DNA of 64,000 bases from NCBI RefSeq assembly GCF_900109555.1, contig NZ_FNZV01000011.1:63813-127812 (forward strand), read 5' to 3'. Below the pieces are notes generated by a model. That model did no database searches. It saw only the letters and a list, made by a program, of their open reading frames with translations, and had not been told where the DNA came from. The DNA comes from Pacificibacter marinus. Its GTDB lineage: Bacteria > Pseudomonadota > Alphaproteobacteria > Rhodobacterales > Rhodobacteraceae. Both the position numbers and the translations under genes were made by a program. Positions within the stretch are counted from its first letter, which is position 1; each line of letters starts with the position of its first letter. Below are positions 1-64,000 of the stretch, piece by piece.

Positions 1-577
1 TGACGCGCTGCGTAAAGTGAAAGTGGCCGCCCCTGAACATCGTGTGGATTGCTATCCAAACGAGTTGAGTGGGGGCATGCGGCAACGGGTTGTGGGGGCG
101 ATTGCGATTTCGTGCGAGCCGAAAATCATCATCGCCGATGAACCGACGACGTCGCTGGATGTGACCGTGCAAGCGCAGTATTTGCGCCTGCTCAAAGAGC
201 TGCAAGACGACACGGGGATGGGCATCATATTCATCACCCACGACTTTGGGATCGTAGCCAATTTGTGCCACAAAATCGTGGTCATGTATTTTGGTCGCAT
301 CGTGGAGTCCGGATCGGTGGAGCGCATTTTTGCCAATCCTGCGCATCCGTACACCGAAGCGTTGATCGGTGCCGTGCCCAAGTTGCGCGGACACAAAGGG
401 CGTTTGACGACCATCAAAGGCCAGCCTCCTGCGCCGATGGAACCGTTGCAAGGCTGTCCTTTTGCGCCGCGTTGCGAAAAGGCGGACAGTCGCTGTTTCG
501 CAGAGTTGCCCCCCACGCTTGACGCGGATGGCGACGGCGAACATTTAGCAAGCTGCTGGAGGGTCTTAGACCAATGA
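1..577 (+). CDS. Peptide/nickel-type ABC transporter ATP-binding protein (DppD/OppD-like), 5' end outside the window
   Basis: C-terminal part of a cytoplasmic ABC ATPase that energises import of peptides or similar solutes. The reading frame is open from base 2, so the N-terminal half with Walker A lies upstream. Visible are the signature LSGGMRQRV, Walker B IIIADEPTTSLD, the H-loop FITHDFG, and the C-terminal oligopeptide-family extension with cysteines around CPFAPRCEK. A GTG at 17 is an internal codon, not a real start. The stop overlaps the start of the next ATPase by four bases (ATGA), so the two are co-translated and probably form a heterodimer. The substrate cannot be read from the sequence. 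Confidence 0.93.
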   Translation, partial: DALRKVKVAAPEHRVDCYPNELSGGMRQRVVGAIAISCEPKIIIADEPTTSLDVTVQAQYLRLLKELQDDTGMGIIFITHDFGIVANLCHKIVVMYFGRIVESGSVERIFANPAHPYTEALIGAVPKLRGHKGRLTTIKGQPPAPMEPLQGCPFAPRCEKADSRCFAELPPTLDADGDGEHLASCWRVLDQ

Positions 578-1551
578 TCAAGACACCTATTCTTGAAGTC
601 GAAAACCTGTCCAAGCATTTCGAAGTGCAAACAGGTATTTTCAAACGCGAAACCAAAATCGTCAAAGCCGCTACGGATTTGAACTTTCACATCTCTGAGG
701 GTGAAACGCTGGCCTTGGTTGGTGAATCCGGTTGCGGCAAGACCACCACGACACGGCTTTTGTTGAAATTACAGACGCCCACAGCGGGGCGCGTTTTATA
801 CGACGGCCAAGACATCAACACGCTGAACGGGCAGGGGCTCAAAACCTATCGCTCTAAAGTGCAAGCGGTGTTCCAAGACCCATGGTCGTCGATCAACCCG
901 CGTGTGCGTATTGGTGATTTCATCGCTGAACCTTTGATCGTGAACGAAAAAGTTGACTCAAACGAGGTCGATCGCCGCGTGAATGCGGCTTTGGACGCCG
1001 TAGGGTTGCGTCGCCAAGATGCCCGCAAATTCCCGCATGAGTTTTCAGGCGGTCAAAGGCAACGGATCGCCATCGCCAGTGCAATTATCACGCGGCCGCG
1101 TTTGGTGATTTTGGATGAACCTGTGTCGGGATTGGACGTGTCCATTCGCTCGCAGATCATCAATCTGTTTAAAGACCTGCAAGCCGAATACGCGCTGAGC
1201 TATATATTGGTGGCGCATGATTTGGCCACCACACGCTATCTCGCAGATCGTGTGGCGGTGATGTATCTTGGTCAGATGGTTGAGCAGGGCAACACGGACG
1301 ACGTGTTTGACGCGCCTGCGCATCCTTACACTGAGGCTTTGCTCTCAGCGGCCTTATCCGCAGATCCCACAGAAAAGCGCACCGAAATCCCGATGACGGG
1401 CGAGGTGCCTTCGCCGCTCAATCCACCAAGCGGCTGTGCGTTTCATCCTCGGTGTCACAAGTGCATTGGCGACATTTGTAAGACGCAATCGCCTGTACCG
1501 TTTTTGCAGGACCCGAACCGCACGGTCAGCTGTCACTTATACGACCAATAA
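574..1551 (+). CDS. Peptide/nickel-type ABC transporter ATP-binding protein (DppF/OppF-like)
   Basis: Second ATPase (325 residues, full family length) of the importer whose first ATPase ends at 577. It has Walker A GESGCGKTT (about residues 50-58), signature FSGGQRQRIAIA, Walker B LVILDEPVSGLD, and the C-terminal oligopeptide/dipeptide extension with conserved cysteines (CAFHPRCHKC). It starts inside the stop codon of the upstream gene. A sugar isomerase-like gene follows after about 70 bases in the same direction. The transporter may therefore carry a sugar-like compound rather than peptides; that is inference from context. Confidence 0.93.
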   Translation: MIKTPILEVENLSKHFEVQTGIFKRETKIVKAATDLNFHISEGETLALVGESGCGKTTTTRLLLKLQTPTAGRVLYDGQDINTLNGQGLKTYRSKVQAVFQDPWSSINPRVRIGDFIAEPLIVNEKVDSNEVDRRVNAALDAVGLRRQDARKFPHEFSGGQRQRIAIASAIITRPRLVILDEPVSGLDVSIRSQIINLFKDLQAEYALSYILVAHDLATTRYLADRVAVMYLGQMVEQGNTDDVFDAPAHPYTEALLSAALSADPTEKRTEIPMTGEVPSPLNPPSGCAFHPRCHKCIGDICKTQSPVPFLQDPNRTVSCHLYDQ

Positions 1552-1619
1552 AGGCGTGCCGCGCTTTGTGCGTGGCCCGCATAGAACTTCAATCAAAACC
1601 TAACCCAGAAAGATCACTG

Positions 1620-2426
1620 ATGATTATCACTTGCGTTACCAACGAAGTTTACCCCGATGCATCCTCTGAAAGTTTGCCCAAAATTTTTGGGCGCGCCCAA
1701 GAGCAAGGCATCGGTTCATTTGAGTTGAGACTCGTTGAAGGCAAACGTTTCCCAATGTTTGAAGCCGATGCATTCGCGCGTTTAAAAGAACAGTCTAAAG
1801 AATTTGGCATCAACTATACGGCCGTGTCTCCCGGCTTGTTCAAAGTGCCTTTGAAAAGTGAACTGACAGCGCTGCACACCAATTACTTGTTGCCAATGAG
1901 CTTGGACTTGGCGGATGAAATGGGCATCAAAACGTTGATTTTGTTTGGCCCAACGCGTGCTGAAAACCCTGCGGCCAACGAGTTTGACGAGGTTGTTGCC
2001 TTAATCAAAAACGCAGTTGAAATCGCGGTTGCACGCGGCTTTACTGTGCAGCTTGAAAACCTGCCGGGCAGCTGGGCGGACACATCAGATGCCTGCTTCA
2101 ACCTGTTGGAAGCCGTAAATCATCCTGACTTCGGATATGTCTGGGACACAGGCAATTTGTATGAAGCCGAGGAAACACATTTCCGCGCTGGCTACGAAAA
2201 ACTTAAACCTTACATCCGCAACGTACACCTTAAAGACGGTGCTGTTGTTGACGGAAAAATGGTTTGGATGCGCTACGGTGAGGGCGTCACAGACGTAAAA
2301 GGTCAAGTCGAAGCCCTGATCGCTGATGATTACAAAGGCACCTTAGTTTTGGAAGCCGCTTGCCAGCCGCATGAAATGGCCGACTTCCCAACATCTATTG
2401 CGTATCTCAAGTCAATTTTGGCGTAA
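1620..2426 (+). CDS. Sugar phosphate isomerase/epimerase family protein (TIM barrel), copy 1
   Basis: 268-residue AP-endonuclease-2-type TIM barrel, the family of xylose isomerase-like and IolE/IolI-like enzymes acting on sugars or keto-sugars with a divalent metal. The conserved metal-site blocks are TVQLENLPGSWADT, YVWDTGNLY and IRNVHLKDG. I chose the ATG at 1620 rather than an upstream GTG because the protein then aligns from its first residue (MIITCVTNEV) with the paralogue at 7140 (MILATVTDEV). It follows the peptide-type ABC ATPases, and the CUT1 transporter begins about 300 bases downstream. The exact substrate is unknown. Confidence 0.88.
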   Translation: MIITCVTNEVYPDASSESLPKIFGRAQEQGIGSFELRLVEGKRFPMFEADAFARLKEQSKEFGINYTAVSPGLFKVPLKSELTALHTNYLLPMSLDLADEMGIKTLILFGPTRAENPAANEFDEVVALIKNAVEIAVARGFTVQLENLPGSWADTSDACFNLLEAVNHPDFGYVWDTGNLYEAEETHFRAGYEKLKPYIRNVHLKDGAVVDGKMVWMRYGEGVTDVKGQVEALIADDYKGTLVLEAACQPHEMADFPTSIAYLKSILA

Positions 2427-2447
2427 AAGGCGTCGATACAAACACAA

Positions 2448-2477
2448 GTGGTTTCCCGGTTTCGGGCGGGGGACCAC
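2448..2477 (+). terminator. Hairpin after isomerase copy 1
   Basis: GTGGTTTCCC and GGGGGACCAC can pair over ten positions, two of them G-U, 20 bases after the stop codon. No U-run follows, so it may be a weak terminator or an mRNA-end stabiliser. Confidence 0.4.
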
Positions 2478-2733
2478 AGCGATGAAGGTCATTTTACCTA
2501 GGTGTATTTCCTGTTGCCATGCTTTTACGTGGCGGCTGTTTTCAAGTTTTTCGAGCATTTATGCGCGTCTCATAACTCGCAAAAAATAGATAAATTATCG
2601 TATCTGATTGTCATATGTATTCTCGCTGATGTGATCGCAACACGGTATGCATAGAAATGGTACACCAAATGCTAGCGTTAGCTAAAGACGGTAGACCTTT
2701 TCAAATTCAGGAAAATCTAAAAGAGCAGGGGCC
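2478..2733 (+). promoter_or_regulatory. Leader region of the CUT1 sugar ABC operon
   Basis: AT-rich non-coding stretch before the ugpC-like gene; with the preceding hairpin it makes a gap of about 307 bases without a gene. No convincing -35/-10 pair stands out. GCTAGCGTTAGC at 2671-2682 is an imperfect palindrome (10 of 12 positions) placed where an operator would lie. I see no RNA gene or conserved ORF here. Confidence 0.3.
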
Positions 2734-3816
2734 ATGACTGAACTCAAAATATCCAAAATTCGCAAATCTTACGGCAATCTAGAAGTCATCAAGGGTGTCG
2801 ATTTAGATGTTAACAAAGGCGAATTTGTAGTGTTCGTCGGTCCCTCTGGTTGCGGCAAGTCGACTCTGCTGCGTATGATTGCTGGTCTCGAAGACATTAC
2901 CGAAGGGGAGCTGTGGATCGGTGACGATTTGTGCAACGATATCCACCCAGGTGATCGTGGCATCGCGATGGTGTTCCAATCTTACGCGCTTTATCCGCAT
3001 ATGACGGTTGGCGATAACATCGGATTTAACCTGAAGATTTCAGGATACAGCAAGGAGGTGCGTGAACAGAAGATTCAGAGCGCAGCACAAGTGTTGCAAA
3101 TCGAACATCTGTTAAAACGCAAGCCATCGCAGCTGTCAGGTGGGCAAAGACAGCGCGTTGCGATTGGGCGCGCGATTGTGCGTGAGCCGCAAGTGTTTTT
3201 GTTTGATGAACCGCTGTCAAATCTTGATGCCGCTTTACGTGTTGAAATGCGTATGGAATTGGCAGAATTGCACCGCAAACTTGGCGCGACCATCATTTAT
3301 GTGACGCACGATCAAGTCGAAGCCATGACCTTGGCCGACAAAATTGTCGTTTTGGATGCAGGTATCGTTCAGCAGGTTGGCAAACCGATCGATCTGTATC
3401 AGCGGCCCAGCAACCTGTTTGTTGCGGGCTTTATTGGCAGCCCCAAAATGAATTTTTTCCCTGTTGAAGTGGTGAAATGCCTTGATGGTCATCTTCAAGT
3501 CAAAGGCAACAGCATTGAAGCGGTCGATATTCCTGCGGACATCTCGGGTGTATCTGTCGGCGATTCTATGACGCTTGGCATTCGCCCACAGGTTCTAAAC
3601 TTTGCGCCCGACGGCCCAGTCAAAGGCGCCATTGAAATGGTCGAGCGGCTTGGATCGGAAACGATTTTGAATTGTAAAACTGCCGATGACACTGCCCTGT
3701 TGGCCGTTCTCGATCATGATGAAGATTTTGATCACGGTGCAGGTGTCCGGTTCTCGTTTGATCCGGCGCAGGCCATTTTGTTTGGCGCTGACGGCACATC
3801 TCGTTTTCCCCTTTAG
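2734..3816 (+). CDS. CUT1 sugar ABC transporter ATP-binding protein (UgpC/MalK type)
   Basis: 360-residue cytoplasmic ATPase of a carbohydrate importer. Walker A GPSGCGKS is at residues 36-43, signature LSGGQRQ at 134-140, Walker B VFLFDEP at about 154-160, and the H-loop is IYVTHDQVEAMT. The C-terminal 120 residues form the MalK-type OB-fold (GIRPQVL block). It is first in the order ATPase, binding protein, permease, permease, isomerase. The regulatory domain is intact, but I see nothing that names the sugar. Confidence 0.93.
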   Translation: MTELKISKIRKSYGNLEVIKGVDLDVNKGEFVVFVGPSGCGKSTLLRMIAGLEDITEGELWIGDDLCNDIHPGDRGIAMVFQSYALYPHMTVGDNIGFNLKISGYSKEVREQKIQSAAQVLQIEHLLKRKPSQLSGGQRQRVAIGRAIVREPQVFLFDEPLSNLDAALRVEMRMELAELHRKLGATIIYVTHDQVEAMTLADKIVVLDAGIVQQVGKPIDLYQRPSNLFVAGFIGSPKMNFFPVEVVKCLDGHLQVKGNSIEAVDIPADISGVSVGDSMTLGIRPQVLNFAPDGPVKGAIEMVERLGSETILNCKTADDTALLAVLDHDEDFDHGAGVRFSFDPAQAILFGADGTSRFPL

Positions 3817-3900
3817 GGACGTTTTGCTTTTTACAACTTGCCGCGGTGGATCCAAATTACCGAATAAAAAGACCCATAAAATCACCAGCAGGAGAACACA

Positions 3901-5190
3901 ATGGAACTTGGTATCAAGAATTTGAAACGTACCGGCATCGCAATGACCGTGCTGTTGTCATCGACGTTGTCAGTACAAGCGCAAGACACTCTAGAGGTTT
4001 GGTCTCGCAGCGGACCACAAGCTGCCGCAACCTATGAGGCTGTGTTCAAAGCATTTACAGAGAAAACAGGCATCAAAGTTGAATACCTCACAGCGCTGCA
4101 ATTCGACACGCAATTGCAAGCCCGTGTTGCTGCCCGAGACCTTCCAGATGTGTTGATCTATGACCAATCCAGCATGGCGGCTTATGCGCAAAACGGTTGG
4201 ATCAAACCGATCGAAGTCACCGATTTGGCGGGCTACGATGACGTGTCCGAAATTTCTTGGGACTCTGTCAAAGTGGCCGATGGCACAAGCTATGGTGTGC
4301 CGTTCAGCCAGCATGCTCAAGTCACATTCATCCGCAAAGATTGGCGCGAAAACTTGGGCTTTGATGTTCCCAAAACCCATGATGATTTGATTGCCTTGGC
4401 CACGGCTTTCGCGACAGGCGACCCTGATGGCAACGGCATTGATGGCGACACATTTGGCATGGCCGTTCCAGGCACAACAAACCGCGGTTTCTTTGCGTGG
4501 TGGATGTTCTCATACCTTGCACAGCAAGGCGCGCATTACGTTGAAGGTGGCGAAGGCAAATACGAGGTCACCATCAACAATGAAACCGGAAAGAAAGCGG
4601 TCAATTGGTTGTATGACGCGTTCTGTGGAGATCCAAACCTAGCCCAACCTGGCGCGATGACAAACGCAAGTGCAACACCGTTTTTTGCCGAAGGCAAAGC
4701 GGGCATTTATCAAACAGGCCCTTACGCGATCCCAAGCTTTGACAGCAAAATTGGCAAAGACAAACTTGAGCTGATCCTCGCACCGGCAGGCCCCGCAGGC
4801 AGCACAACTTTGACAGAACGCACAAGCATCTACTTTGGCGTGACATCAAAACTGCCTGACGCGCAAAAAGCGTTGGCGGAATTTTTGATCAGTGCTGAGG
4901 GCCAAACCGTTGGCATGACTGCACCGGGTCAGCCCGTTGTGCGTTTGCCCGTAAACACCACGTTGAACGGTGCGGAAATTTACGGTGATGATCGTTGGGC
5001 CACCGTGGCGACACAGCTTGAAAACTCTGAGCTGTTCCCATCTGACATCGATTTCACGGCTGCACGTTTGGAAATTGCTGAAAGTTTCCAGACATTGTTT
5101 TCGCAGTGTAACGATGATGTGGATGCGCAACTCGAACAACTTGCAAACCGGATTTCGGATGAACTCTCAGCATTGGATGCATTGAAATGA
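3901..5190 (+). CDS. Extracellular sugar-binding protein (solute-binding family 1)
   Basis: 429-residue periplasmic binding protein. It has a Sec signal peptide: basic N-terminus, hydrophobic stretch TVLLSSTLSV, likely cleavage after VQA. The mature part has the family 1 pattern (FKAFTEKTGIKVEY near the start, FAEGKAGIYQTGPYA late). An AGGAG ribosome-binding site lies just before the ATG. It delivers its sugar to the permeases encoded immediately downstream, and its stop overlaps the next start by four bases. Confidence 0.92.
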   Translation: MELGIKNLKRTGIAMTVLLSSTLSVQAQDTLEVWSRSGPQAAATYEAVFKAFTEKTGIKVEYLTALQFDTQLQARVAARDLPDVLIYDQSSMAAYAQNGWIKPIEVTDLAGYDDVSEISWDSVKVADGTSYGVPFSQHAQVTFIRKDWRENLGFDVPKTHDDLIALATAFATGDPDGNGIDGDTFGMAVPGTTNRGFFAWWMFSYLAQQGAHYVEGGEGKYEVTINNETGKKAVNWLYDAFCGDPNLAQPGAMTNASATPFFAEGKAGIYQTGPYAIPSFDSKIGKDKLELILAPAGPAGSTTLTERTSIYFGVTSKLPDAQKALAEFLISAEGQTVGMTAPGQPVVRLPVNTTLNGAEIYGDDRWATVATQLENSELFPSDIDFTAARLEIAESFQTLFSQCNDDVDAQLEQLANRISDELSALDALK

Positions 5191-6143
5191 ACCAAACAGG
5201 CAGCGCTTCAAAACCGACTGCCGCCAGCACGGAGGGGGCGCATACCCCCTCTGTGTCTCGTCGCGGTCGTATCCGGTCACAGTCTCGTTGGTGGTCAGCT
5301 TGGATGTTCCTCGCGCCTGCGCTGCTTTTGTTTATATATTTTAAATTCATCCCCATGGCCCAAGGGATACGGATGAGTTTCCAAGATGTGAGCCCCTTCT
5401 TGGGCAATACTTGGGTCGGCTTTGAAAACTACATCGAAGTTTTGACAAACGAACGATTTCACCAAGCGGTGCGCAATACGATCGTATTGGGCGCGGGGCA
5501 GTCTTTTGGCGCGGTGATCATCGGGTTTTTACTGGCACTGCTGCTCGAAGGCCCTTCACGCACTTTATGGTTCGTACGCACAGCGGTCTTTTTGCCGGTT
5601 GTGACAGCCTCGGCCGTTGTCGGTGAAATTTGGCGTATCATTTACTACCCTGCCGCGGACGGCTTTTTAAACAAGGTGATTGGCCTGTTTGGCATGGATC
5701 CCATTCGGTACTTGGAAGATACCTCGGTGGCACTTTACGCCGTAATGACCGTGGGGATTTGGTCCAGTGCGCCATACTATATGGTCATTTTTCTGGCAGG
5801 CCTCGCAGGCGTCGACAGATCCCTTTATGAGGCGGCAGCCATTGACGGCGCGCGGATGCGGCACCGTATCATAAGCGTGACCATCCCAGCCCTGCGCCCT
5901 GCCATTATGATCGTTTCGATCTTGGCCGCTGTACGCGCCTTGCGCATTTTTACGGATGTTTGGGTTCTAACCGGTGGTGGTCCTGCGGGATCCACTCAAG
6001 TCTGGATGACGCAGATCTACACCCAAGGCTTTGAACGAAACAATTTGGGGGTCGCCTCTGCGGCGTCGATCTTGCTGTTGATCGCTTCCGTGCTTTTGAC
6101 CTTTGTGGCGATCTATTTCACGCGCAACAAGGAGGCCAAATAG
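5187..6143 (+). CDS. CUT1 sugar ABC permease, MalF/UgpA-like
   Basis: 318-residue inner-membrane permease. About 35 cytoplasmic residues precede the first membrane helix (AWMFLAPALLLFIYF). The EAA loop that docks on the ATPase is visible as YEAAAIDGARMRHR followed by ITIPALRP-like residues (VTIPALRP). The start overlaps the binding-protein stop (ATGA), which marks translational coupling. It pairs with the second permease encoded next to it. Confidence 0.93.
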   Translation: MNQTGSASKPTAASTEGAHTPSVSRRGRIRSQSRWWSAWMFLAPALLLFIYFKFIPMAQGIRMSFQDVSPFLGNTWVGFENYIEVLTNERFHQAVRNTIVLGAGQSFGAVIIGFLLALLLEGPSRTLWFVRTAVFLPVVTASAVVGEIWRIIYYPAADGFLNKVIGLFGMDPIRYLEDTSVALYAVMTVGIWSSAPYYMVIFLAGLAGVDRSLYEAAAIDGARMRHRIISVTIPALRPAIMIVSILAAVRALRIFTDVWVLTGGGPAGSTQVWMTQIYTQGFERNNLGVASAASILLLIASVLLTFVAIYFTRNKEAK

Positions 6144-6144
6144 T

Positions 6145-7062
6145 ATGTCTACGCCTGTATCCTCTCCGATTCCCAAGCGACGCCGACGCCAATCTAGCGT
6201 CGAAGGCACACTTGATACCGCTTTCGGCTGGGCCGTTGGTGACCAAAAAACGCTGCTTGTGCGCGGCATCATGTGCGCGATTTTGTTGTTCGTTTTCGCG
6301 GGTCCCATCATGACGATCATCGTCGGTGCGTTTGATTTCAACACCGACCCAACAGCGCTCACGCTTTGGCCTCACAACCCCAGCCTAGAAAACTTTCGGG
6401 TTGCTGCAGGACGCGGTATTTGGTCGTATTTCGGCAATTCTTTGTTTATCGCGGGCTTTGGTCTGTTGATCCAAATCTCTGTTGCGGTCACGGCAGGCTA
6501 TGCATTGGCGCGCCGCAAATTCTATGGGCAAACCGTTGTCTTGGGCATTTTCTTGGCGACCATGATGTTGCCCGAAGAAGTCGTGGCTGTGCCCTTGGCT
6601 GTGGTGTTGGGCGATCTGCCATTGCTGGGCATCAGCTTGCGTGGGACAATCTTTGCGATCATCTTGCCCGTGGCGGCTTCGGCCTTTTCGATCTTGGTGA
6701 TGGCCGCGTTCATGCGCGATATCCCCGAAGAGATCATTGAAGCCGCGCGCATTGATGGGGCCAGCGAATTCCGCATTTTGGTCCAAGTGATTTTGCCTAT
6801 GAGCCTGCCCGCATTGGGCGTGGTTGCGATCTTTGGCTTCAACGGCATCTGGGATCAATATTTGCTGCCTTTGGTGGCCGCAAACAGAACCGAAGATTAC
6901 ACCATTACGGTCATTCTGCGCAGTCTGCGCGCCGATGTTGAAGTGGGCACAGGCGCGTTGTTGGCGGGTGCTTTCTTGGCACTGATCCCCAGCTTGATTG
7001 TTTATCTCTTGCTGCAAAAATCACTCGTGCGCGGCATGACCTCTGGCGCGATCAAAGGCTAA
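6145..7062 (+). CDS. CUT1 sugar ABC permease, MalG/UgpE-like
   Basis: 305-residue inner-membrane permease. The ATG at 6145 is chosen over an upstream in-frame ATG because AAGGAGG lies 10 bases before it and the longer form would run into the previous gene. The EAA motif is IEAARIDGASEFRI, followed by VILPMSLPALG. Several hydrophobic helices are evident and the C-terminus is basic. It completes the transporter encoded from 2734. Confidence 0.92.
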   Translation: MSTPVSSPIPKRRRRQSSVEGTLDTAFGWAVGDQKTLLVRGIMCAILLFVFAGPIMTIIVGAFDFNTDPTALTLWPHNPSLENFRVAAGRGIWSYFGNSLFIAGFGLLIQISVAVTAGYALARRKFYGQTVVLGIFLATMMLPEEVVAVPLAVVLGDLPLLGISLRGTIFAIILPVAASAFSILVMAAFMRDIPEEIIEAARIDGASEFRILVQVILPMSLPALGVVAIFGFNGIWDQYLLPLVAANRTEDYTITVILRSLRADVEVGTGALLAGAFLALIPSLIVYLLLQKSLVRGMTSGAIKG

Positions 7063-7072
7063 AATTCTAGGT

Positions 7073-7088
7073 CACCCCAAAAGGGGTG
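7073..7088 (+). repeat. Small hairpin between permease and isomerase copy 2
   Basis: CACCCC-AAAA-GGGGTG, a perfect 6-bp stem 10 bases after the permease stop. A second small stem, GCAGC/GCTGC, follows. There is no U-run, so read-through into the isomerase gene is likely; it may stabilise or partly separate the transporter message. Confidence 0.5.
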
Positions 7089-7139
7089 GCCCCTCCTGCA
7101 GCGCTTTGGCTGCACTCACTCAAATATAAGTAGGTTCCG

Positions 7140-7943
7140 ATGATACTGGCTACAGTCACCGATGAAGTTTTGCCCGACCGTTCCGAGGCGTGTTTTCCAC
7201 ATATTTTCGAGACAGCGTTGAAACAAGGCGTCAGCACATTTGAAATCCGCATGGTCGAAGCCAAACGGTACCCCATTGTCGAGGCAGATGCATGGACACG
7301 GATGCGCAAATTTGGCGATGAATACGGCATCACCTTTACAACGGTGTCGCCGGGTTTGTTTAAAACGGGCCTTTCTCATGACTTGATGCCCATTCACCGC
7401 AATCAATTGGCCTCAATGAGCATGGATTTGGCCGAAACCATCGACATCGATGTGTTGGTAACGTTCGGTGTGATGCGCGAAGCCACTGATGGCCCTGACA
7501 GCTTTGCCAAAGTTGTTGAGATCCTGCATGAAACCGCCGAATCCGCTGCCGCGCGTGGTTTCACTGTGCAACTCGAAAACTTCCCCGGATCATGGGCCGA
7601 CACAGCAGACAATTGCCTGGCGCTGCTCAAGGCTGTCGATCATCCTGCTTTCGGATACTGCTGGGACGTGGGCAATCTGTATGACGCGGATCAAGAACAT
7701 TTCATGGAGGGCTACCAAAAGCTTAAACCCTTTATCCGCAACGTCCATTTAAAAGACGGTCAGTACATTGGCAATCACATGGTGTGGCAACATTTCGGCA
7801 AAGGCAAAACCGATATCAAAGGTCAAATCGCAGCGCTTAAAGCCGATAATTACAAAGGCACTTTGACGGTCGAGGCCAAATGCGAGCCACAAATGGACGA
7901 AGATTTCCCGACCTCATTGGAATATCTGCGCGCCCTATTGTAA
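7140..7943 (+). CDS. Sugar phosphate isomerase/epimerase family protein (TIM barrel), copy 2
   Basis: 267-residue TIM barrel, a close paralogue of the product of 1620-2426. Long blocks are shared, for example TVQLENFPGSWADT, YCWDVGNLYDADQEHF and LKPFIRNVHLKDG. It is probably co-transcribed with the CUT1 transporter and would isomerise or epimerise the imported sugar or its oxidised form. The two copies bracket the transporter, which suggests a local duplication followed by adaptation to two related substrates. The precise reaction is not determinable here. Confidence 0.88.
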   Translation: MILATVTDEVLPDRSEACFPHIFETALKQGVSTFEIRMVEAKRYPIVEADAWTRMRKFGDEYGITFTTVSPGLFKTGLSHDLMPIHRNQLASMSMDLAETIDIDVLVTFGVMREATDGPDSFAKVVEILHETAESAAARGFTVQLENFPGSWADTADNCLALLKAVDHPAFGYCWDVGNLYDADQEHFMEGYQKLKPFIRNVHLKDGQYIGNHMVWQHFGKGKTDIKGQIAALKADNYKGTLTVEAKCEPQMDEDFPTSLEYLRALL

Positions 7944-7950
7944 TCCGTTT

Positions 7951-7982
7951 GCAGGTCTTGTGTTTGGTTGCACAAGACCTGC
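7951..7982 (+). terminator. Terminator hairpin of the CUT1 operon
   Basis: Perfect 12-bp inverted repeat GCAGGTCTTGTG / CACAAGACCTGC with an 8-base loop, 9 bases after the isomerase stop, followed by AATTTCT. The strong stem with only a short U-rich tail fits an intrinsic terminator. Confidence 0.75.
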
Positions 7983-8276
7983 AATTTCTAGGTCAGGATC
8001 GTCTTGGACAGTCTGCGTCGCGAATACAACTTTTGGACGCGCTTATTCTGAGTTTTGCATCGAATCGCAAACTCGACAGTTTGGGGTTTTTGATGCGGTT
8101 TGGTCATCTAAAACCTGTGAAATTTGACAATCGCATCTCACAGGTTTGCACGTTTGATAAATCGACGATGTCGGTTCGGCGCAGTCGCAAAAAGAGGTAA
8201 AGTGGAAAAACAAAGCCTTATGCGACTGCAATTCTGGGTGATCAGAGGCTTCTGGCTGACGCCGCTTAAGCTTGCT
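7983..8276. other. Unexplained spacer between convergent operons
   Basis: About 290 bases without a recognisable gene. It holds a perfect 10-bp inverted repeat AAACCTGTGA (8111-8120) / TCACAGGTTT (8138-8147) with a 17-base loop. On the plus strand a short frame ends in a basic string (MSVRRSRKKR), and on the minus strand another short basic frame is open; neither has a ribosome-binding site or a family I recognise. It could be a decayed gene or the 3' region of gnd. Confidence 0.35.
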
Positions 8277-9674
8277 TTAGTCCGCCCATGGTCCGTGCCA
8301 GCCTTCACCGCCATCCAATCGCGCAAAGCTGTGACGGCCAAAGTAATCGCGTTGTCCTTGGATCATATTCGCCGTACCGCGTGCGGTGCGCATCGCATCA
8401 AAATAGGCGATACTAGACGCTAGCGCAGGCATCGCGATCCCGTGCAGGGTGCCAACGGCGACGATCTGGCGCAAGGCCATGTGGTGCGCTTTGAGTTGGT
8501 CCGCAAACGCAGGCGCGCGCATCAAATTGCGATCAGGATGGTTTGTGAGCGCCGTCGCCATATCATCCAACATTGTCGAACGGATAATGCAGCCCTCACG
8601 CCAAACTCGCGCAATTTCGGGCAGGGGCAAGGCCCAATCATAGGACTCGGATGCTGCTTCGATCATCGCAAAACCCTGCGCGTAGCTTAGGATTTTGCCA
8701 GCGATGAGGCCCATTTCCAACTGGTCGATTGAAAGCTGATCTTTTGGAATGCTGGTCGGTGCGCCGCCAAACAAGGCTTCGCCCTCGGCCCGTTCTTGGC
8801 GACGTGAAGACAGGTTGCGCGCGACAACGGCTGCTTCGATCCCCGGGATCGGTGAGGCAAGATGTTGTGCCTCAATCGCGGTCCAGCGTCCCGTGCCTTT
8901 TTGACCCGCGGCATCCACAATGATGTCCAACAATGGGCCGTCAGATTTGGGATCGTAAGCCTGTGCCACTTTGCCGGAAATCTCGATCAAATATGATTGC
9001 AACGGGCCGGTGTTCCAACGTGCAAAGACGTCACCGATATCAGACGCAGACATGCCAAATCCGTCACGCATCACACCATAAACCTCTGCAATCATTTGCA
9101 TATCGGCGTATTCGATACCGTTGTGCACGGCTTTGACAAAATGGCCAGCGCCCGCTTCGCCCATCCATGTGGCGCACGGCGTGCCTTTGTGTTTGGCGCT
9201 GATGGCCTCAAGAATGTGAGACACGCGATCCCAATATTGACGCGCGCCGCCACCCATGATGGACGGGCCAAATCGCGCTCCTTCTTCGCCACCAGACACG
9301 CCGATGCCAAGGAACGGACCCGTTGCCTCGGCCGCGCGGCGGTTGGTGTCATGAAACAGCGCATTGCCTGCATCTATGATTAAATCATCGTCATCCAGCA
9401 AAGGTCGCAATGCCGCAATCTGGTCATCAACAGGCTGGCCTGCGGGCACCATAAGAATGATAGCGCGCGGGGTGGCGATGGCTGCAACCAAATCTTCAAG
9501 CGTATCGGTGCTTGTGATCCGAGGGGCGAGGTCGCCTGCGTTTTTGACAAAGTCATGGGTGACGGATGTGGTGCGGTTCCAAACCGCGATGTCAAAGCAG
9601 TTGTCTGCGATGTTGGACGCCAAAGCTGCCCCCATCGTTCCAAGGCCAATGAGCCCAATTTGTGAAAGTGTCAT
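8277..9674 (-). CDS. gnd: 6-phosphogluconate dehydrogenase, decarboxylating
   Basis: 465 residues, the usual length. It oxidises 6-phosphogluconate with NADP to ribulose 5-phosphate and CO2 in the cytoplasm. The N-terminal Rossmann motif GLGTMG is at residues 10-15, the loop GVSGGEEGARFGPSIMGG is present, and the family signature with the catalytic lysine is KAVHNGIEYADMQ. It follows idnD on the same strand and supplies the last step after gluconate is phosphorylated by the GntK encoded at 12672. The idonate/gluconate module therefore drains into the pentose phosphate pathway. Confidence 0.95.
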   Translation of the reverse strand: MTLSQIGLIGLGTMGAALASNIADNCFDIAVWNRTTSVTHDFVKNAGDLAPRITSTDTLEDLVAAIATPRAIILMVPAGQPVDDQIAALRPLLDDDDLIIDAGNALFHDTNRRAAEATGPFLGIGVSGGEEGARFGPSIMGGGARQYWDRVSHILEAISAKHKGTPCATWMGEAGAGHFVKAVHNGIEYADMQMIAEVYGVMRDGFGMSASDIGDVFARWNTGPLQSYLIEISGKVAQAYDPKSDGPLLDIIVDAAGQKGTGRWTAIEAQHLASPIPGIEAAVVARNLSSRRQERAEGEALFGGAPTSIPKDQLSIDQLEMGLIAGKILSYAQGFAMIEAASESYDWALPLPEIARVWREGCIIRSTMLDDMATALTNHPDRNLMRAPAFADQLKAHHMALRQIVAVGTLHGIAMPALASSIAYFDAMRTARGTANMIQGQRDYFGRHSFARLDGGEGWHGPWAD

Positions 9675-9762
9675 AAAATTTACAGTCCGTTTGTGGCTAA
9701 TGAAATGCGATGGGTGCAGGTGGTGGCCAGACAGGTCGTTTCACCTGTAAACAAGCCAATGA

Positions 9763-10794
9763 TTAGGCGAAACTGATCTGTGCTTTCATCGCCTGTGTGC
9801 GGTCCGATGCCAGCTTAAACCCGTCTTCGGCGTTATCGATGCTGACAGTGTGCGTGATCAAAGGCTTCACATCGATCAAACCCTTTTGCATCAGACTTAC
9901 ACCGGTGTGGAACTCGTCATGGAACCGGAAAGATCCCTTAAGCGATAGCTCTTTTGCGGTGATGTTCATCATTGGCAAAGACATATCGCCGCTCAGGCCC
10001 AATTGCATGATCGTCCCGCCTGGGCGCATTGCGTGGATGCCTGCCGTTAACGCGGGCACAGCGCCTGTACATTCGTACATGACATCGAAAGTGCCTTTGT
10101 CTGCGGTGAACTTGTCCAAACCATCTGGTGTTTGCGCCATGTTGACGGTTTCGTCAGCCCCCACAGAACGCGCCATGTTGAGTGTGAAATCAGACAGGTC
10201 CGTGGCCACAATCCGGTCCGCACCAGCGCGGCGTGCGCACAGGATTGACAGAATGCCAATAGGCCCACAACCGGTCACCAAAACCGATTTTCCGACCAAA
10301 TTACCTGCGCGGCGCGTGGCGTGCAGACACACCGCCAAGGGTTCGGCCATCGCCGCTTCGCCTGCGGTCAAGCCGTCGGCGACAGCACATTGGCTGGCGT
10401 CTGCGTTAAGCACTTGGCGGAACGCGCCTTGGATATGTGGGAAAGGCATCGCGGAGCCGTAAAATCGCATGTTTAGACACTGATTTTGCGCACCCTCTAG
10501 GCAGAATTTACAGGTGTTACAGGGCCGAGAAGGAGAGACCGCAACAAGTTGTCCGACTTTGAGTGTATCAACGCCCGCGCCCAAAGCGGTGATGTGCCCT
10601 GCAACTTCGTGGCCCAAAACCATCGGTTCTTTCAGCTTGATCGCGCCAAAGCCACCGTGGTTGTAATAATGCAGATCGGACCCGCAAATCCCACCAGCAG
10701 CCATCGCGATTTGAGCTTCGCCAGGACCCGGCGCGGTGACGCCCTGTTCTTCGATACGCAAATCTTTCGGGGCATGAATGACGATTGATTTCAT
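9763..10794 (-). CDS. idnD: L-idonate 5-dehydrogenase
   Basis: 343-residue zinc-dependent medium-chain dehydrogenase that oxidises L-idonate to 5-keto-D-gluconate. The catalytic zinc ligands lie in GGICGSDLHYYNHG and GHEVAGH. The structural zinc loop is CNTCKFCLEGAQNQC, and the nucleotide-binding turn is VTGCGPIG. Length and the YYNHGGFG segment match IdnD better than sorbitol or threonine dehydrogenases. It directly abuts the 2-hydroxyacid dehydrogenase upstream and is transcribed from the divergent promoter that carries the GntR-like operators. Confidence 0.88.
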   Translation of the reverse strand: MKSIVIHAPKDLRIEEQGVTAPGPGEAQIAMAAGGICGSDLHYYNHGGFGAIKLKEPMVLGHEVAGHITALGAGVDTLKVGQLVAVSPSRPCNTCKFCLEGAQNQCLNMRFYGSAMPFPHIQGAFRQVLNADASQCAVADGLTAGEAAMAEPLAVCLHATRRAGNLVGKSVLVTGCGPIGILSILCARRAGADRIVATDLSDFTLNMARSVGADETVNMAQTPDGLDKFTADKGTFDVMYECTGAVPALTAGIHAMRPGGTIMQLGLSGDMSLPMMNITAKELSLKGSFRFHDEFHTGVSLMQKGLIDVKPLITHTVSIDNAEDGFKLASDRTQAMKAQISFA

Positions 10795-11742
10795 TTAATT
10801 CACCTTGGTCAAAAGGGGTTGATTGGCAAAATGAGCGACAAGATTGTCATGCACCAGTTTGCCCATGGCCTTGCGTGTTTCATATGTGCCTGAGGCATGA
10901 TGCGGTTGAACCATGACATTATCAAGCGCAAGAAACCGTGGGTTTAGGGCGGGTTCGCCTTCGAACACATCCAAGGCCGCAGCGCCTAGAGTTTTGTTTT
11001 CTAGAGCTGTCAACAATGCCTCTTCATCGATATTGGCCGCGCGTGAAATGTTGATCACCATGCCATTCGGCCCCAAGGCGTTTAAAACATCTGCGTTCAC
11101 GATATGGCGGGTTTCGGCAGACGCCGCGAGTGTCACAAACAGAAAGTCGGCATGTTCCGCAAGCGCGATAGGGTCTTGTATAAAGGTCCAGTCTGGCGCG
11201 TAATCTTTCGCGCTCACATCACTGTAAGCGATTTCTAAATCAAATCCTGCAAGTCGTTTGGCGACCTCAAAACCGATCCGGCCAAGGCCCAAAACGCCCA
11301 CTTTTTTCCCCCACACGCGCGATTGCAGTGGATACAGACCTTTTGAGTTCCAAGACCCGTCCCGCACCCATTGTGATGCGCCGATCATACCGCGCGATTG
11401 TGCCAGCATCATCGCAACGCCGAGGTCTGCCACGTCGTTTGTTAAAACGTCAGGCGTGTTGGTGACATGAATGCCGCGCGCTGTGCAGGTTGCAACATCC
11501 ACGGAATCGTAGCCGACACCATAAACCGAAACAACTTCTAGGTTGGGGCAGGCGTCGAGCATGGCCTGGTCTGCGCCAAGTTCGCCGCGGGTCGCGATAC
11601 CTTTGATGCTGGGGCCGACTTTTTCTAGGAAAGCGGCTTTGTCTTCGGCCTCAAAGTATTTGTGCATGGTGAAGGCTGCATCAAGTGGCACTTGGTCCCA
11701 TTCAGGGTAGTAACCAACTTGGAGGATATCAGGCTTTGTCAT
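10795..11742 (-). CDS. D-isomer-specific 2-hydroxyacid dehydrogenase, probably a 2-ketogluconate/glyoxylate reductase
   Basis: 315-residue NAD(P)-dependent reductase. The Rossmann turn GLGRIG, the catalytic Arg in NISRAANID, and the catalytic His in PHHASGTYETR are all present. It is the first gene of the minus-strand unit idnD-gnd and starts 26 bases from a GntR-like operator. In gluconate clusters such enzymes reduce 2-keto- or 2,5-diketo-gluconate; that role here is inferred from context. Related enzymes act on glyoxylate or hydroxypyruvate, so the substrate is open. Confidence 0.85.
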   Translation of the reverse strand: MTKPDILQVGYYPEWDQVPLDAAFTMHKYFEAEDKAAFLEKVGPSIKGIATRGELGADQAMLDACPNLEVVSVYGVGYDSVDVATCTARGIHVTNTPDVLTNDVADLGVAMMLAQSRGMIGASQWVRDGSWNSKGLYPLQSRVWGKKVGVLGLGRIGFEVAKRLAGFDLEIAYSDVSAKDYAPDWTFIQDPIALAEHADFLFVTLAASAETRHIVNADVLNALGPNGMVINISRAANIDEEALLTALENKTLGAAALDVFEGEPALNPRFLALDNVMVQPHHASGTYETRKAMGKLVHDNLVAHFANQPLLTKVN

Positions 11743-11768
11743 TAAGTATTTCCAGTGTGTGACTCGCT

Positions 11769-11784
11769 ATGTTATCGTTAACAT
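11769..11784. promoter_or_regulatory. GntR-type operator 1
   Basis: ATGTTATCGTTAACAT, a 16-bp palindrome with one mismatched pair, in the divergent region and just upstream of the 2-hydroxyacid dehydrogenase start. It resembles the known operators of the LacI-family gluconate repressor GntR/IdnR (ATGTTA-N4-TAACAT). The likely regulator is encoded at 13849. Confidence 0.75.
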
Positions 11785-11835
11785 AGGAGGGCGCATCAAG
11801 GTCGTCTAGTCGAAATTTTTGTTCTTTCACGGGCG

Positions 11836-11864
11836 TTGACATTAAGTGTTATCGATAACATAAA
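11836..11864 (+). promoter_or_regulatory. Promoter of idnO-gntK with embedded GntR-type operator 2
   Basis: TTGACA at 11836-11841 is a consensus -35. A spacing of 17 bases gives CATAAA (11859-11864) as -10. TGTTATCGATAACA (11847-11860) is a perfect 14-bp palindrome filling the spacer, so bound repressor would block RNA polymerase. The arms match operator 1. Confidence 0.7.
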
Positions 11865-11904
11865 GGGAATAACGCTAATATTCTTCAATATATGGACCTC
11901 GAAA

Positions 11905-12672
11905 ATGAGCACTCAACTGTTTGACCTTACTGGAAAACGCGCCCTGATAACTGGCTCCTCACAAGGCATCGGATTTGCTTTGGCACGCGGTCTTGCCGCA
12001 GCGGGTGCCAGTATTGTTCTCAATGGTCGCGACGTAACCAAACTTAACGCCGCCGCCGACAGCCTACGCGCCGAAGGTGTCACCGTTGATGTACTTGCAT
12101 TTGATGCCACAGATCACGAGGGCGTGCGCGCGGCAGTGGATGGGTTTGAAGCAAAGACAGGCGCCATCGATATTTTGGTGAACAACGCCGGCATGCAACA
12201 CCGCACCGCCCTTGAAGATTTTCCGGCCGACGCCTTTGAACGCTTGCTGCAAACAAATGTCGCTTCCGTGTTCCATGTCGGCCAAGCTTGTGCGCGCCAT
12301 ATGATTAAACGCGGTGCGGGTAAAATCGTCAACATTGCCAGCGTGCAAACAGCGCTCGCGCGTCCGGGTATCGCGCCTTACACCGCAACCAAAGGCGCTG
12401 TCGCGAACCTCACAAAAGGCATGGCGACCGATTGGGCGCGTCACGGATTGCAGTGTAACGCGTTGGCTCCGGGCTATTTTGATACGCCTTTGAACGCCGC
12501 GCTGGTCGCTGATCCTGAGTTTTCTGCGTGGCTTGCCAATCGCACGCCTGCGCAGCGTTGGGGAAATGTCGAGGAACTGGTCGGGGCCTGTATTTTCCTC
12601 ACCTCCGCAGCCTCTTCTTTCGTAAACGGCACCACTGTTTATGTGGATGGCGGCATCACGGCGTCGCTTTAA
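11905..12672 (+). CDS. idnO: Gluconate 5-dehydrogenase (5-keto-D-gluconate reductase), SDR
   Basis: 255-residue short-chain dehydrogenase that reduces 5-keto-D-gluconate to D-gluconate. The cofactor motif GSSQGIG is at about residues 17-23, NNAG follows, then the catalytic Ser in NIASVQTALARPG and the Tyr/Lys pair in YTATKGA. The ATG at 11905 is preferred to the upstream in-frame ATG, which lies inside the operator/promoter. Its stop overlaps the gntK start by one base. With IdnD it converts L-idonate to gluconate. Confidence 0.88.
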   Translation: MSTQLFDLTGKRALITGSSQGIGFALARGLAAAGASIVLNGRDVTKLNAAADSLRAEGVTVDVLAFDATDHEGVRAAVDGFEAKTGAIDILVNNAGMQHRTALEDFPADAFERLLQTNVASVFHVGQACARHMIKRGAGKIVNIASVQTALARPGIAPYTATKGAVANLTKGMATDWARHGLQCNALAPGYFDTPLNAALVADPEFSAWLANRTPAQRWGNVEELVGACIFLTSAASSFVNGTTVYVDGGITASL

Positions 12673-13172
12673 TGCAGCGCTTTATCGTCATGGGCGTGTC
12701 TGGATGCGGCAAGTCGTCGATTGGGGCCGGATTTGCCGCTCAAATCGGGGCGACTTTTGTGGATGGTGATGATCTGCACCCTGCACAAAATGTTGCCAAA
12801 ATGAGTGCAGGCACCCCATTGAATGACACCGATCGCGCACCATGGCTGGCGGCTGTTGGGCAGACTTTTACCAAGGGCAGTTTGCCTTTGGTCATTGGCT
12901 GTTCTGCGCTTAAGTGTAGCTATCGTGACATCATTCGCGACCATGCTGGTGGGCCTGTTATGTTCCTGTTTCTCGATGGCACACGTCAGCTCATTGGAAC
13001 GCGCATGGCCGAACGGAAAGATCATTTCATGCCGACCGAATTGTTGGACAGTCAGTTCGCAATATTAGAGCCGCCAACCCCTGATGAAGAGTCTGTACGT
13101 GTTGATATTGATCAGACAGCTGAGGCCATCGTGACGGAATTGGTCGCCCGCTTTTCTAAAGAATTTCTATGA
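12672..13172 (+). CDS. gntK: Gluconokinase
   Basis: 166-residue GntK/IdnK kinase that phosphorylates gluconate to 6-phosphogluconate. The P-loop GVSGCGKSS is near the N-terminus, with the family blocks DGDDLHPAQNVAKM and CSALKCSYRD. The start at 12672 shares a base with the idnO stop (TAATG) and gives the normal family length; the longer open frame upstream lies inside idnO. The product feeds Gnd encoded at 8277. Confidence 0.93.
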   Translation: MQRFIVMGVSGCGKSSIGAGFAAQIGATFVDGDDLHPAQNVAKMSAGTPLNDTDRAPWLAAVGQTFTKGSLPLVIGCSALKCSYRDIIRDHAGGPVMFLFLDGTRQLIGTRMAERKDHFMPTELLDSQFAILEPPTPDEESVRVDIDQTAEAIVTELVARFSKEFL

Positions 13173-13215
13173 CTGTCAGGGATGTCTTGATCAACGCAGG
13201 GGCACTGGGGCGCGT

Positions 13216-13229
13216 CATCTTGCAAGATG
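13216..13229. repeat. Perfect 14-bp palindrome after gntK
   Basis: CATCTTGCAAGATG between gntK and the small dimeric-barrel gene. As RNA it gives a 5-bp stem with a 4-base loop, followed by TTATTCT. It could be a weak terminator or an operator; no second copy was seen. Confidence 0.3.
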
Positions 13230-13339
13230 TTATTCTACGATTTGTGCTCAAGCGCGCCGCATACTGACGTAAGCGCGATTGGGTGGCGAAGACCAAGCGA
13301 CAGTGATGGAATTTTCAAAAGGCCAGAGGAGTTGCCAAG

Positions 13340-13663
13340 ATGATAACACGTTATGCAATATTTGAGGGGCAGATCAACGCCGGACAAACAGAGGCGTTTC
13401 GCGCCGCAGTTATGGAAGAGCTTTTGCCCAAATGGCAATCCATGCCAGGGGCGCGCGCTGTGCGTGTCACCTTTACCAATGACGCAGACGAAGGCGCGCC
13501 TGCGTTCCCGATGATCATGGAAATCGATTATGATGACATGGAGGCTGTGACGGCCGCTTTGGCATCGCCAGAACGCACCATAGGTAAAGCCGCAACCGAA
13601 GCATTTTTGCCGCGGTTTTTCACGGGCCGCATTCATCATCACAACACGACAAAAGCGGCTTAA
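13340..13663 (+). CDS. Small hypothetical protein, probable dimeric alpha/beta-barrel
   Basis: 107-residue cytoplasmic protein without signal or membrane segment. The layout (strand RYAIFEGQI, helix ending EELLPKWQSM, strand AVRVTF, strand MIMEIDYD, helix) suggests the ferredoxin-like dimeric barrel of the ABM/EthD/DUF families. It lies between gntK and the LacI regulator in the same direction. I do not recognise a specific function. The His-rich C-terminus (RIHHHN) is unremarkable. Confidence 0.7.
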   Translation: MITRYAIFEGQINAGQTEAFRAAVMEELLPKWQSMPGARAVRVTFTNDADEGAPAFPMIMEIDYDDMEAVTAALASPERTIGKAATEAFLPRFFTGRIHHHNTTKAA

Positions 13664-13676
13664 ACAGTCCACTGAA

Positions 13677-13699
13677 CCTTGGCAGCGCGTTTGCCAAGG
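13677..13699 (+). terminator. Hairpin after the small barrel gene
   Basis: CCTTGGCA / TGCCAAGG, a perfect 8-bp stem with a 7-base loop, 13 bases after the stop codon. It is not followed by a clear U-run; a possible terminator. Confidence 0.45.
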
Positions 13700-13848
13700 G
13701 GACATCAAGGTGTTGCGTTGTGCATCCCAAGTGCGAATTTTACCTCACTGATATCGTAGCCGTAGGGCTCAGTTCTCAATGACATAACAAGGTTACAACC
13801 GCAGATTTAAGCTGACACAATTTTTACAAAGACACCCGAGGATTTTTA

Positions 13849-14853
13849 ATGAAGCGTAGCCCTACGATGAAAGATGTTGCCCGCGAAGCTGGCGTGTCGG
13901 TTATGACCGTCAGCCGTGCATTCAAAGAAGACGCTTCTGTCGGCAAGGACACGCGCGAAAAAATCCGTGAGACGGCCGACAAACTTGGGTATGTTTTTGA
14001 TGTCACAGCGGCCAATTTGCGCAACCAACGTAGCGATTTTATTGCTGTGACCATTCCCTCGCTAAACAATGCGAACTTTGCAGCCACAGTTGTTTCTTTG
14101 ACCAATAAGCTTAGCCAAGCGGGCTATCAAGTTTTGTTGGGGCACACAAATTATGACGTGGTGCGAGAAGAACAATTGATAAGCCAATTTTTGCGCCGCC
14201 GCCCAGAAGCGATCATTGTGACAGGCGGCCATCACACCGACAAGGCACGGCAGTTGCTGGCAAACGCTGGCGTGCCTGTGATTGAAACATGGGACAATCC
14301 AAAGACCCCAATCGGGCATGTCGTGGGGTTTTCAAACGCTGACGCCATGCAACTTCTTGTTGATCATTTGGTCGGACAAGGTCGGTCGCGCATCGCCTTT
14401 TTGGGCGGGGATTCCGAAAGTGATTCACGCGGCCAAGATAGACGCCGGGGTTTTCAAGAGGCTATGCAGGGTCATGGCCTAAAAGCAGATCGGTTGATCG
14501 GGTCTGGTGCGCCGCAAAAACCAATGCAAAAGGGGGCCCGCGCAATGGCAACGTTGTTGGATCAATTCCCTGACACGGATGCCGTGATTTGCGTATCTGA
14601 TTTGGTTGGTTTTGGCGCGCTTTCTGAATGTCAGCGGCGCGGCATCACAGTGCCACAACAGATCGCAATCGCAGGTTTTGGGGCTTACGATATTGCAGAG
14701 GTCTGCGTGCCAACGTTGACCACAGTCGACCCAATGCCGTTCAAAATTGGGGAAGCCTCCGCAGAATTGGTTTTGGAGCTTTTGAAGACCCCTGAATTGG
14801 CGCGCAACCAAATGATCACACCCGTCCTGAAAGTGGCCCAATCAACATTATAA
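13849..14853 (+). CDS. gntR: LacI-family regulator of gluconate/idonate genes (GntR/IdnR-like)
   Basis: 334-residue repressor. The N-terminal helix-turn-helix (MKDVAREAGVSVMTVSRAF, from about residue 7) is followed by a periplasmic-binding-protein-like effector domain beginning FIAVTIPSLNNANFA. That segment and the overall length are typical of the gluconate regulator GntR. The two palindromes ATGTTATC-N-like at 11769 and 11847 match the operator type of this family, so this protein probably represses idnO-gntK and the divergent dehydrogenase-idnD-gnd unit until gluconate or a phosphorylated sugar acid binds. The effector is inferred. Confidence 0.85.
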   Translation: MKRSPTMKDVAREAGVSVMTVSRAFKEDASVGKDTREKIRETADKLGYVFDVTAANLRNQRSDFIAVTIPSLNNANFAATVVSLTNKLSQAGYQVLLGHTNYDVVREEQLISQFLRRRPEAIIVTGGHHTDKARQLLANAGVPVIETWDNPKTPIGHVVGFSNADAMQLLVDHLVGQGRSRIAFLGGDSESDSRGQDRRRGFQEAMQGHGLKADRLIGSGAPQKPMQKGARAMATLLDQFPDTDAVICVSDLVGFGALSECQRRGITVPQQIAIAGFGAYDIAEVCVPTLTTVDPMPFKIGEASAELVLELLKTPELARNQMITPVLKVAQSTL

Positions 14854-14979
14854 CGTCAAAACCAAACACATGGTCCTGCAACAGAGCACACTCTTATTTG
14901 TCTTAAGTTTGGTATAATTCGCCGCCCACGACATCTATGGCACACACGGGATTGATGTTGGCACTTGTCAGCATCAGCA

Positions 14980-15267
14980 TCGGATACCCCGATCGAGTTG
15001 TATGAAAACCCTGACAACGATTTCGTAGCGGGCTTTATCGATTCGCCGCGTATGAATTTTCTTACTGCAAAAGCTGTGGGGCCAAAGACCGTCGAGGTGG
15101 CAGTACAACGGGTAGAACTGCCCAATCTAGAAACGGCTTTGCAGACTGGTCAATCCTTACAATTTGGGATCCGCCCTGAACATCTCGATGCTGCGACAGC
15201 TGTGCATTTTCCGATGGTGGCGGATGTGGCCGAAGAACTTGGCGCAACAACCTTTGCACATGGATAG
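14980..15267 (+). pseudogene. Remnant of a CUT1 ABC ATPase (C-terminal fragment)
   Basis: An open stretch encodes only the C-terminal OB-fold of a MalK/UgpC-type ATPase: TPIELYENPDNDFVAGFI, then SPRMNFL, then FGIRPEHLD, then a stop after EELGATTFAHG. The nucleotide-binding domain is missing and the frame breaks just upstream of TPIELYEN. It differs from the intact ATPase at 2734 (for example TPIELYENP against KPIDLYQRP), so it is not a copy of that gene. It is the leftover of another lost sugar transporter. The rest of the 14854-15433 gap holds nothing else recognisable. Confidence 0.8.
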
Positions 15268-15279
15268 GTAGCACCAATT

Positions 15280-15307
15280 AAGACTGGTTACGCCCGTAAT
15301 CCGTCTT
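15280..15307 (+). terminator. Hairpin after the ATPase remnant
   Basis: AAGAC-T-GGTTAC / GTAATCC-GTCTT can pair across a short loop, 12 bases after the fragment stop, followed by ATGTTAAGTT. It may be a surviving terminator of the lost transporter operon. Confidence 0.4.
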
Positions 15308-15433
15308 ATGTTAAGTTAACCTTGAATTTATGGCCATCCACACATGCAGCGGAAACCTTTTCTATAGTAATAGTACAAATATCTAAACAATTCGATTTAA
15401 GGTCAGGTACACATAGCCCCTCGCGGCGTCAGG

Positions 15434-16159
15434 TTAAAAATATTCGGGATTGCGTGCCATAATTTGTGACAACTGACCCAGTGTTCCCGAGAGATGGATT
15501 CTCACATTTTTCTCTGCGCGTTCCGCGTCATGGTCTTTGATTGCAGCGATGATCGCACTGTGGGCCTCTATGACTTCATTGGCTTTGCCTGCATCTGGCA
15601 AATTAAGTGTGCGTAAGCGATCAATTTGCCCCGATCTTTCCGAAATCAACGACCAAAGCGTTTCCATTCTCGCGGCTTTAAACAAAGCAAAGTGAAACGC
15701 GCGGTCCAGCTCTTCGAAATAGACAAGGTCGGCTGCGTCATATGCGGATTTTTGCCGCCTCAGAATGACCTGTGCCTCTTCAATTGCCTCGTCTTGATCT
15801 GACAGCGCGAGCTGTTTTGAAATTTCGATTTCCAGTGACATACGCAAAAACTGTGTTTCACGCGCCTGATCAACGTCAATCCGTGCCACTTCGGTCTTGG
15901 ATTGCGGGAACACGACCAGCAGGCCTTCTTCTTCAAGCCGAAGCATTGCATCGCGCACCGGTGTTTGGCTCACACCGTAAGATTCTGCAATTTCTGCCCG
16001 TGATAGATTTTGACCCGGCTTCAATTCAAGCAAGATGATTCTTTCACGCAGCGTTTCATAAACTTGCTGACTTATCGAGGTTTTGCGTAATTTCCCCGGC
16101 GCCGCACCACTGCGATCCGTCTTAAATATATCTGATAGAATCCCATTTTTTGTATTCAT
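15434..16159 (-). CDS. GntR-family transcriptional regulator, FCD (FadR) subfamily
   Basis: 241-residue DNA-binding regulator. The winged helix is at about residues 28-95 (QQVYETLRERIILLEL, then LSRAEIAESYGVSQTPVRDAMLRLEEEGLL) and is followed by an all-helical FCD ligand domain with metal-type histidines (FHFALFKAA, EAHSAIIAAI). It is divergent from the TRAP transporter operon starting at 16293. It most likely controls that operon in response to the sugar acid or its breakdown product; the ligand is not readable. Confidence 0.9.
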   Translation of the reverse strand: MNTKNGILSDIFKTDRSGAAPGKLRKTSISQQVYETLRERIILLELKPGQNLSRAEIAESYGVSQTPVRDAMLRLEEEGLLVVFPQSKTEVARIDVDQARETQFLRMSLEIEISKQLALSDQDEAIEEAQVILRRQKSAYDAADLVYFEELDRAFHFALFKAARMETLWSLISERSGQIDRLRTLNLPDAGKANEVIEAHSAIIAAIKDHDAERAEKNVRIHLSGTLGQLSQIMARNPEYF

Positions 16160-16212
16160 TTTAAGAGCTCAATGCTGAATTTGCGTTCTGTTGTTCTCAT
16201 CCTAAGCCAGCC

Positions 16213-16241
16213 TTGACCTGAATGCACTAATATATTAATGT
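16213..16241 (+). promoter_or_regulatory. Candidate promoter/operator of the TRAP operon
   Basis: TTGACC (16213-16218) and TAATGT (16236-16241) are 17 bases apart. A perfect 10-bp palindrome TAATATATTA (16228-16237) overlaps the -10 region and lies between the divergent GntR/FCD gene and dctP, where a repressor site is expected. Confidence 0.45.
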
Positions 16242-16292
16242 ATGAGTTGCACGAGAAGGAGAAGCTCGCGCACATCCATTGGGAGGAAGACA

Positions 16293-17318
16293 ATGACATT
16301 TACCAAAACAGCGCTTTTGGCAGCGACTGTTTGTGCCGCAGCCAGCAGCGCACAGGCAGAAACATTCAACATTCAAACATCTTTCAACGCAGGCGATTTT
16401 TCGACTCAGTATTTGACAGAAACTTGGTTGCCAAAAATATCTGAAATGACACAGGGCCGTGTGGAAATTATATTCACACCAAACGGATCCGTGGTGCCAG
16501 CGCGTGAAACGCCCGAAGCGGTTGCAGCCGGTGTGCTCGACGGTGATTTTACATCTGTAAACTACTTTGCGGGGCTTGAGCCTGCGTTCGCTATCATGGG
16601 CGACCTGATTTCAGGCTACGACACACCGCAGCAAATGCTGGGGTTTTGCCGTGATGGTGGCGGCGAAGCGATGATGCAACGCGCTGCAGACGAAATCACC
16701 GGCGGCGAAGTTCACGTTGTGGCCTGTGGTCCCTATTCTCGTGAATCTTTGCCTGCACGCACGCCCATTCGTACATTCGAAGATTTGGAGGGGATGAAAA
16801 TTCGCTCACCCGAAGGTCTTGCCGCAGCTGTGTTTCAAGCAGCAGGTGCCTCGCCAGTGTCGATCCCGTTTTCAGAAGTGTTCGGCGCGCTGGAAAAAGG
16901 CATCGTGGATGCGGCAGATGCCTCGGCCTATGTGAACAATGATCGCACAGGTTTGCACGATGTGGCGCCTTATCCACTCTACCCTGGCATCCATTCCATG
17001 CCTTCAATGCAGTTCACTGTGAACACTGAAAAATGGGATACTTTGTCTGCAGATGATCAGGTTGCTTTGAAAACATGGTGGTATGACGCAATGACCGCGA
17101 TGACCGAAGAGGTGTCTAAACTCGACGCTGAATTGGCCGCGCGTGATGATGCTGCGGATGGCATTGAAGTGATCAATTGGGCCCAAGAAGACCGCGATAA
17201 ATTGCGGGTTGTCGCCCGCTCACAGTGGGAAGCATACGCCACCAAATCGGCATTGGCCAAAGAAGCGTTAGACGCACACATCGCCTACATGACCCAAATT
17301 GGTCTGTTCGAAAAATAA
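16293..17318 (+). CDS. dctP: TRAP transporter substrate-binding protein, DctP family
   Basis: 341-residue periplasmic binding protein of a sodium-driven TRAP transporter. The Sec signal is TKTALLAATVCAAASSAQA, with cleavage likely before ETFNI. The DctP family pattern includes the conserved arginine region MKIRSPEGLAAAVFQ and the helix FSEVFGALEKGIVDAAD. The ATG at 16293 has GGGAGGA 8 bases upstream, so the longer upstream frame is not used. Context (sugar-acid dehydratase and RraA-like protein) points to an aldonate or related acid as substrate; this is inference. Confidence 0.92.
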   Translation: MTFTKTALLAATVCAAASSAQAETFNIQTSFNAGDFSTQYLTETWLPKISEMTQGRVEIIFTPNGSVVPARETPEAVAAGVLDGDFTSVNYFAGLEPAFAIMGDLISGYDTPQQMLGFCRDGGGEAMMQRAADEITGGEVHVVACGPYSRESLPARTPIRTFEDLEGMKIRSPEGLAAAVFQAAGASPVSIPFSEVFGALEKGIVDAADASAYVNNDRTGLHDVAPYPLYPGIHSMPSMQFTVNTEKWDTLSADDQVALKTWWYDAMTAMTEEVSKLDAELAARDDAADGIEVINWAQEDRDKLRVVARSQWEAYATKSALAKEALDAHIAYMTQIGLFEK

Positions 17319-17329
17319 GAATAACTTGT

Positions 17330-17357
17330 GTCGCCTTGCCCTAATTGGCGGGGCGAC
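17330..17357 (+). repeat. Hairpin between dctP and dctQ
   Basis: GTCGCC / GGCGAC with additional internal pairing, located in the short dctP-dctQ gap. It is probably an attenuator or mRNA 3'-end protector giving more binding protein than permease. Confidence 0.55.
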
Positions 17358-17386
17358 ATGTTCGTAATTTCCAAACGGGAGTGGCA

Positions 17387-17908
17387 ATGAAACGCTTGCT
17401 TACCCGCTATGCCGACACCATGAGTCACATCAGTGTGTTCATCGGCCATAGCTGCTCAATTCTCTTTTTCGCCTGTATCGCGATTTCAGCGCTTGAAGTT
17501 GTAATGCGCTATGGCTTTGACCGCCCAACTGTGTGGTCCACAGAACTGGCCATGACATTGTGCGCCACGGCTTGGGTGCTGTCCGTTGGCTATGTCACCG
17601 AACGCACGCGCCATATTTCAATCACCATGTTGGAAATTCTGGTGTCGCCCAAAGTGTGGCGTTTGTTTCGACTGTTTCAACAATTGATCGCCTTTGCCGC
17701 AATCTTTGTGCTGACCCTCGCTTTGTGGAAACCCGCACTAAAAGTGATCGGACGCACAGAGTATTCAGGCACGGCCTTCAACTCCCCCCAACCGACAATT
17801 TTCAAAGTCATCATCGTTGTAGGGTGCATTTTATATTTGGCCCAATTGATCGCGAATATCATTCGCTGGACCCAAGAAACCCAAGAGGATATGCCCAGTG
17901 GGAATTGA
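17387..17908 (+). CDS. dctQ: TRAP transporter small permease, DctQ family
   Basis: 173-residue inner-membrane protein with four predicted helices (SCSILFFACIAISAL; LAMTLCATAWVLSVG; LIAFAAIFVLTLALW; IIVVGCILYLAQLI). The family motif with EVVMRYGFDRPTVW, then TERTRHISI after helix 2, is clear. The ATG at 17387 is chosen because a GGGAG lies before it. It overlaps dctM by 11 bases, indicating coupled synthesis of the two membrane subunits. Confidence 0.9.
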   Translation: MKRLLTRYADTMSHISVFIGHSCSILFFACIAISALEVVMRYGFDRPTVWSTELAMTLCATAWVLSVGYVTERTRHISITMLEILVSPKVWRLFRLFQQLIAFAAIFVLTLALWKPALKVIGRTEYSGTAFNSPQPTIFKVIIVVGCILYLAQLIANIIRWTQETQEDMPSGN

Positions 17909-19214
17909 GTTTATTACACTTCTAATCGTCATATCGTTGTTGGGTCTGATGGCGCTCGGCGTGCCGCTAGGTGTCACAACATTAACCGTCTCCTTGGCGA
18001 CGGCGATGCTATATTTCGGCGAACGCGCTGGGTTCTTTATCGTGGCAGCCAACGTCAGCGAGGTGTTGCACAAATACGAACTCATCGCGGTGCCATTCTT
18101 TGTCTTTATGGCCAATGTGTTAGAACGATCGGGCATCGCCAAATCTCTGTTCGATTCCATGGCCATCTTGGGGGGCCGGTTTCGCGGCTCAGTTGGTGTG
18201 CAAACCTGTATTGTTGCCGTCGTTTTGGCGGCGATGTCTGGCATCATGGGCGGCGAAATTGTCATGCTTGGACTGATCGCCCTACCGCAAATGCTGCGTC
18301 TTGGGTACGATAAAAAGCTCTCTATCGGCATCATTTGTGCGGCTGGCGCGCTGGCCACTTTGATCCCACCCTCTGTCGTTTTGATCATTTATGGTCTGGC
18401 AGCACAGGTCTCGATCACCAAACTTTTCGCCGCCTCAGCAGTTCCTGGTTTCATGCTGGCCTCATTGTACATCACATACATTCTGGTACGCGTTCGGATG
18501 AACCCGTCCATGGCCCCGATCTATGACATCCCTGAAACAGGTTTGCCGCTTTTCCAACGCTTGAAATACATGAAGGGCGTGATTTTACCTGCCATTTTGA
18601 TTGGCACAGTTTTAGGTGTCATTTACTCAGGCGTGGCCACCGTAACCGAAGCCGCCGCCATTGGTGCAGTTGGTGCACTGATTGTCGCCGCGATCCAAGG
18701 CGAATTGCGTTGGACCATGGCGCGCGATGCGATGCGCCAAACGGTTTTGACAGTTGGCTCCATCATCTGGCTTGTCCTTGGTGCGGTGTCTTTGATCGGC
18801 ATCTACAACCGGATCGGTGGGGGTGAATTTTTACGTGGATTACTCACAGGACTAGACGTACCGCCGCTGATGGTCATCGTTGTGATGATGCTGATCATCA
18901 TGCTGCTAGGCACGTTTTTGGAATGGATCGCAATCATCTTTATCACGGTGCCCATCTTTGCGCCGGTGGTGATCAACCTTGGATTTGATCCGATTTGGTT
19001 TGGTGTGCTCTTCGCGATGAACATCCAAATTTACTACCTTTCTCCCCCCTTTGGTCCGGCCTGTTTCTTTTTGAAATCTGTCGCCCCCAAAGGCATCGAA
19101 CTTCAAGATATTTTTCTCGCAGTACTGCCTTTTATCGCGCTTCAAGTTCTTGGCTTGTTCCTTGTTTTGTTTTTCCCCCAGTTGGCGCTTTGGCTGCCAG
19201 CGATGCTGGATTGA
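17898..19214 (+). CDS. dctM: TRAP transporter large permease, DctM family
   Basis: 438-residue membrane subunit carrying the transport path. About 12 hydrophobic segments run along the whole length. Recognisable family blocks are IAVPFFVFMANVLERSG, GALATLIPPSVVLIIYG and YYLSPPFGPACFFLKSVAP. Full length, no frameshift. It works with DctQ (17387) and the DctP-type binding protein (16293). Confidence 0.93.
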   Translation: MGIEFITLLIVISLLGLMALGVPLGVTTLTVSLATAMLYFGERAGFFIVAANVSEVLHKYELIAVPFFVFMANVLERSGIAKSLFDSMAILGGRFRGSVGVQTCIVAVVLAAMSGIMGGEIVMLGLIALPQMLRLGYDKKLSIGIICAAGALATLIPPSVVLIIYGLAAQVSITKLFAASAVPGFMLASLYITYILVRVRMNPSMAPIYDIPETGLPLFQRLKYMKGVILPAILIGTVLGVIYSGVATVTEAAAIGAVGALIVAAIQGELRWTMARDAMRQTVLTVGSIIWLVLGAVSLIGIYNRIGGGEFLRGLLTGLDVPPLMVIVVMMLIIMLLGTFLEWIAIIFITVPIFAPVVINLGFDPIWFGVLFAMNIQIYYLSPPFGPACFFLKSVAPKGIELQDIFLAVLPFIALQVLGLFLVLFFPQLALWLPAMLD

Positions 19215-19222
19215 GGTGACCC

Positions 19223-19393
19223 ATGACAAACCCCATTGACCCCACCGAGACCCAAGACCCCTTAGCCCCTGAAACCCCGCCCGAACTCATTGATGAGGCG
19301 GGCCAAGACGCCGCTTTTGGCAATTGGCCAGAAGTATTCGGTGTGGTGCTGACGGCATTTCTTGTGTGGCTCATTTTCGCATTTACTGGATAG
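19223..19393 (+). CDS. Small single-span membrane protein in the TRAP operon
   Basis: 56-residue protein starting at ATG 19223 and ending at TAG 19391-19393, with GAGGTGA just upstream. The acidic, proline-rich N-terminus (residues 1-35, for example DPTETQDPLAPETPP) is followed by one hydrophobic helix (VFGVVLTAFLVWLIFAF) at the very C-terminus. It lies 8 bases after dctM and 4 bases before the dehydratase gene, so it is part of the operon. I do not recognise a family. It could be an accessory subunit of the TRAP permease; that is a guess from location and topology. Confidence 0.7.
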   Translation: MTNPIDPTETQDPLAPETPPELIDEAGQDAAFGNWPEVFGVVLTAFLVWLIFAFTG

Positions 19394-19397
19394 ACTC

Positions 19398-21131
19398 ATG
19401 ACACGTAAAACACCCCAAGACCTGCGTTCTGCACGTTGGTTTGCCCCTGATGATCTGCGCACGTTTGGTCACAAAAGCCGCATGTTACAGCTTGGCTACG
19501 ACGAACAAGATTTCCGCGACAAACCTGTGATCGGTATTTTGAATACGTGGTCGGAACTCAACACCTGCCACTCGCATTTTCGCGAACGGGCACAAGACGT
19601 CAAACGCGGCGTGTTGCAAGCGGGGGGCTTTGGTGTGGAAATGCCATCTCTGTCCGTTGACGAGAGTTTCACCAAACCCACGTCAATGCTGTACCGCAAT
19701 ATGCTGGCGATGGAGACCGAAGAAATGATCCGTTCGCATCCCCTTGATGGCGTGGTGCTGATGGGGGGTTGCGATAAAACCACGCCCGGCTTGGTCATGG
19801 GGGCCATATCGGCAGGCGTACCGTTGATCTATCTGCCAGCAGGTCCAATGCTGCGGGGCAATTACGCAGGTAAGATTTTGGGCTCGGGATCTGATGCTTG
19901 GAAATACTGGGACGAGCGCCGTGCAGGCAATATTTCAGACGCCGAATGGACGGGCGTACAAGGCGGCATCGCGCGCTCGGCTGGCACCTGTATGACAATG
20001 GGCACCGCATCCACCATGACTGCGATCGCGGATGCAATGGGCATCACCTTGCCCGGAGCATCCTCCATCCCAGCGGTCGATTCAGGCCATCAGCGCATGA
20101 GTGCCTCGTGCGGCAGACGTATTGTCGAAATGGTCTGGGAAGACCTCACACCTGAGAAAATCATCACCAGCGGCGCGTGCAAAAACGCAGCGGTGGTCGC
20201 GATGGCCACAGGATGTTCGACCAACGCCGTCGTACATTTGATCGCGATGGCGCGGCGTGCCGGCGTGGATTTGACCTTGGATGACTTGGACGCTTTAGGC
20301 CGCATCACCCCGCTGATTGCAAATGTCCGCCCATCAGGCAAAGACTACTTGATGGAAGATTTCTATTACGCAGGCGGACTACGTGCTTTGATGAAACAAA
20401 TCGAAGCGATGCTCGACACAAGTTGCCTCACAGTTACGGGTAAAACGATGGGTGAGAACCTTGAGGGCGCGCAGGTCTATAATGACGATGTGATCCGACC
20501 CCTGTCAAATCCGGTGTACAAAGAAGGCTCGCTTGCCGTCCTTCGCGGCAATCTGTGCCCTGATGGCGCGGTGATCAAACCCGCCGCATGTGATCCAAAA
20601 TATTACCATCACGAAGGTCCGGCCTTGGTGTTCGACAGCTATCCTGAAATGAAAAAAGCGGTCGATGACGAAAACCTCGACATCACGCCAAACACGGTGA
20701 TGGTGCTGCGCAATGCAGGACCTTTGGGCGGGCCAGGGTTTCCCGAATGGGGCATGCTCCCCATTCCTAAAGCACTGCTCAAACAGGGGCACCGCGACAT
20801 GCTGCGCATATCAGATGCGCGTATGTCTGGCACGTCTTATGGCGCTTGCGTGCTGCATATCTCGCCCGAAAGCTATATAGGCGGGCCGCTGGCCTTGCTC
20901 AAAACAGGAGACACTGTGCGGCTTGATCTGAATGCTCGCAGCCTTGATATGTTGGTCGATGACGCAGAACTCGCGCGACGCCGTGCCGCTTGGATACCGC
21001 CAGAGCCAAAGTTCGAGCGTGGTTATGGCTACTTGTTTTCCAAACATGTGACGCAAGCCGGCAAAGGCTGCGACTTTGATTTTCTTGAAACAGGGTTTGG
21101 CCGCACCGCTGGCGAACCTGATATTTTCTGA
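19398..21131 (+). CDS. IlvD/Edd-family dehydratase, probable sugar-acid (aldonate) dehydratase
   Basis: 577-residue iron-sulfur dehydratase converting an aldonate to a 2-keto-3-deoxy acid. Family landmarks are GGCDKTTPG, SAGTCMTMGTAST (cluster cysteines), GCSTNAVVHLIAMAR and MSGTSYGACVLH. Sequence features and length fit the L-arabinonate dehydratase/sugar dehydratase branch rather than IlvD of branched-chain amino acid synthesis. The ATG at 19398 is used; the longer frame overlaps the small membrane protein. Context: it follows a TRAP importer and precedes an RraA-like protein. Confidence 0.85.
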   Translation: MTRKTPQDLRSARWFAPDDLRTFGHKSRMLQLGYDEQDFRDKPVIGILNTWSELNTCHSHFRERAQDVKRGVLQAGGFGVEMPSLSVDESFTKPTSMLYRNMLAMETEEMIRSHPLDGVVLMGGCDKTTPGLVMGAISAGVPLIYLPAGPMLRGNYAGKILGSGSDAWKYWDERRAGNISDAEWTGVQGGIARSAGTCMTMGTASTMTAIADAMGITLPGASSIPAVDSGHQRMSASCGRRIVEMVWEDLTPEKIITSGACKNAAVVAMATGCSTNAVVHLIAMARRAGVDLTLDDLDALGRITPLIANVRPSGKDYLMEDFYYAGGLRALMKQIEAMLDTSCLTVTGKTMGENLEGAQVYNDDVIRPLSNPVYKEGSLAVLRGNLCPDGAVIKPAACDPKYYHHEGPALVFDSYPEMKKAVDDENLDITPNTVMVLRNAGPLGGPGFPEWGMLPIPKALLKQGHRDMLRISDARMSGTSYGACVLHISPESYIGGPLALLKTGDTVRLDLNARSLDMLVDDAELARRRAAWIPPEPKFERGYGYLFSKHVTQAGKGCDFDFLETGFGRTAGEPDIF

Positions 21132-21140
21132 GGGACACCG

Positions 21141-21866
21141 ATGTCTGAATATACACTTTCCGATGCTACCCGTGCAAAACTAATGTGCGTATCAACCGCT
21201 TCAATTGCCACGCAACTGTTCAAACGCGGCCTGCGCACGCAGTTCATCCAAGGGGTGCGCCCTGTGTCCGACAAAGACCAAAATATGGTCGGGCAAGCTT
21301 TCACTCTACGCTACATTCCTGCCCGCGAAGATCGCAATCCGCTAGAAGTCTTTCGCAACGAAGATCACCCGCAACGCGTTGCGGTGGAAACCTGCCCCAA
21401 AGGCCATGTGTTGGTGATGGATGCGCGTAAAGACGCACGCGCAGCCACAGCTGGATCGATCCTTGTCACGCGACTTGAGGTGCGTGGCTGTGCGGGCGTT
21501 GTGTCGGATGGCGGTTTTCGCGATGCCCACGGCATTGGCCAATTGGACATGCCTGCCTTTAGTGCTGGTGCATCAGCGCCCACAAACCTCACCCTGCACG
21601 AAGCCATCGAAATCAATGGCCCAATTGCCTGCGGCGATGTCGCTGTCTTTCCTGGCGACGTCGTTGTCGGCGACCGCGACGGCGTGATGGTGATCCCCGC
21701 ACATTTGGCCGATGAGATTGCAGATGTATGTTCAGGCATGGAAAGTTTCGAAGACTTCGTGCTCGAAGAAGTCATGAACGGCGCACCAATCATTGGTCTC
21801 TACCCCTGTACCAAAGATGAAAACCAGAAAAAGTTTGACGCATGGCGCATGAAAACAGGTCGTTGA
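21141..21866 (+). CDS. RraA-family protein, possible 2-keto-3-deoxy acid or HMG-type aldolase
   Basis: 241-residue member of the RraA/MenG-like fold. The motif GVVSDGGFRDAHGI contains the conserved Asp and Arg of the metal/pyruvate site seen in 4-hydroxy-4-methyl-2-oxoglutarate aldolases, followed by FSAGASAPTN and GDRDGVMVIP. Members coded beside sugar-acid dehydratases are thought to act on the dehydrated keto acid rather than inhibit RNase E. It ends the plus-strand TRAP operon, 9 bases after the dehydratase. Its exact substrate is uncertain. Confidence 0.8.
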   Translation: MSEYTLSDATRAKLMCVSTASIATQLFKRGLRTQFIQGVRPVSDKDQNMVGQAFTLRYIPAREDRNPLEVFRNEDHPQRVAVETCPKGHVLVMDARKDARAATAGSILVTRLEVRGCAGVVSDGGFRDAHGIGQLDMPAFSAGASAPTNLTLHEAIEINGPIACGDVAVFPGDVVVGDRDGVMVIPAHLADEIADVCSGMESFEDFVLEEVMNGAPIIGLYPCTKDENQKKFDAWRMKTGR

Positions 21867-22058
21867 GGGCATAAATTTAACGCACGAGGCTGACGGTGAT
21901 GTGGCGCAATGTTGGTTCAGCACGCCGACCTATGACCCTGAACTGTTAGAATGACTAGCGGTTGAGAAGCTGCAATCCGCAGCCTAACCCTTCGAGGCGG
22001 AATGGAAATTGGTGAAGACGCCCCTGCGGCACGTCTTATGGAACTAGTTGCCTTAGGC
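21867..22058. other. Degenerate spacer after the RraA gene
   Basis: No intact gene. A broken plus-strand frame around 22000-22110 reads as an acidic helix-like string (EIGEDAPAARLMELVAL, then LTLIEAQYEG) ending in a stop, with another stop just upstream. It looks like debris of an unidentified gene next to the transposase fragment. Confidence 0.4.
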
Positions 22059-22323
22059 TTAACATTGATTGAGGCTCAATACGAAGGCCAACAGGCTTTG
22101 GCAACTTAATGACGAACGCCGCCGTCGTGCGTTATTTAACCCATTAATATACTGAAATATTGCCCCTTCGATTTGGCATCTGGTTGCATAAGGCGTGCGC
22201 CATATCAGTTCTGCCTGAATGGATTTGAAGCTCCTATATTCGTCAAAAAGTAAATTAGACAGGCGCTTCTTAATAATCGTTGGAACAGTATTGCAGTCCG
22301 CGATCCGTATGGTGAAAGCGGCG
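22059..22323 (-). pseudogene. Remnant of an IS3-family transposase (OrfB C-terminal part)
   Basis: Two minus-strand frames together resemble the DDE integrase end of IS3-type OrfB. One reads FHHTDRGLQYCSNDY (around the second catalytic Asp) and then stops. The other continues as FKSIQAELIW, TRCQIEGAIFQYINGLNNARRRRSS. The piece between them, which should hold the glutamate-bearing SRKGNCWDNAVAES-like block, is deleted or scrambled. No terminal repeats or OrfA are seen. It is a decayed element with no activity. Confidence 0.75.
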
Positions 22324-22391
22324 CACCTGCGAAAGTTCATTCCCAAAAAGCGAAAAACTCATGTTACGCTCATGCGCGGGAGGATACAGCT

Positions 22392-24113
22392 TTGACAGAT
22401 CACCAACACATCGAAGAAATCGGACAAGTTCTGGATGGCACACAGACTGGACGCGATACCTTTGTGTCCGCATCTTGGCGGCGTTGCGTAGAACTTTACG
22501 GCATGGACCCCCTGCGCAACGATCCAGCGCATATTGTGACCGAGGCAGAATTGCGCGATCATCGTAAACAAGCGGAATGGATGATCGCGGCGGCGCGAAC
22601 GGGACTTCAAAATCTATTTCGTCAGGTTGCCGGACAGAATTATGTGCTCATCTTGACCGATGCTCAGGGTGTCTGTGTTGACTATTTTGGTGATGATTTA
22701 TTTGCCGATGAACTGCGCGGAGCGGGGCTATATCTTGGCTCGAACTGGGCCGAAGAACTGGCCGGCACCAGTGGTGTTGGCGCCTGTATAGTCACCCAAG
22801 AACCCGTGACGGTCCATCAAGACGATCATTTTGGCAACGCCCATACAACCCTGTCCTGCACAGCCGCACCAATCTTTGACAGTCTTGGAAAACTCACCGC
22901 CGTTCTGGATATTTCGCTTTTGCGATCACCGACCACGAAAAGCAGTCAAAACCTTGCCATGAGCCTTGTGACCACCGCCGCGCGGCGGGTGGAAATGGCC
23001 AATCTGATGGCCGAAAGCCGCAAAGACTGGGTATTGCGCTTTTCAACCAGCCCAGAATTTCTGGATGTCGATCCAGAGGTCGCGGTGCGGCTGGATGGTT
23101 CGGGACGGGTCATCGGTTACACCCGTGGCGCACGCCGGTTGTTTCCCGAGGGTGTGCCTATTTTGGGTCAGCAGATCGACGCGGCTTTGAACTTGTCTGT
23201 CGATGATCTGCCTAGCCTGATGCGGGACCGCCCGACAGAAGATCGGGTCGTGGAATTGCGTGACGGCGGCGCGCTTTTTGGGCATGCCATCGCTCCCCAA
23301 GCGCCGCGCACATTGCGAACCGCGTCCCGTCTCAACGGGGCTTTGGCCGGATTGGCAGGCAGCGATCCCATCATGGCGCGGTTGTTGAACCATGCTGAAA
23401 AGCTGGCGCAAACCACCGTGCCTTTGTTGATCTGTGGCGACACTGGCACCGGCAAAAGCAAACTGGCGCGGACCATTCATATGGTGGGACAGGCCAATGG
23501 GTTCATTCTACTTGACTGCGCTGGAATGGCACCCAAAGACCTCCATTTGGCCTGCAACGATATCACGGTGCCGACGACGCTTTTGCTACGCGGGATTGAT
23601 GCGCTCAGTTCAGAAACCGCAAGCGCGCTCACTGTGCTTTTGGATCAAAAACCCAATCTGCGCCCCTTGTCCACAACGTGTCTCACGCCGGGTCAACTAA
23701 CCCTGCCGCGGCCGCTGTTTCACCGTTTGGCGGGAAGTACGCTGACCGTCCCACGGCTGGGCCAGCGACAAGATCTCGGATGGATGATTGACCGACTGTT
23801 GCGACGCCGCGCCCCAGATACCGTTCGCCTATCGCCCTCGGCGCGGGCCGATTTGATGGGGCGGTCATGGTCGGGAAATCTGCGTGAATTGGAACAAGTG
23901 CTCGACGTGGCAGTTGCGCTCTGTGAAGGGCCGGTGATCGACCAGTCTGATCTGCCGCCCCCCGTTGAGGCGCACCAACCTGTACAAGAAACGTTGGAGC
24001 AGGTTCTGGATGCCTGTGACTGGAACATGGCGCAGGCATCGCGGCGGCTAGGTGTCAATCGATCAACCGTTTTGCGCCGAATTCGCAAAGCCGGATTGCA
24101 TCCCCCCGATTAA
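22392..24113 (+). CDS. AcoR-like transcriptional activator with GAF, degenerate AAA+ and Fis-type HTH domains
   Basis: 573 residues from a TTG start. The N-terminal half (about residues 60-190) is the GAF-like sensor of AcoR proteins (WAEELAGTSGVGACI, DHFGNAHTTLSCTAAPI). The middle has a P-loop GDTGTGKS at 349-356 and a C-terminal R-finger-like region (RSWSGNLRELEQVLDVA), but the GAFTGA loop needed to touch sigma-54 is absent and the Walker B acidic pair is replaced (LLLRGIDAL). The last 40 residues are a Fis-type HTH (MAQASRRLGVNRSTVLRRI). It probably activates the monooxygenase and dehydrogenase downstream, by a sigma-54-independent route. Confidence 0.87.
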   Translation: MTDHQHIEEIGQVLDGTQTGRDTFVSASWRRCVELYGMDPLRNDPAHIVTEAELRDHRKQAEWMIAAARTGLQNLFRQVAGQNYVLILTDAQGVCVDYFGDDLFADELRGAGLYLGSNWAEELAGTSGVGACIVTQEPVTVHQDDHFGNAHTTLSCTAAPIFDSLGKLTAVLDISLLRSPTTKSSQNLAMSLVTTAARRVEMANLMAESRKDWVLRFSTSPEFLDVDPEVAVRLDGSGRVIGYTRGARRLFPEGVPILGQQIDAALNLSVDDLPSLMRDRPTEDRVVELRDGGALFGHAIAPQAPRTLRTASRLNGALAGLAGSDPIMARLLNHAEKLAQTTVPLLICGDTGTGKSKLARTIHMVGQANGFILLDCAGMAPKDLHLACNDITVPTTLLLRGIDALSSETASALTVLLDQKPNLRPLSTTCLTPGQLTLPRPLFHRLAGSTLTVPRLGQRQDLGWMIDRLLRRRAPDTVRLSPSARADLMGRSWSGNLRELEQVLDVAVALCEGPVIDQSDLPPPVEAHQPVQETLEQVLDACDWNMAQASRRLGVNRSTVLRRIRKAGLHPPD

Positions 24114-24254
24114 GATGTTGCGTGCTGTTGCGCTTGCAACATGCCGCAACGCAGCGCTTACTTTTTGGTCGTACCCAATACGATTGAGCATAGCCCGCAG
24201 CAAATTCCTACTGAGATACTTCTCCCACAAGAAACGCACTTAGGAGGAGATGTG

Positions 24255-26054
24255 ATGCTTGATACAACCGTGGCAACCCGCACGCAGGACGTGCTGGATA
24301 AATTAAACATCGCTTTGCAGACAGGCGACGTAAAAGGGGCGACAGCGCTTTTTACCACCGACAGCTATTGGCGCGATTTGGTCGCCGTGACTTGGAACCT
24401 AAAGACGGTCGAAGGTCAAGAAGCTGTAGGCGAAATGCTGTTGCACCAATTGGACAAAACGTGCCCAGACCATTTCCGACTGCAAGATGCAGAATGCCCC
24501 GTCGAGGAGGACGGTGTCACAACAGCATGGATCACATTTGAGACAAAGGCCGGACGTGGTTGGGGTCTTATGCGGCTCAAAGACGGTCGGATTTGGACCT
24601 TGCTGACCGCATTGCAAGAACTCAAAGGCTTTGAAGAAAACCGTGGCAAACATCGCCCAATGGGCGCGGAACACGGGGCCAAAAAAAACCGCCAGAGCTG
24701 GACAGAACGTCGCGAGGCAGAGGAGGCTTCGCTTGGCTATGACACGCAACCCTACACGGTGATCATTGGCGGCGGACAAGGCGGTATCGCTTTGGGTGCG
24801 CGGCTCCGCCAGCTCGGTGTGCCGGCCATCGTTTTGGACAAACACGACCGCCCCGGCGATCAATGGCGCAGTCGGTACAAGTCGCTCTGCCTGCATGACC
24901 CAATCTGGTATGATCATCTGCCTTATATAAAATTCCCTGACAACTGGCCGGTGTTTACGCCGAAAGACAAAGTCGGTGACTGGCTTGAAATGTACACCAA
25001 AGTCATGGAAATCCCTTATTGGACCCGCTCCGAGGTGGTCAACGCCGCCTATGACGAAAGCGCCGGAACATGGACGGTCGAGGTAAATCGCGATGGCGAA
25101 ACCGTCACGTTGCATCCCACACAGCTTGTGCTGGCCACGGGGATGTCGGGCAAACCGAATGTGCCCGATTTCCCCGGAATGGTCAGCTTCAAGGGTGAAA
25201 TCCAACACTCGTCACAACATACAGGCCCCGATGATTGGACTGGCAAAAAGGTCGTCGTTGTAGGATCCAACAACTCTGCACATGACATTTGCGCCGCCCT
25301 TTGGGAGGCTGATGCCGATGTGACCATGGTGCAGCGGTCTTCGACCCATATCGTGCGTTCCGAAAGCTTGATGGATATCGGTCTTGGCGGACTCTATTCC
25401 GAGGAAGCTCTGGCCAACGGGGTTACGACCGAGAAAGCAGATATGATCTTTGCGTCCTTGCCCTACAAGATCATGCATGAATTCCAAATCCCGCTCTATG
25501 ATCAGATGCGCGAGCGTGATGCAGAGTTTTACGCGGGGCTTGAAAAGGTCGGTTTCAAACTGGATTGGGGAGACGACGGCTCTGGTCTGTTCTTGAAATA
25601 CCTGCGCCGTGGGTCGGGCTATTACATTGATGTCGGCGCAAGCCAACTGCTCATAGATGGTGCGGTCAAACTCGTGCAAGGTCAGGTTGATCACTTTGAC
25701 GAGGACGCTGTGGTTCTAAGCGATGGCACCCGCCTTGAAGCAGATCTTGTGGTGATGGCCACGGGGTTTGGTTCGATGAACGGCTGGGCTGCGGATCTCA
25801 TCAGCCCTGAGGTTGCCGATAAAGTTGGCAAGGTCTGGGGACTTGGTTCTGACACCACAAAAGACCCCGGTCCATGGGAAGGTGAACAGCGCAACATGTG
25901 GAAACCGACACAACAAGAAAACCTGTGGTTCCACGGCGGAAACCTTCACCAATCGCGTCACTATTCGCTTTATCTCGCGCTGCAACTCAAAGCGCGGATG
26001 GAGGGCCTTGAGACCTCGGTCTACGGCCTTCAAACGGTGCATCACCTGTCGTGA
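24255..26054 (+). CDS. NAD(P)/FAD-dependent monooxygenase with N-terminal NTF2-like domain
   Basis: 599 residues. Residues 1-130 form a SnoaL/NTF2-like cup (ALFTTDSYWRDLVAVTWNL). From about 165 a flavin-containing monooxygenase follows with FAD motif GGGQGG at 172-177 and a second Rossmann turn GSNNSA at about 337 for NADPH. ATG 24255 is used because AGGAGGA lies 8-13 bases upstream (a GTG at 24252 is an alternative). It lies between an AcoR-like regulator and a butanediol-type dehydrogenase. A Baeyer-Villiger or ketone oxygenation is plausible, but I cannot name the substrate. Confidence 0.85.
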   Translation: MLDTTVATRTQDVLDKLNIALQTGDVKGATALFTTDSYWRDLVAVTWNLKTVEGQEAVGEMLLHQLDKTCPDHFRLQDAECPVEEDGVTTAWITFETKAGRGWGLMRLKDGRIWTLLTALQELKGFEENRGKHRPMGAEHGAKKNRQSWTERREAEEASLGYDTQPYTVIIGGGQGGIALGARLRQLGVPAIVLDKHDRPGDQWRSRYKSLCLHDPIWYDHLPYIKFPDNWPVFTPKDKVGDWLEMYTKVMEIPYWTRSEVVNAAYDESAGTWTVEVNRDGETVTLHPTQLVLATGMSGKPNVPDFPGMVSFKGEIQHSSQHTGPDDWTGKKVVVVGSNNSAHDICAALWEADADVTMVQRSSTHIVRSESLMDIGLGGLYSEEALANGVTTEKADMIFASLPYKIMHEFQIPLYDQMRERDAEFYAGLEKVGFKLDWGDDGSGLFLKYLRRGSGYYIDVGASQLLIDGAVKLVQGQVDHFDEDAVVLSDGTRLEADLVVMATGFGSMNGWAADLISPEVADKVGKVWGLGSDTTKDPGPWEGEQRNMWKPTQQENLWFHGGNLHQSRHYSLYLALQLKARMEGLETSVYGLQTVHHLS

Positions 26055-26064
26055 TGCCTCCCTT

Positions 26065-26091
26065 GCGCCCGAACGTTTCCAGTTCGGGCGC
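26065..26091 (+). terminator. Hairpin between monooxygenase and dehydrogenase genes
   Basis: GCGCCCGAAC / GTTCGGGCGC, a perfect 10-bp GC-rich stem with a 7-base loop, followed by ACCCTTTATAA. It is strong enough to terminate or to separate expression of the two genes. Confidence 0.7.
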
Positions 26092-26117
26092 ACCCTTTAT
26101 AAATATGGAGATGAACT

Positions 26118-27170
26118 ATGAAAGCAGCACGTTGGTATGGTGTTAAAGACATCCGCGTTGAAGAGGTGGCAGAGCCATCCCCAGGCCCCGGTGACGTCAA
26201 GATAAAGGTTGCTTGGACTGGCATCTGCGGCAGTGACTTGCATGAATATCTCGCCGGACCGATCTTTGTGCCCGTGGGCGAAGATCACCCGCTCAGCCAC
26301 GACCAAGCTCCGATCACGATGGGGCATGAATACAGCGGCGTGGTGACTGAGGTTGGCGAAACCGTCACCCATGTTGCCAAAGGCGACCGCGTTGCCATCG
26401 AGCCGATTTTTGCCTGTGGTGACTGCCCCGCCTGTTTGGAAGGCAAATACAATCTTTGCAACGATCTCGGGTTTGTCGGTTTGTCTGGTGGTCATGGTGG
26501 GTTTGCCGCCTATTCGGTGGTGCCAGCCCGCATGGTCCACAAGATGCCCGATGCTTTGTCGATGGAACAGGGCGCGTTGATCGAACCCTCAGCCGTGGCG
26601 CTGCATGCCGTCCGCATGTCAAAAATCAAGGCGGGCGATACCGCGGCGGTGTTTGGCGCGGGGCCCATCGGTTTACTGGTCGTCGAAGCGCTGCGCGTGG
26701 CTGGTGCGTCGCAAATCCATGTGGTTGAACCCTCAGATGTGCGCCGCAAAAAAGCGCTGGAACTTGGCGCAACAACCGCCATCGACCCCACCGCCGAGGA
26801 TGTGGTCGCCAAAATCCAAGAGGCAACGGGGGGCGTGAATGTCTCCTTCGAAGTGACAGGTGTGCCGCAAGTTCTGCCGCAATGTATTGATGCAACCCGA
26901 CATGAGGGCCAGACGTTGATCGTCTCGATTTGGGAAAAGGAAGCGGCGTTTCACCCCAACACCGTGGTACTCAAAGAGCGACAACTTCTTGGTACTATCG
27001 CATATCGAAACGTTTATCCTGCGGTCATGAAGTTGATGACCCAAGGCTATTTCAACGCTGATAAATTGGTGACCAAACGGATTTCCATTGATGACATCGT
27101 GCCAGAAGGGTTTGAGAGCCTCGTGACCGAGAAATCCCACGTTAAAATCCTCGTAAAAGCACCCGAGTGA
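26118..27170 (+). CDS. 2,3-butanediol dehydrogenase-like zinc alcohol dehydrogenase
   Basis: 350-residue medium-chain dehydrogenase of the (R,R)-butanediol dehydrogenase group. The catalytic zinc site is in WTGICGSDLHEYLAGP and MGHEYSGVV, the structural zinc loop in CGDCPACLEGKYNLC, and the cofactor turn in VFGAGPIG. The insert with the segment PIFVPVGEDHPLS is typical of this group. An AcoR-type regulator two genes upstream supports a role with acetoin/butanediol or similar diols and ketones. Substrate not proven. Confidence 0.85.
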   Translation: MKAARWYGVKDIRVEEVAEPSPGPGDVKIKVAWTGICGSDLHEYLAGPIFVPVGEDHPLSHDQAPITMGHEYSGVVTEVGETVTHVAKGDRVAIEPIFACGDCPACLEGKYNLCNDLGFVGLSGGHGGFAAYSVVPARMVHKMPDALSMEQGALIEPSAVALHAVRMSKIKAGDTAAVFGAGPIGLLVVEALRVAGASQIHVVEPSDVRRKKALELGATTAIDPTAEDVVAKIQEATGGVNVSFEVTGVPQVLPQCIDATRHEGQTLIVSIWEKEAAFHPNTVVLKERQLLGTIAYRNVYPAVMKLMTQGYFNADKLVTKRISIDDIVPEGFESLVTEKSHVKILVKAPE

Positions 27171-27176
27171 TCTTCC

Positions 27177-27202
27177 GGACGCGGGCTTGAAAGCTCGCGT
27201 CC
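27177..27202 (+). terminator. Terminator after the butanediol dehydrogenase-like gene
   Basis: GGACGCG-GGC / GCT-CGCGTCC stem with a short loop, 6 bases after the stop and followed by TATTT. A good intrinsic terminator. The remainder of the gap to 27407 shows no gene. Confidence 0.75.
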
Positions 27203-27407
27203 TATTTACCATGCGCCGGATTGTTCGAAATCGTGTTCGTGAGGGTGCGGGCTTTATAACGCTGGGGCTCTCAAAGGGGCGGCCCTGCGGTTCCAATCAT
27301 GCCCCACATCACCACCAGCCAGACATTGGTGCGCTATGGCCGACGCTATAGGCACCAAGGCAAATGAATATCAAGATCGCGGGCATCAGTAATGCAACAG
27401 TCCCCAT

Positions 27408-27824
27408 TTAGGATTGCGCGGGGTCCAAATACGTCTCTAAACCCGCACGACAATCGTCTGGCCATGGATGAGATTTGTGATCCTTGGTTGATGTCATGAC
27501 AATCAGCTGCTCGATCGTCCATATAATGTCCCCATCAACGGTCACGACAGTATAAAGATCCAAAGATGATTTTCCTATGCGTTTGACATGCACCGCGAAA
27601 TCCAATGTATCGCCATACACGGCTGGCTTTTTAAACTCGATGTTCATTTTGACACTCGGCAACCCAAGATGACGCTCAAACATCAACTCTTTCCATGTCA
27701 CCCCGAACGAGGCAAACATGGCCTCATTCACATCCACGAGATAAGATAAATATGCGGGGTGATAAGCGATCCCAGTGAGGTCACAATCGCCGAAGCGCAT
27801 CGGTTTTGAAATCTTAAATGGCAT
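27408..27824 (-). CDS. Acyl-CoA thioesterase, 4-hydroxybenzoyl-CoA thioesterase type (hot-dog fold)
   Basis: 138-residue hot-dog protein. The active-site block FGDCDLTGIAYHPAYL carries the catalytic Asp of 4-hydroxybenzoyl-CoA thioesterases. ATG 27824 is chosen because GAGGA lies just upstream and the protein then has family length; longer frames only add AT-rich promoter sequence. It is divergent from the aminobenzoyl-CoA monooxygenase/reductase operon. It may hydrolyse aromatic CoA esters that accumulate when the pathway stalls. Confidence 0.85.
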   Translation of the reverse strand: MPFKISKPMRFGDCDLTGIAYHPAYLSYLVDVNEAMFASFGVTWKELMFERHLGLPSVKMNIEFKKPAVYGDTLDFAVHVKRIGKSSLDLYTVVTVDGDIIWTIEQLIVMTSTKDHKSHPWPDDCRAGLETYLDPAQS

Positions 27825-27960
27825 GATATTTCCTCTATTTTTACTATCCAGCACCAACTGTGCTTTTGGTTTATATAATTTATGTTTAAAGTTTGTGCAG
27901 ATGTCAAACCTCGCGTGTGCACAACGTATTTTGCGCGCATCTCTCAACAAATCTAATCTA

Positions 27961-27978
27961 CACATTACAGATAATGTG
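27961..27978. promoter_or_regulatory. Inverted repeat in the divergent promoter (possible operator)
   Basis: CACATT-ACAGAT-AATGTG, a perfect 6-6-6 inverted repeat between the thioesterase and the monooxygenase/reductase genes. Its sequence differs from the CTTTA-N4-TAAAG motif at 28076, so it may serve another regulator. Confidence 0.35.
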
Positions 27979-28075
27979 AAAATATTAGTGTTCATAACGC
28001 CAATAATACAGAAATCCCGATATATTTAGCGTATAGAGTGACAAAGTCCGTTGACAGGCGATGCATTGAAATTTA

Positions 28076-28091
28076 ACTTTAGACTTAAAGT
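28076..28091. promoter_or_regulatory. Candidate MarR operator, site 1 (ACTTTA-N4-TAAAGT)
   Basis: Perfect 6-bp arms around GACT, 20 bases downstream of a TTGACA (28051-28056) and about 70 bases before the ATG at 28163. The same CTTTA-N4-TAAAG layout recurs at 43649 and, with one mismatch, at 35232. MarR proteins bind short palindromes of this size, and two MarR genes are in the island. Confidence 0.55.
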
Positions 28092-28162
28092 AAATAGTCT
28101 CTTGAAGACCTAGAACATTCAATGAAGATACGGCAAGGCCCGCTTCAATAAAGGATACAACA

Positions 28163-30448
28163 ATGAAAACAGCGATTCTCGGAGGAGGCCCCGCAGGCCT
28201 ATACTTTGCAATCTCGATGATGTTGCGCAATGAAGATCACGACATCACTGTTTTCGAACGCAACAAAGCGGATGATACATTCGGTTGGGGCGTGGTTTTG
28301 TCAGACGAAACCATGTCTAACTTCGAAGAAAACGATCCGATTTCTGAAAAGATGATCCGCGACAGCTTTGCCTATTGGGACGATGTCAAAACCATTCGTG
28401 GCGATGAAAGCATGACCTCAAGCGGGCATGGGTTTTGCGGAATCGGGCGTAAAAAGTTGTTACTCTTGCTGCAAGAGCGCGCCCGTCAGCTTGGTGTCAA
28501 ACTTGAATTTGAATCCAACATTACGGCAGATGACATTGCCAAAATGAAAAAAGACTATGACGTTGTGGTGGCCTCAGATGGTCTCAATTCAATGACCCGC
28601 ACCATTTTCGAAGACAAATTCAAACCGCAAATCGATATGCGCCAAAACCACTTTGTTTGGCTCGGCACCCATCAAAAATTTGATGACGCATTCACTTTTA
28701 TTTTCGAAGAAACCGAACACGGTTGGATTTGGGCGCACGCCTATCAATTCGACGACGACACGGCGACCTTCATCGTTGAATGCGGCCCGGAAACTTACAA
28801 ATCCTTTGGGTTTGATACCCTAAACCAACAAGACAGTATTGCCTTGTGCGAAAAGATTTTCGCCAAACATCTTGGCGGCCATGCTTTGATGACCAACGCC
28901 AACCATATTCGTGGCTCTGCTTGGATTCAGTTCCCGCGTGTCACCTGTGAAAACTGGTTCTTTGAAAACGTAGTATTGCTTGGCGATGCCTCTGCAACCG
29001 CGCATTTCTCAATCGGTTCTGGGTCGAAACTTGGCATGGAAAGTGCCATCATGTTGGCAGATGAACTCAACGCCGGCAAAGCTCTGCCTGACGCTTTGGA
29101 AACCTACCAAGACGAACGTAAATTGCAGGTGCTGCGCGTCACCTCTGCCGCCCGCAATTCCACCGAATGGTTCGAAGATGTCGAGCGCTACCTTGGCCTC
29201 GACATGATGCAGCTCAACTACGGCATGCTCACACGCTCGCAGCGGATCAGCCATGAAAACCTACGGATGCGCGACCCTAAATGGCTTGCTTCCGCCGAGG
29301 CGTGGTTCCAAAAACAAGCGGGCAGCACATCAACGCGCAGCCCTATGTTTGCACCGTTCAAATTGGGTAATATGGCGCTGGAAAACCGCGTCGTTGTGTC
29401 CCCGATGGCGCAATACAAAGCCAAAGATGGCATGCCGAATGACTGGCATTTTGTGCACTACGCAGAACGTGCCAAAGGCGGCGCGGGTCTTGTATTTACC
29501 GAAATGCTTTGCGTAAGTATGCAAGGGCGTATCACCCCCGGGTGCCCCTGCATTTCTGAGGCGCAAATCCCAGCGTGGAAACGCTTAAATGACTTTGCCC
29601 ACGCAGAAACCAACGCAAAAATGTGTGCCCAAATTGGTCATGCAGGTCGCAAAGGGTCCACACGTTTGGCATGGGACGGCATCGACCAAGCCCTTCCTGA
29701 CGGCGAAAACTGGGATCTTTTGTCTGCTTCAGCTATCCCATTGATGGACGGTAACGTTGTGCCAAAAGCAATGGACCGCGCCGACATGGATGAAGTAAAA
29801 GCGCAATTCATTGACGCGGTTAAATCCGCCGATGCAGCTGGTTTCGACATGATCGAAATGCACGCAGCCCACGGGTATTTGCTTGCGTCATTCATTTCGC
29901 CCGTCACCAACAAACGAAGTGACGAATATGGCGGAAGCCTTGAAAACCGTATGCGCTACCCATTGGAAATCTTCCATGCAATGCGCGACGTTTGGCCCGC
30001 CGAAAAACCAATGACAGTCCGCATTTCCGCCAACGACTGGATGGAAGGCGACAGCATCACGCCCGAGGATGCCGTGGAAATTGCGCAGATGTTTAAAGAT
30101 GCTGGCGTCAGCGCGATGAACGTCTCATCCGGTCAAACTGACAAAGCCGAAAAGCCAATCTATGGCCGCATGTTCCAAGTGCCATTCTCAGACCGTGTGC
30201 GCAACGAAGTCGGCATTCCGACGCTTGTAGCAGGTAACATCTATGAGCCTGATCACGTCAACTCGACCTTAATGGCGGGGCGTGCGGATTTGGTGCTTTT
30301 GGCGCGACCACATTTGGCCGACCCCTACTGGACTTTGCACGCGGCGGTCGAACTTGGTGATACAGAACAAGAATGGCCAGCCCCCTACGAAGGCGGACGT
30401 CGTCAGGCGATCACCTTGGCCGAACGCGCAAAAGCGATGGCAACATGA
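28163..30448 (+). CDS. Bifunctional 2-aminobenzoyl-CoA (or salicyloyl-CoA) monooxygenase/reductase
   Basis: 761-residue fused flavoprotein. Residues 1 to about 385 form a class A FAD monooxygenase (GGGPAG at 7-12; GDASATAHFSIGSG from 274). From about 395 it is an Old Yellow Enzyme-type reductase (HAGRKGS near 493; SDEYGGSLENRMRYPLEI). This architecture is that of 2-aminobenzoyl-CoA monooxygenase/reductase and annotated salicylyl-CoA 5-hydroxylases, which hydroxylate the ring and then reduce it, destroying aromaticity. It leads an operon with an SDR (ATGA overlap), thioesterases, a Rid protein and a MarR regulator. The isatin hydrolase nearby favours the 2-aminobenzoyl substrate. Confidence 0.9.
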   Translation: MKTAILGGGPAGLYFAISMMLRNEDHDITVFERNKADDTFGWGVVLSDETMSNFEENDPISEKMIRDSFAYWDDVKTIRGDESMTSSGHGFCGIGRKKLLLLLQERARQLGVKLEFESNITADDIAKMKKDYDVVVASDGLNSMTRTIFEDKFKPQIDMRQNHFVWLGTHQKFDDAFTFIFEETEHGWIWAHAYQFDDDTATFIVECGPETYKSFGFDTLNQQDSIALCEKIFAKHLGGHALMTNANHIRGSAWIQFPRVTCENWFFENVVLLGDASATAHFSIGSGSKLGMESAIMLADELNAGKALPDALETYQDERKLQVLRVTSAARNSTEWFEDVERYLGLDMMQLNYGMLTRSQRISHENLRMRDPKWLASAEAWFQKQAGSTSTRSPMFAPFKLGNMALENRVVVSPMAQYKAKDGMPNDWHFVHYAERAKGGAGLVFTEMLCVSMQGRITPGCPCISEAQIPAWKRLNDFAHAETNAKMCAQIGHAGRKGSTRLAWDGIDQALPDGENWDLLSASAIPLMDGNVVPKAMDRADMDEVKAQFIDAVKSADAAGFDMIEMHAAHGYLLASFISPVTNKRSDEYGGSLENRMRYPLEIFHAMRDVWPAEKPMTVRISANDWMEGDSITPEDAVEIAQMFKDAGVSAMNVSSGQTDKAEKPIYGRMFQVPFSDRVRNEVGIPTLVAGNIYEPDHVNSTLMAGRADLVLLARPHLADPYWTLHAAVELGDTEQEWPAPYEGGRRQAITLAERAKAMAT

Positions 30449-31188
30449 CGCTTTCTGGCAAAACAGCATTTGTGACGGGCGGCGGTTCTGGCGTTGGGGC
30501 GGTCATCGCCCTGATGCTTGCCGACGCCGGCGCGCAAGTCACAATCTGTGGACGGCGATTGGCCCCGCTTGAAACTGTGGCAGCCAAACATAACGCAATA
30601 TCAGCTGTGGTGGCAGACATCACCGATGAGGCCGCAATCTCAAAAGCTATCGCAGACTGCGCGCCCGACATCGTGATTGCCAATGCGGGGGCATCCGAAA
30701 GTGCGCCTTTTGCAAAAACTGAACTTGCTGCGTTTGAACGCATGATGTCGGTCAATGTCACAGGCACGTTTTTGACCCTGCGCGAAGGCACGAAAGCGAT
30801 GAAAGACAAACCATGGGGTCGCTTGATTGCTATCGCGTCCACTGCGGGTCTCAAAGGCTATCCCTATGTTGCGCCCTATGCAGCGGCCAAACACGCCGTG
30901 GTCGGCATGGTCAAATCCGTCGCGTTAGAACTGGTTCGCAAAGGCATCACGGTCAATGCAATTTGTCCCGGGTTTCTAGACACAGAAATGACCCAACGCT
31001 CCATCGCTAACATCGTTGAAAAGACAGGCCGATCCCCTGAAGACGCGCGCGCAAGTTTAGAAGCGACCAATCCGATGCACAAACTCGTCCCCCCTGAAGA
31101 TGTCGCAAAAACCGTGTTGTGGCTGTGCGGTGAAGGCTCTGATATGATCACAGGTCAAAGCATTTCCGTATCAGGAGGGGAAACGTGA
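30445..31188 (+). CDS. Short-chain dehydrogenase in the aminobenzoyl-CoA operon
   Basis: 247-residue SDR. The cofactor loop is TGGGSGVGA, followed by NAGASES in place of the usual NNAG, the catalytic Ser in IAIASTAGLKGYPYV and the YAAAKHA Tyr/Lys pair. ATG 30445 overlaps the upstream stop (ATGA); the longer frame lies inside the previous gene. It most likely oxidises or reduces a hydroxyl/oxo group on the ring-reduced CoA intermediate, as SDRs in beta-oxidation-like routes do. Exact step unknown. Confidence 0.88.
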   Translation: MTLSGKTAFVTGGGSGVGAVIALMLADAGAQVTICGRRLAPLETVAAKHNAISAVVADITDEAAISKAIADCAPDIVIANAGASESAPFAKTELAAFERMMSVNVTGTFLTLREGTKAMKDKPWGRLIAIASTAGLKGYPYVAPYAAAKHAVVGMVKSVALELVRKGITVNAICPGFLDTEMTQRSIANIVEKTGRSPEDARASLEATNPMHKLVPPEDVAKTVLWLCGEGSDMITGQSISVSGGET

Positions 31189-31613
31189 CCAAGACCTTTA
31201 CACTCAAACGACAGGTGGAATTCAATCATTGTGACATGGCAGGTATCGTTTTTTACCCACGCTATTTTGAAATGATATCATCTTCCATCGAACGGTTTTT
31301 TGCCGATGCCATGGAATTTAGTTGGGGTGAAATGCGCCAAACTGATGGCGGCATGGGCACCCCTATGGGCAGTATTGATGTGCGATTTCGCGCGCCGTCA
31401 CGCCTTGGCGAATGGCTTGAATTTACTGTGTTCATCAAACGGCTTGGCACCTCATCTGCGACCTTTGATTTAGCTTGCGCCAGCAATGACGAAACCCGTT
31501 TTACAGGCTCCGCAACGGTTGTCTACGCCAACACATCCACGGGCAAATCCGCGCCATGGCCCAATAGCCTACGCAGCAAAATGTCCACTTACCTTATGTC
31601 TCCGACTCCTTAA
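31185..31613 (+). CDS. Acyl-CoA thioesterase, 4-hydroxybenzoyl-CoA type, second copy
   Basis: 142-residue hot-dog thioesterase from a GTG start overlapping the SDR stop. The active-site block FNHCDMAGIVFYPRYFEM contains the catalytic Asp. It is related to, but clearly different from, the product of 27408-27824. Presence in the monooxygenase/reductase operon suggests release of CoA from a pathway intermediate or of free 2-aminobenzoate. Confidence 0.87.
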   Translation: MTKTFTLKRQVEFNHCDMAGIVFYPRYFEMISSSIERFFADAMEFSWGEMRQTDGGMGTPMGSIDVRFRAPSRLGEWLEFTVFIKRLGTSSATFDLACASNDETRFTGSATVVYANTSTGKSAPWPNSLRSKMSTYLMSPTP

Positions 31614-31628
31614 TTCGAAAGCTTGATT

Positions 31629-32042
31629 ATGACTGTTCTGACACCGCACACATTTCTACAACCCGATGGTTGGGCTCCGGCAAAAGGCTATGCAAATGGC
31701 ATGATGGCTGAGGGCAAAATGGTCTTTACTGGCGGTCTTGTTGGCTGGAATGCACAACAAGAATGGGAACATCTGGACATGGTGGGCCAGTTCCGCCAGA
31801 CACTCAAAAACATCGTGGCCGTGCTGTCTGAAGCTGGTGCCAGCCCTGAACACTTGGTGCGAATGACTTGGTATATAACTGATAAAAAAGAATATAACGA
31901 AAACTTGCGACCCTTTGGCGCAGCTTACCGTGAAGTTCTTGGGCGTCATTTTCCAGCGATGGCCGTTGTGCAAGTTGCAGGATTGATGGAAGACGCGGCA
32001 CGTATCGAAATCGAAGCCACGGCAGTTATTCCACATGAGTGA
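31629..32042 (+). CDS. Rid (YjgF/YER057c/UK114) family protein lacking the usual active-site arginine
   Basis: 137-residue Rid-fold protein. ATG 31629 is preferred to the TTG six bases earlier. In imine/enamine deaminases of the RidA type the segment before the last strand reads PAR; here it is FPAMAVVQV, so the key Arg is replaced by Met. The family assignment is good (FTGGLVGWN, VRMTWYITDKKEYN), but ordinary RidA chemistry is doubtful. Its position suggests it handles an amino or enamine intermediate of the CoA pathway, or binds one. Confidence 0.82.
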   Translation: MTVLTPHTFLQPDGWAPAKGYANGMMAEGKMVFTGGLVGWNAQQEWEHLDMVGQFRQTLKNIVAVLSEAGASPEHLVRMTWYITDKKEYNENLRPFGAAYREVLGRHFPAMAVVQVAGLMEDAARIEIEATAVIPHE

Positions 32043-32427
32043 GCCAGACCAACGTCCCTCAGAACCTGCCGTTTTGATCACCGTCGCCCCCTACGCCGAG
32101 GCGACCCCAAGCGGCGCTATTTTTGGTGGCTGGATCATGTCACAACTCGATCACGCCGCAGGGCTTGCAGGTCGTAAGATGACAGGTGGAAATGTGATCA
32201 TCGCCAGCATCAAAGAGCTGAACTTTCATGCAGCTTTGGCGGCTGGTGAAGAGTTCGTGATGCACGCAACTGTCACCCGTCATGGCAACAGTTCTTTCAA
32301 TCTGTCGCTGTCTGGTTGGGCCGAACCCGACACAGACAGCCGACGCATTATGACTGCTGATGTTTTGTTGGTCGCCATCGATTCCAAAGGTAAGCCGCGG
32401 AAATATTCAAGCCAAGTGAGGAATTGA
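32035..32427 (+). CDS. Acyl-CoA thioesterase, YciA-like hot-dog protein
   Basis: 130-residue hot-dog thioesterase of the YciA/acyl-CoA hydrolase group (PSGAIFGGWIMSQLDHAAG, then ASIKELNFHAALAAGEE). Its start overlaps the Rid gene by 8 bases. It is the third thioesterase in this 5-kb stretch, which points to strong need for CoA recycling or detoxification of stalled thioesters. Confidence 0.85.
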   Translation: MSEPDQRPSEPAVLITVAPYAEATPSGAIFGGWIMSQLDHAAGLAGRKMTGGNVIIASIKELNFHAALAAGEEFVMHATVTRHGNSSFNLSLSGWAEPDTDSRRIMTADVLLVAIDSKGKPRKYSSQVRN

Positions 32428-32503
32428 ACCTTTCTCTTTACGCCAAAGGGCTTCCACTGATATATGAAATTGTCTTTTGACCACAAGCGTTTGGAGCCTA
32501 GGT

Positions 32504-32968
32504 ATGACGACGAACGATCTGCACTATATTGAAGACGAAGCCTTGTCACGTCAACGATTGCGGCTTTGGTTGCAAATGCTCAAAGCTGTGCGCCACGTTG
32601 AAAGCGGACTGCGCGAAAAACTGCGCTCTGGATACAACACAACTTTGCCGCGCTTTGATGTTTTAGCAGCCCTATATGCCGCGCCAGAAGGCATGAAAAT
32701 GAGCGAGTTATCGCAGCATTTGGTGGTCTCAAACGGCAATGTCACTGGGGTTGTCGAACGACTGGTGGCAGACGGCTTGGCCATCCGCGAAAACATGATC
32801 AGCGATCGCCGCGCCTTTTTGGTTAAAATCACCGAAAAAGGCAACACTTTGATGGATGAGATGACAGCAGAGCATCGCGGCTGGATTGATGACATGTTTA
32901 CGGACGTGACCGAAGCTGACGCAGCACGCGGTATTTCAATCATGCTGGATGTGCGCAACAAAAGCTGA
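32504..32968 (+). CDS. MarR-family transcriptional regulator 1
   Basis: 154-residue winged-helix regulator: RFDVLAALYAAPEGMKMSELSQHLVVSNGNVTG as recognition region, then the wing with MISDRRAFLVKITEKG. ATG 32504 (GGAG about 10 bases upstream) is used, not the upstream TTG. It closes the monooxygenase/reductase operon and probably senses an aromatic acid or CoA ester. It is a candidate binder of the CTTTA-N4-TAAAG sites. Confidence 0.88.
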   Translation: MTTNDLHYIEDEALSRQRLRLWLQMLKAVRHVESGLREKLRSGYNTTLPRFDVLAALYAAPEGMKMSELSQHLVVSNGNVTGVVERLVADGLAIRENMISDRRAFLVKITEKGNTLMDEMTAEHRGWIDDMFTDVTEADAARGISIMLDVRNKS

Positions 32969-33008
32969 CGATCGCCCCAAGGTTTAAACACTGGGGCGAT
33001 ATCAATCT

Positions 33009-33818
33009 TTATAAGATGCCTGTTTCCTGCGCGACGCGGCGATAGCCCGCGCCCGCTGTGAAACCACCATCAATCACAAAGTCTTCACCTGTGATATAAG
33101 CCGACCCTTCGGAGGCCAAAAACAGCACCAATTGCGCGACTTCTTCGGCCTCGCCAGAGCGTTTCATCGGGGTCATTTCGATCATTGGCTTCAAATGGGG
33201 TGACCCACGATTGAGGTCAGTCACAATCAACCCAGGACAGATCGCATTCACCCGAATACCTTCTTGCGCATATTCCATCGCGGCAGAGCGCGTCAGGCCA
33301 CGCAGCGCCCATTTGGACGATGTATAGGCCGGGTCATAGTGACCCGAAAATCCGCTGTTCGAAGAAATATTAACGATACTTCCCCCACCAGTTTGCATCA
33401 TCATCGGCGCGCAAAGTTTGATACCGATAAAGGCCCCCGTTGCGTTGACATCCATCACCTTGCGCCACTCTTCTACGGACATGTCGCGGATAATTTTACG
33501 ATTGATAATTCCGGCATTGTTGACCAAAATATCCAACCGACCGGTCCACTCTTGCACCACATCCAAAGCTGTGGCCCATGCGGATTCTGATGTGACATCA
33601 AGGGCTTGAAAACGCACATTCAGACCAGAACCAGTTAGCTTTTCAGCCAAAGCGACACCGTCATCTTGCAGCACATCACAGATCAAAACGCTGGCCCCAG
33701 CACAGGCAAGTAGTTCTGCCTCGACTGCACCTTGGCCGCGCGCACCACCCGTGACAATTGCGGTTTTGCCAGTCAAATCCGTTAGCGCATTTTTGGCTTT
33801 TTCAAAGTCTACACTCAT
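33009..33818 (-). CDS. Short-chain dehydrogenase in the FAH-cupin operon
   Basis: 269-residue SDR. The cofactor loop is TGGARGQGA, then NNAGIIN, then ISSNSGFSGHYDPAYTSSKWAL holding the catalytic Ser/Tyr/Lys. Its start overlaps the FAH gene stop by four bases (minus strand). It is convergent with the MarR-ended operon. The substrate is unknown; an alcohol/ketone step on an indole-derived intermediate (for example dioxindole/isatin level) is possible but unproven. Confidence 0.87.
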   Translation of the reverse strand: MSVDFEKAKNALTDLTGKTAIVTGGARGQGAVEAELLACAGASVLICDVLQDDGVALAEKLTGSGLNVRFQALDVTSESAWATALDVVQEWTGRLDILVNNAGIINRKIIRDMSVEEWRKVMDVNATGAFIGIKLCAPMMMQTGGGSIVNISSNSGFSGHYDPAYTSSKWALRGLTRSAAMEYAQEGIRVNAICPGLIVTDLNRGSPHLKPMIEMTPMKRSGEAEEVAQLVLFLASEGSAYITGEDFVIDGGFTAGAGYRRVAQETGIL

Positions 33819-34657
33819 GCTTGCACCATCAATTGACGTTGCTCACCAAGACCAGATGCACCCAAAGTGACCACCTGCCCCGCACGCAAGAACGTCGGGG
33901 GTTTCATGCCCAAGCCAACACCAGGAGGCGTACCAGTGGCAATAATATCGCCAGCTTCCAAGGTCATGAATTGCGAGATGTAGTGCACAAGATGCGCCAC
34001 GCCAAAGATCATTGTTTTGGTGTTACCAGTCTGACGACGGTCGCCATCCACATCAAGCCAAAGGTCGATATTTTGAATGTCGTCAAATTCGTCTTTGGTC
34101 ACCATCCAAGGTCCAACAGGACCAAAGGTGTCATGGCTTTTGCCCTTGATCCACTGCCCGCCACGCTCTGATTGAAAACGGCGCTCAGAGACATCATTCA
34201 CCAATGCGTAACCTGCCACGTGACTCAAAGCATCCGCTTCATCAACGTATTTTGCGCGGCTGCCAATCACGATCCCCAGCTCGATTTCCCAATCTGTGCG
34301 ATCAGACCCACGTGGGATTTCGACATCATCATAAGGACCACACAAAGCTGTGGTGGCTTTGGAAAACAAGACAGGTTCTGCGGGCGGCTCTTTGCCTGTT
34401 TCGCGTGCGTGATCAGCATAATTCAGTCCCACACACAGAAACTTTCCGGGCCGTGCAATCGCAGATCCCACGCGAGGCGTGCCTTGCACAACAGGCAGGC
34501 TAGACACATCGACCTTGGCGATTTTTGCCAAGCTTTCGGGCGACAGCGCGTCCCCATTGATGTCAGGCACAACGCTGGACAAATCGCGCATATTGCCCTC
34601 AGCATCAAGAATTGCAGGGCGTTCGGCACCAACAGGCCCGTAGCGGAGAAGTTTCAT
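33815..34657 (-). CDS. Fumarylacetoacetate hydrolase (FAH) family protein
   Basis: 280-residue FAH-fold enzyme. The metal-binding blocks are LCVGLNYADHARETG, DWEIELGIVIG and KSHDTFGPVGPWMV. ATG 34657 gives the usual N-terminus MKLLRYG. The family hydrolyses or decarboxylates beta-diketo or 2-oxo acids using Mg/Mn. It sits between a cupin and an SDR gene on the minus strand. In this cluster it might cleave a side chain from an indole intermediate; that is inference. Confidence 0.88.
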   Translation of the reverse strand: MKLLRYGPVGAERPAILDAEGNMRDLSSVVPDINGDALSPESLAKIAKVDVSSLPVVQGTPRVGSAIARPGKFLCVGLNYADHARETGKEPPAEPVLFSKATTALCGPYDDVEIPRGSDRTDWEIELGIVIGSRAKYVDEADALSHVAGYALVNDVSERRFQSERGGQWIKGKSHDTFGPVGPWMVTKDEFDDIQNIDLWLDVDGDRRQTGNTKTMIFGVAHLVHYISQFMTLEAGDIIATGTPPGVGLGMKPPTFLRAGQVVTLGASGLGEQRQLMVQA

Positions 34658-34738
34658 AAATGGTCCTTTCGTGGCGCGCCGTTGACGACCCTCTGCGCAC
34701 AACACAAAGGTGTCAACAACGACGCACTGGTCTTGAGA

Positions 34739-35164
34739 TTAAGCGCGGCGATAGCCTTCAAGGGCGTCGTCAGGCACTTCTGGAAGGTTGGTGACAAGGT
34801 TGTCAGGCGTCCGACATGTCAGCCAAACTAGCTCGTCTGTCGTGCTCATGTTGACTTCAACATGCGGCATAAATGGCGGCACAAAAACAAAGTCGCCTTC
34901 GTGTAAGTCTGTGTATTCTTTATAATCTTCGCCAAAATAAATTCGACCATGGCCTTTCAACACATAGCCACCTGTTTCACATTCTTCGTGGTGATGCGGC
35001 GGTGACCGATGACCCGGCTCATTGCTCACACGACCAAACCAGATTTTTGTAGCAGGTGTGTGCTGAGGGCTTACGCCAGATTTACGAACACAATCGCCAG
35101 ACTGCGATGTGCCGTCATCAAGCTCAGACGCACGTGTGACAACTGGAACAACTTTTTCGGTCAT
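34739..35164 (-). CDS. Cupin-domain protein
   Basis: 141-residue single-domain cupin. Motif 1 SPPHHHEECETGGYVLKG and motif 2 VFVPPFMPHVEVN contain the metal-ligand His/Glu set, so a metal site is likely. It is first in the minus-strand unit with FAH and SDR, divergent from the isatin hydrolase gene. Such cupins may be small dioxygenases, isomerases or binding proteins; I cannot choose. Confidence 0.85.
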   Translation of the reverse strand: MTEKVVPVVTRASELDDGTSQSGDCVRKSGVSPQHTPATKIWFGRVSNEPGHRSPPHHHEECETGGYVLKGHGRIYFGEDYKEYTDLHEGDFVFVPPFMPHVEVNMSTTDELVWLTCRTPDNLVTNLPEVPDDALEGYRRA

Positions 35165-35231
35165 ATGGAAATCCTCCTAAGATTTTACATGCAGCTCATA
35201 GGCTCATATCAGCCAAAGCCTGACATTATTT

Positions 35232-35247
35232 ACTTTAAATCTCAAGT
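35232..35247. promoter_or_regulatory. Candidate MarR operator, site 2 (ACTTTA-N4-TCAAGT)
   Basis: ACTTTA-AATC-TCAAGT, the same layout as sites 28076 and 43649 with one mismatch in the right arm. It lies 68 bases upstream of the cupin start and also upstream of the divergent isatin hydrolase operon. Confidence 0.4.
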
Positions 35248-35463
35248 ATATTTTGAATGCAGCTGTATGAAATATTCATCACTACAGAAATTGACACAAA
35301 CGGAATCATCAGATCAATTTCATTCATATTCGCTTAAATAGTGTGTTTAATGCTACATTTGTCGCCAAAATAGTAAGCAACACAGCAACACAGCACATTC
35401 ATATTAGGGACAATTCCAAAAAAATTCACTCAAATTAAATTTTGTACTTGAAGAAACCAACTG

Positions 35464-35477
35464 TATGCATTTGCATA
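35464..35477. promoter_or_regulatory. Inverted repeat TATGCA-TT-TGCATA
   Basis: Perfect 6-2-6 inverted repeat 43 bases before the hydrolase start. Possible second operator in this promoter region; no other copy recognised. Confidence 0.35.
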
Positions 35478-35520
35478 TAACAAAATGAAAAACCAAACAT
35501 TCCAACAGAGGACACCCCAT

Positions 35521-36315
35521 ATGAACGCTCAGGATACACTCGCAAACGTCGCCATAGGCCTGCTTGATGGCTCAGTCAAAGTTGTTGATTGCACAGCCCC
35601 CCTCGGGCCCGACACACCGCTTTTGAAACTGCCAGAAGACTTTGCAGACAACACACCCAAAGTCGAAATCCACAAGATTTCTGAGTATGGCGACCGTGGC
35701 CCTTGGTGGGCGTGGAACTGGCTCAAATTGGGTGAACACTCTGGCACACACTATGACGCGCCACACCACTGGATCACTGGCAAAGACTACCCAGACGGGT
35801 CAGTCGACACCATCGCACCCCAAAACTTTGTCGCCCCCGCCAACGTGATCGATTGCTCAAAAGAATCCGCAGCTGATGCAGATTTCTTGCTCACAGTAGA
35901 GCACGTCAAAGCATGGGAAGCAGAGCACGGCGAGATCAAAGAAGGCGAATGGGTACTGATGCGCACCGATTGGGACCAATACAACGATGACGAAGACAAG
36001 TACCTGAACGCTGACGAAAACGGCCCACACACACCTGGCCCGACCGCAGAAGTGATTCAATACTTGATGGAAGAGAAAAAGGCACTGGGCTGGGGCACAC
36101 AGTGCATCGGAACAGACGCAGGTGCGGCGGGCGGATTTGAAATTCCGTTCCCAGCACACAACCTTTTGCATAAACACAACCGCTATGGGTTGGCATCGCT
36201 GACCAACCTCAGCGCACTGCCCGCAAAAGGCGCAATCTTGATCACTGCACCGCTCAAAATCGTCAAAGGCACGGGGTCCCCGATTCGCGCCCTTGCACTT
36301 GTGCCAGCAGCATAA
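35521..36315 (+). CDS. Isatin hydrolase (cyclase/kynurenine formamidase-like, Mn-dependent)
   Basis: 264 residues. The metal motif HxGTHxDxPxH is present as H73, H77, D79 and H83 (GEHSGTHYDAPHHWITG). Sequence blocks throughout (KVEIHKISEY, DCSKESAADADFLLT, QCIGTDAGAAGGFE, KGTGSPIRALALVP) match what I recall of the characterised isatin hydrolase of Labrenzia aggregata, which opens isatin to isatinate. ATG 35521 follows AGAGGAC; an in-frame ATG 36 bases upstream is less likely. It heads the operon flavoprotein-MarR-IorA-IorB-flavoprotein. Confidence 0.85.
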   Translation: MNAQDTLANVAIGLLDGSVKVVDCTAPLGPDTPLLKLPEDFADNTPKVEIHKISEYGDRGPWWAWNWLKLGEHSGTHYDAPHHWITGKDYPDGSVDTIAPQNFVAPANVIDCSKESAADADFLLTVEHVKAWEAEHGEIKEGEWVLMRTDWDQYNDDEDKYLNADENGPHTPGPTAEVIQYLMEEKKALGWGTQCIGTDAGAAGGFEIPFPAHNLLHKHNRYGLASLTNLSALPAKGAILITAPLKIVKGTGSPIRALALVPAA

Positions 36316-36328
36316 AGTGAGCACAGCC

Positions 36329-37894
36329 ATGACCACATCAACCGAGGTTGCCATCATCGGATCAGGGATCAACGCCCTAACCGCAGGTGCCATGCTCGCA
36401 AAATCCGGCAAACGCGTCGCAGTGTTTGAACGCGAAGCCATCGCAGGCGGTTGCATGCGGTCAGAAACATTGGCCGAGGGGGTCACATATGATCCCCTTG
36501 CCACCACTTTTGTTCTTTGGGTCACAGGTGCTGCACATGGTGCTTTGGGTGCAGATCTGGCCCGCCACGGTGTTGAATTCTGCAGCACAAACACGCCAAC
36601 AGGTGTTTTGATGCCAGATGGCCGAGCACTGACATATACAACAGACCGTACAACCAACGTGGCCGCATTCAACGCGGTCCATGACGGCGACGGCACACAA
36701 TTTGCCGCCGATCTAGACGCTTTCGGTGCAGACGCCGAACTGCTGTTTGGATTGATGGGCGGTGACCCGTGGTCCAAATCTACGGCAAAATTAATGGCCA
36801 AAGAAACATGGAAACGCAAACCCCGCGGGTTGGCTTCCACCATGGGTGGCGCGCTGCAATCCATGCGCAATTGGTTGGAAACATCATTTGACAGCGATCT
36901 AAATCGCGCGCTTTGGGCCCCATGGTGTTTGCATGCGGGGCTTGGGCCAGAGTCAACGTTTTCGGGGCAGATGGGCCAAGTGATCGGGTTTGCACTAGAA
37001 GCCGCAAGTGCGCCCGTGATCAAAGGCGGCGCAGCTGAAATGGTGCGCGGCCTGATCGCCATCATCGAAGAACACGACGGCAGCGTGCGGACGTCGGCAG
37101 AGGTCGCAAAAATCACGCTAACACAAAACAAAGCAACAGGGTTGGTGCTGACATCTGGCGAAGAAGTTTCGGCCAGTACGGTGTTGGCGTCAACCACGCC
37201 AAACCAACTTTACGGCACGCTCGCCCCTACACCTGCAAAAGCCGATGATCTGCGCAAATATCAATACGGAAAAGGAAACTTCCAGCTTCACTACCTCATT
37301 GACGGTGACGTCAAATGGAACACCAATGGCTTGGAAGACGTACAACTTTTGCATCTAAGTGCCGGACTTGATGCGGTGTCGAAAGCTGGAAACGAGGCCG
37401 AACGCGGCATGTTGCCCGAGGTGCCCACCATCTGCGTCGGTCAACCTTGTGCTGCTGACCCTACTCGTGCCCCCGCTGGTAAAACCGTGCTTTGGTTGCA
37501 AATGCCCGAAGCCCCACGCGTGGTCAAAGGCGATGCAAAAGGCGAGATTGAAGTCCCCGCTGACGGTCAATGGACGGACGAACTGCGCGAAGCCTATGCA
37601 GATCGTATTGAAGCCATTTTGGCTCAACACATCGATGGTTTCAAAGACAGTGTTCTCACACGTCGCGCGATTTCACCCGCAGACTTACAAGGCTACAACA
37701 TGAACCTTGTCGGCGGTGATCCCTACGGCGGCGCGTGTTCGGTCGAGCAATTTTTCCTCTGGCGTCCGTTCAAAGACAGCGTGCGTCATGACACTGGCAT
37801 CAAGGGTCTGTACCACATCGGCGCCTCAACCCATCCCGGCCCGGGCTTGTCAGGCGGATCAGGGTTTTTGACAGCAAAAGAGTTGGGCGCATGA
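36329..37894 (+). CDS. Phytoene dehydrogenase-like FAD oxidoreductase, copy 1
   Basis: 521-residue flavoprotein of the phytoene-desaturase/amine-oxidase fold. The FAD-binding N-terminus is IIGSGINALTAGAMLAKSGKRVAVFER, with a C-terminal FAD block HIGASTHPGPGLSGGSG. It is not a carotenoid gene by context: it lies between isatin hydrolase and MarR, and a homologue lies on the other side of iorAB. It may oxidise an indole/dioxindole intermediate, or act as redox partner of the oxidoreductase. Its stop overlaps the MarR start (ATGA). Confidence 0.85.
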   Translation: MTTSTEVAIIGSGINALTAGAMLAKSGKRVAVFEREAIAGGCMRSETLAEGVTYDPLATTFVLWVTGAAHGALGADLARHGVEFCSTNTPTGVLMPDGRALTYTTDRTTNVAAFNAVHDGDGTQFAADLDAFGADAELLFGLMGGDPWSKSTAKLMAKETWKRKPRGLASTMGGALQSMRNWLETSFDSDLNRALWAPWCLHAGLGPESTFSGQMGQVIGFALEAASAPVIKGGAAEMVRGLIAIIEEHDGSVRTSAEVAKITLTQNKATGLVLTSGEEVSASTVLASTTPNQLYGTLAPTPAKADDLRKYQYGKGNFQLHYLIDGDVKWNTNGLEDVQLLHLSAGLDAVSKAGNEAERGMLPEVPTICVGQPCAADPTRAPAGKTVLWLQMPEAPRVVKGDAKGEIEVPADGQWTDELREAYADRIEAILAQHIDGFKDSVLTRRAISPADLQGYNMNLVGGDPYGGACSVEQFFLWRPFKDSVRHDTGIKGLYHIGASTHPGPGLSGGSGFLTAKELGA

Positions 37895-38337
37895 CCGATC
37901 ATCGCGAACAGCTAGAAGAATTCACCCCCTATCTGATGAACCGCATCGCAGCGCGGTACAACAAAGGTGTTGAATCCGCTCTCAAAGATGTCGGTATATC
38001 CGTGGCTCAAATGCGTGCTTTGGCCGCTTTGGCCGAAAGCGGGCCATGTTCCATTACCGATCTATCCATCCTCACGGTCATCAAACAATCAACCCTGTCA
38101 CGCACACTCGACACGATGGAAAACGCAGGCCTGATTTTGCGCACAGCGCAAGGTTCAGACAGCAGATACCGTCAAATCAGCCTCACCCAAACAGGGCGCG
38201 CCGCCTATGACGCCGCTTGGCCATCGATGCAAAATATGCGCGACACCATGCTTGCGTCCCTCAGCGAAGATGAACGCGAGAATTTCAACTCATTGCTACT
38301 GCGGATTTTTTACGACATCCGCCATCACGATTTTTAA
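37891..38337 (+). CDS. MarR-family transcriptional regulator 2
   Basis: 148-residue winged-helix protein. The recognition region is CSITDLSILTVIKQSTLSRTLDTM and the wing is GSDSRYRQISLTQTG. It is embedded in the isatin hydrolase operon between the flavoprotein and iorA, with a four-base overlap upstream. MarR proteins control auxin/indole acetate catabolic loci in other bacteria, which supports an aromatic ligand here. It is the second candidate for the shared operator motif. Confidence 0.87.
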   Translation: MTDHREQLEEFTPYLMNRIAARYNKGVESALKDVGISVAQMRALAALAESGPCSITDLSILTVIKQSTLSRTLDTMENAGLILRTAQGSDSRYRQISLTQTGRAAYDAAWPSMQNMRDTMLASLSEDERENFNSLLLRIFYDIRHHDF

Positions 38338-38348
38338 AGGAGCCTGAA

Positions 38349-40493
38349 ATGGCAGAACGTTCTTTCGCCAAAGAAGTCCAAAAGCTTAAAAAAGGAGAAG
38401 GCGAAACCTTCACCGGCGAGGGCATCTTAGCTATCACTAAGGCCCTTTTGGAAAATGGTGTCGGCTATGTTGGTGGCTATCAAGGCTCGCCAATTTCACA
38501 CCTGATGGATGTCTTGGCAGACTCCCAAGAAATTCTCACCGAACTGGGCGTCCACTTCGAAGCCTCCGCTTCAGAAGCAACCGCAACAGCAATGCTGGCC
38601 GCCTCTGTGCATTACCCAATTCGTGGTGCTGTGACCTATAAATCCGTGGTCGGCACCAACGTGGCCTCTGACGCTTTGTCGAACCTTGCCTCTGGCGGTG
38701 TAACGGGCGGCGCATTGATTATCGTCGGCGAAGACTACGGCGAAGGTTCATCCATCATGCAAGAGCGCACATATGCGTTTGCAATGAAATCACAGGTCTG
38801 GATGCTAGATCCACGCCCCAACCTGCCCTCAATCGTCAAAGCCGTGGGCGACAGTTTTGAGATGTCAGAAATCTCAAACACGCCCGTAATGCTGCAAGTT
38901 GGCATTCGCTCGTGTCACGTGCACGGCCACTTTACTGCGTCAGACAACAAACGCCCCCAGATGAATGTCTCTGAGGCTTTGGAAAACCCAAAACGCGATC
39001 TACAACGCATTGTTTTGCCCCCTGCGACATACATTCACGAAGAAGAAAAGCTGACAAAACGTCTGCCCGCTGCGCAAAAATTCATCATCGACAAACAGAT
39101 CAACGAACGCTTTGGCACGCCCTCCGGCAAGGTCGGGATCATCTTGCAAGGTGGCACATACAACACCGTCATTCGTGCGTTGAACCGTCTTGGTTTGGCC
39201 GATCTATATGGCGACACCAATGTAGATATGTTGGTGCTCAACTGCGTTTATCCTTTGGTGCCAGACCAGATTTTAGATTTCTGCGAAGGCAAAGACGCCG
39301 TTTTGATCGTCGAAGAAGGCCAACCCAATTACGTTGAACAACAAATCGCACATATGCTGTACCAGTCTGGCAAATCCGTCAAACTAGAGGGCAAAGGCAT
39401 CCTGCCAATGGGCGGTGAATACACCGGTCAAGTGATGGTCGATGGGCTTGGCGATTTCTTTTCGCAGCACGCACCAGCCATGCTTCCAGTTGCGAAAGTC
39501 ACCACCAACGAACAACCCATCTCGATCCCTGATCTGTCGAAATCTTTGCCTGCGCGCCCACCAGGCTTTTGTACGGGTTGCCCTGAACGCCCTATTTTTG
39601 CTGCAACAAAATTGGTCGAAGAAGAACTGGGCGAACACCACATCGCGTCGGATATCGGCTGTCACCTGTTTTCAATCATGCCGCCCTTTGACCTCGGCGC
39701 GACCACCATGGGCTTTGGCCTTGGGCCAGCGTCGGCATCGGCATTTCACAACGCTGACAAAAAAGGCCGCCGCTCGATCTCTTTCGTGGGCGATGGCGGC
39801 TTTTGGCACAACGGCCTAACGTCATCGGTGGGCAATGCGGTGTTCAACAAGAACGACAACGTCATTGTGATCGTCGACAACTTTTACTCTGCTGCAACAG
39901 GCGGACAAGACATCTTGTCCTCACGCGCCGACAACCCCACCAAGCAAACGCAAAACTCCATCGTGGATGCCTGCAAAGGCATGGGCGTCAAATGGATCCG
40001 CCAGATTGATCGCACCTATGATGTGACCAAAATGCGCGACACATTGAAAGAAGCGCTGACCACAGAAGCCGAAGGCCCAAAGGTCATCGTCGCCTCATCA
40101 GAATGTATGCTCAACAAACAGCGTCGTGTGAAACCGCAAATGGCAAAAGCCGCCAAAGACGGCAAACGCGTGGTGCGCCCCCGCTTTGGTGTGGACGAAG
40201 ATATTTGCACCGGAGATCACGCCTGTATGCGCCTGTCTGGCTGCCCATCTTTGTCGGTCAAAGACACGGGCGACCCCTTGCGCGATGATCCAGTGGCCGC
40301 AATCGACCAAACCTGTGTGGGCTGTGGGAACTGTGGCGAAGTGGCGGATGCGGCAGTGCTTTGCCCGTCATTCTTCCAAGCAGAAATCATCACAAACCCA
40401 AGCAATTTTGAAAAACGCCGCGCCTCGCGCACAGGCAAAATCATCGCATGGCTGCAAACGCGTCGTGACGCCAAACGCGTCGCTTTTGCATAA
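38349..40493 (+). CDS. Indolepyruvate:ferredoxin oxidoreductase-like alpha subunit (2-oxoacid oxidoreductase)
   Basis: 714 residues, matching IorA architecture: pyrimidine-binding domain (GYVGGYQGSPISHLMDVL), CoA/cluster region (GFCTGCPERP), thiamine-diphosphate domain (GDGGFWHN from residue 481, then NDNVIVIVDN), and a C-terminal ferredoxin-like part with cysteines 620 onward and C656/C659/C662/C672. Family chemistry: 2-oxoacid + CoA -> acyl-CoA + CO2, electrons to ferredoxin. Isatinate, the isatin hydrolase product, is itself an aryl 2-oxoacid, so this enzyme could yield 2-aminobenzoyl-CoA. Followed by the beta subunit after 12 bases. Confidence 0.9.
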   Translation: MAERSFAKEVQKLKKGEGETFTGEGILAITKALLENGVGYVGGYQGSPISHLMDVLADSQEILTELGVHFEASASEATATAMLAASVHYPIRGAVTYKSVVGTNVASDALSNLASGGVTGGALIIVGEDYGEGSSIMQERTYAFAMKSQVWMLDPRPNLPSIVKAVGDSFEMSEISNTPVMLQVGIRSCHVHGHFTASDNKRPQMNVSEALENPKRDLQRIVLPPATYIHEEEKLTKRLPAAQKFIIDKQINERFGTPSGKVGIILQGGTYNTVIRALNRLGLADLYGDTNVDMLVLNCVYPLVPDQILDFCEGKDAVLIVEEGQPNYVEQQIAHMLYQSGKSVKLEGKGILPMGGEYTGQVMVDGLGDFFSQHAPAMLPVAKVTTNEQPISIPDLSKSLPARPPGFCTGCPERPIFAATKLVEEELGEHHIASDIGCHLFSIMPPFDLGATTMGFGLGPASASAFHNADKKGRRSISFVGDGGFWHNGLTSSVGNAVFNKNDNVIVIVDNFYSAATGGQDILSSRADNPTKQTQNSIVDACKGMGVKWIRQIDRTYDVTKMRDTLKEALTTEAEGPKVIVASSECMLNKQRRVKPQMAKAAKDGKRVVRPRFGVDEDICTGDHACMRLSGCPSLSVKDTGDPLRDDPVAAIDQTCVGCGNCGEVADAAVLCPSFFQAEIITNPSNFEKRRASRTGKIIAWLQTRRDAKRVAFA

Positions 40494-40505
40494 GGACCAG
40501 ACCCT

Positions 40506-42056
40506 ATGAACATCCAAACCAAACCTCTCGTCGCACGCCGCTCCCCCGGTCCTGACGGCGAAAAAATCATCACGCTCGCAGCTTTGGCTGTGGGCGGTCA
40601 AGGCGGCGGCGTTTTAACAAACTGGATCGTTGCCGTCGCCGAAGCCAACGGATATCGCGCCCAATCCACCTCGGTTGCAGGGGTCGCACAACGCACAGGC
40701 GCCACGATTTACTACATCGAAATGTGCCGCGACACAGGCCGCATGCCGGTGTTTTCCTTATCTCCGTCCATTGGCGATGTAGATATTTTGATGGCCTCCG
40801 AATTGATGGAAGGTGGCCGTGCGATCATGCGCGGGTTCGTTACACCGGGCCGCACGACACTGATCACATCAACCCACCGCATCGCGGCCGTGTCAGAAAA
40901 AATCGTCCCCGGTGACGGTCGCTTCGATGAAACAGATGTGTACGAAGCCATGGGCATTGCCGCTGATCAATTGGTGGCCTTTGACATGGAAACGGTTGCC
41001 AAAAAAGCGGGCTCAGTGATTTCATCCTCGCTTTTGGGCGCATTGGCTGGCTCTGGCGCACTGCCATTTGAACGCAGCAGTTTCGAAGATATCATTCGTG
41101 CATCTGGGCGCGGTGTGGATGCATCTTTGCGGGCTTTTGGGGATGCTTATGACATCGCAAAAGGCGACAAACCTGCCCCCCAACCACAAACCGCTGCCGA
41201 CCTGCCCGTACCCGTTTTGAATGTGCCAAAGCATCTCAAGGCCTCATGGTCAGCACTTGAAAAACGCATCATTGCTCTGCCGTTGGAAGTGCAAGAAATG
41301 ACAGGGCTTGGGATCAAAAAAGTCGTTGATTATCAAGACGTCACCTACGGGCACCAATATCTCGACATGGTGGAAAAATCTGTAACCTTGGATACAGCCC
41401 CCTATGAAATGAGCGCCAATGCGGCCAAATATTGCGCCCGCGCATTGTGTTACGATGACCTGTTGCGGGTGGCCGATATCAAAACCCGTGCCTCTCGTTT
41501 TGCCCGTGTAAAAGACGAAGTTGTGGTGAAAGACGATCAAGTTTTACACCTGACAGAATATTTTCACCCCCGCTACGAAGAATTCACCACCACCCTCCCC
41601 CGCGCTCTTGGCCAGTTTATGCAAAAGCGCAAAGGCGTCGAAGCGTTTTACACCAAGCACTTTGACAAAGGGCGGCGCATTCGTACCGACAGTCTTTCGG
41701 GGTATTTGTCGTTGTGGCTGGTGTCCTCTTTGCGCCCTATTCGACGTAAACTTTTGCGCCATGACAGCGAAATGACCCATGCCAATGCGTGGTTTGACAC
41801 TGCGATGGATGTCGCTAAAACCGACACCGCGCTCGCGTCTGAAGTGCTGGCCAACTACCGCTTGATCAAAGGCTATTCCGACACGCACGTGCGCGGCATG
41901 TCTAAATTTGCGCGCATTATGCAATCGATTGATCTGCTCAAAGGTCGCCCAGATGCAGCCGACTGGATGCGCCGTTTGCGCACGGCCGCACTTGACGATG
42001 TCGAAGGCGATAAATTGGACGGCGCGCTAGAAACCATCAAAAGCTTTGCGGGGTAA
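40506..42056 (+). CDS. Indolepyruvate oxidoreductase-like beta subunit with C-terminal extension
   Basis: 516 residues. The first 200 are the IorB-type gamma domain (ALAVGGQGGGVLTNWIVAVA, then TSVAGVAQRTGATIYYIEM), which is normally the whole subunit of about 200 residues. The additional 300 residues (from about 240) are the extension found in the longer bacterial IorB-like proteins; its role is unknown to me and it carries no obvious cluster cysteines. Co-transcribed with the alpha subunit, it forms the holoenzyme acting on the 2-oxoacid. Confidence 0.87.
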   Translation: MNIQTKPLVARRSPGPDGEKIITLAALAVGGQGGGVLTNWIVAVAEANGYRAQSTSVAGVAQRTGATIYYIEMCRDTGRMPVFSLSPSIGDVDILMASELMEGGRAIMRGFVTPGRTTLITSTHRIAAVSEKIVPGDGRFDETDVYEAMGIAADQLVAFDMETVAKKAGSVISSSLLGALAGSGALPFERSSFEDIIRASGRGVDASLRAFGDAYDIAKGDKPAPQPQTAADLPVPVLNVPKHLKASWSALEKRIIALPLEVQEMTGLGIKKVVDYQDVTYGHQYLDMVEKSVTLDTAPYEMSANAAKYCARALCYDDLLRVADIKTRASRFARVKDEVVVKDDQVLHLTEYFHPRYEEFTTTLPRALGQFMQKRKGVEAFYTKHFDKGRRIRTDSLSGYLSLWLVSSLRPIRRKLLRHDSEMTHANAWFDTAMDVAKTDTALASEVLANYRLIKGYSDTHVRGMSKFARIMQSIDLLKGRPDAADWMRRLRTAALDDVEGDKLDGALETIKSFAG

Positions 42057-42060
42057 AATC

Positions 42061-43608
42061 ATGAGTGCACCTATTGTCATCATCGGCGCTGGGATCAACG
42101 GATTGGTTGCCGCCGCGGACCTCGCAGCCCGTGGCAAAAAGGTGCACATCTTTGAACGCGGCCCCACGCCCGGTGGTGCCGTGCGCACCGAAGAATTGAC
42201 CATTGCAGGGTTTCGTCACGACGTTGCTGCGATGAATCTGTCCATGTTTGCGGGGTCTGCATTCATGGCCAAGCATGGTGCAGAACTGGCAAAACATGGC
42301 GTCGAATTTGTGCCGATCACGCGCCCTTTCGCGCAGGCGATGGAGCCGGGTGATCATCTGGGCGTGACCACGGATTTGGACGAAACCCTATCCACGTTTG
42401 CATCAGAAACTGACAAAGCAACATGGCGCGCACTTATGGACGATTTTCCAACCCGCGCAGGCGTGGTTGGCGGATTGCTTGGCACGCCTATGCGTCGCTG
42501 GCCCTTGGTCAAATTCCTTTGGAAAAACTGGCGCGCTTTGGGCACATCCAAAAGCATTGAAATTGCGCAGTTTTTAATGACCTCGCCCCGCGATTGGTTG
42601 GACGCAACATTCGAAGATCCACGTTTGCGCACAGCGCTGTCCACTTGGGGCATGCATCTTGATTTTGCCCCTGACATCGCAGGCGGTGCTATATTTCCGT
42701 ATCTTGAGGCCATGGGCGGTCAAGCCATGGGCATGGTGATCGGCAAAGGCGGCGCAGACACCGTCACCCGCGCTTTGGTTTCGATGATTAAAAGCAACGG
42801 CGGGACCATTACCTGCAATGCTGAAGTTGATGAAATTTTGCACCAAAATGGCACAGCCACCGGCGTGCGCGTTGGCAAAAAAGAAATTCAAGCTTCAACC
42901 ATATTAGCAGGCCTTGCGCCAAAACACCTGATGCGTCTTATTGGGGGCGCATCGGGTCACGTTGGATTTGATCGCGGTTTGAACACGTTTAAACATGCCC
43001 CCGGCACAATGATGATCCATTTGGCTTTGGATGCCCCTGTGCCGTGGAAAGCCACAGCCCTTAAAGATTTTGCCTATGTCCACATTGGACGCACAATTGA
43101 CACGGCAGCACGCACATATACCCAAGCGATTGCAGGGCTTTTGCCAGACACTCCGTTGCTTGTTGTTGGTCAACCTACGGTCTTTGACCCAAGTCGTGCC
43201 CCCGAGGGGAAACACACACTTTGGGTCCAAGTGCGCATGGTTCCCGCCGACATCAAGGGCGATTCGACGGGTCAAATCATCGATAAAACATGGGAAGATG
43301 CCAAAGAACCCATGGCTGAGCGTGTGTTTGATTTGATCGAAGAACAGGCTCCAGGGTTTCGTCAAACGATCCTTGCGCAGACCCTTGTGTCCCCCCTTGA
43401 TCTAGAATCAGGTAACCCAAATCTTGTGGGCGGGGATCAAATTTGCGGATCTCATCACCTGACTCAAAACTTTATATTCCGCCCTGTGCGCGGTTTTGCC
43501 GATGGGCACACCCCTCTTGACGGGTTGCACATGATCGGGGCCGCATGTTGGCCCGGTGCGGGAACGGGCGCTGGATCTGGTTTTTTTGCGTCGCAATTGA
43601 TCAAATAA
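42061..43608 (+). CDS. Phytoene dehydrogenase-like FAD oxidoreductase, copy 2
   Basis: 515-residue flavoprotein homologous to copy 1 at 36329. N-terminal FAD site IIGAGINGLVAAADLAARGKKVHIFERG; late block MIGAACWPGAGTGAGSG. ATG 42061 is 4 bases after the iorB stop. Both copies share internal segments such as FGQPTVFDPSRAPEGKHTLW-like PSRAPEGKHTLWVQ against PTRAPAGKTVLWLQ. Two paralogues in one operon suggest a heteromer or two successive oxidations. Function unproven. Confidence 0.85.
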   Translation: MSAPIVIIGAGINGLVAAADLAARGKKVHIFERGPTPGGAVRTEELTIAGFRHDVAAMNLSMFAGSAFMAKHGAELAKHGVEFVPITRPFAQAMEPGDHLGVTTDLDETLSTFASETDKATWRALMDDFPTRAGVVGGLLGTPMRRWPLVKFLWKNWRALGTSKSIEIAQFLMTSPRDWLDATFEDPRLRTALSTWGMHLDFAPDIAGGAIFPYLEAMGGQAMGMVIGKGGADTVTRALVSMIKSNGGTITCNAEVDEILHQNGTATGVRVGKKEIQASTILAGLAPKHLMRLIGGASGHVGFDRGLNTFKHAPGTMMIHLALDAPVPWKATALKDFAYVHIGRTIDTAARTYTQAIAGLLPDTPLLVVGQPTVFDPSRAPEGKHTLWVQVRMVPADIKGDSTGQIIDKTWEDAKEPMAERVFDLIEEQAPGFRQTILAQTLVSPLDLESGNPNLVGGDQICGSHHLTQNFIFRPVRGFADGHTPLDGLHMIGAACWPGAGTGAGSGFFASQLIK

Positions 43609-43648
43609 CACCCTGTTCAAAAAAATTTACAAAAGAGTGTCATATTTT

Positions 43649-43664
43649 GCTTTAAATATAAAGC
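43649..43664. promoter_or_regulatory. Candidate MarR operator, site 3 (GCTTTA-N4-TAAAGC)
   Basis: GCTTTA-AATA-TAAAGC with one further pair on each side (TGCTTTA/TAAAGCA), 71 bases before the binding-protein ATG. The core CTTTA-N4-TAAAG is identical in spacing to site 28076. Confidence 0.5.
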
Positions 43665-43734
43665 ATATGACTGCACACTCATCCTAAAATCAGAGCTCAT
43701 AAATTGAGCCTTCATCATCAACGGGAGTTTGAAC

Positions 43735-45273
43735 ATGACAGCAAAGACACAGCTCACTCGGCGCGGATTTATTGGCACATCCGCGGCCCTGACAGCATTG
43801 ATAGCAACAGGCGCACCAGTGCTTGCACAGAGCACAGATAGCCTCACAATCGCTTATAATATTCCAGTGCAAAGCTGGGACCCAACCACAGGGCCCGCTG
43901 CGGTGAACCCTGCATTGCAATCAGTTTATCTCGCGGTGTTTGACCGTTACGTGAACCAAGCCCCCGACCTGTCATTTGGCCCCGGGCTTTTGTTGGATTG
44001 GGGGTTTAACGACGATAAAACCAAAATCACCATGACCGTTCGCGAAGGTGTTAAATGGCACAATGGCGATGATTTCACGCCAGAAGATGTGGTTTGGTCC
44101 CTCACGCGCGCGGCAAACCCTGAAACGGGCAATCCGATGCAATTCGTCTGGTCTAAAATCGGGAATTTCACCGTAGACGGCAACGTCATCACAGCCGATG
44201 TGATTGATTTCGAACCTGCGCTGTTCAAATGGATGGCATTTTTGACCGCCTTTATTTTGCCCAAAAACTACTACGAACAGGTCGGATCAGAAGGCTTTGA
44301 AAAAGCGCCAATCGGCACAGGCCCCTACATGGTCGACGCGTTCGAACAAGGCGCATATGTGCGCCTAAAAGCCTTTGACGGCTACTGGGGCGACGCGCCG
44401 GATTTCAAATCTGTCACTATCAAATTTGTCACAGATGCGGCATCTCGTGTGGCTGAAATTGAATCTGGCAACGCCGATATCACCAGCAACATTCCCTACG
44501 AAGAATACGACCGTTTGATCGCCAAAGATGGCCTGTCTGGCAAAGCTGTTCCGGTCACAGACATCGGCATGATCTTTCTCAATGATATCGACGTGATGAT
44601 GGACAAAAACGTGCGTCTGGCCGCGCATCACGCCATCGATAAACAGCTGATCATTGATCGCCTCTTGCGTGGATACGGCGTGCCACTTTCTACATTGGAG
44701 GCCCCCGGATATGCGGCGTATGACGACAGCATCGTTGTCGACTACGACCCTGAATTGTCTAAAGAATTGCTGGCAGCGTCCGGCTATTCCACCGACAATC
44801 CTGTGACCTTTACCATCCAAACCACACGCGGGTTCAAACCTAAAGATTACGAGATGATCCAAGCCATTGTTGGCATGTGGCGCAAGGTCGGCATCGAGGC
44901 GGAAATCGAAGTCTATGAGATCGCAAAACACTACGAATTGCGCGCCACAGACACACTGGCACCAGCCGCGTTTTACAACTGGGGCAACTCAATCGGCGAT
45001 CCTTCGACCTCAACAGGGTTTTCCATGTTTGGCCCCTCGCCTCACGCGGTTTGGGATACACCTGACTTGATCGAAAAAATCGGCCCGCTCTTTGTGGAAC
45101 CCGACGAAGAAAAACGGATCGCAGACTATAAAGCCGTGTCACGCTACATCGCTGAAGAAGGCTACGTGATCCCGCTTTTGCAATACGTGATGCCGGTTGT
45201 GTTCAACTCTGCCATCGATGTTGAAACATACAGCTCAGGCGATCTGCTGCCACAAGCTGCCACAAAAGCCTAA
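43735..45273 (+). CDS. ABC transporter substrate-binding protein, family 5, Tat-exported
   Basis: 512-residue periplasmic binding protein of the peptide/nickel type. The N-terminus has a twin-arginine signal: TRRGFIG (R9, R10), a hydrophobic stretch, then VLAQ. Mature family blocks: SWDPTTGPAAVNPAL, REGVKWHNGDDFTPEDVVWSL, APIGTGPYMV. ATG 43735 is used, with GGGAG upstream; a TTG two codons earlier is unlikely. It probably captures the indole or aromatic substrate of the island, given its adjacency and shared operator. Peptide import remains possible. Confidence 0.9.
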   Translation: MTAKTQLTRRGFIGTSAALTALIATGAPVLAQSTDSLTIAYNIPVQSWDPTTGPAAVNPALQSVYLAVFDRYVNQAPDLSFGPGLLLDWGFNDDKTKITMTVREGVKWHNGDDFTPEDVVWSLTRAANPETGNPMQFVWSKIGNFTVDGNVITADVIDFEPALFKWMAFLTAFILPKNYYEQVGSEGFEKAPIGTGPYMVDAFEQGAYVRLKAFDGYWGDAPDFKSVTIKFVTDAASRVAEIESGNADITSNIPYEEYDRLIAKDGLSGKAVPVTDIGMIFLNDIDVMMDKNVRLAAHHAIDKQLIIDRLLRGYGVPLSTLEAPGYAAYDDSIVVDYDPELSKELLAASGYSTDNPVTFTIQTTRGFKPKDYEMIQAIVGMWRKVGIEAEIEVYEIAKHYELRATDTLAPAAFYNWGNSIGDPSTSTGFSMFGPSPHAVWDTPDLIEKIGPLFVEPDEEKRIADYKAVSRYIAEEGYVIPLLQYVMPVVFNSAIDVETYSSGDLLPQAATKA

Positions 45274-45293
45274 CCACAGGCACCAACATTCCC

Positions 45294-45320
45294 TTGGGTC
45301 GCAACATGTTTGCGGCCCAA
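45294..45320 (+). repeat. Hairpin between binding-protein and permease genes
   Basis: TTGGGTCGCA / TGCGGCCCAA: ten-base arms with one mismatch and a 7-base loop, followed by AATCTAATCT. Likely partial terminator or mRNA stabiliser favouring binding-protein synthesis. Confidence 0.6.
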
Positions 45321-45342
45321 AATCTAATCTGGCGAGGCGTAC

Positions 45343-46350
45343 ATGCTTGCGAAAACCATTCTTATTCGACTGCTCAGCACCGCAGTCACGCTGTTTGGCG
45401 TGGCTGTTGTTGTGTTCACACTGATCCGCGTTGCGCCCGGAAACCCGATTTCTATGATGCTGCCCCCTGGGGCCACCCAAGAAGATATTGCCAATCTCAA
45501 TGCCCTTTACGGCTTTGATAAAAGCCTGCCGGAACAGTTCGTGATTTGGCTTGGCGGCGTGCTGCATGGTGACTTTGGCACTTCAATCACCCTGCGCAGA
45601 CCTGTGTCTGAACTGGTGCTGGGGCGCTTGCCTGCCACTTTGGAACTGTCTGTTATGGCGCTTACAATTGCAGTGGCGCTTGGCGGCTTTGTGGCTGTCA
45701 TTGGTGCCCGCAAACGCGGCACTGCCACCGAAGTTGGGCTTGACCTGACAAGCGGTGCAGTTTTGTCCATTCCTGATTTTCTATGGGGTCTGGTCTTTGT
45801 ACTATTGTTCGGTGTGCTTTGGCCGATCTTGTCCATATCAGGGCGCATTGATCCGCGCATCGACTTTGATTTCACCACAAATTTCTATCTGATCGAGGGC
45901 GTTTTGCGTGGCCGATTTGATGTAGTCGGATCGACCTTGTCGCACATGTTAATGCCCGCCATGTCTTTGGCTTTGCCTTTGGCTGCGATGATCGCACAAC
46001 TGTTGAAACAGAACCTCAAAGAAGTGCTGGTGCAAGATTACACAACCCTTGCCCGCGTGCGGGGATTTAGCGAAACTTCTGTGATTTTACGCGAAGCCCT
46101 GCGCAATGCAGCCCTGCCAACCATCGCATTGATTGGCGTGCAATTCACCTTTTTGATCGGCGGCACAGTGATCGTCGAACGCCTGTTCGCCTATGAAGGC
46201 TTGGGCAATATGGCCATCGATGCCGTGATCAACCGCGACCTGCCGCTGGTGCAAGGCATCGTGCTTTTGTTTGCCGCTTTGTTCACCGTGATCAACTTGT
46301 TGGTCGATCTTTCTTACACCTTTTTGAACCCGAGGTTGCGCAATGGCTGA
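45343..46350 (+). CDS. Peptide/nickel-type ABC permease, DppB-like
   Basis: 335-residue inner-membrane permease. N-terminal helix LLSTAVTLFGVAVVVFTLIRVAPGNP, then several further helices. The permease loop near residue 235 (VLVQDYTTLARVRGF) carries the DppB-type ATPase-docking motif, and GTVIVERLFAYEGLGNM is the usual late block. The last 8 bases overlap the next permease gene. Confidence 0.92.
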   Translation: MLAKTILIRLLSTAVTLFGVAVVVFTLIRVAPGNPISMMLPPGATQEDIANLNALYGFDKSLPEQFVIWLGGVLHGDFGTSITLRRPVSELVLGRLPATLELSVMALTIAVALGGFVAVIGARKRGTATEVGLDLTSGAVLSIPDFLWGLVFVLLFGVLWPILSISGRIDPRIDFDFTTNFYLIEGVLRGRFDVVGSTLSHMLMPAMSLALPLAAMIAQLLKQNLKEVLVQDYTTLARVRGFSETSVILREALRNAALPTIALIGVQFTFLIGGTVIVERLFAYEGLGNMAIDAVINRDLPLVQGIVLLFAALFTVINLLVDLSYTFLNPRLRNG

Positions 46351-47206
46351 TGTGTTAACAAAACCGTTTCGCCGCCGCGCGACGCCGATGAATCTACGAC
46401 TGTGGCTGCCCCTTGTGTGGATCGCTGTGGTTGCTGCCGCCGCGCTTTTTGCCCCGTTCATCGCGCCTCATGACCCTTTGGCCCAAGACCTCATGCTAGA
46501 ACGCCTGCCTCCTGCGTTCATGGATGGATCAGAGCCGGGTCACTGGCTGGGCACCGACAGTCTTGGCCGTGATGTGCTGTCTCGCATGATATACGGCGCG
46601 CGGATTGCTTTGTTTGTCAGTCTGATTGCAGCAACGGCGACCTGCATTTTTGGTTCTACCTTGGGGCTGATTGCCGGTTTTTACGGCGGATGGCCGGATA
46701 GGATCATCTCGCGTTTGGTCGATATTTGGATGGCTTTTCCCCCCGTGCTGTTTGCCGTACTTTTGGTGGCCGTTATGGGCACAGGTCTTGGGTCCGTGAT
46801 TGCCGCCATTGCGTTGATTGACTGGACGCGGTTTGCGCGTGTGATCCGTGCAGAAACCATGGTGCAAGCACGTATGGATTATGTGGACAGTGCGCGGATT
46901 GGTGGCGCACGGCGTGCAGCAACTTTGGTCAGTGAAATTCTACCAAATGTGTTGCCCTCGATTATTGCGCTTTTGATGCTTGAAATGGGGATCGCAGTGA
47001 TCGTCGAAGCCATCTTGAGTTTCGTCAACCTATCGATTTCATCGGACGACCCCACATGGGGCTCCATGATCGCAGAAGGCCGCGGATCGATACATTTCGC
47101 ATGGTGGGTTTTATTGTTCCCGCTCATCACGCTTTTCTTGACTGTCCTCAGCTTTTCAACGCTCGGCGAAGGTCTGAAACAACATTTTGATCCGGTGCAC
47201 AAATGA
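46343..47206 (+). CDS. Peptide/nickel-type ABC permease, DppC-like
   Basis: 287-residue inner-membrane permease. The N-terminal OppC-type region with helix LVWIAVVAAAALFAPFIAPHDP is followed by HWLGTDSLGRDVLSRMIYGAR, the hallmark of DppC/OppC proteins. The docking loop is MVQARMDYVDSARIGGARR. Overlaps DppB by 8 bases and the first ATPase by 4 bases. Confidence 0.92.
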   Translation: MADVLTKPFRRRATPMNLRLWLPLVWIAVVAAAALFAPFIAPHDPLAQDLMLERLPPAFMDGSEPGHWLGTDSLGRDVLSRMIYGARIALFVSLIAATATCIFGSTLGLIAGFYGGWPDRIISRLVDIWMAFPPVLFAVLLVAVMGTGLGSVIAAIALIDWTRFARVIRAETMVQARMDYVDSARIGGARRAATLVSEILPNVLPSIIALLMLEMGIAVIVEAILSFVNLSISSDDPTWGSMIAEGRGSIHFAWWVLLFPLITLFLTVLSFSTLGEGLKQHFDPVHK

Positions 47207-48102
47207 CTTCAACACACCCAACCGCGCAAACTTTAGACATCATCAAACTCAACGTGAGACTCGCAAATGGGCGACGCTTGCTGCGCGATGTGTCGCTGAC
47301 CCTCAAGCCAGGCGAAGTCCGTGCGTTGGTCGGGGAAAGCGGCGCTGGCAAGTCGATGATTGGCAAAGCTGTGCTCGGTATTCTGCCCAACAATCTGGAC
47401 ATATCCGAAGGCGAAATCATTTTGGAAGGGGCGCATCTAAATGCCATGACCCCCAGCACACGCCGCAAAACCGTGGCCAAAATGTCGTCTCTAATCCCGC
47501 AAGACCCGCTGACCGCGCTCAATCCAGTACGTAAAATCGGGCCGCAGATCACCGATCCTTTGATCCGCATTCACGGATGGTCCGCTGATCGCGCAATGAA
47601 ACGTGCCCGCGATCTTTTGGACCGCGTTCACATCCGCGCCCCCGAACGGGTGATGGCCAGCTATCCACATGAATTGTCAGGCGGGATGCGTCAACGCATT
47701 TTGATTGCTGCGGCGTTTGCACCCTCGCCCCGCCTAATTGTAGCGGACGAACCAACAACCGCGCTGGATGTCACCGTTCAAAAACAAATCCTGAAACTGA
47801 TCCGCGAACTGCAGCGTGAAACCGGCACCGCTGTGCTGTTCGTCACCCATGACATGGGCGTTGTGGCCAAAATCAGCCAACAAGTGACCGTGCTGTTTGC
47901 CGGTCGTGTGATGGAAGATGCGCCCACTCAACAGGTGTTTGAAGCTCCAAGCCATCCCTACACACAGGCCTTAATCAAAGCCACGCCAACGTTGAATGCA
48001 GTGACAAAATCTTTCTCGCCTGTGCCCGCCGAACTGATCGCAGAGCTGCACAGCGACATTGCTAAAATAGACGCCGCCTATGACGCAGGAGATCGCGCAT
48101 GA
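47203..48102 (+). CDS. Peptide/nickel-type ABC ATPase, DppD-like
   Basis: 299-residue ATPase. Walker A GESGAGKSM, signature LSGGMRQRI, Walker B LIVADEPTTALD and H-loop FVTHDMGVV are intact. It is somewhat shorter than typical DppD because the C-terminal cysteine-rich oligopeptide extension is missing; the end reads KIDAAYDAGDRA. It overlaps both neighbours by four bases. Confidence 0.91.
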   Translation: MTSTHPTAQTLDIIKLNVRLANGRRLLRDVSLTLKPGEVRALVGESGAGKSMIGKAVLGILPNNLDISEGEIILEGAHLNAMTPSTRRKTVAKMSSLIPQDPLTALNPVRKIGPQITDPLIRIHGWSADRAMKRARDLLDRVHIRAPERVMASYPHELSGGMRQRILIAAAFAPSPRLIVADEPTTALDVTVQKQILKLIRELQRETGTAVLFVTHDMGVVAKISQQVTVLFAGRVMEDAPTQQVFEAPSHPYTQALIKATPTLNAVTKSFSPVPAELIAELHSDIAKIDAAYDAGDRA

Positions 48103-48950
48103 CCCATCCCATTCAACCCGCGATTTCTGACGTCCCCGCACTGTTTTCCATCCGAAATTTACACCTGTCTTTCCCCGATAGAGCGCACAAGCCCTTGCTT
48201 GGCCCCGCCCCCCGCATTGAAGTGCTCAAAGGTATCAGTCTAGACATTCCAAAAGGTCAAATAACTGGTATCGTTGGTGAATCTGGGTCAGGAAAATCTA
48301 CCTTTGGCCGTATTTTGGTGCGCTTGCTCGATCCGGATTCGGGGCAGGTTTTGTTTGATGGCCAAGACATAGGCAGTCTGAATGAGACAGAGTTGCGCCC
48401 TTTGCGGCGTGATCTTCAGATGATTTTCCAAGACCCAATGTCGTCGCTCAATCCTCGTCATAAAGTGTCGCGCATTATCACCCAACCGATGAAACGCTAT
48501 GGTCGCGGTGGCACGCGCGCCGATGCGATTGCCGCCCTTGGCAAAGTTGGACTGCCGCCTGAATTTGCGGAACGCTATCCTCACGAGCTGTCTGGCGGAC
48601 AGCGTCAAAGGGTCGGAATTGCCCGCGCCATCGCACTTGAACCGCGGTTCATTTTGGCTGATGAAATTGTGTCGGGCCTTGATGTTTCAAGCCAAGCGCA
48701 GGTGCTGACGCTTTTGGGCGATCTTGCGCGTGACATGGGGCTGACCATCGCGTTTATCAGCCATGATTTGTCGGTCATTCAGTATTTATGCGACAATGTC
48801 GTTGTCTTGCATCACGGCGTTATTGTCGACCAAGGCCCCGTTCAAACCGTGTTTGACGCGCCACAATCCAACATCACAAAATCCCTTTTGGCTGCGATCC
48901 CAACGCCAGAAATTGATGAAGACTGGTGGGCCGAAACAGAAAGCTTTTAA
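48099..48950 (+). CDS. Peptide/nickel-type ABC ATPase, DppF-like
   Basis: 283-residue ATPase completing the importer. Walker A GESGSGKST, signature LSGGQRQRVGIA, Walker B FILADEIVSGLD (Glu in place), H-loop FISHDLSVI. Also shorter than the average DppF, with no cysteine-rich tail, matching its partner; this suggests a sub-family specialised for non-peptide solutes. End of the operon that begins at 43735. Confidence 0.91.
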   Translation: MTHPIQPAISDVPALFSIRNLHLSFPDRAHKPLLGPAPRIEVLKGISLDIPKGQITGIVGESGSGKSTFGRILVRLLDPDSGQVLFDGQDIGSLNETELRPLRRDLQMIFQDPMSSLNPRHKVSRIITQPMKRYGRGGTRADAIAALGKVGLPPEFAERYPHELSGGQRQRVGIARAIALEPRFILADEIVSGLDVSSQAQVLTLLGDLARDMGLTIAFISHDLSVIQYLCDNVVVLHHGVIVDQGPVQTVFDAPQSNITKSLLAAIPTPEIDEDWWAETESF

Positions 48951-49080
48951 GCGCGCAACATGGGTTTTCCAGCCGTCTCAACTCGGAATTTGCGCCCTGT
49001 TTGCATCAAACAAGGATCGACAATCCCTACAATAGATGGGACTGTACCCGCCTTGCCCATTGCACCAGTTAGGCCACAGG

Positions 49081-49860
49081 TTGCTAATCTCAATCCAGAC
49101 AAACATCATTTATACAGTGCAGTCCCCCTGCACTCTTTTGCTACAGATTGAAGCGGCGCAAGACGGCACTCAACGTTGCGAACGCGCGCTTTTGTCTGCG
49201 CAGCCTGACGTGGCATGGACCACAGTGACGGGCGAAGAAAACATTGGCGTCCGGCGTTGGGGCCGCGTCAATCAGACCTTTGATTGCACCTACACAGCGC
49301 AAGTCCGTGTGCAACGCCCCGCTGTTTTACTCTCCCGATTGAACACCACCCCCTATGCGGCGCTTCCCAATGATGTGATCAAATTTTTGATGCCATCGCG
49401 GTATTGCCACACCGAAGCATTTCTTGATTTCGTGGCACAGCAATTTGCACAGCTTTCAGGTGGCCCCCTGATCGCAGCCATGGCAGATTGGATCACAGCT
49501 CATTTCACCTATGACAATGCAGCCAGCACCGCATCAACCACCGCGACAGACAGTTTCATAGCACGCGCTGGGGTTTGCCGCGATTATGCCCATGTGCTGA
49601 TCGCCATGGCGCGCTCTGCTGGCATCCCCGCAAGAATCGTCAGCGCCTATGCGCCAGACGTCACACCCCAAGATTTTCATGCCGTGGTCGAAGTATTTTT
49701 AGACGGCCAATGGCACTTGATCGACCCGACAGGCATGGCCTATGCACCCGAAATTGTACGCATAGGCGTTGGCAGAGATGCCGCAGATGTGTCTTTCATG
49801 ACATCTTATGGCTGGATGACGTTTAAAAATCAGTCAGTTCAGGTCAGCCGCATCACTTAA
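49081..49860 (+). CDS. Transglutaminase-like cysteine peptidase-fold protein (Anbu cluster), TTG start
   Basis: 259 residues from TTG 49081, chosen because the sequence then begins like its relatives (LISIQTNIIYTVQSP); an upstream ATG at 49036 in the same frame adds unrelated residues. The transglutaminase core has the catalytic Cys in RAGVCRDYAHV, then His in DFHAVVEVFLDG and Asp in WHLIDPT. Possible weak expression, given the poor start. It is first in the plus-strand cluster with a circularly permuted ATP-grasp, an alpha-E protein, a second transglutaminase and Anbu. Confidence 0.82.
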   Translation: MLISIQTNIIYTVQSPCTLLLQIEAAQDGTQRCERALLSAQPDVAWTTVTGEENIGVRRWGRVNQTFDCTYTAQVRVQRPAVLLSRLNTTPYAALPNDVIKFLMPSRYCHTEAFLDFVAQQFAQLSGGPLIAAMADWITAHFTYDNAASTASTTATDSFIARAGVCRDYAHVLIAMARSAGIPARIVSAYAPDVTPQDFHAVVEVFLDGQWHLIDPTGMAYAPEIVRIGVGRDAADVSFMTSYGWMTFKNQSVQVSRIT

Positions 49861-49917
49861 ATCATGTGTTGCAAAACGATTGCTTGTAACTTTCCATCCA
49901 CAGCTTAACCTAATTGG

Positions 49918-51345
49918 ATGAAATCAGACAGAAAACACTTCGACGAGATGCTTTTGGGACAGGATGGCGTACGCGATCCATACTCAGAATATCACACATG
50001 GTTTTCCAAAGAAGACCCCGTGCGTCTCACCAAAAAATCAAAAGAGGCCGAGGCGTTTTTTCGGCGCACCGGCATCACCTTTAATGTATATGGTCAATCG
50101 GCAGCTCAAGAACGCTTGATCCCTTTCGATCTCATCCCGCGCATCATTGCGAACAGGGAATGGACAAAATTGTCCAAAGGGATCGAACAGCGCGTGCGGG
50201 CCATCAATGCATTTTTGCACGACATTTATCATCGCCAAGAAATTTTGCGGGCCGGCATTGTCCCGATCGAACTGATTTCACGCAATGACGCGTTCTTGCC
50301 GCAGATGATGGGCGTGACACCCCCCGGTGGCGTGTACACCCATATCGTGGGCACTGATATTGTGCGCACCGGTGAAGATGATTTCTTTGTGCTCGAAGAC
50401 AATGCACGCACCCCATCAGGCGTGTCGTACATGCTTGAGAACCGCGAAACGATGCTGCAAATGTTCCCTGAACTGTTCAGCCAGATCAAAGTGCAGCCTG
50501 TCAGCGATTACCCTAAAAACCTGCGTCGGTCTTTGGCCGCATGTGCGCCCCCAAATTGCGATGGCAAGCCGACAGTGGCGGTTTTGACCCCTGGCATTCA
50601 CAATTCGGCCTATTTTGAACACTCCTTTTTGGCGGATCAAATGGGCGTTGAATTGGTCGAGGGTCATGATTTACGGGTTGTGGATGGGCGCATTCAAATG
50701 CGCACCACCGAAGGCTACCAAGTGATCGATGTGCTCTATCGTCGTGTCGATGACGAGTACCTTGATCCTTTGAATTTCAACCCAGATTCAATGTTGGGCG
50801 TGCCGGGCATCATGGATGTCTACCGCGCAGGCAACATCACAATCGCCAACGCGCCGGGCACAGGGGTTGCAGATGACAAGGCAATCTATTCGTACATGCC
50901 GGAAATCATCGAATTCTACACCGGTGAAAAAGCGATTTTGAAAAACGTCGAAACCCATCGTTGTTCCGAACCAGATGCGCTTAAATACGTTTTGGACAAC
51001 CTTGCGGATTTGGTGGTCAAAGAGGTGCACGGCTCAGGCGGATACGGCATGTTGGTCGGACCTGCGGCAAGCAAATCGGAACTGGCAAGTTTCGCGGCAA
51101 AGCTGCGCAGAAACCCGTCCAATTACATTGCGCAACCTACCCTGTCTTTGTCGACGGTGCCTATTTTTGCCAAAAAAGGGCTGGCGCCACGCCATGTTGA
51201 TTTGCGCCCCTTTGTTCTTGTGTCCCCCGATGGCATGAATATCACCCCCGGCGGTCTGACGCGCGTGGCTTTGAAAGACGGGTCCCTTGTCGTCAATTCA
51301 AGTCAAGGCGGCGGCACCAAAGACACTTGGGTTTTGGAGGACTAG
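49918..51345 (+). CDS. Circularly permuted ATP-grasp protein (peptide-ligase-like)
   Basis: 475 residues, the usual length for circularly permuted ATP-grasp type 2 proteins. N-terminal block FRRTGITFNVYGQS, ATP-grasp loops EDNARTPSGVSYML and HGSGGYGMLVGPAAS, C-terminal VNSSQGGGTKDTWVLED. By family prediction it ligates an amino acid or peptide to a substrate with ATP. Always found beside an alpha-E protein, a transglutaminase and often Anbu, as here. The true substrate is unknown. Confidence 0.92.
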   Translation: MKSDRKHFDEMLLGQDGVRDPYSEYHTWFSKEDPVRLTKKSKEAEAFFRRTGITFNVYGQSAAQERLIPFDLIPRIIANREWTKLSKGIEQRVRAINAFLHDIYHRQEILRAGIVPIELISRNDAFLPQMMGVTPPGGVYTHIVGTDIVRTGEDDFFVLEDNARTPSGVSYMLENRETMLQMFPELFSQIKVQPVSDYPKNLRRSLAACAPPNCDGKPTVAVLTPGIHNSAYFEHSFLADQMGVELVEGHDLRVVDGRIQMRTTEGYQVIDVLYRRVDDEYLDPLNFNPDSMLGVPGIMDVYRAGNITIANAPGTGVADDKAIYSYMPEIIEFYTGEKAILKNVETHRCSEPDALKYVLDNLADLVVKEVHGSGGYGMLVGPAASKSELASFAAKLRRNPSNYIAQPTLSLSTVPIFAKKGLAPRHVDLRPFVLVSPDGMNITPGGLTRVALKDGSLVVNSSQGGGTKDTWVLED

Positions 51346-51350
51346 ACGCC

Positions 51351-52292
51351 ATGCTTGGAAAAACTGCAGGTGGGCTCTATTGGATGTCCCGTTTCTTGGA
51401 ACGCAGCGAAAACACCGCGCGTTTGATTGAGGCGGGCTTTCGGATTGCTCTGACCAGATCAAAAGACCCCGCATCCGAATGGAAATCCGTTCTGACAACC
51501 GCTGGTGTACGCGGTATTTATGATGCCAAATATGACAGCTACACGGCGGCACATGCTGTCGACTTTTTGCTCAGAGACACTGGCAACCCGTCCAGTGTTA
51601 TCTCGTCGATAGAAAACGCCCGCACAAATGCGCGTTTGGTGCGCACAGCGTTGACAACCGAAGTGTGGGAAGCCGTCAACGAAAGTTGGATGACGCTGAA
51701 AGCCGCTCTGAAAAAGCCCGTGAATGACACTCAACTGCCAGCTCTATTGGGCGAAATTCGTCGACACACGGCTTTGGTGCGCGGCGCTGTTCACGGCACG
51801 ATGTTGCGCAACGATATCTTTGATTTCACCCAAATAGGCACATCGCTGGAACGGGCTGATAACACAGCGCGGATCATTGATGTGAAATACTACACGCTCT
51901 TGCCCTCGGCCAGTTCAGTGGGATCGACCTTGGACAACGTGCAATGGGAAACGATCCTCAGATCTGTCTCAGCGCACCGTTCGTTTAAGTGGCTCAACAA
52001 TCACGATATTTCACCCGCAAGTATCGCTGAGTTCCTGATCCTTGATAACCGGTTTCCAAGATCATTGTCCTTTTGCAATCGCCTTTTGGATGACAGTCTT
52101 GGCTTTTTGGCGAAAGACTATGGCACCCGCCTGCCCTGTCATGACTTGATCGACATACAGCGCGATAAGATGCGCGAACACACAATTGCATCGATCTTTG
52201 ACGAAGGTCTGCATGTGTTCATCACGTCGTTCATCCATGACAACAACGCAATCGGGCTGCAGATTGAAAAAGACTATAGGTTCGTCAGATAG
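51351..52292 (+). CDS. Alpha-E domain protein
   Basis: 313-residue, almost entirely helical protein that begins LGKTAGGLYWMSRFLERSENTARLIEAG, the alpha-E signature with conserved RxxxxAEN-like elements (ERSENTAR, ERADNTARI). ATG 51351 follows the ATP-grasp stop by 5 bases, with GGAGGA upstream. It is the obligate partner of the ATP-grasp protein; its biochemical role is not established. Confidence 0.92.
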   Translation: MLGKTAGGLYWMSRFLERSENTARLIEAGFRIALTRSKDPASEWKSVLTTAGVRGIYDAKYDSYTAAHAVDFLLRDTGNPSSVISSIENARTNARLVRTALTTEVWEAVNESWMTLKAALKKPVNDTQLPALLGEIRRHTALVRGAVHGTMLRNDIFDFTQIGTSLERADNTARIIDVKYYTLLPSASSVGSTLDNVQWETILRSVSAHRSFKWLNNHDISPASIAEFLILDNRFPRSLSFCNRLLDDSLGFLAKDYGTRLPCHDLIDIQRDKMREHTIASIFDEGLHVFITSFIHDNNAIGLQIEKDYRFVR

Positions 52293-52304
52293 GCGTTTGA
52301 AAAC

Positions 52305-53102
52305 ATGAAATTGCACATCACACACACGAACACATACACCTATGACGCCCCCGTGCCCTACGGCTTGCAACAGGTGCGTTTGACCCCCATCACGACCAAA
52401 CACCAAACCGTTTTGGATTGGACGGTCGATATTGTGGGTGGCACACAAGAAGTGTCCTTTGACGATCAATACCAAAACAAAACGCTTTTGGTTTTGGCAG
52501 ATCGAGGCACCAGCGAAGTGACGGTGACAGTATCAGGCACCGTTGAAACCCACACCTCAGACGGGATATTCGGCAAAATCTATGGCACAGCGCCGCTATG
52601 GCATTTCTTGCAAAGCACGCCACGCACCAAACCTGGCAAAGGCATTCAAAAACTCGCCAAAGGCATCGCGCGCCAAACCTCAACGCTAGACGCTTTGCAC
52701 GATCTGTCGAAAGCCATCCTTGAGGTCGTGCCCTACGGCCAAGCCACCACATTTGCAGGCACAACAGCCGAAGAATCTCTCAGCGTCGGTGGCGGTGTCT
52801 GTCAGGATCACGCCCAAATATTCGTGTCCGCCGCACGGGTTGCCGGCATTCCCGCGCGCTATGTCAGTGGCTATCTGATGATGAATGATCGCATCGACCA
52901 AGACGCCAGTCACGCTTGGGCCGAGGCCCATATTGATGGTCTAGGCTGGGTCGGCTTTGATGTTTCAAACGGATATTCACCAGATGAACGCTATGTTCGG
53001 ATCGCCACAGGACGCGATTCCAGCGATGCATCACCTATTTCAGGCATGCGATTGGGCACAACCGCAGAATCGATGATTGTATCGCTGCAAGTTCAGCAAT
53101 AG
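52305..53102 (+). CDS. Transglutaminase-like protein with N-terminal beta domain (Anbu cluster)
   Basis: 265 residues. The N-terminal beta-rich half (KLHITHTNTYTYDAPVPYGLQQVRLTP) is followed by a transglutaminase core with catalytic Cys in GGGVCQDHAQIF, His in SHAWAEAHIDG and Asp in WVGFDVSNG. It is 12 bases after the alpha-E gene. By family it would be a peptidase or amidase working on peptides made by the ATP-grasp partner. Confidence 0.92.
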   Translation: MKLHITHTNTYTYDAPVPYGLQQVRLTPITTKHQTVLDWTVDIVGGTQEVSFDDQYQNKTLLVLADRGTSEVTVTVSGTVETHTSDGIFGKIYGTAPLWHFLQSTPRTKPGKGIQKLAKGIARQTSTLDALHDLSKAILEVVPYGQATTFAGTTAEESLSVGGGVCQDHAQIFVSAARVAGIPARYVSGYLMMNDRIDQDASHAWAEAHIDGLGWVGFDVSNGYSPDERYVRIATGRDSSDASPISGMRLGTTAESMIVSLQVQQ

Positions 53103-53150
53103 ATATATCAAACCTGATTTTCTGTCTTTTATCCAAAACTGGACCACAAA

Positions 53151-53885
53151 ATGACCTATTGCGTTGGACTTCGCTTGAACAAAGGCCTTGTCTTCATGTC
53201 AGACACCCGCACGAATGCAGGGGTCGATAATTTCTCGGTCACCAAGAAAATGTTCACATGGGATGTGCCCGGCGAACGGGTCATCACCGTGATGACCGCT
53301 GGTAATCTCGCGACCACCCAAGCCTTGGTCAGCTTGCTGGATGAGCGCTCTAAAATCCTTGCAGAACGCAGCCCGACAATCATGGAATTGCCCACGATGT
53401 TCCAAGTGGCACGTCTGGTTGGGGCAACGCTGAAAGAAGTGATCATCGACAGCAACCCCGAGGGCCAAGAAGCGGCAACCAAATTCAGGGCTTCGGTCAT
53501 CTTGGGCGGCCAGATCAAAGGCGGCTCACCCACGTTGTTCATGATCTACCCAGAAGGCAACTTTATCGAGATCACCGACGACAGCCCATTCTTTCAAATC
53601 GGCGAAGCCAAATACGGCAAACCGATCCTTGTACGCGCCTTTGACCCTGACATGAGCTTTGAAGACACAATCAAATTGCTGTTGGTCTCATTTGATTCAA
53701 CCATCAAAGCGAACCTGTCAGTTGGTATGCCGCTTGATTTGCAAATCTATGCCAAAGACAGCTTTGAAGTGCGCAACATGAACCGCATCGAAGCAGATGA
53801 CCCGTATTTTGAATCCATCTCATCAGGCTGGGGCGAAGCTTTGCGCACGGCTTTGACACAACTGCCAAGCTATAAACTCGACTAA
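53151..53885 (+). CDS. Anbu (HslV/20S-related) proteasome-type peptidase
   Basis: 244 residues, family length. Removal of Met1 exposes Thr2 (MTYCVGLRL), the N-terminal nucleophile. Asp18 (SDTRTNAG) and Lys33 in SVTKKMF correspond to the other catalytic residues of proteasome subunits. No dedicated unfoldase gene is nearby. Anbu forms an open ring assembly and is encoded with ATP-grasp, alpha-E and transglutaminase genes, exactly as here, which suggests a linked peptide-synthesis/degradation system. Confidence 0.93.
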   Translation: MTYCVGLRLNKGLVFMSDTRTNAGVDNFSVTKKMFTWDVPGERVITVMTAGNLATTQALVSLLDERSKILAERSPTIMELPTMFQVARLVGATLKEVIIDSNPEGQEAATKFRASVILGGQIKGGSPTLFMIYPEGNFIEITDDSPFFQIGEAKYGKPILVRAFDPDMSFEDTIKLLLVSFDSTIKANLSVGMPLDLQIYAKDSFEVRNMNRIEADDPYFESISSGWGEALRTALTQLPSYKLD

Positions 53886-53898
53886 GGTCGTCATACGA

Positions 53899-53926
53899 GG
53901 GGCGCGGCAAAATAATCCCGCGCCCC
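53899..53926. terminator. Bidirectional terminator between Anbu and iolB
   Basis: GGGGCGCGG / CCGCGCCCC, a perfect 9-bp GC stem with a 10-base loop in the 69-base gap between convergent operons. Confidence 0.8.
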
Positions 53927-53954
53927 CGCATAAAACCCAACGCATTTCACACCA

Positions 53955-54761
53955 TCATGCGTCGCGTTTCATAATCCATTCCACCTCAGGGGCCGCGACG
54001 AACCGCCATTTGCGCAACGGACCCGCCATCACATTGAGATAGTACATCTCAAACCCATGCGGTGCCCCGCACGGGTGATGTCCACGCGGCACACACACAA
54101 CATCGCCGTCATGCACAGCCATGGTTTCATCCAGCGACCGATCATCGGTGTACACCCGCTGAATGCCAAACCCGTCCGCAGGGTTGAGACGGTGATAATA
54201 GGTTTCCTCAAGATAGGTGATGTTCGGATAATCATCTTCGTCATGACGGTGGCTTGGATACGATGACCAATTGCCCGCAGGCGTGAACACTTCAGTCACC
54301 AAAAGACTGTCGCAATAGGCTTCGTTTTCCATCGCAATGTTGTTGATGTGGCGCGTGTTGGCCCCTACCCCGCGCTGTGTCAGCGTGATCCCGTCCGGCC
54401 CGATGCGCCGTGCTTGGTGCCCCGATTTCCCCGGCGCTTTGCACACCGCGATGGTGCACTCCGTCGTGGCGGTGGCCGTCCAATCGTTGTCATTGGGCAC
54501 GTACAAACAATGGGGCGGCGTTTTTTCAAACACACTCATCCGGTCGCCCAACTCGCCCCAATCCTGACCTGCTGCGGTGAATGTGGCTTTACCTTCGACC
54601 ATCACCAAAATGACCTCTTGCTGTCCCGTCACATCTGATACGTTTTCCCCTGCCCGCAAGCGGTGCAAATCAAACCCGACATAGCGCCATCCCGCGCTTT
54701 CAGGCGTGATTTGGTGAACTTTTCCGTGCGTGCCAAAGGGGCGTTTGAGAAGATCAGGCAT
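53955..54761 (-). CDS. iolB: 5-deoxy-glucuronate isomerase
   Basis: 268-residue bicupin. It isomerises 5-deoxy-glucuronate to 5-dehydro-2-deoxy-D-gluconate in myo-inositol breakdown. The metal residues lie in YPSHRHDEDDYPNITYLEE and the segment VPRGHHPCGAPHGFEMYYLNVM is typical. It is the last gene of the minus-strand iol operon, 9 bases after iolE. Confidence 0.95.
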   Translation of the reverse strand: MPDLLKRPFGTHGKVHQITPESAGWRYVGFDLHRLRAGENVSDVTGQQEVILVMVEGKATFTAAGQDWGELGDRMSVFEKTPPHCLYVPNDNDWTATATTECTIAVCKAPGKSGHQARRIGPDGITLTQRGVGANTRHINNIAMENEAYCDSLLVTEVFTPAGNWSSYPSHRHDEDDYPNITYLEETYYHRLNPADGFGIQRVYTDDRSLDETMAVHDGDVVCVPRGHHPCGAPHGFEMYYLNVMAGPLRKWRFVAAPEVEWIMKRDA

Positions 54762-54770
54762 AAAATTTCC

Positions 54771-55667
54771 TTAGATAAGTCCTGTTTCAGCGGCCAGACG
54801 TTTGAGCGTGGCCAGACCAAGCGTTTGATACAAAAGCGGGTTACGCACGTGTGGGTCTTGTTCCGCCTCAATCACGATCCACCCATCGTATTTGGCATCG
54901 CTTAGCAATTGCACCAAAGGCGCAAAATCCACCGCGCCCTCTTGATCACCGGGCACCGTGAACACATTGCTTCGCACAGCGTCCATAAACGACCAGCCGC
55001 CTGTCTCAGCCATATCACGTACCGCAGGGCGCACGTTTTTGGCGTGAAAGTGCCCGACACGGTCGATATATTTGGCCAAAACCGTAGCAGGGTCACCCCC
55101 GCCATAATAGCAATGACCCGCATCAAACAAAAGTTTGGTCGCAGGGCCTGTCGCTGCCATAAAGGCATCAATATCTGCGGGGCTCTGCACAATCGTGCCC
55201 ATGTGATGATGGTAAACCAACGTGATGCCTTGATCGGCACAGTATTTGGCGATTTCTTCGACCTTTGCGCCAAAATCCACCATGCTTTCGGCATCCAAAA
55301 CAGGACGTTCAGACAATGGTTGCGCCAGTTCTTGCACCGAATTGGATGTCTCGCACACGATACACACCTTGCACCCGTTGTGTTTGAGTTTGTCCAATTG
55401 CGGCTGGATCGCACGTTTTTCATCTTCGACAGATTGCGTCAAAAGATTGAGCGAATGCCACCCCGAGATGAACTGCAACCCATAGCTGCCAAGCAACACT
55501 TTGAGCGCCTCAGGATCATCTTGCGGCCAACGATGCCCATTTTCGATCCCGTCAAAACCGATGAGATTGCCTGCCTCATGCAAAATACGCTCAGTGGGAA
55601 TATCCGCGCCAAGGCTTTGGTCGTCGTCATTGGCCCATGCAATTGGATTTGTACCGAATTTGATCAT
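54771..55667 (-). CDS. iolE: myo-inosose-2 dehydratase
   Basis: 298-residue TIM barrel that dehydrates 2-keto-myo-inositol to a trihydroxycyclohexanedione. Characteristic blocks are GTNPIAWANDDDQSLG at the N-terminus, YHHHMGTIVQSP and LLFDAGHCYYGG, with metal-binding Glu/Asp/His. It lies 8 bases after iolD in the operon. Full length, no anomaly. Confidence 0.95.
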   Translation of the reverse strand: MIKFGTNPIAWANDDDQSLGADIPTERILHEAGNLIGFDGIENGHRWPQDDPEALKVLLGSYGLQFISGWHSLNLLTQSVEDEKRAIQPQLDKLKHNGCKVCIVCETSNSVQELAQPLSERPVLDAESMVDFGAKVEEIAKYCADQGITLVYHHHMGTIVQSPADIDAFMAATGPATKLLFDAGHCYYGGGDPATVLAKYIDRVGHFHAKNVRPAVRDMAETGGWSFMDAVRSNVFTVPGDQEGAVDFAPLVQLLSDAKYDGWIVIEAEQDPHVRNPLLYQTLGLATLKRLAAETGLI

Positions 55668-55675
55668 ATCGATTC

Positions 55676-57517
55676 TCAGTTTATGGTGCGTTGATTGAGC
55701 ACGTTTTCAATATAGGTCGCGCGAACACGGTCGATGCCGCCCACTTCGGGTACAGCCACATCCCACCACGTGCCGCCACCTGACGTATTGGGCACAGGAC
55801 CAGGGCCATGTTGCGCGGTGGTTTCAATGACAATTACCGTGGGAATATCACGACTGCGCGCCGCTATAATCTCGGTCTGCAATTGGGTGACATCCGCCGC
55901 TTTGACAGTATGCGCGCCCATCGATCCTGCGTGGGCAACGTAATCAATGGCAGGCTGCGCCTCAATGTTGCAATCCACATACATGTTGTTAAACGGCACA
56001 CCGCTACTGGCCTTTTGCAGCCGATTGATACAGCCGTAACCAGAGTTGTCGGTCAAAATCACTGTGAACGGCACGCGGCGCATCACGGCTGTCGCCAATT
56101 CGGAATTGGCCATCATGTAAGACCCGTCCCCGACAAAGCAAATCACCTCGCGCTCAGGGCATGCCAACTTGACCCCCATCGCGCCCGCGATCTCGTAGCC
56201 CATGCACGAAAATCCGTATTCCATATGATAGCCGCCTTGCGACGGTTGCCACAAAAGCTTCAGCGCCCCCGGCATTGTCCCCGCCGCACACATCGCAATG
56301 GTTTGATCGCTCGACGCACGTTGCACCGCACCAATCACTTGAGCGTCCGTGGGCAAAGCCACCAAATCGCTGGGGACCGCGCAATGCGCATCAACTGCCG
56401 CCAGCCAAGCAGCACGAGACCCCGCATCAAACGCAGCAGCACGATGATCCCCAAGAGCTGTCGTCAGCGCCTCAAGCGTGATTTTCGCATCGCCCACAAG
56501 ACCCACAGCGCCGTGACGATCCGCGTCATACCCGTGAATGTTGATTGAGACAAATTTGACCTTCGCATTCTTGTACATCGCGCGCGATCCAGTAGTGAAA
56601 TCTTGGAATCGAGTGCCCACACCGATAACCAAATCTGCCGCTTCAGACAACTCATTCGCAGCCGCCGATCCATCAACGCCAGAAGCACCAAAGTTCATCG
56701 GATGACTTTGCGCCAACGCGGATTTCCCCGCTTGAGTTTCAGTCACGGGAATCCCGTGCTTCATAGAAAAATCGGCCAGCGTTTCTTCAGCCTGCGCATA
56801 AATTACACCCCCGCCCGCGATGATGATCGGGTTTTGCGCCGCACGGATCAAATCCGCCACCTCGGCCAACTCACGCGCATCTGGTGCAGGGCGACGAATA
56901 TGCCAAACACGAGGTTCAAAAAACGCCTCGGGATAATCATAGGCCTCGGCCTGCACATCTTGGCAAAATGACAACGTCGCAGGGCCGCAATTGGCCGGAT
57001 CCGTCATCACCCGCAACGCCCGCGGCAAAGCGCTTAAGATATGCTCAGGCCGCGTGATGCGATCAAAATACCGCGACACAGGGCGCAAACAATCATTGGC
57101 AGACACAGTGCCATCGTCAAAGTCCTCGACCTGTTGCAACACAGGATCAGGGCGGCGATTGGCAAAGACATCCCCCGCCACAATCAACATTGGCAAGCGG
57201 TTCACATGGGCCAAAGCCGCAGCGGTCACAAGGTTCGTTGACCCCGGCCCAATTGACGTGGTGACAGCCATCGCACGAGTGCGTTTTTTGGCCTTGGCAT
57301 AGGCAATCGCGGTGTGGCCCATGGTCTGCTCATTTTGACCACGCCATGTCGGGAAATCATCTTTCGCATCATACAGCGCCGCGCCAATCCCCGCCACATT
57401 GCCATGACCAAAAATCGCCCACATGCCCTCGATAAAGCGCTCCCCCTCAGGCGTCATTTGCACGCTCAACCATTTAATCATCGCTTGAGCTGCGGTCAGT
57501 CGGATGGTGTTCGTCAT
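55676..57517 (-). CDS. iolD: 3D-(3,5/4)-trihydroxycyclohexane-1,2-dione acylhydrolase (decyclizing)
   Basis: 613-residue thiamine-diphosphate enzyme that opens the ring of the inositol intermediate to 5-deoxy-glucuronate. N-terminal domain LTAAQAMIKWLSVQ; TPP motif GDGSYMMANSELATAVM with NSGYGCINRLQ. ATG 57517 has AGGAG about 10 bases before it and gives the standard N-terminus. It follows iolC by 14 bases. Confidence 0.95.
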   Translation of the reverse strand: MTNTIRLTAAQAMIKWLSVQMTPEGERFIEGMWAIFGHGNVAGIGAALYDAKDDFPTWRGQNEQTMGHTAIAYAKAKKRTRAMAVTTSIGPGSTNLVTAAALAHVNRLPMLIVAGDVFANRRPDPVLQQVEDFDDGTVSANDCLRPVSRYFDRITRPEHILSALPRALRVMTDPANCGPATLSFCQDVQAEAYDYPEAFFEPRVWHIRRPAPDARELAEVADLIRAAQNPIIIAGGGVIYAQAEETLADFSMKHGIPVTETQAGKSALAQSHPMNFGASGVDGSAAANELSEAADLVIGVGTRFQDFTTGSRAMYKNAKVKFVSINIHGYDADRHGAVGLVGDAKITLEALTTALGDHRAAAFDAGSRAAWLAAVDAHCAVPSDLVALPTDAQVIGAVQRASSDQTIAMCAAGTMPGALKLLWQPSQGGYHMEYGFSCMGYEIAGAMGVKLACPEREVICFVGDGSYMMANSELATAVMRRVPFTVILTDNSGYGCINRLQKASSGVPFNNMYVDCNIEAQPAIDYVAHAGSMGAHTVKAADVTQLQTEIIAARSRDIPTVIVIETTAQHGPGPVPNTSGGGTWWDVAVPEVGGIDRVRATYIENVLNQRTIN

Positions 57518-57531
57518 CTCTAAATCTCCTG

Positions 57532-59463
57532 TCACATGATCGCTTTATCGCGAGCCGCATCCCAGACAGCGCACAACCGCGCATAGCGGGATGCCATTTG
57601 ATCAATTGCCGCTTCATCCGTCATATCCCCTGCAAGCCAAGCGCGCGCTGCATCCCCAAAAATGGTTCTGCCAACGGCAAACCCTTTGACCAATGGAAAT
57701 CCAGCTGCGATCTCAAACGATGCCGCCAAATCGGCCTCGGGTGCATCCAAACCCAGCACGACAATGCCCCGCGTGTGACGATCATTGTCTTCAATCGCTT
57801 TGACGCAAGCGGCCCAGCCTTGTGCATCGGCCATGGGTTCCAGTTTCCACCAATCGGGGTAAATGCCTGCTGCATAGAATTGCCGGATCAACGTCGCAGT
57901 GGTTTGCGGCGTGATGGTCCCGACTTTTGATGGGATGACTTCCAACAAAAATTCCAACGCATTTCGCCGCGCGGATTCGAACAAGCGTTTGACCGTGGCT
58001 TCTTGGTTGGCGCGCATTGCAGCGTCATCATCTGGGTGGCAAAAACATAAACATTTGACAACATTCTCGCGCGCCCATGCAGTCAATCCGCCAAAGTCAG
58101 CACCCAATTCAGGTTCCAGCGTGAGCGGACGCGAGGCGGGCCATTCCGTAGGCCGCCCGATCCACAAACCCGACCCAGAGGCCGCGTGCAACGCGGATCG
58201 CCCAATCCGATTGTCGCACAAAATGCCGTAACCATCTTGGCCGTTTTGCACCTGAATAGCCGCTTTGAGACACAGCTCTTTAAACGCACCACCGCGTTCA
58301 ATTGTATAGCCTTCCATCTCTTCCAACTGCACACGGTGGTCGAATGCAAAGACCCGCATCGTGCTCCAATCGCCCGCCGTTCGGGTGTGACGTGTTGTGG
58401 CCCAGTGGATTTGTTCCAACGTCGGATCATTGCGCAAATCTTTTTGCACCACACCGCGTTTTAGGAAAAATTCCAGCTCTTCTTCGCTGGGATAGGCTGG
58501 TGTGCAGCCGTGGCGCGACACCGCAAAAGCACCGCAAGCGTTGGCGTATTTCAACGCCAAAGGCCAATCGGCATCATACGGATCATCGGCTTGCATCCAC
58601 CCTTTGAGCAGGCCAGAAAAAAACCCATCGCCCGCGCCCAAAACGTTGAACACCTCAATCGGAAAGCCTTGGCCCGTTTGACCATCATCCAGACTTTTAG
58701 GGATCGTATTTTGAAACGCCGACGCGCCAAGTGCGCCGCGTTTGCACACCAATGTCGCCTTTGATTTTTCCCGCACAGCGGACAAAGCTTTAAGCGTATC
58801 TGTGGACCCGCCTGCGATGTGAAACTCTTCTTCTGTGCCCACGATCAAATCGAAATAGTGCAGCGTGGACAATAATTTATCTGTCACCTCTTGGCTTTCA
58901 ACAAAGCGGCTTTCACCATCGCCATGCCCAGCCATGCCCCAAAGATTGGGACGGTAATCGATATCAAGCGCCGTGCGCAGACCGTGTTTACGCGCCAGTT
59001 TCAACGCCTTGATCACGGCCGCCGCGGTGCGCGGATTGGACAGATGCGTGCCAGTGACAACAACAGCGCGGGCGCGTTTGATAAAGCTTTCGTCAATGTC
59101 ATCTTCGCACAGCGCCATGTCGGCACAGTCTTGGCGGTAAAAGATCAACGGGAACTGTTCTTCGTCGCGAATGCCCAGAATAACCAAGGCTGTCAAACGA
59201 TCAGGATCGGTGACAACGGCATCGGTGCACACGCCTTCGCGGCCCAGTTGTTCTAAGATGAAACGGCCCATGTGTTCGTCGCCCACACGGCTGATCAGCG
59301 CGGTTTTCAACCCAAGACGCGCGGTGCCACAGGCGATGTTTGTCGGCGACCCGCCGATGTATTTTTCAAACGATCCCATGTCCTCTAAACGGCCACCGAT
59401 TTGTGCGCCATAAAGATCAACGCCTGCGCGCCCTATCGTGATTACGTCAATGTCTTTGGTCAT
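57532..59463 (-). CDS. iolC: 5-dehydro-2-deoxygluconokinase fused to a DUF2090 aldolase-like domain
   Basis: 643 residues. The first 330 are a PfkB sugar kinase (GRAGVDLYGAQIGGRLED; GAGDGFFSGLLKG with the catalytic Asp) that phosphorylates 5-dehydro-2-deoxygluconate. The remainder (from about 350, MRVFAFDHRVQLEEM) is DUF2090, an aldolase-like TIM barrel which may perform the following cleavage (the IolJ step). This fused form is common in Rhodobacteraceae and other proteobacteria. First gene of the iolC-D-E-B unit. Confidence 0.94.
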   Translation of the reverse strand: MTKDIDVITIGRAGVDLYGAQIGGRLEDMGSFEKYIGGSPTNIACGTARLGLKTALISRVGDEHMGRFILEQLGREGVCTDAVVTDPDRLTALVILGIRDEEQFPLIFYRQDCADMALCEDDIDESFIKRARAVVVTGTHLSNPRTAAAVIKALKLARKHGLRTALDIDYRPNLWGMAGHGDGESRFVESQEVTDKLLSTLHYFDLIVGTEEEFHIAGGSTDTLKALSAVREKSKATLVCKRGALGASAFQNTIPKSLDDGQTGQGFPIEVFNVLGAGDGFFSGLLKGWMQADDPYDADWPLALKYANACGAFAVSRHGCTPAYPSEEELEFFLKRGVVQKDLRNDPTLEQIHWATTRHTRTAGDWSTMRVFAFDHRVQLEEMEGYTIERGGAFKELCLKAAIQVQNGQDGYGILCDNRIGRSALHAASGSGLWIGRPTEWPASRPLTLEPELGADFGGLTAWARENVVKCLCFCHPDDDAAMRANQEATVKRLFESARRNALEFLLEVIPSKVGTITPQTTATLIRQFYAAGIYPDWWKLEPMADAQGWAACVKAIEDNDRHTRGIVVLGLDAPEADLAASFEIAAGFPLVKGFAVGRTIFGDAARAWLAGDMTDEAAIDQMASRYARLCAVWDAARDKAIM

Positions 59464-59508
59464 AGCTTTGGTGCCTTTGCTCGGCGTATCAGAGAAAAAT
59501 TATGTGCT

Positions 59509-59549
59509 CCCAACAGACAGGCCGTTTCGTTTTGTGCCTGTCTGTTGGG
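59509..59549 (-). terminator. Terminator of the inositol ABC transporter unit
   Basis: Perfect 14-bp inverted repeat CCCAACAGACAGGC / GCCTGTCTGTTGGG, 17 bases after the ATPase stop on the minus strand. In that direction it is followed shortly by AATTTTTCT. It separates the transporter transcript from iolC-D-E-B. Confidence 0.85.
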
Positions 59550-59566
59550 CTGTCAAATCGCAATCA

Positions 59567-60355
59567 TCACTCGGCTTGAATGTCTTGCAGTTCTTTCGCA
59601 AGATCACCGATGTCAGATCCGCCAGCCATCAAACGGCGGATTTCGTCATGTTCCAGATCCGCTTTGGCCCCACCCCCAATCACCTCGCCAAGGGCAAGAA
59701 AGGTGTAGCGGTCCGCGACAAGCTGCGAATGGATTTCATTGTGCGTGATAAAAATGATCGCGATGTCGCCACGGGCTCGCACGCGCATCATCGTTTTTAG
59801 CACACCCATTTGCTGCTTTTGACCCAACGCCGATGTCGGTTCGTCAAGGATCAACACTTTAGCGCCAAAATAAATGGCCCGCGCAATGGCAAGCGTTTGA
59901 CGTTGACCGCCAGACATCGTGCCGACAGCTTGACGTGGATCAGACACATCTATGCCGATCTTAACCATTTCCGCATGGGCGATTTCATCCATCTTGGTCA
60001 TGTCAAGCAACCCGAATGGCGCCACACCGCGATACAACTCGCGCCCCATAAAGAAGTTGCGCGTCACACTCATCAATGGGTTGATCGCCAAGTCTTGATA
60101 AACCGTGCCGATCCCTGCGTTTGACGCATCGCGTGGCGAGGCAAATTTCATCTCAGCGCCTTCGACGAAAATCTTGCCTGCCGTGGGTTGATGCACTCCT
60201 GACAAAATCTTGATCAACGTCGATTTCCCAGCACCGTTGTCCCCCAAAAGTGCCAGAACTTCGCCTTTGTACACTTCCAAATCTATGCCATTGAGCGCCG
60301 TGAAAGGCCCGAATTTTTTGGTTAAACCCTGTGTGCGAATAAGTGGTTCGGCCAT
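59567..60355 (-). CDS. CUT2-type sugar ABC ATPase, probable myo-inositol importer
   Basis: 262-residue single-domain ATPase: Walker A GDNGAGKST, signature MSGGQRQTLAIA, Walker B VLILDEPTSALG, H-loop FITHNE. ATG 60355 is used; a TTG six bases upstream overlaps the permease stop. Most CUT2 ATPases are tandem doubles of about 500 residues; this half-size form is the type found with IatA/FrcA-like systems in alphaproteobacteria. Its place in the iol operon makes inositol the likely cargo. Confidence 0.9.
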   Translation of the reverse strand: MAEPLIRTQGLTKKFGPFTALNGIDLEVYKGEVLALLGDNGAGKSTLIKILSGVHQPTAGKIFVEGAEMKFASPRDASNAGIGTVYQDLAINPLMSVTRNFFMGRELYRGVAPFGLLDMTKMDEIAHAEMVKIGIDVSDPRQAVGTMSGGQRQTLAIARAIYFGAKVLILDEPTSALGQKQQMGVLKTMMRVRARGDIAIIFITHNEIHSQLVADRYTFLALGEVIGGGAKADLEHDEIRRLMAGGSDIGDLAKELQDIQAE

Positions 60356-60357
60356 GA

Positions 60358-61491
60358 TCAAAGCCCCCCTGTGATGCGTTTGCGAACGCTTTCATTGAGA
60401 AACACAGCCGTCAGCAAAACAACCCCAACAAAGACGCGGTAATAACTGCCGTCAATCGATGGGATAAAGAACACCGCATTGGCCACGAGACCAAAAGTAA
60501 TTGCGCCAAACACGATACCTATCACAGACCCAAATCCGCCTGTCATCAACGTGCCGCCCACAACCGCAATCGCGATGGCTTCGAGTTCTTTCAGATTGCC
60601 TTTGGCCGCATCCGCCGTGTTGGTGTCAAACACTTGGCACGCCGCGAAAAGCGTGGCGCAGAATGCTGTGAACATGAACAAAGAAATGCGCACCTTATCA
60701 ACAGGCACCCCATTGGCGCGCGCGCTTTCGCTGTTGTCGCCCGTGGCAAAAATCCAGTTGCCCGCCTGTGTGCGTGACAAAACGATATAAGCCACCAAAG
60801 ACAAACCAACCCACCATAGGAACCGCGCGTCAAAGCCCGTCACCCATTGATTGCCAGCGCGGTTGATATTGCCGCCAAGCGCAAACCACGTGTCATAAAA
60901 CCAACCCAACGCTTGCCCGCCAAACATTGCGGCAAACCAGCTTGTTTCTTTGAAATCTTGCAGACCTGAAATTTGTGTCGATTGGTTGATCAGGCGAAAA
61001 CTCACCTCGGTGACACCGCGCAGGAAAAACAAAAATGCAAGCGACACGATGAAACTCGACAGCTTCGATCGCACCACAATTGTACCGATCAACCAACCAA
61101 TGGCGAGGGTCATCACAAGTGTGAGCAAAAATGCCGTGAAAGGCGTCGCAGCCCCAAGGCCAAACGGCAAACCCCATTTTAACATCATCGCCATGGACAT
61201 GCCCGCAAAGCCAATCATAGAGCCGATAGACAGGTCAAAATCGCCAGCGATCATCAGCAGACAGGCCCCTGTCGCGATAATTCCAAACTGCGAAATCACT
61301 GTAAAATTGTTTTTCAAACCAAGCGGATTAAACGCGTTCCCGTTGCTGGCAAAGCTGATCACGATCACCGCGACAAGCATGACAAGAAATGAACCCGCTT
61401 CAGGTCGCCGTTTGAGAACAGATAAAAGGCCTCCTGATTGAAGCCGGTCAGCCTCTTTTCTCTCAGCCGAATTTTTTGTTGTGTCAGACAT
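60358..61491 (-). CDS. CUT2-type sugar ABC permease, probable myo-inositol importer
   Basis: 377-residue inner-membrane protein of the RbsC/FrcB group, with about ten hydrophobic helices. Family blocks are MIAGDFDLSIGSMIGFAGM and LEAIAIAVVGGTLMTGGFGSVIG. ATG 61491 has a G-rich ribosome-binding site; an upstream in-frame ATG is less likely. Stop and ATPase start are nearly contiguous. Confidence 0.92.
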   Translation of the reverse strand: MSDTTKNSAERKEADRLQSGGLLSVLKRRPEAGSFLVMLVAVIVISFASNGNAFNPLGLKNNFTVISQFGIIATGACLLMIAGDFDLSIGSMIGFAGMSMAMMLKWGLPFGLGAATPFTAFLLTLVMTLAIGWLIGTIVVRSKLSSFIVSLAFLFFLRGVTEVSFRLINQSTQISGLQDFKETSWFAAMFGGQALGWFYDTWFALGGNINRAGNQWVTGFDARFLWWVGLSLVAYIVLSRTQAGNWIFATGDNSESARANGVPVDKVRISLFMFTAFCATLFAACQVFDTNTADAAKGNLKELEAIAIAVVGGTLMTGGFGSVIGIVFGAITFGLVANAVFFIPSIDGSYYRVFVGVVLLTAVFLNESVRKRITGGL

Positions 61492-61515
61492 GGTGCCCCC
61501 CAATACGTTCGAAAA

Positions 61516-61540
61516 AGGAGGCCACCTTTTGCGGCCTCCT
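61516..61540 (-). terminator. Attenuator-like hairpin between binding protein and permease
   Basis: AGGAGGCC / GGCCTCCT, perfect 8-bp stem with a 9-base loop. On the minus strand it is followed by TTTTTCG, the form of an intrinsic terminator. As the permease lies downstream, partial read-through would give excess binding protein. Confidence 0.75.
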
Positions 61541-61560
61541 GCAATATTATGGAACGTAGG

Positions 61561-62472
61561 TTAGCGTGTGACGCCTGCCTGAACTTCAACAGCGGCCGCG
61601 TTGGACGCGTCAACAAACCCTGGACCTGACGGGATGTTGGACCCCGGCATCATGCCTGCGTTTGTGTTGTAAAGATGCAAAACTGCGACTGGCATGTAGC
61701 CTTGCAAGTACTGTTGTTGGTCGATTGTATAGGCCACGTCACCGTCTTTGATCAGGTTGATCACGCCAGGTGTCATGTCAAAACAAGCCAGATGTATCTG
61801 TGCGCCAACTTCTTTGACCGCAGCAGCAGCAGCTTCACACACGTGGGGGCCAACCGCCAAAAGTGAGTCGATTTCTGGGTCCGCTTGCAGCGCAGCCGCA
61901 GTACGGGTTTTGATCTGTGACACGTCGTTTGAGACATCAATCATGTTCAATTCTTGACCTGTCGCGTCAAAGTACCCTTGGCAACGATCCACCAAAGCCG
62001 TGTTGTAAGCTTCTTGGTTGAGACAAAGCGCTTTTGTACCGCCTTCTGCCATAGCGCGTTCACCCGCCGCAAAACCAGCAAGCTTTTCAGGCTGACCAAT
62101 GTGCATCAAAGCGCCCACAGATTTAGAACTTTCAAGACCAGAGTTGATGGTGATCACAGGGATACCAGACTCTGCTGCCGCGCGAATTGCTCCTCCCAAA
62201 GCATCCGCATCAGGCAAAGACACGATCAAGCCATCTGGCTGTGTCGCGGCCGCAGATTCAATCAAACGCGCCATATCTGACATATCGCCAGAGGGGGCAA
62301 AGTTGTATTCGAACTCAACACCAATATCTTCGGCAGCGTCACGGCCACCTTTTTCGACCACAGGCCAAAATGGATCAGTGCCCTGCGTGTGAGTGATCAT
62401 AACATAGCGTTCAGCGCTTGCAGCGCCTCCGAGCAATGCCAACGCAACGGTTGTCAAAAGTAGTTTCTTCAT
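61561..62472 (-). CDS. CUT2-type sugar-binding protein, probable myo-inositol-binding
   Basis: 303-residue periplasmic protein with a Sec signal (KKLLLTTVALALLGGAASA, cleavage before ERYVMI). The mature part has the ribose-binding-like fold: THTQGTDPFWPVVEKGG, then VISLPDAD-like LIVSLPDADAL. ATG 62472 gives the signal; upstream codons are not part of the gene. It is encoded upstream of the permease and ATPase of the inositol importer. Confidence 0.93.
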   Translation of the reverse strand: MKKLLLTTVALALLGGAASAERYVMITHTQGTDPFWPVVEKGGRDAAEDIGVEFEYNFAPSGDMSDMARLIESAAATQPDGLIVSLPDADALGGAIRAAAESGIPVITINSGLESSKSVGALMHIGQPEKLAGFAAGERAMAEGGTKALCLNQEAYNTALVDRCQGYFDATGQELNMIDVSNDVSQIKTRTAAALQADPEIDSLLAVGPHVCEAAAAAVKEVGAQIHLACFDMTPGVINLIKDGDVAYTIDQQQYLQGYMPVAVLHLYNTNAGMMPGSNIPSGPGFVDASNAAAVEVQAGVTR

Positions 62473-62524
62473 GGGGTCTCCTCCCTTGGGTTTGTTTCTA
62501 CTCCGATGGAGCGATGGACCGGGT

Positions 62525-63319
62525 CTATTCAGGATAGGACCCTGGAACATTCTGGTCGTAATCTATCAGCGCACCGGTCATAATGCCGGCTTCCTCGCTG
62601 AGTAGGTATGCTGCAAGACCAGCAAGCTGGTCGGGTTTCGCAAGTTGTCTCATGGGTTGTGTGGCTTCGGCCTGTTCCAGCCAGCCATCACTGGCACCAT
62701 GATACTTGCGTTGCGTGCCATCTTCGCCGGGGGTATCCATCCAACCCGGCAAAATGGCATTGCAATGTATGCGGTCAAAACGATGCGCGTTCGCGACGTT
62801 TTTGGTCAATGTCGCCAGCGCCCCTTTGGACGATGAATAAGGGGCCAGATAGGATTGGCCGCAATGCGCACAGTTTGACAAGATATTGACGATGCTCCCA
62901 CTACCGTCTTGTGTCAGGCGATGTTTGACAAACCCTTGCATCAAAAAGAACGGCCCGCGCACGTTTGTCGCAAACATTTCGTCAAACGCTTCAGGCGTCG
63001 TATCTGTAATCGACCCGCGCGCGGCACATCCGGCAGCGTTCACAAGACAGGTCACAGTGCCAAATGTGGCCACGGCGTGGTCGATCAGGTTTAAGCACCC
63101 TTGTGCATCTTGCAAATCCAACGACACGAAATGCGCCATCACGCCGCGCGCTTTAAAGTCTGCCACCGCTGCGGCACCTTTTTCAACACTGCGCCCCGTC
63201 AACAGCAGTTTGGTACAGCCCTCATCGGCAAGCCGCGTTGCGATGGCACGCCCGACACCCTGTGCACCGCCAGTGATGACAGCGACCGTATCTGTGTGAC
63301 GTTTGGGCAGCTGGTTCAT
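62525..63319 (-). CDS. Short-chain dehydrogenase in the inositol operon
   Basis: 264-residue SDR. Cofactor loop TGGAQGVGR, then NAAG in VNAAGCAARG, catalytic Ser in NILSNCAHCGQSYLAPYSSSKGAL with the Tyr/Lys pair. Its start overlaps the end of the iolG gene by four bases. A role in oxidising an inositol isomer or rescuing inosose is plausible from location; it is not one of the core iol enzymes. Confidence 0.88.
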   Translation of the reverse strand: MNQLPKRHTDTVAVITGGAQGVGRAIATRLADEGCTKLLLTGRSVEKGAAAVADFKARGVMAHFVSLDLQDAQGCLNLIDHAVATFGTVTCLVNAAGCAARGSITDTTPEAFDEMFATNVRGPFFLMQGFVKHRLTQDGSGSIVNILSNCAHCGQSYLAPYSSSKGALATLTKNVANAHRFDRIHCNAILPGWMDTPGEDGTQRKYHGASDGWLEQAEATQPMRQLAKPDQLAGLAAYLLSEEAGIMTGALIDYDQNVPGSYPE

Positions 63320-64000
63320 ACATCAAACTCTTGATCAGGACCCGTCAAATGGATCGTTTTTCCCTGCTTTAGAGACGCTGTAGCCGCTTCAGCCAAATAC
63401 GCAGCCATCAAGCCGTCAATCGCATTCACAGGCATATCGCGACCTTCTTTGGCACAATCTAGGAACAGCTTGATTTCATCCGTGTAAGACGGCCCATAGC
63501 GTTCCATGAAAAAACCCAAAAGCGGTGCATCCGTGCCCGGCGCTTCCTTGGTAAAGGACCTAAACCCAGACTCACGTGGATTGTCCGACATCACCATGCC
63601 CTCGGCACCAAAGGCTTCGATCCGCTGGTCAAACCCAAAGGCGCAGCGACGTGAATTAAGAATGGTGATAATCGTGCCATCTTCAGCGATCATCGTCACC
63701 GATGCCGTATCCACATCGCCCAGCTTGCCAATCTCAGGGTCAACCATAGACGACCCATGCGCGGTGACAGACACAATGGTTTTGCCCACAATAGACCGCG
63801 CCATGTCAAAATCATGGATCATCATATCACGAAACAACCCGCCAGAGCGTGGGATATAATCCAGATGCGGTGGAAACGGATCGCGACTGGTGATGGTCAA
63901 CTGTTCCAACCGCCCGACTTGCCCCGCATGCACAGCCTCTCGCACACCTGCGTGGCTTGCGTCAAAACGTCGGTTAAACCCGAGAAACACTTTCTTCGCC
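63316..64000 (-). CDS. iolG: myo-inositol 2-dehydrogenase-type oxidoreductase (Gfo/Idh/MocA), N-terminus outside the window
   Basis: C-terminal 228 residues of a Gfo/Idh/MocA dehydrogenase that oxidises myo-inositol to 2-keto-myo-inositol with NAD. The frame is open to the window edge, so the N-terminal Rossmann part lies beyond 64000. Visible are FLGFNRRFDASHAG, then SGGLFRDMMIHDFDMAR with the catalytic His/Asp, and the C-terminal FGFDQRIEAFGAEG. It is the first known step for the downstream iolE, iolD, iolB and iolC products. Confidence 0.9.
   Translation of the reverse strand, partial: AKKVFLGFNRRFDASHAGVREAVHAGQVGRLEQLTITSRDPFPPHLDYIPRSGGLFRDMMIHDFDMARSIVGKTIVSVTAHGSSMVDPEIGKLGDVDTASVTMIAEDGTIITILNSRRCAFGFDQRIEAFGAEGMVMSDNPRESGFRSFTKEAPGTDAPLLGFFMERYGPSYTDEIKLFLDCAKEGRDMPVNAIDGLMAAYLAEAATASLKQGKTIHLTGPDQEFDV

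Follow-up and report, generated by a model that had tools for sequence, protein, structure and literature searches.

Isatin is a breakdown product of indole and of a plant hormone. According to the available parts of two papers (PMC9613470, PMC12633357), the iad loci of Variovorax, Bradyrhizobium and Achromobacter, which lead from IAA via isatin and isatinate to anthranilate, combine IadA and IadB with a MarR regulator and with IadI, a cyclase-family, isatin-hydrolase-like gene annotated as kynurenine formamidase. In the same excerpts, iadA and iadB serve as marker genes of these loci (PMC9613470), and a catalytic role for their products was not found in the portions of the iad literature examined (PMC9613470, PMC12633357). 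The B. japonicum genes bll3411 and bll3410 (iotA/iorB), whose names are equated with IadA/IadB in PMC9613470, were upregulated 30.7- and 7.6-fold with IAA in the accessible text of PMC3788728. The isatinate step of this organism was described in 1995 according to the passages of the citing papers, and a 2025 preprint states, in its available part, that the genes of each step had stayed unidentified until then. There, a nine-gene Variovorax segment, iadC-K2, restored anthranilate in a locus deletion and was termed the complete pathway (PMC12633357, in part). By our interpretation of the gene order, the segment appears to leave out iadAB, so IadAB would be dispensable for making anthranilate.

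The phenylglyoxylate:NAD+ oxidoreductase of denitrifying Aromatoleum/Azoarcus has five subunits, is NAD-linked and converts an aryl-glyoxylate and CoA to aroyl-CoA and CO2. This is the chemistry that we propose for the 2-amino analogue with IadAB; however, IadAB is a two-subunit pair, and an NAD-binding subunit was not recognised in the operon. IorAB and IadAB are built alike, from an alpha subunit with ThDP and Fe-S and a beta subunit of the POR gamma type, whereas IadAB falls below the equivalog cut-offs, has an extra DUF6537 in IadB and is linked with isatin and aminobenzoyl-CoA genes. In the aerobic 2-aminobenzoate pathway, a 2-aminobenzoate-CoA ligase is followed by the monooxygenase/reductase ACMR. 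An ACMR-family gene with SDR and RidA is common to this pathway and the locus studied here; in relatives, ECH and ACAD genes are present as well. In our locus, in contrast, the thioester is proposed to come from isatinate, and a ligase-family gene was not found.

The window analysed is a stretch of 64,000 nucleotides from Pacificibacter marinus (Roseobacteraceae), the genome of which is 99.96% complete. Like the iad loci, it contains IadA, IadB, a MarR regulator and an isatin hydrolase, but its genome is without a Rieske alpha subunit, and ACMR is found where the iad loci end in free anthranilate. One strand carries, in this order, the genes for isatin hydrolase, FAD enzyme 1, MarR, IadA, IadB and FAD enzyme 2 (Table 1). 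If the two FAD enzymes start at the ATGs 36329 and 42061, adjacent genes overlap by 4 bases at one junction and are 13, 11, 12 and 4 bases apart at the others. This bears out the sequence-only reading that an isatin hydrolase-like gene and an IOR-like pair share one operon. The pair belongs to the IadA/IadB family of the auxin (iad) loci, and the combination by which an iad locus is recognised, homologues of iadA and iadB with a MarR regulator, was found in the window. The operon MarR matched 7kym, the template for a B. japonicum MarR in PMC11630574. A crude motif scan of the window found no ferredoxin gene.

Table 1. Features of the window around the isatin hydrolase operon
Feature	Position	Strand	Basis or remark
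Isatin hydrolase	35521..36315	+	PF04199; phmmer to 4J0N; open frame from 35485
FAD-dependent oxidoreductase 1, CrtI/CrtO-like	36329..37894	+	open frame from 36293
MarR regulator, IadR-like	37891..38337	+	PF01047; best PDB matches 3cjn, 7kym
IadA, catalytic subunit of IOR type with a ThDP domain and an Fe-S region at the C-terminus	38349..40493	+	TIGR03336, PF02775
IadB, POR gamma domain and C-terminal DUF6537	40506..42056	+	PRK08312, PF01558, PF20169
FAD-dependent oxidoreductase 2, CrtO-like	42061..43608	+	open frame from 42046
ABC importer: family-5 solute-binding protein, two permeases, two ATPases	43729..48950	+	
ACMR, 2-aminobenzoyl-CoA (or salicylyl-CoA) monooxygenase/reductase family, both domains	28163..30448	+	NF006101
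SDR dehydrogenase, likely acting after ACMR	30373..31188	+	
4HBT thioesterase	31185..31613	+	PF13279
RidA-type enamine/imine deaminase	31623..32042	+	PF01042
YciA-type acyl-CoA thioesterase	32035..32427	+	
MarR regulator of ACMR set	32477..32968	+	
Divergent set	33009..35164	-	SDR 33009-33818; fumarylacetoacetate-hydrolase-family protein 33815-34705; cupin 34739-35164

The isatin hydrolase open frame (35485-36315) matched 4J0N, isatin hydrolase B, by phmmer with an E value of 7.4e-128 and identity in 186 of 264 aligned columns (70%), and the solved structure 5NNA with 2.1e-84. The start of 4J0N aligns with an internal ATG at 35521, the coordinate given by the sequence-only reading. The segments EHSGTH and DAPHHWITGKDY are common to isatin hydrolase B (PDB 4J0N/4M8D) and the window's enzyme, and no feature separating the two was found. 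We infer that the gene product hydrolyses isatin to isatinate, as its 70%-identical relative does.

IadA contains a ThDP-binding domain (PF02775, 60.7 bits, cut-off 21.9), and the motif GDGGFWHNG was present in 81/81 scanned IadA loci. Among 33 aligned sequences GDGGFWHN, CxGCPERP and the C-terminal cysteines were invariant. The invariant cysteines include C620, C626, C632, C656, C659, C662 and C672, and the first cluster motif is atypical. The [4Fe-4S] ferredoxin domain (Fer4_10) scored 19.8 bits, below its cut-off of 25.5. The predicted IadA model was weak (mean pLDDT 66.9) and its fold matches were uninformative. IadB scored 644.6 bits against the subfamily model PRK08312, above its cut-off of 348, and contains a POR gamma domain (PF01558, 60.4 bits, cut-off 27.4). 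Its predicted model, which matched PorC and OFOR gamma chains in Foldseek, indicates that IadB has the OFOR gamma fold.

From the sequence evidence, IadAB is likely an isatinate (2-aminophenylglyoxylate):ferredoxin oxidoreductase that yields 2-aminobenzoyl-CoA for ACMR. The hydrolase would open the isatin ring to isatinate, which IadA would decarboxylate with ThDP. Still bound to the enzyme, the aminobenzoyl unit would be oxidised by way of the Fe-S centres and, with the help of IadB's POR gamma domain, transferred to CoA; the products would be 2-aminobenzoyl-CoA, CO2 and reduced ferredoxin. ACMR would then hydroxylate and reduce the ring, and SDR, RidA and thioesterase/FAH-type enzymes would complete the route. 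Since IadAB would form the thioester from isatinate, no ATP would be spent and no free anthranilate would arise. An earlier proposal of this reaction for IadAB was not found in the literature searched.

The best named relatives of IadAB are indolepyruvate oxidoreductases, and the pair could serve tryptophan catabolism as an aryl-pyruvate (indolepyruvate/phenylpyruvate) oxidoreductase of the usual kind, adjoining the isatin genes through shared indole metabolism. No second IadA-like protein was matched in the genome (E 0.001), so that function would otherwise be vacant. However, both subunits missed the IOR equivalog cut-offs, IadA with 306.1 bits against 650.9 (TIGR03336) and the second subunit with 46.5 against 205.8 (TIGR03334), and an aminotransferase was not recognised among the annotated operon genes. 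Twenty loci of 10-18 kb each served as controls, ten of them with 53% paralogues and ten with a long IOR. ACMR was present in 0/20 of these loci of related oxidoreductases, and isatin hydrolase in none, apart from two distant cyclase-family genes (L149, 30%; L146, 25%). The long IOR loci, with no ACMR and just these two genes, also argue against an aryl-pyruvate function, which we regard as quite improbable.

The ACMR gene matched NF006101 over residues 1-760 with 1189.6 bits (cut-off 1078), spans the flavin monooxygenase and the old-yellow-enzyme domain, and is the sole match above cut-off in the genome. It lies upstream, its end 5.0 kb from the isatin hydrolase open frame and 7.9 kb from IadA. 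A 2-aminobenzoyl-CoA monooxygenase/reductase had been read 5 kb away; a full-length family gene does stand there, but the family model is named salicylyl-CoA 5-hydroxylase/oxidoreductase. The context of RidA, isatin hydrolase and IadAB favours aminobenzoyl-CoA over salicylyl-CoA as the substrate, and the RidA gene beside ACMR suggests an amino-substituted intermediate. Among 26 IadA loci holding ACMR, a homologue of the ACMR-adjacent SDR was found in 17. RidA was found in 15 of the 26, and in several of the loci without it ACMR is near the end of the stretch covered.

In 295 Roseobacteraceae genomes from 294 genera, ACMR was found in 59 of the 63 genomes with IadA and in 47 of the 232 without (Fisher p about 1e-27). 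Isatin hydrolase (E 1e-40) occurred in 59 genomes, every one with IadA, and this nesting (59/59) again speaks against an aryl-pyruvate oxidoreductase. Four IadA genomes of this sample had no ACMR and four had no isatin hydrolase. At 50 of the 65 IadA places, isatin hydrolase was within 20 kb. The co-occurrence of isatin hydrolase, IadA and ACMR exceeds chance. ACMR was also found in 20 of 27 genomes (class level) with a more distant, 48-59% identical IadA-like group, so the association may partly reflect aromatic generalists. The link between isatin hydrolase, IadAB and ACMR is supported by association, the reaction itself being proposed.

From 591 related loci in named genomes, the 80 best were then compared; this sample partly overlaps the 295 genomes. 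Of these loci, 79 have IadB and 56 have isatin hydrolase within 10 kb; ACMR is that close in 22 and not in the other 58. On the IadA tree, ACMR linkage required at least 10 changes. In locus L157 (G251), one strand reads MarR-IadA-IadB-thioesterase-ACMR-SDR-ECH-ACAD-RidA as an apparent operon; no ligase lies between IadAB and ACMR, the ligase of that genome being on another contig. ACMR is divergent from IadA in L079 and L093, about 281 or 338 bases apart, and in L191 IadD-IadE-IH-IadA-IadB adjoins RidA-thioesterase-ACAD-ECH-SDR-ACMR. The Caballeronia locus L041 has IadAB-thioesterase-ACMR-ring-cleavage genes, and a ligase was not found in 30 kb.

Pyruvate:ferredoxin oxidoreductases show non-oxidative decarboxylation side reactions. 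IadAB might likewise decarboxylate isatinate to 2-aminobenzaldehyde, or act on another aryl 2-oxoacid, with an indirect link to ACMR. Foldseek of the weak IadA model lists benzoylformate decarboxylase among many ThDP enzymes, and L157 has IadAB and ACMR with isatin hydrolase not found at the threshold used. A plain decarboxylase, however, needs neither the C-terminal cysteines invariant in 33 sequences nor the kept IadB gamma domain. The thioesterase gene directly after IadB in L038, L039, L041 and L043 points to a thioester product, and we regard these alternatives as very improbable.

The cluster had been read as having neither a CoA ligase nor a Rieske dioxygenase, and the genome-wide searches agreed. 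No PF00848 match to a Rieske dioxygenase alpha subunit was obtained across the whole genome, which thus lacks the iadCDE mark. The whole genome gave 9 AMP-binding matches. Seven proteins were scanned, one representing three near-identical copies; a benzoate-CoA ligase model was absent among the best matches listed for them, and none was more than 29% identical to the ligase accompanying ACMR in relatives. Co-occurrence, physical linkage and this genome-wide absence of ligase and Rieske oxygenase were three tests able to fail, and all were passed.

The co-occurrence of the three families held in the 295 genomes, but the ligase gene is carried by 54 of the 59 genomes with IadA and ACMR. "Ligase-free" therefore holds for the window's genome and a few others only, the lack of the ligase here is unusual and not the rule, and in the 54 genomes anthranilate activation may feed ACMR. 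In a comparison devised after the window's genome had been seen, ACMR genomes at least 90% complete lacked the ligase in 5/56 cases with IadA and 0/75 without (p 0.013). The counts were 6/64 and 3/83 (p 0.18) when the completeness cut was dropped, and 4/52 and 0/43 (p 0.12) in the family sample alone, neither difference being significant. One of the five ligase-lacking genomes, G138, has a ligase-like match, 37% identical.

The ligase in 54 of 59 genomes also fits a route in which another step, such as decarboxylation to 2-aminobenzaldehyde followed by oxidation, turns isatinate into free anthranilate, and an unrecognised ligase then feeds ACMR while IadAB acts elsewhere. By our interpretation, the formulas in the available part of the published work match 2-aminobenzaldehyde and isatinate, and for two AMP-binding enzymes encoded in the window's genome, L049 (PRK07529) and L050 (PRK12582), the substrate is uncertain. 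However, this genome, its congener G260, and G102 and G494, both fragmented assemblies, have ACMR and no benzoate-CoA-type ligase match, and in L157 IadAB and ACMR share an apparent operon with no ligase gene separating them. The isatinate build-up given in the accessible text for a strain apparently without iadAB is expected on losing an isatinate-consuming enzyme. We consider the free-anthranilate route unlikely and prefer thioester formation by IadAB.

A wider reading, to which we give slightly less than an even chance, would make IadAB the general exit enzyme for isatin, saving the ligase ATP in aerobic auxin and indole catabolism. The anthranilate reported for iad pathways would be a leak, arising by decarboxylation or thioester hydrolysis. 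Two lower routes would follow, one through ACMR and one through a cupin-FAH-nitrilase-racemase set from 5-hydroxyanthranilate to fumarate, and the FAD enzyme pair would be an isatin-forming module instead of the Rieske oxygenase. If IadAB makes 2-aminobenzoyl-CoA, the aerobic turnover of auxin and indole, in soil as in the sea, would not have free anthranilate as an obligatory intermediate; one ATP-dependent step would be saved and a low-potential electron pair gained. IadA and IadB, hallmarks of auxin degradation in bacteria, would gain a function; a published role for these two genes was not found in the literature searched. The proposal is relevant to the engineering of root bacteria for auxin degradation; from its gene order, the iadC-K2 segment transferred in that work appears to be without iadAB.

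Candidates for the isatin source in the window's genome are the two FAD enzymes and the ABC importer, FAD enzyme 1 possibly having a role in isatin formation. Both FAD enzymes occurred together in 44 of 91 mapped loci. Isatin hydrolase was present in 44/44 of these and the Rieske gene iadD in 0/44 within the mapped stretch, and a solute-binding protein (at least 50% identity) joins both FAD genes in 41 of the 44. The divergent SDR/FAH/cupin set is retained beside the cluster in L034, L053, L054, L055, L057, L059 and L082.

The isatin hydrolase-like gene, which the sequence-only reading had placed in one operon with an indolepyruvate oxidoreductase (IOR)-like pair, is found in an operon-like layout with that pair, here called IadA and IadB. 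The order on the + strand is isatin hydrolase, FAD enzyme 1, MarR, IadA, IadB and FAD enzyme 2. Taking the ATGs at 36329 and 42061 as starts, four of the junctions are gaps of 13, 11, 12 and 4 bases and the fifth is an overlap of 4 bases. A five-gene ABC importer begins 120 bases past FAD enzyme 2. On the upstream side lies a gene of the 2-aminobenzoyl-CoA (or salicylyl-CoA) monooxygenase/reductase family (ACMR), accompanied by genes for an SDR, a thioesterase, RidA, YciA and another MarR regulator. The stretch between the ACMR set and the operon holds a divergent set of SDR, FAH-family and cupin genes. The genome has 3.87 Mb and is 99.96% complete, and its closest named relatives by IadA, among the best 80 of 591 related loci, are Pacificibacter and other Roseobacteraceae. 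The best reading is probably the route proposed earlier, from isatin to isatinate, by IadAB to 2-aminobenzoyl-CoA and on to ACMR; it is built on gene families, the operon-like layout, absences at the thresholds stated and co-occurrence, all observed at the level of sequence. Isatin would be hydrolysed by the window hydrolase and isatinate would be the substrate of IadAB, whose product would be a CoA thioester that feeds ACMR.

The window hydrolase shares 70% identity with isatin hydrolase B (PDB 4J0N). IadA is IOR-like with a score far under the indolepyruvate equivalog cut-off, and IadB, a member of subfamily PRK08312, combines a POR gamma domain with DUF6537. Searched against the PDB, neither sequence gave a match at E 0.001. 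The predicted IadB model (pLDDT 82.5) matched gamma subunits of pyruvate and 2-oxoglutarate oxidoreductases; its DUF6537 part, mostly helical by prediction, had no confident PDB fold match of its own. Foldseek matches of the IadA AlphaFold model (pLDDT 66.9) were generic ThDP enzymes at about 20 Å rmsd, and with so weak a model, structure was left out as substrate evidence. The motif CxGCPERP was considered as a marker of isatinate specificity and was discarded, since the nearer IadA paralogues have it too. ACMR scores above the cut-off of NF006101 over both domains, a model whose name refers to salicylyl-CoA. Its substrate is more likely an amino-substituted thioester, judging by the adjoining RidA-type deaminase and by the isatin context.

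The cluster had been described as free of an anthranilate-CoA ligase and a Rieske anthranilate dioxygenase, and at the thresholds used this extends to the whole genome. A whole-genome search gave no PF00848 match for a Rieske alpha subunit, and nine AMP-binding genes: three acetate-CoA ligase copies, a malonyl-CoA synthase, a propionate-CoA ligase-like enzyme, PRK07529, PRK12582 and two short odd members. The substrate of the AMP-binding enzymes L049 and L050 is uncertain. In many relatives, a ligase of the benzoate-CoA ligase family is encoded some kilobases from ACMR, scoring 365.5 bits against TIGR02262, slightly below the cut-off of 375.25. All 12 candidates were scored against it in the window's genome and none matched at E 1e-70, and none of the genome's AMP-binding genes exceeded 29% identity to it. 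The near-identical acetate-CoA ligase copies may be genuine repeats or may come from the assembly.

Co-occurrence was counted across the Roseobacteraceae, in 295 genomes tallied to 294 genera, with ACMR taken at E 1e-150, isatin hydrolase at E 1e-40 and IadA at 60% identity or more. IadA matches below 60% and long IORs were left out, and two partial IadA matches at contig ends (genomes G044 and G021) were retained. IadA was present in 63 genomes, ACMR in 106 and both in 59. Thus 59 of the 63 IadA genomes had ACMR, compared with 47/232 without IadA (Fisher p about 1e-27; related genomes are non-independent, the sample being spread over genera). Isatin hydrolase occurred in 59 genomes, every one with IadA; four IadA genomes were without ACMR and four without isatin hydrolase. 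The distance to IadA was below 20 kb for isatin hydrolase at 50/65 IadA places, and for ACMR in 14/63 IadA genomes.

The suggested search for the three families without a CoA ligase found the families together, mostly with the ligase present. The ligase was carried by 54/59 genomes with IadA and ACMR and by 46/47 ACMR genomes without IadA, so the ligase-free state is rare, and the expectation that many genomes with both would lack it was dropped (5/59, p 0.22). In ACMR genomes at least 90% complete from the family and class samples joined, a cut chosen after the first result, the ligase was missing in 5/56 with IadA and 0/75 without (p 0.013). Of these five, two are congeners and one, G138, has a 37% ligase-like match; the genomes G102 and G494 are in fragments. 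The 90% cut removed the ligase-lacking genomes G119 (with IadA), G212 and G485 (both without) and G318 (of the 48-59% group described below). Without it, the joined samples gave 6/64 and 3/83 (p 0.18). At 90% completeness, the family sample by itself gave 4/52 and 0/43 (p 0.12). The counts hint weakly that IadA genomes more often lack the ligase.

Linkage was followed in named genomes, in the best 80 of 591 loci, at 59% identity for isatin hydrolase and 45% for ACMR. This set partly overlaps the 295 genomes, since L053 and contig C3 of genome G260 are equally long; loci whose cyclase is closest to the Shinella reference were left out of the isatin hydrolase count. Within 10 kb of IadA, isatin hydrolase was found in 56/80 and ACMR in 22/80, and in 49 and 21 of the 67 loci with nearly full flanks. 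On the IadA tree, ACMR linkage requires at least 10 state changes, gain and loss being indistinguishable and some flanks short. In the window-type layout ACMR is upstream of IadA on the same strand. In L079 and L093 it is divergent, about 281 or 338 bases off, and in L071 and L121 downstream. The Caballeronia locus L041 has ACMR near IadA together with ring-cleavage genes, and L157 reads MarR-IadA-IadB-thioesterase-ACMR-SDR-ECH-ACAD-RidA on one strand. ACMR lies inside a full auxin-degradation (iad) cluster in Azospirillum (L042) and likewise in L191, where iadF-iadG-SDR-iadD-iadE-isatin hydrolase-IadA-IadB adjoins RidA-thioesterase-ACAD-ECH-SDR-ACMR within 19.5 kb; the fragmented genome of L191, G494, had no benzoate-type ligase at E 1e-70.

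As controls, ten loci of a 53%-identical paralogue and ten long IOR loci were used, every one from Roseobacteraceae (10-18 kb, four of the 20 shorter than 18 kb). A first count, filtered at 50% coverage and E 1e-10 by best label, gave neither gene. None of the 20 had ACMR at E 0.001; a looser scan found a distant cyclase-family gene in two long IOR loci (L149, 30%; L146, 25%) and none in the other 18. In the class sample of 255 genomes, ACMR was present in 7/8 IadA genomes; among three IadA loci (at least 61%) L191 had it, and L190 and L192 did not. Genomes with a 48-59% IadA-like gene had been intended as a negative control, but they themselves co-occur with ACMR (20/27, against 17/220 others), and two of 17 loci examined (L173, L174) hold IadAB and ACMR together, so that outside Roseobacteraceae this group does not serve as a clean control. 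It may include additional enzymes with that role, or may reflect aromatic generalists.

Conway et al. (PMC9613470) named the IadA and IadB families and took their presence as an exclusive mark of iad-like loci; the accessible part of that paper gives them no catalytic role. In B. japonicum, the two genes of this oxidoreductase were 30.7- and 7.6-fold up with IAA (PMC3788728, in part). In the accessible part of PMC12633357, C8H7NO3 and C7H7NO built up strongly only in Variovorax strains overexpressing iadC-K2; its authors regard both as intermediates toward anthranilate and the nine genes as the complete pathway. C8H7NO3 is the formula given to isatinic acid elsewhere (PMC8383072, in part), and C7H7NO, as we read it, fits 2-aminobenzaldehyde. 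The gene order, as far as that source gives it, suggests that the iadC-K2 strains are without iadA and iadB; if so, the build-up of isatinate is what loss of IadAB would cause. By these data, too, IadAB is not required for anthranilate formation. The proposal that IadAB converts isatinate to 2-aminobenzoyl-CoA was not found in the open-licence literature, which leaves out most subscription papers.

FAD enzymes 1 and 2 (CrtI/CrtO-like) flank the IadAB module. They occurred together in 44/91 mapped loci, all 44 with isatin hydrolase and none with the Rieske oxygenase gene iadD in the mapped stretch; iadD was present in 6 of the 91. The pair may thus replace the Rieske oxygenase as a candidate alternative isatin-forming module. 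Perhaps it acts on another imported indole compound.

Coordinates of genes and gene sets in the window, its genome and compared loci
Feature	Location	Strand	Remarks
FAD enzyme 1	window 36293-37894	+	
IadB	window 40506-42056	+	DUF6537 at residues about 263-473
FAD enzyme 2	window 42046-43608	+	
Transglutaminase - circularly permuted ATP-grasp - Alpha-E - transglutaminase - proteasome-like cluster	window 49036-53885	+	directly after ABC importer
Likely myo-inositol catabolism genes	window 53955-59463	-	KduI/IolB family, xylose-isomerase-like TIM barrel, ThDP enzyme, PfkB-DUF2090
Acetate-CoA ligase copies L044, L045, L046	C22, C30, C37 of own genome		near-identical, at or near contig ends
StyA-like gene	L034, 3196-4918		accompanied by flavin reductase
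IadA homologue, Variovorax plasmid	L040, 14001-16349		between two IS1071 transposase genes

Beside the plasmid-borne IadA homologue, IadB was neither annotated nor detected. A StyA-like styrene/indole monooxygenase gene is present in the IadAB loci L034, L056, L084, L089 and L161, which suggests an entry from indole to isatin. Two-domain cupin and FAH-family genes stood beside IadAB in 8/91 mapped loci (L038, L039, L041, L043, L122, L127, L128 and L130), six of them with a nitrilase-family gene and four with an Asp/Glu racemase-type gene. This set looks like a route from 5-hydroxyanthranilate through maleamylpyruvate, maleamate and maleate to fumarate.
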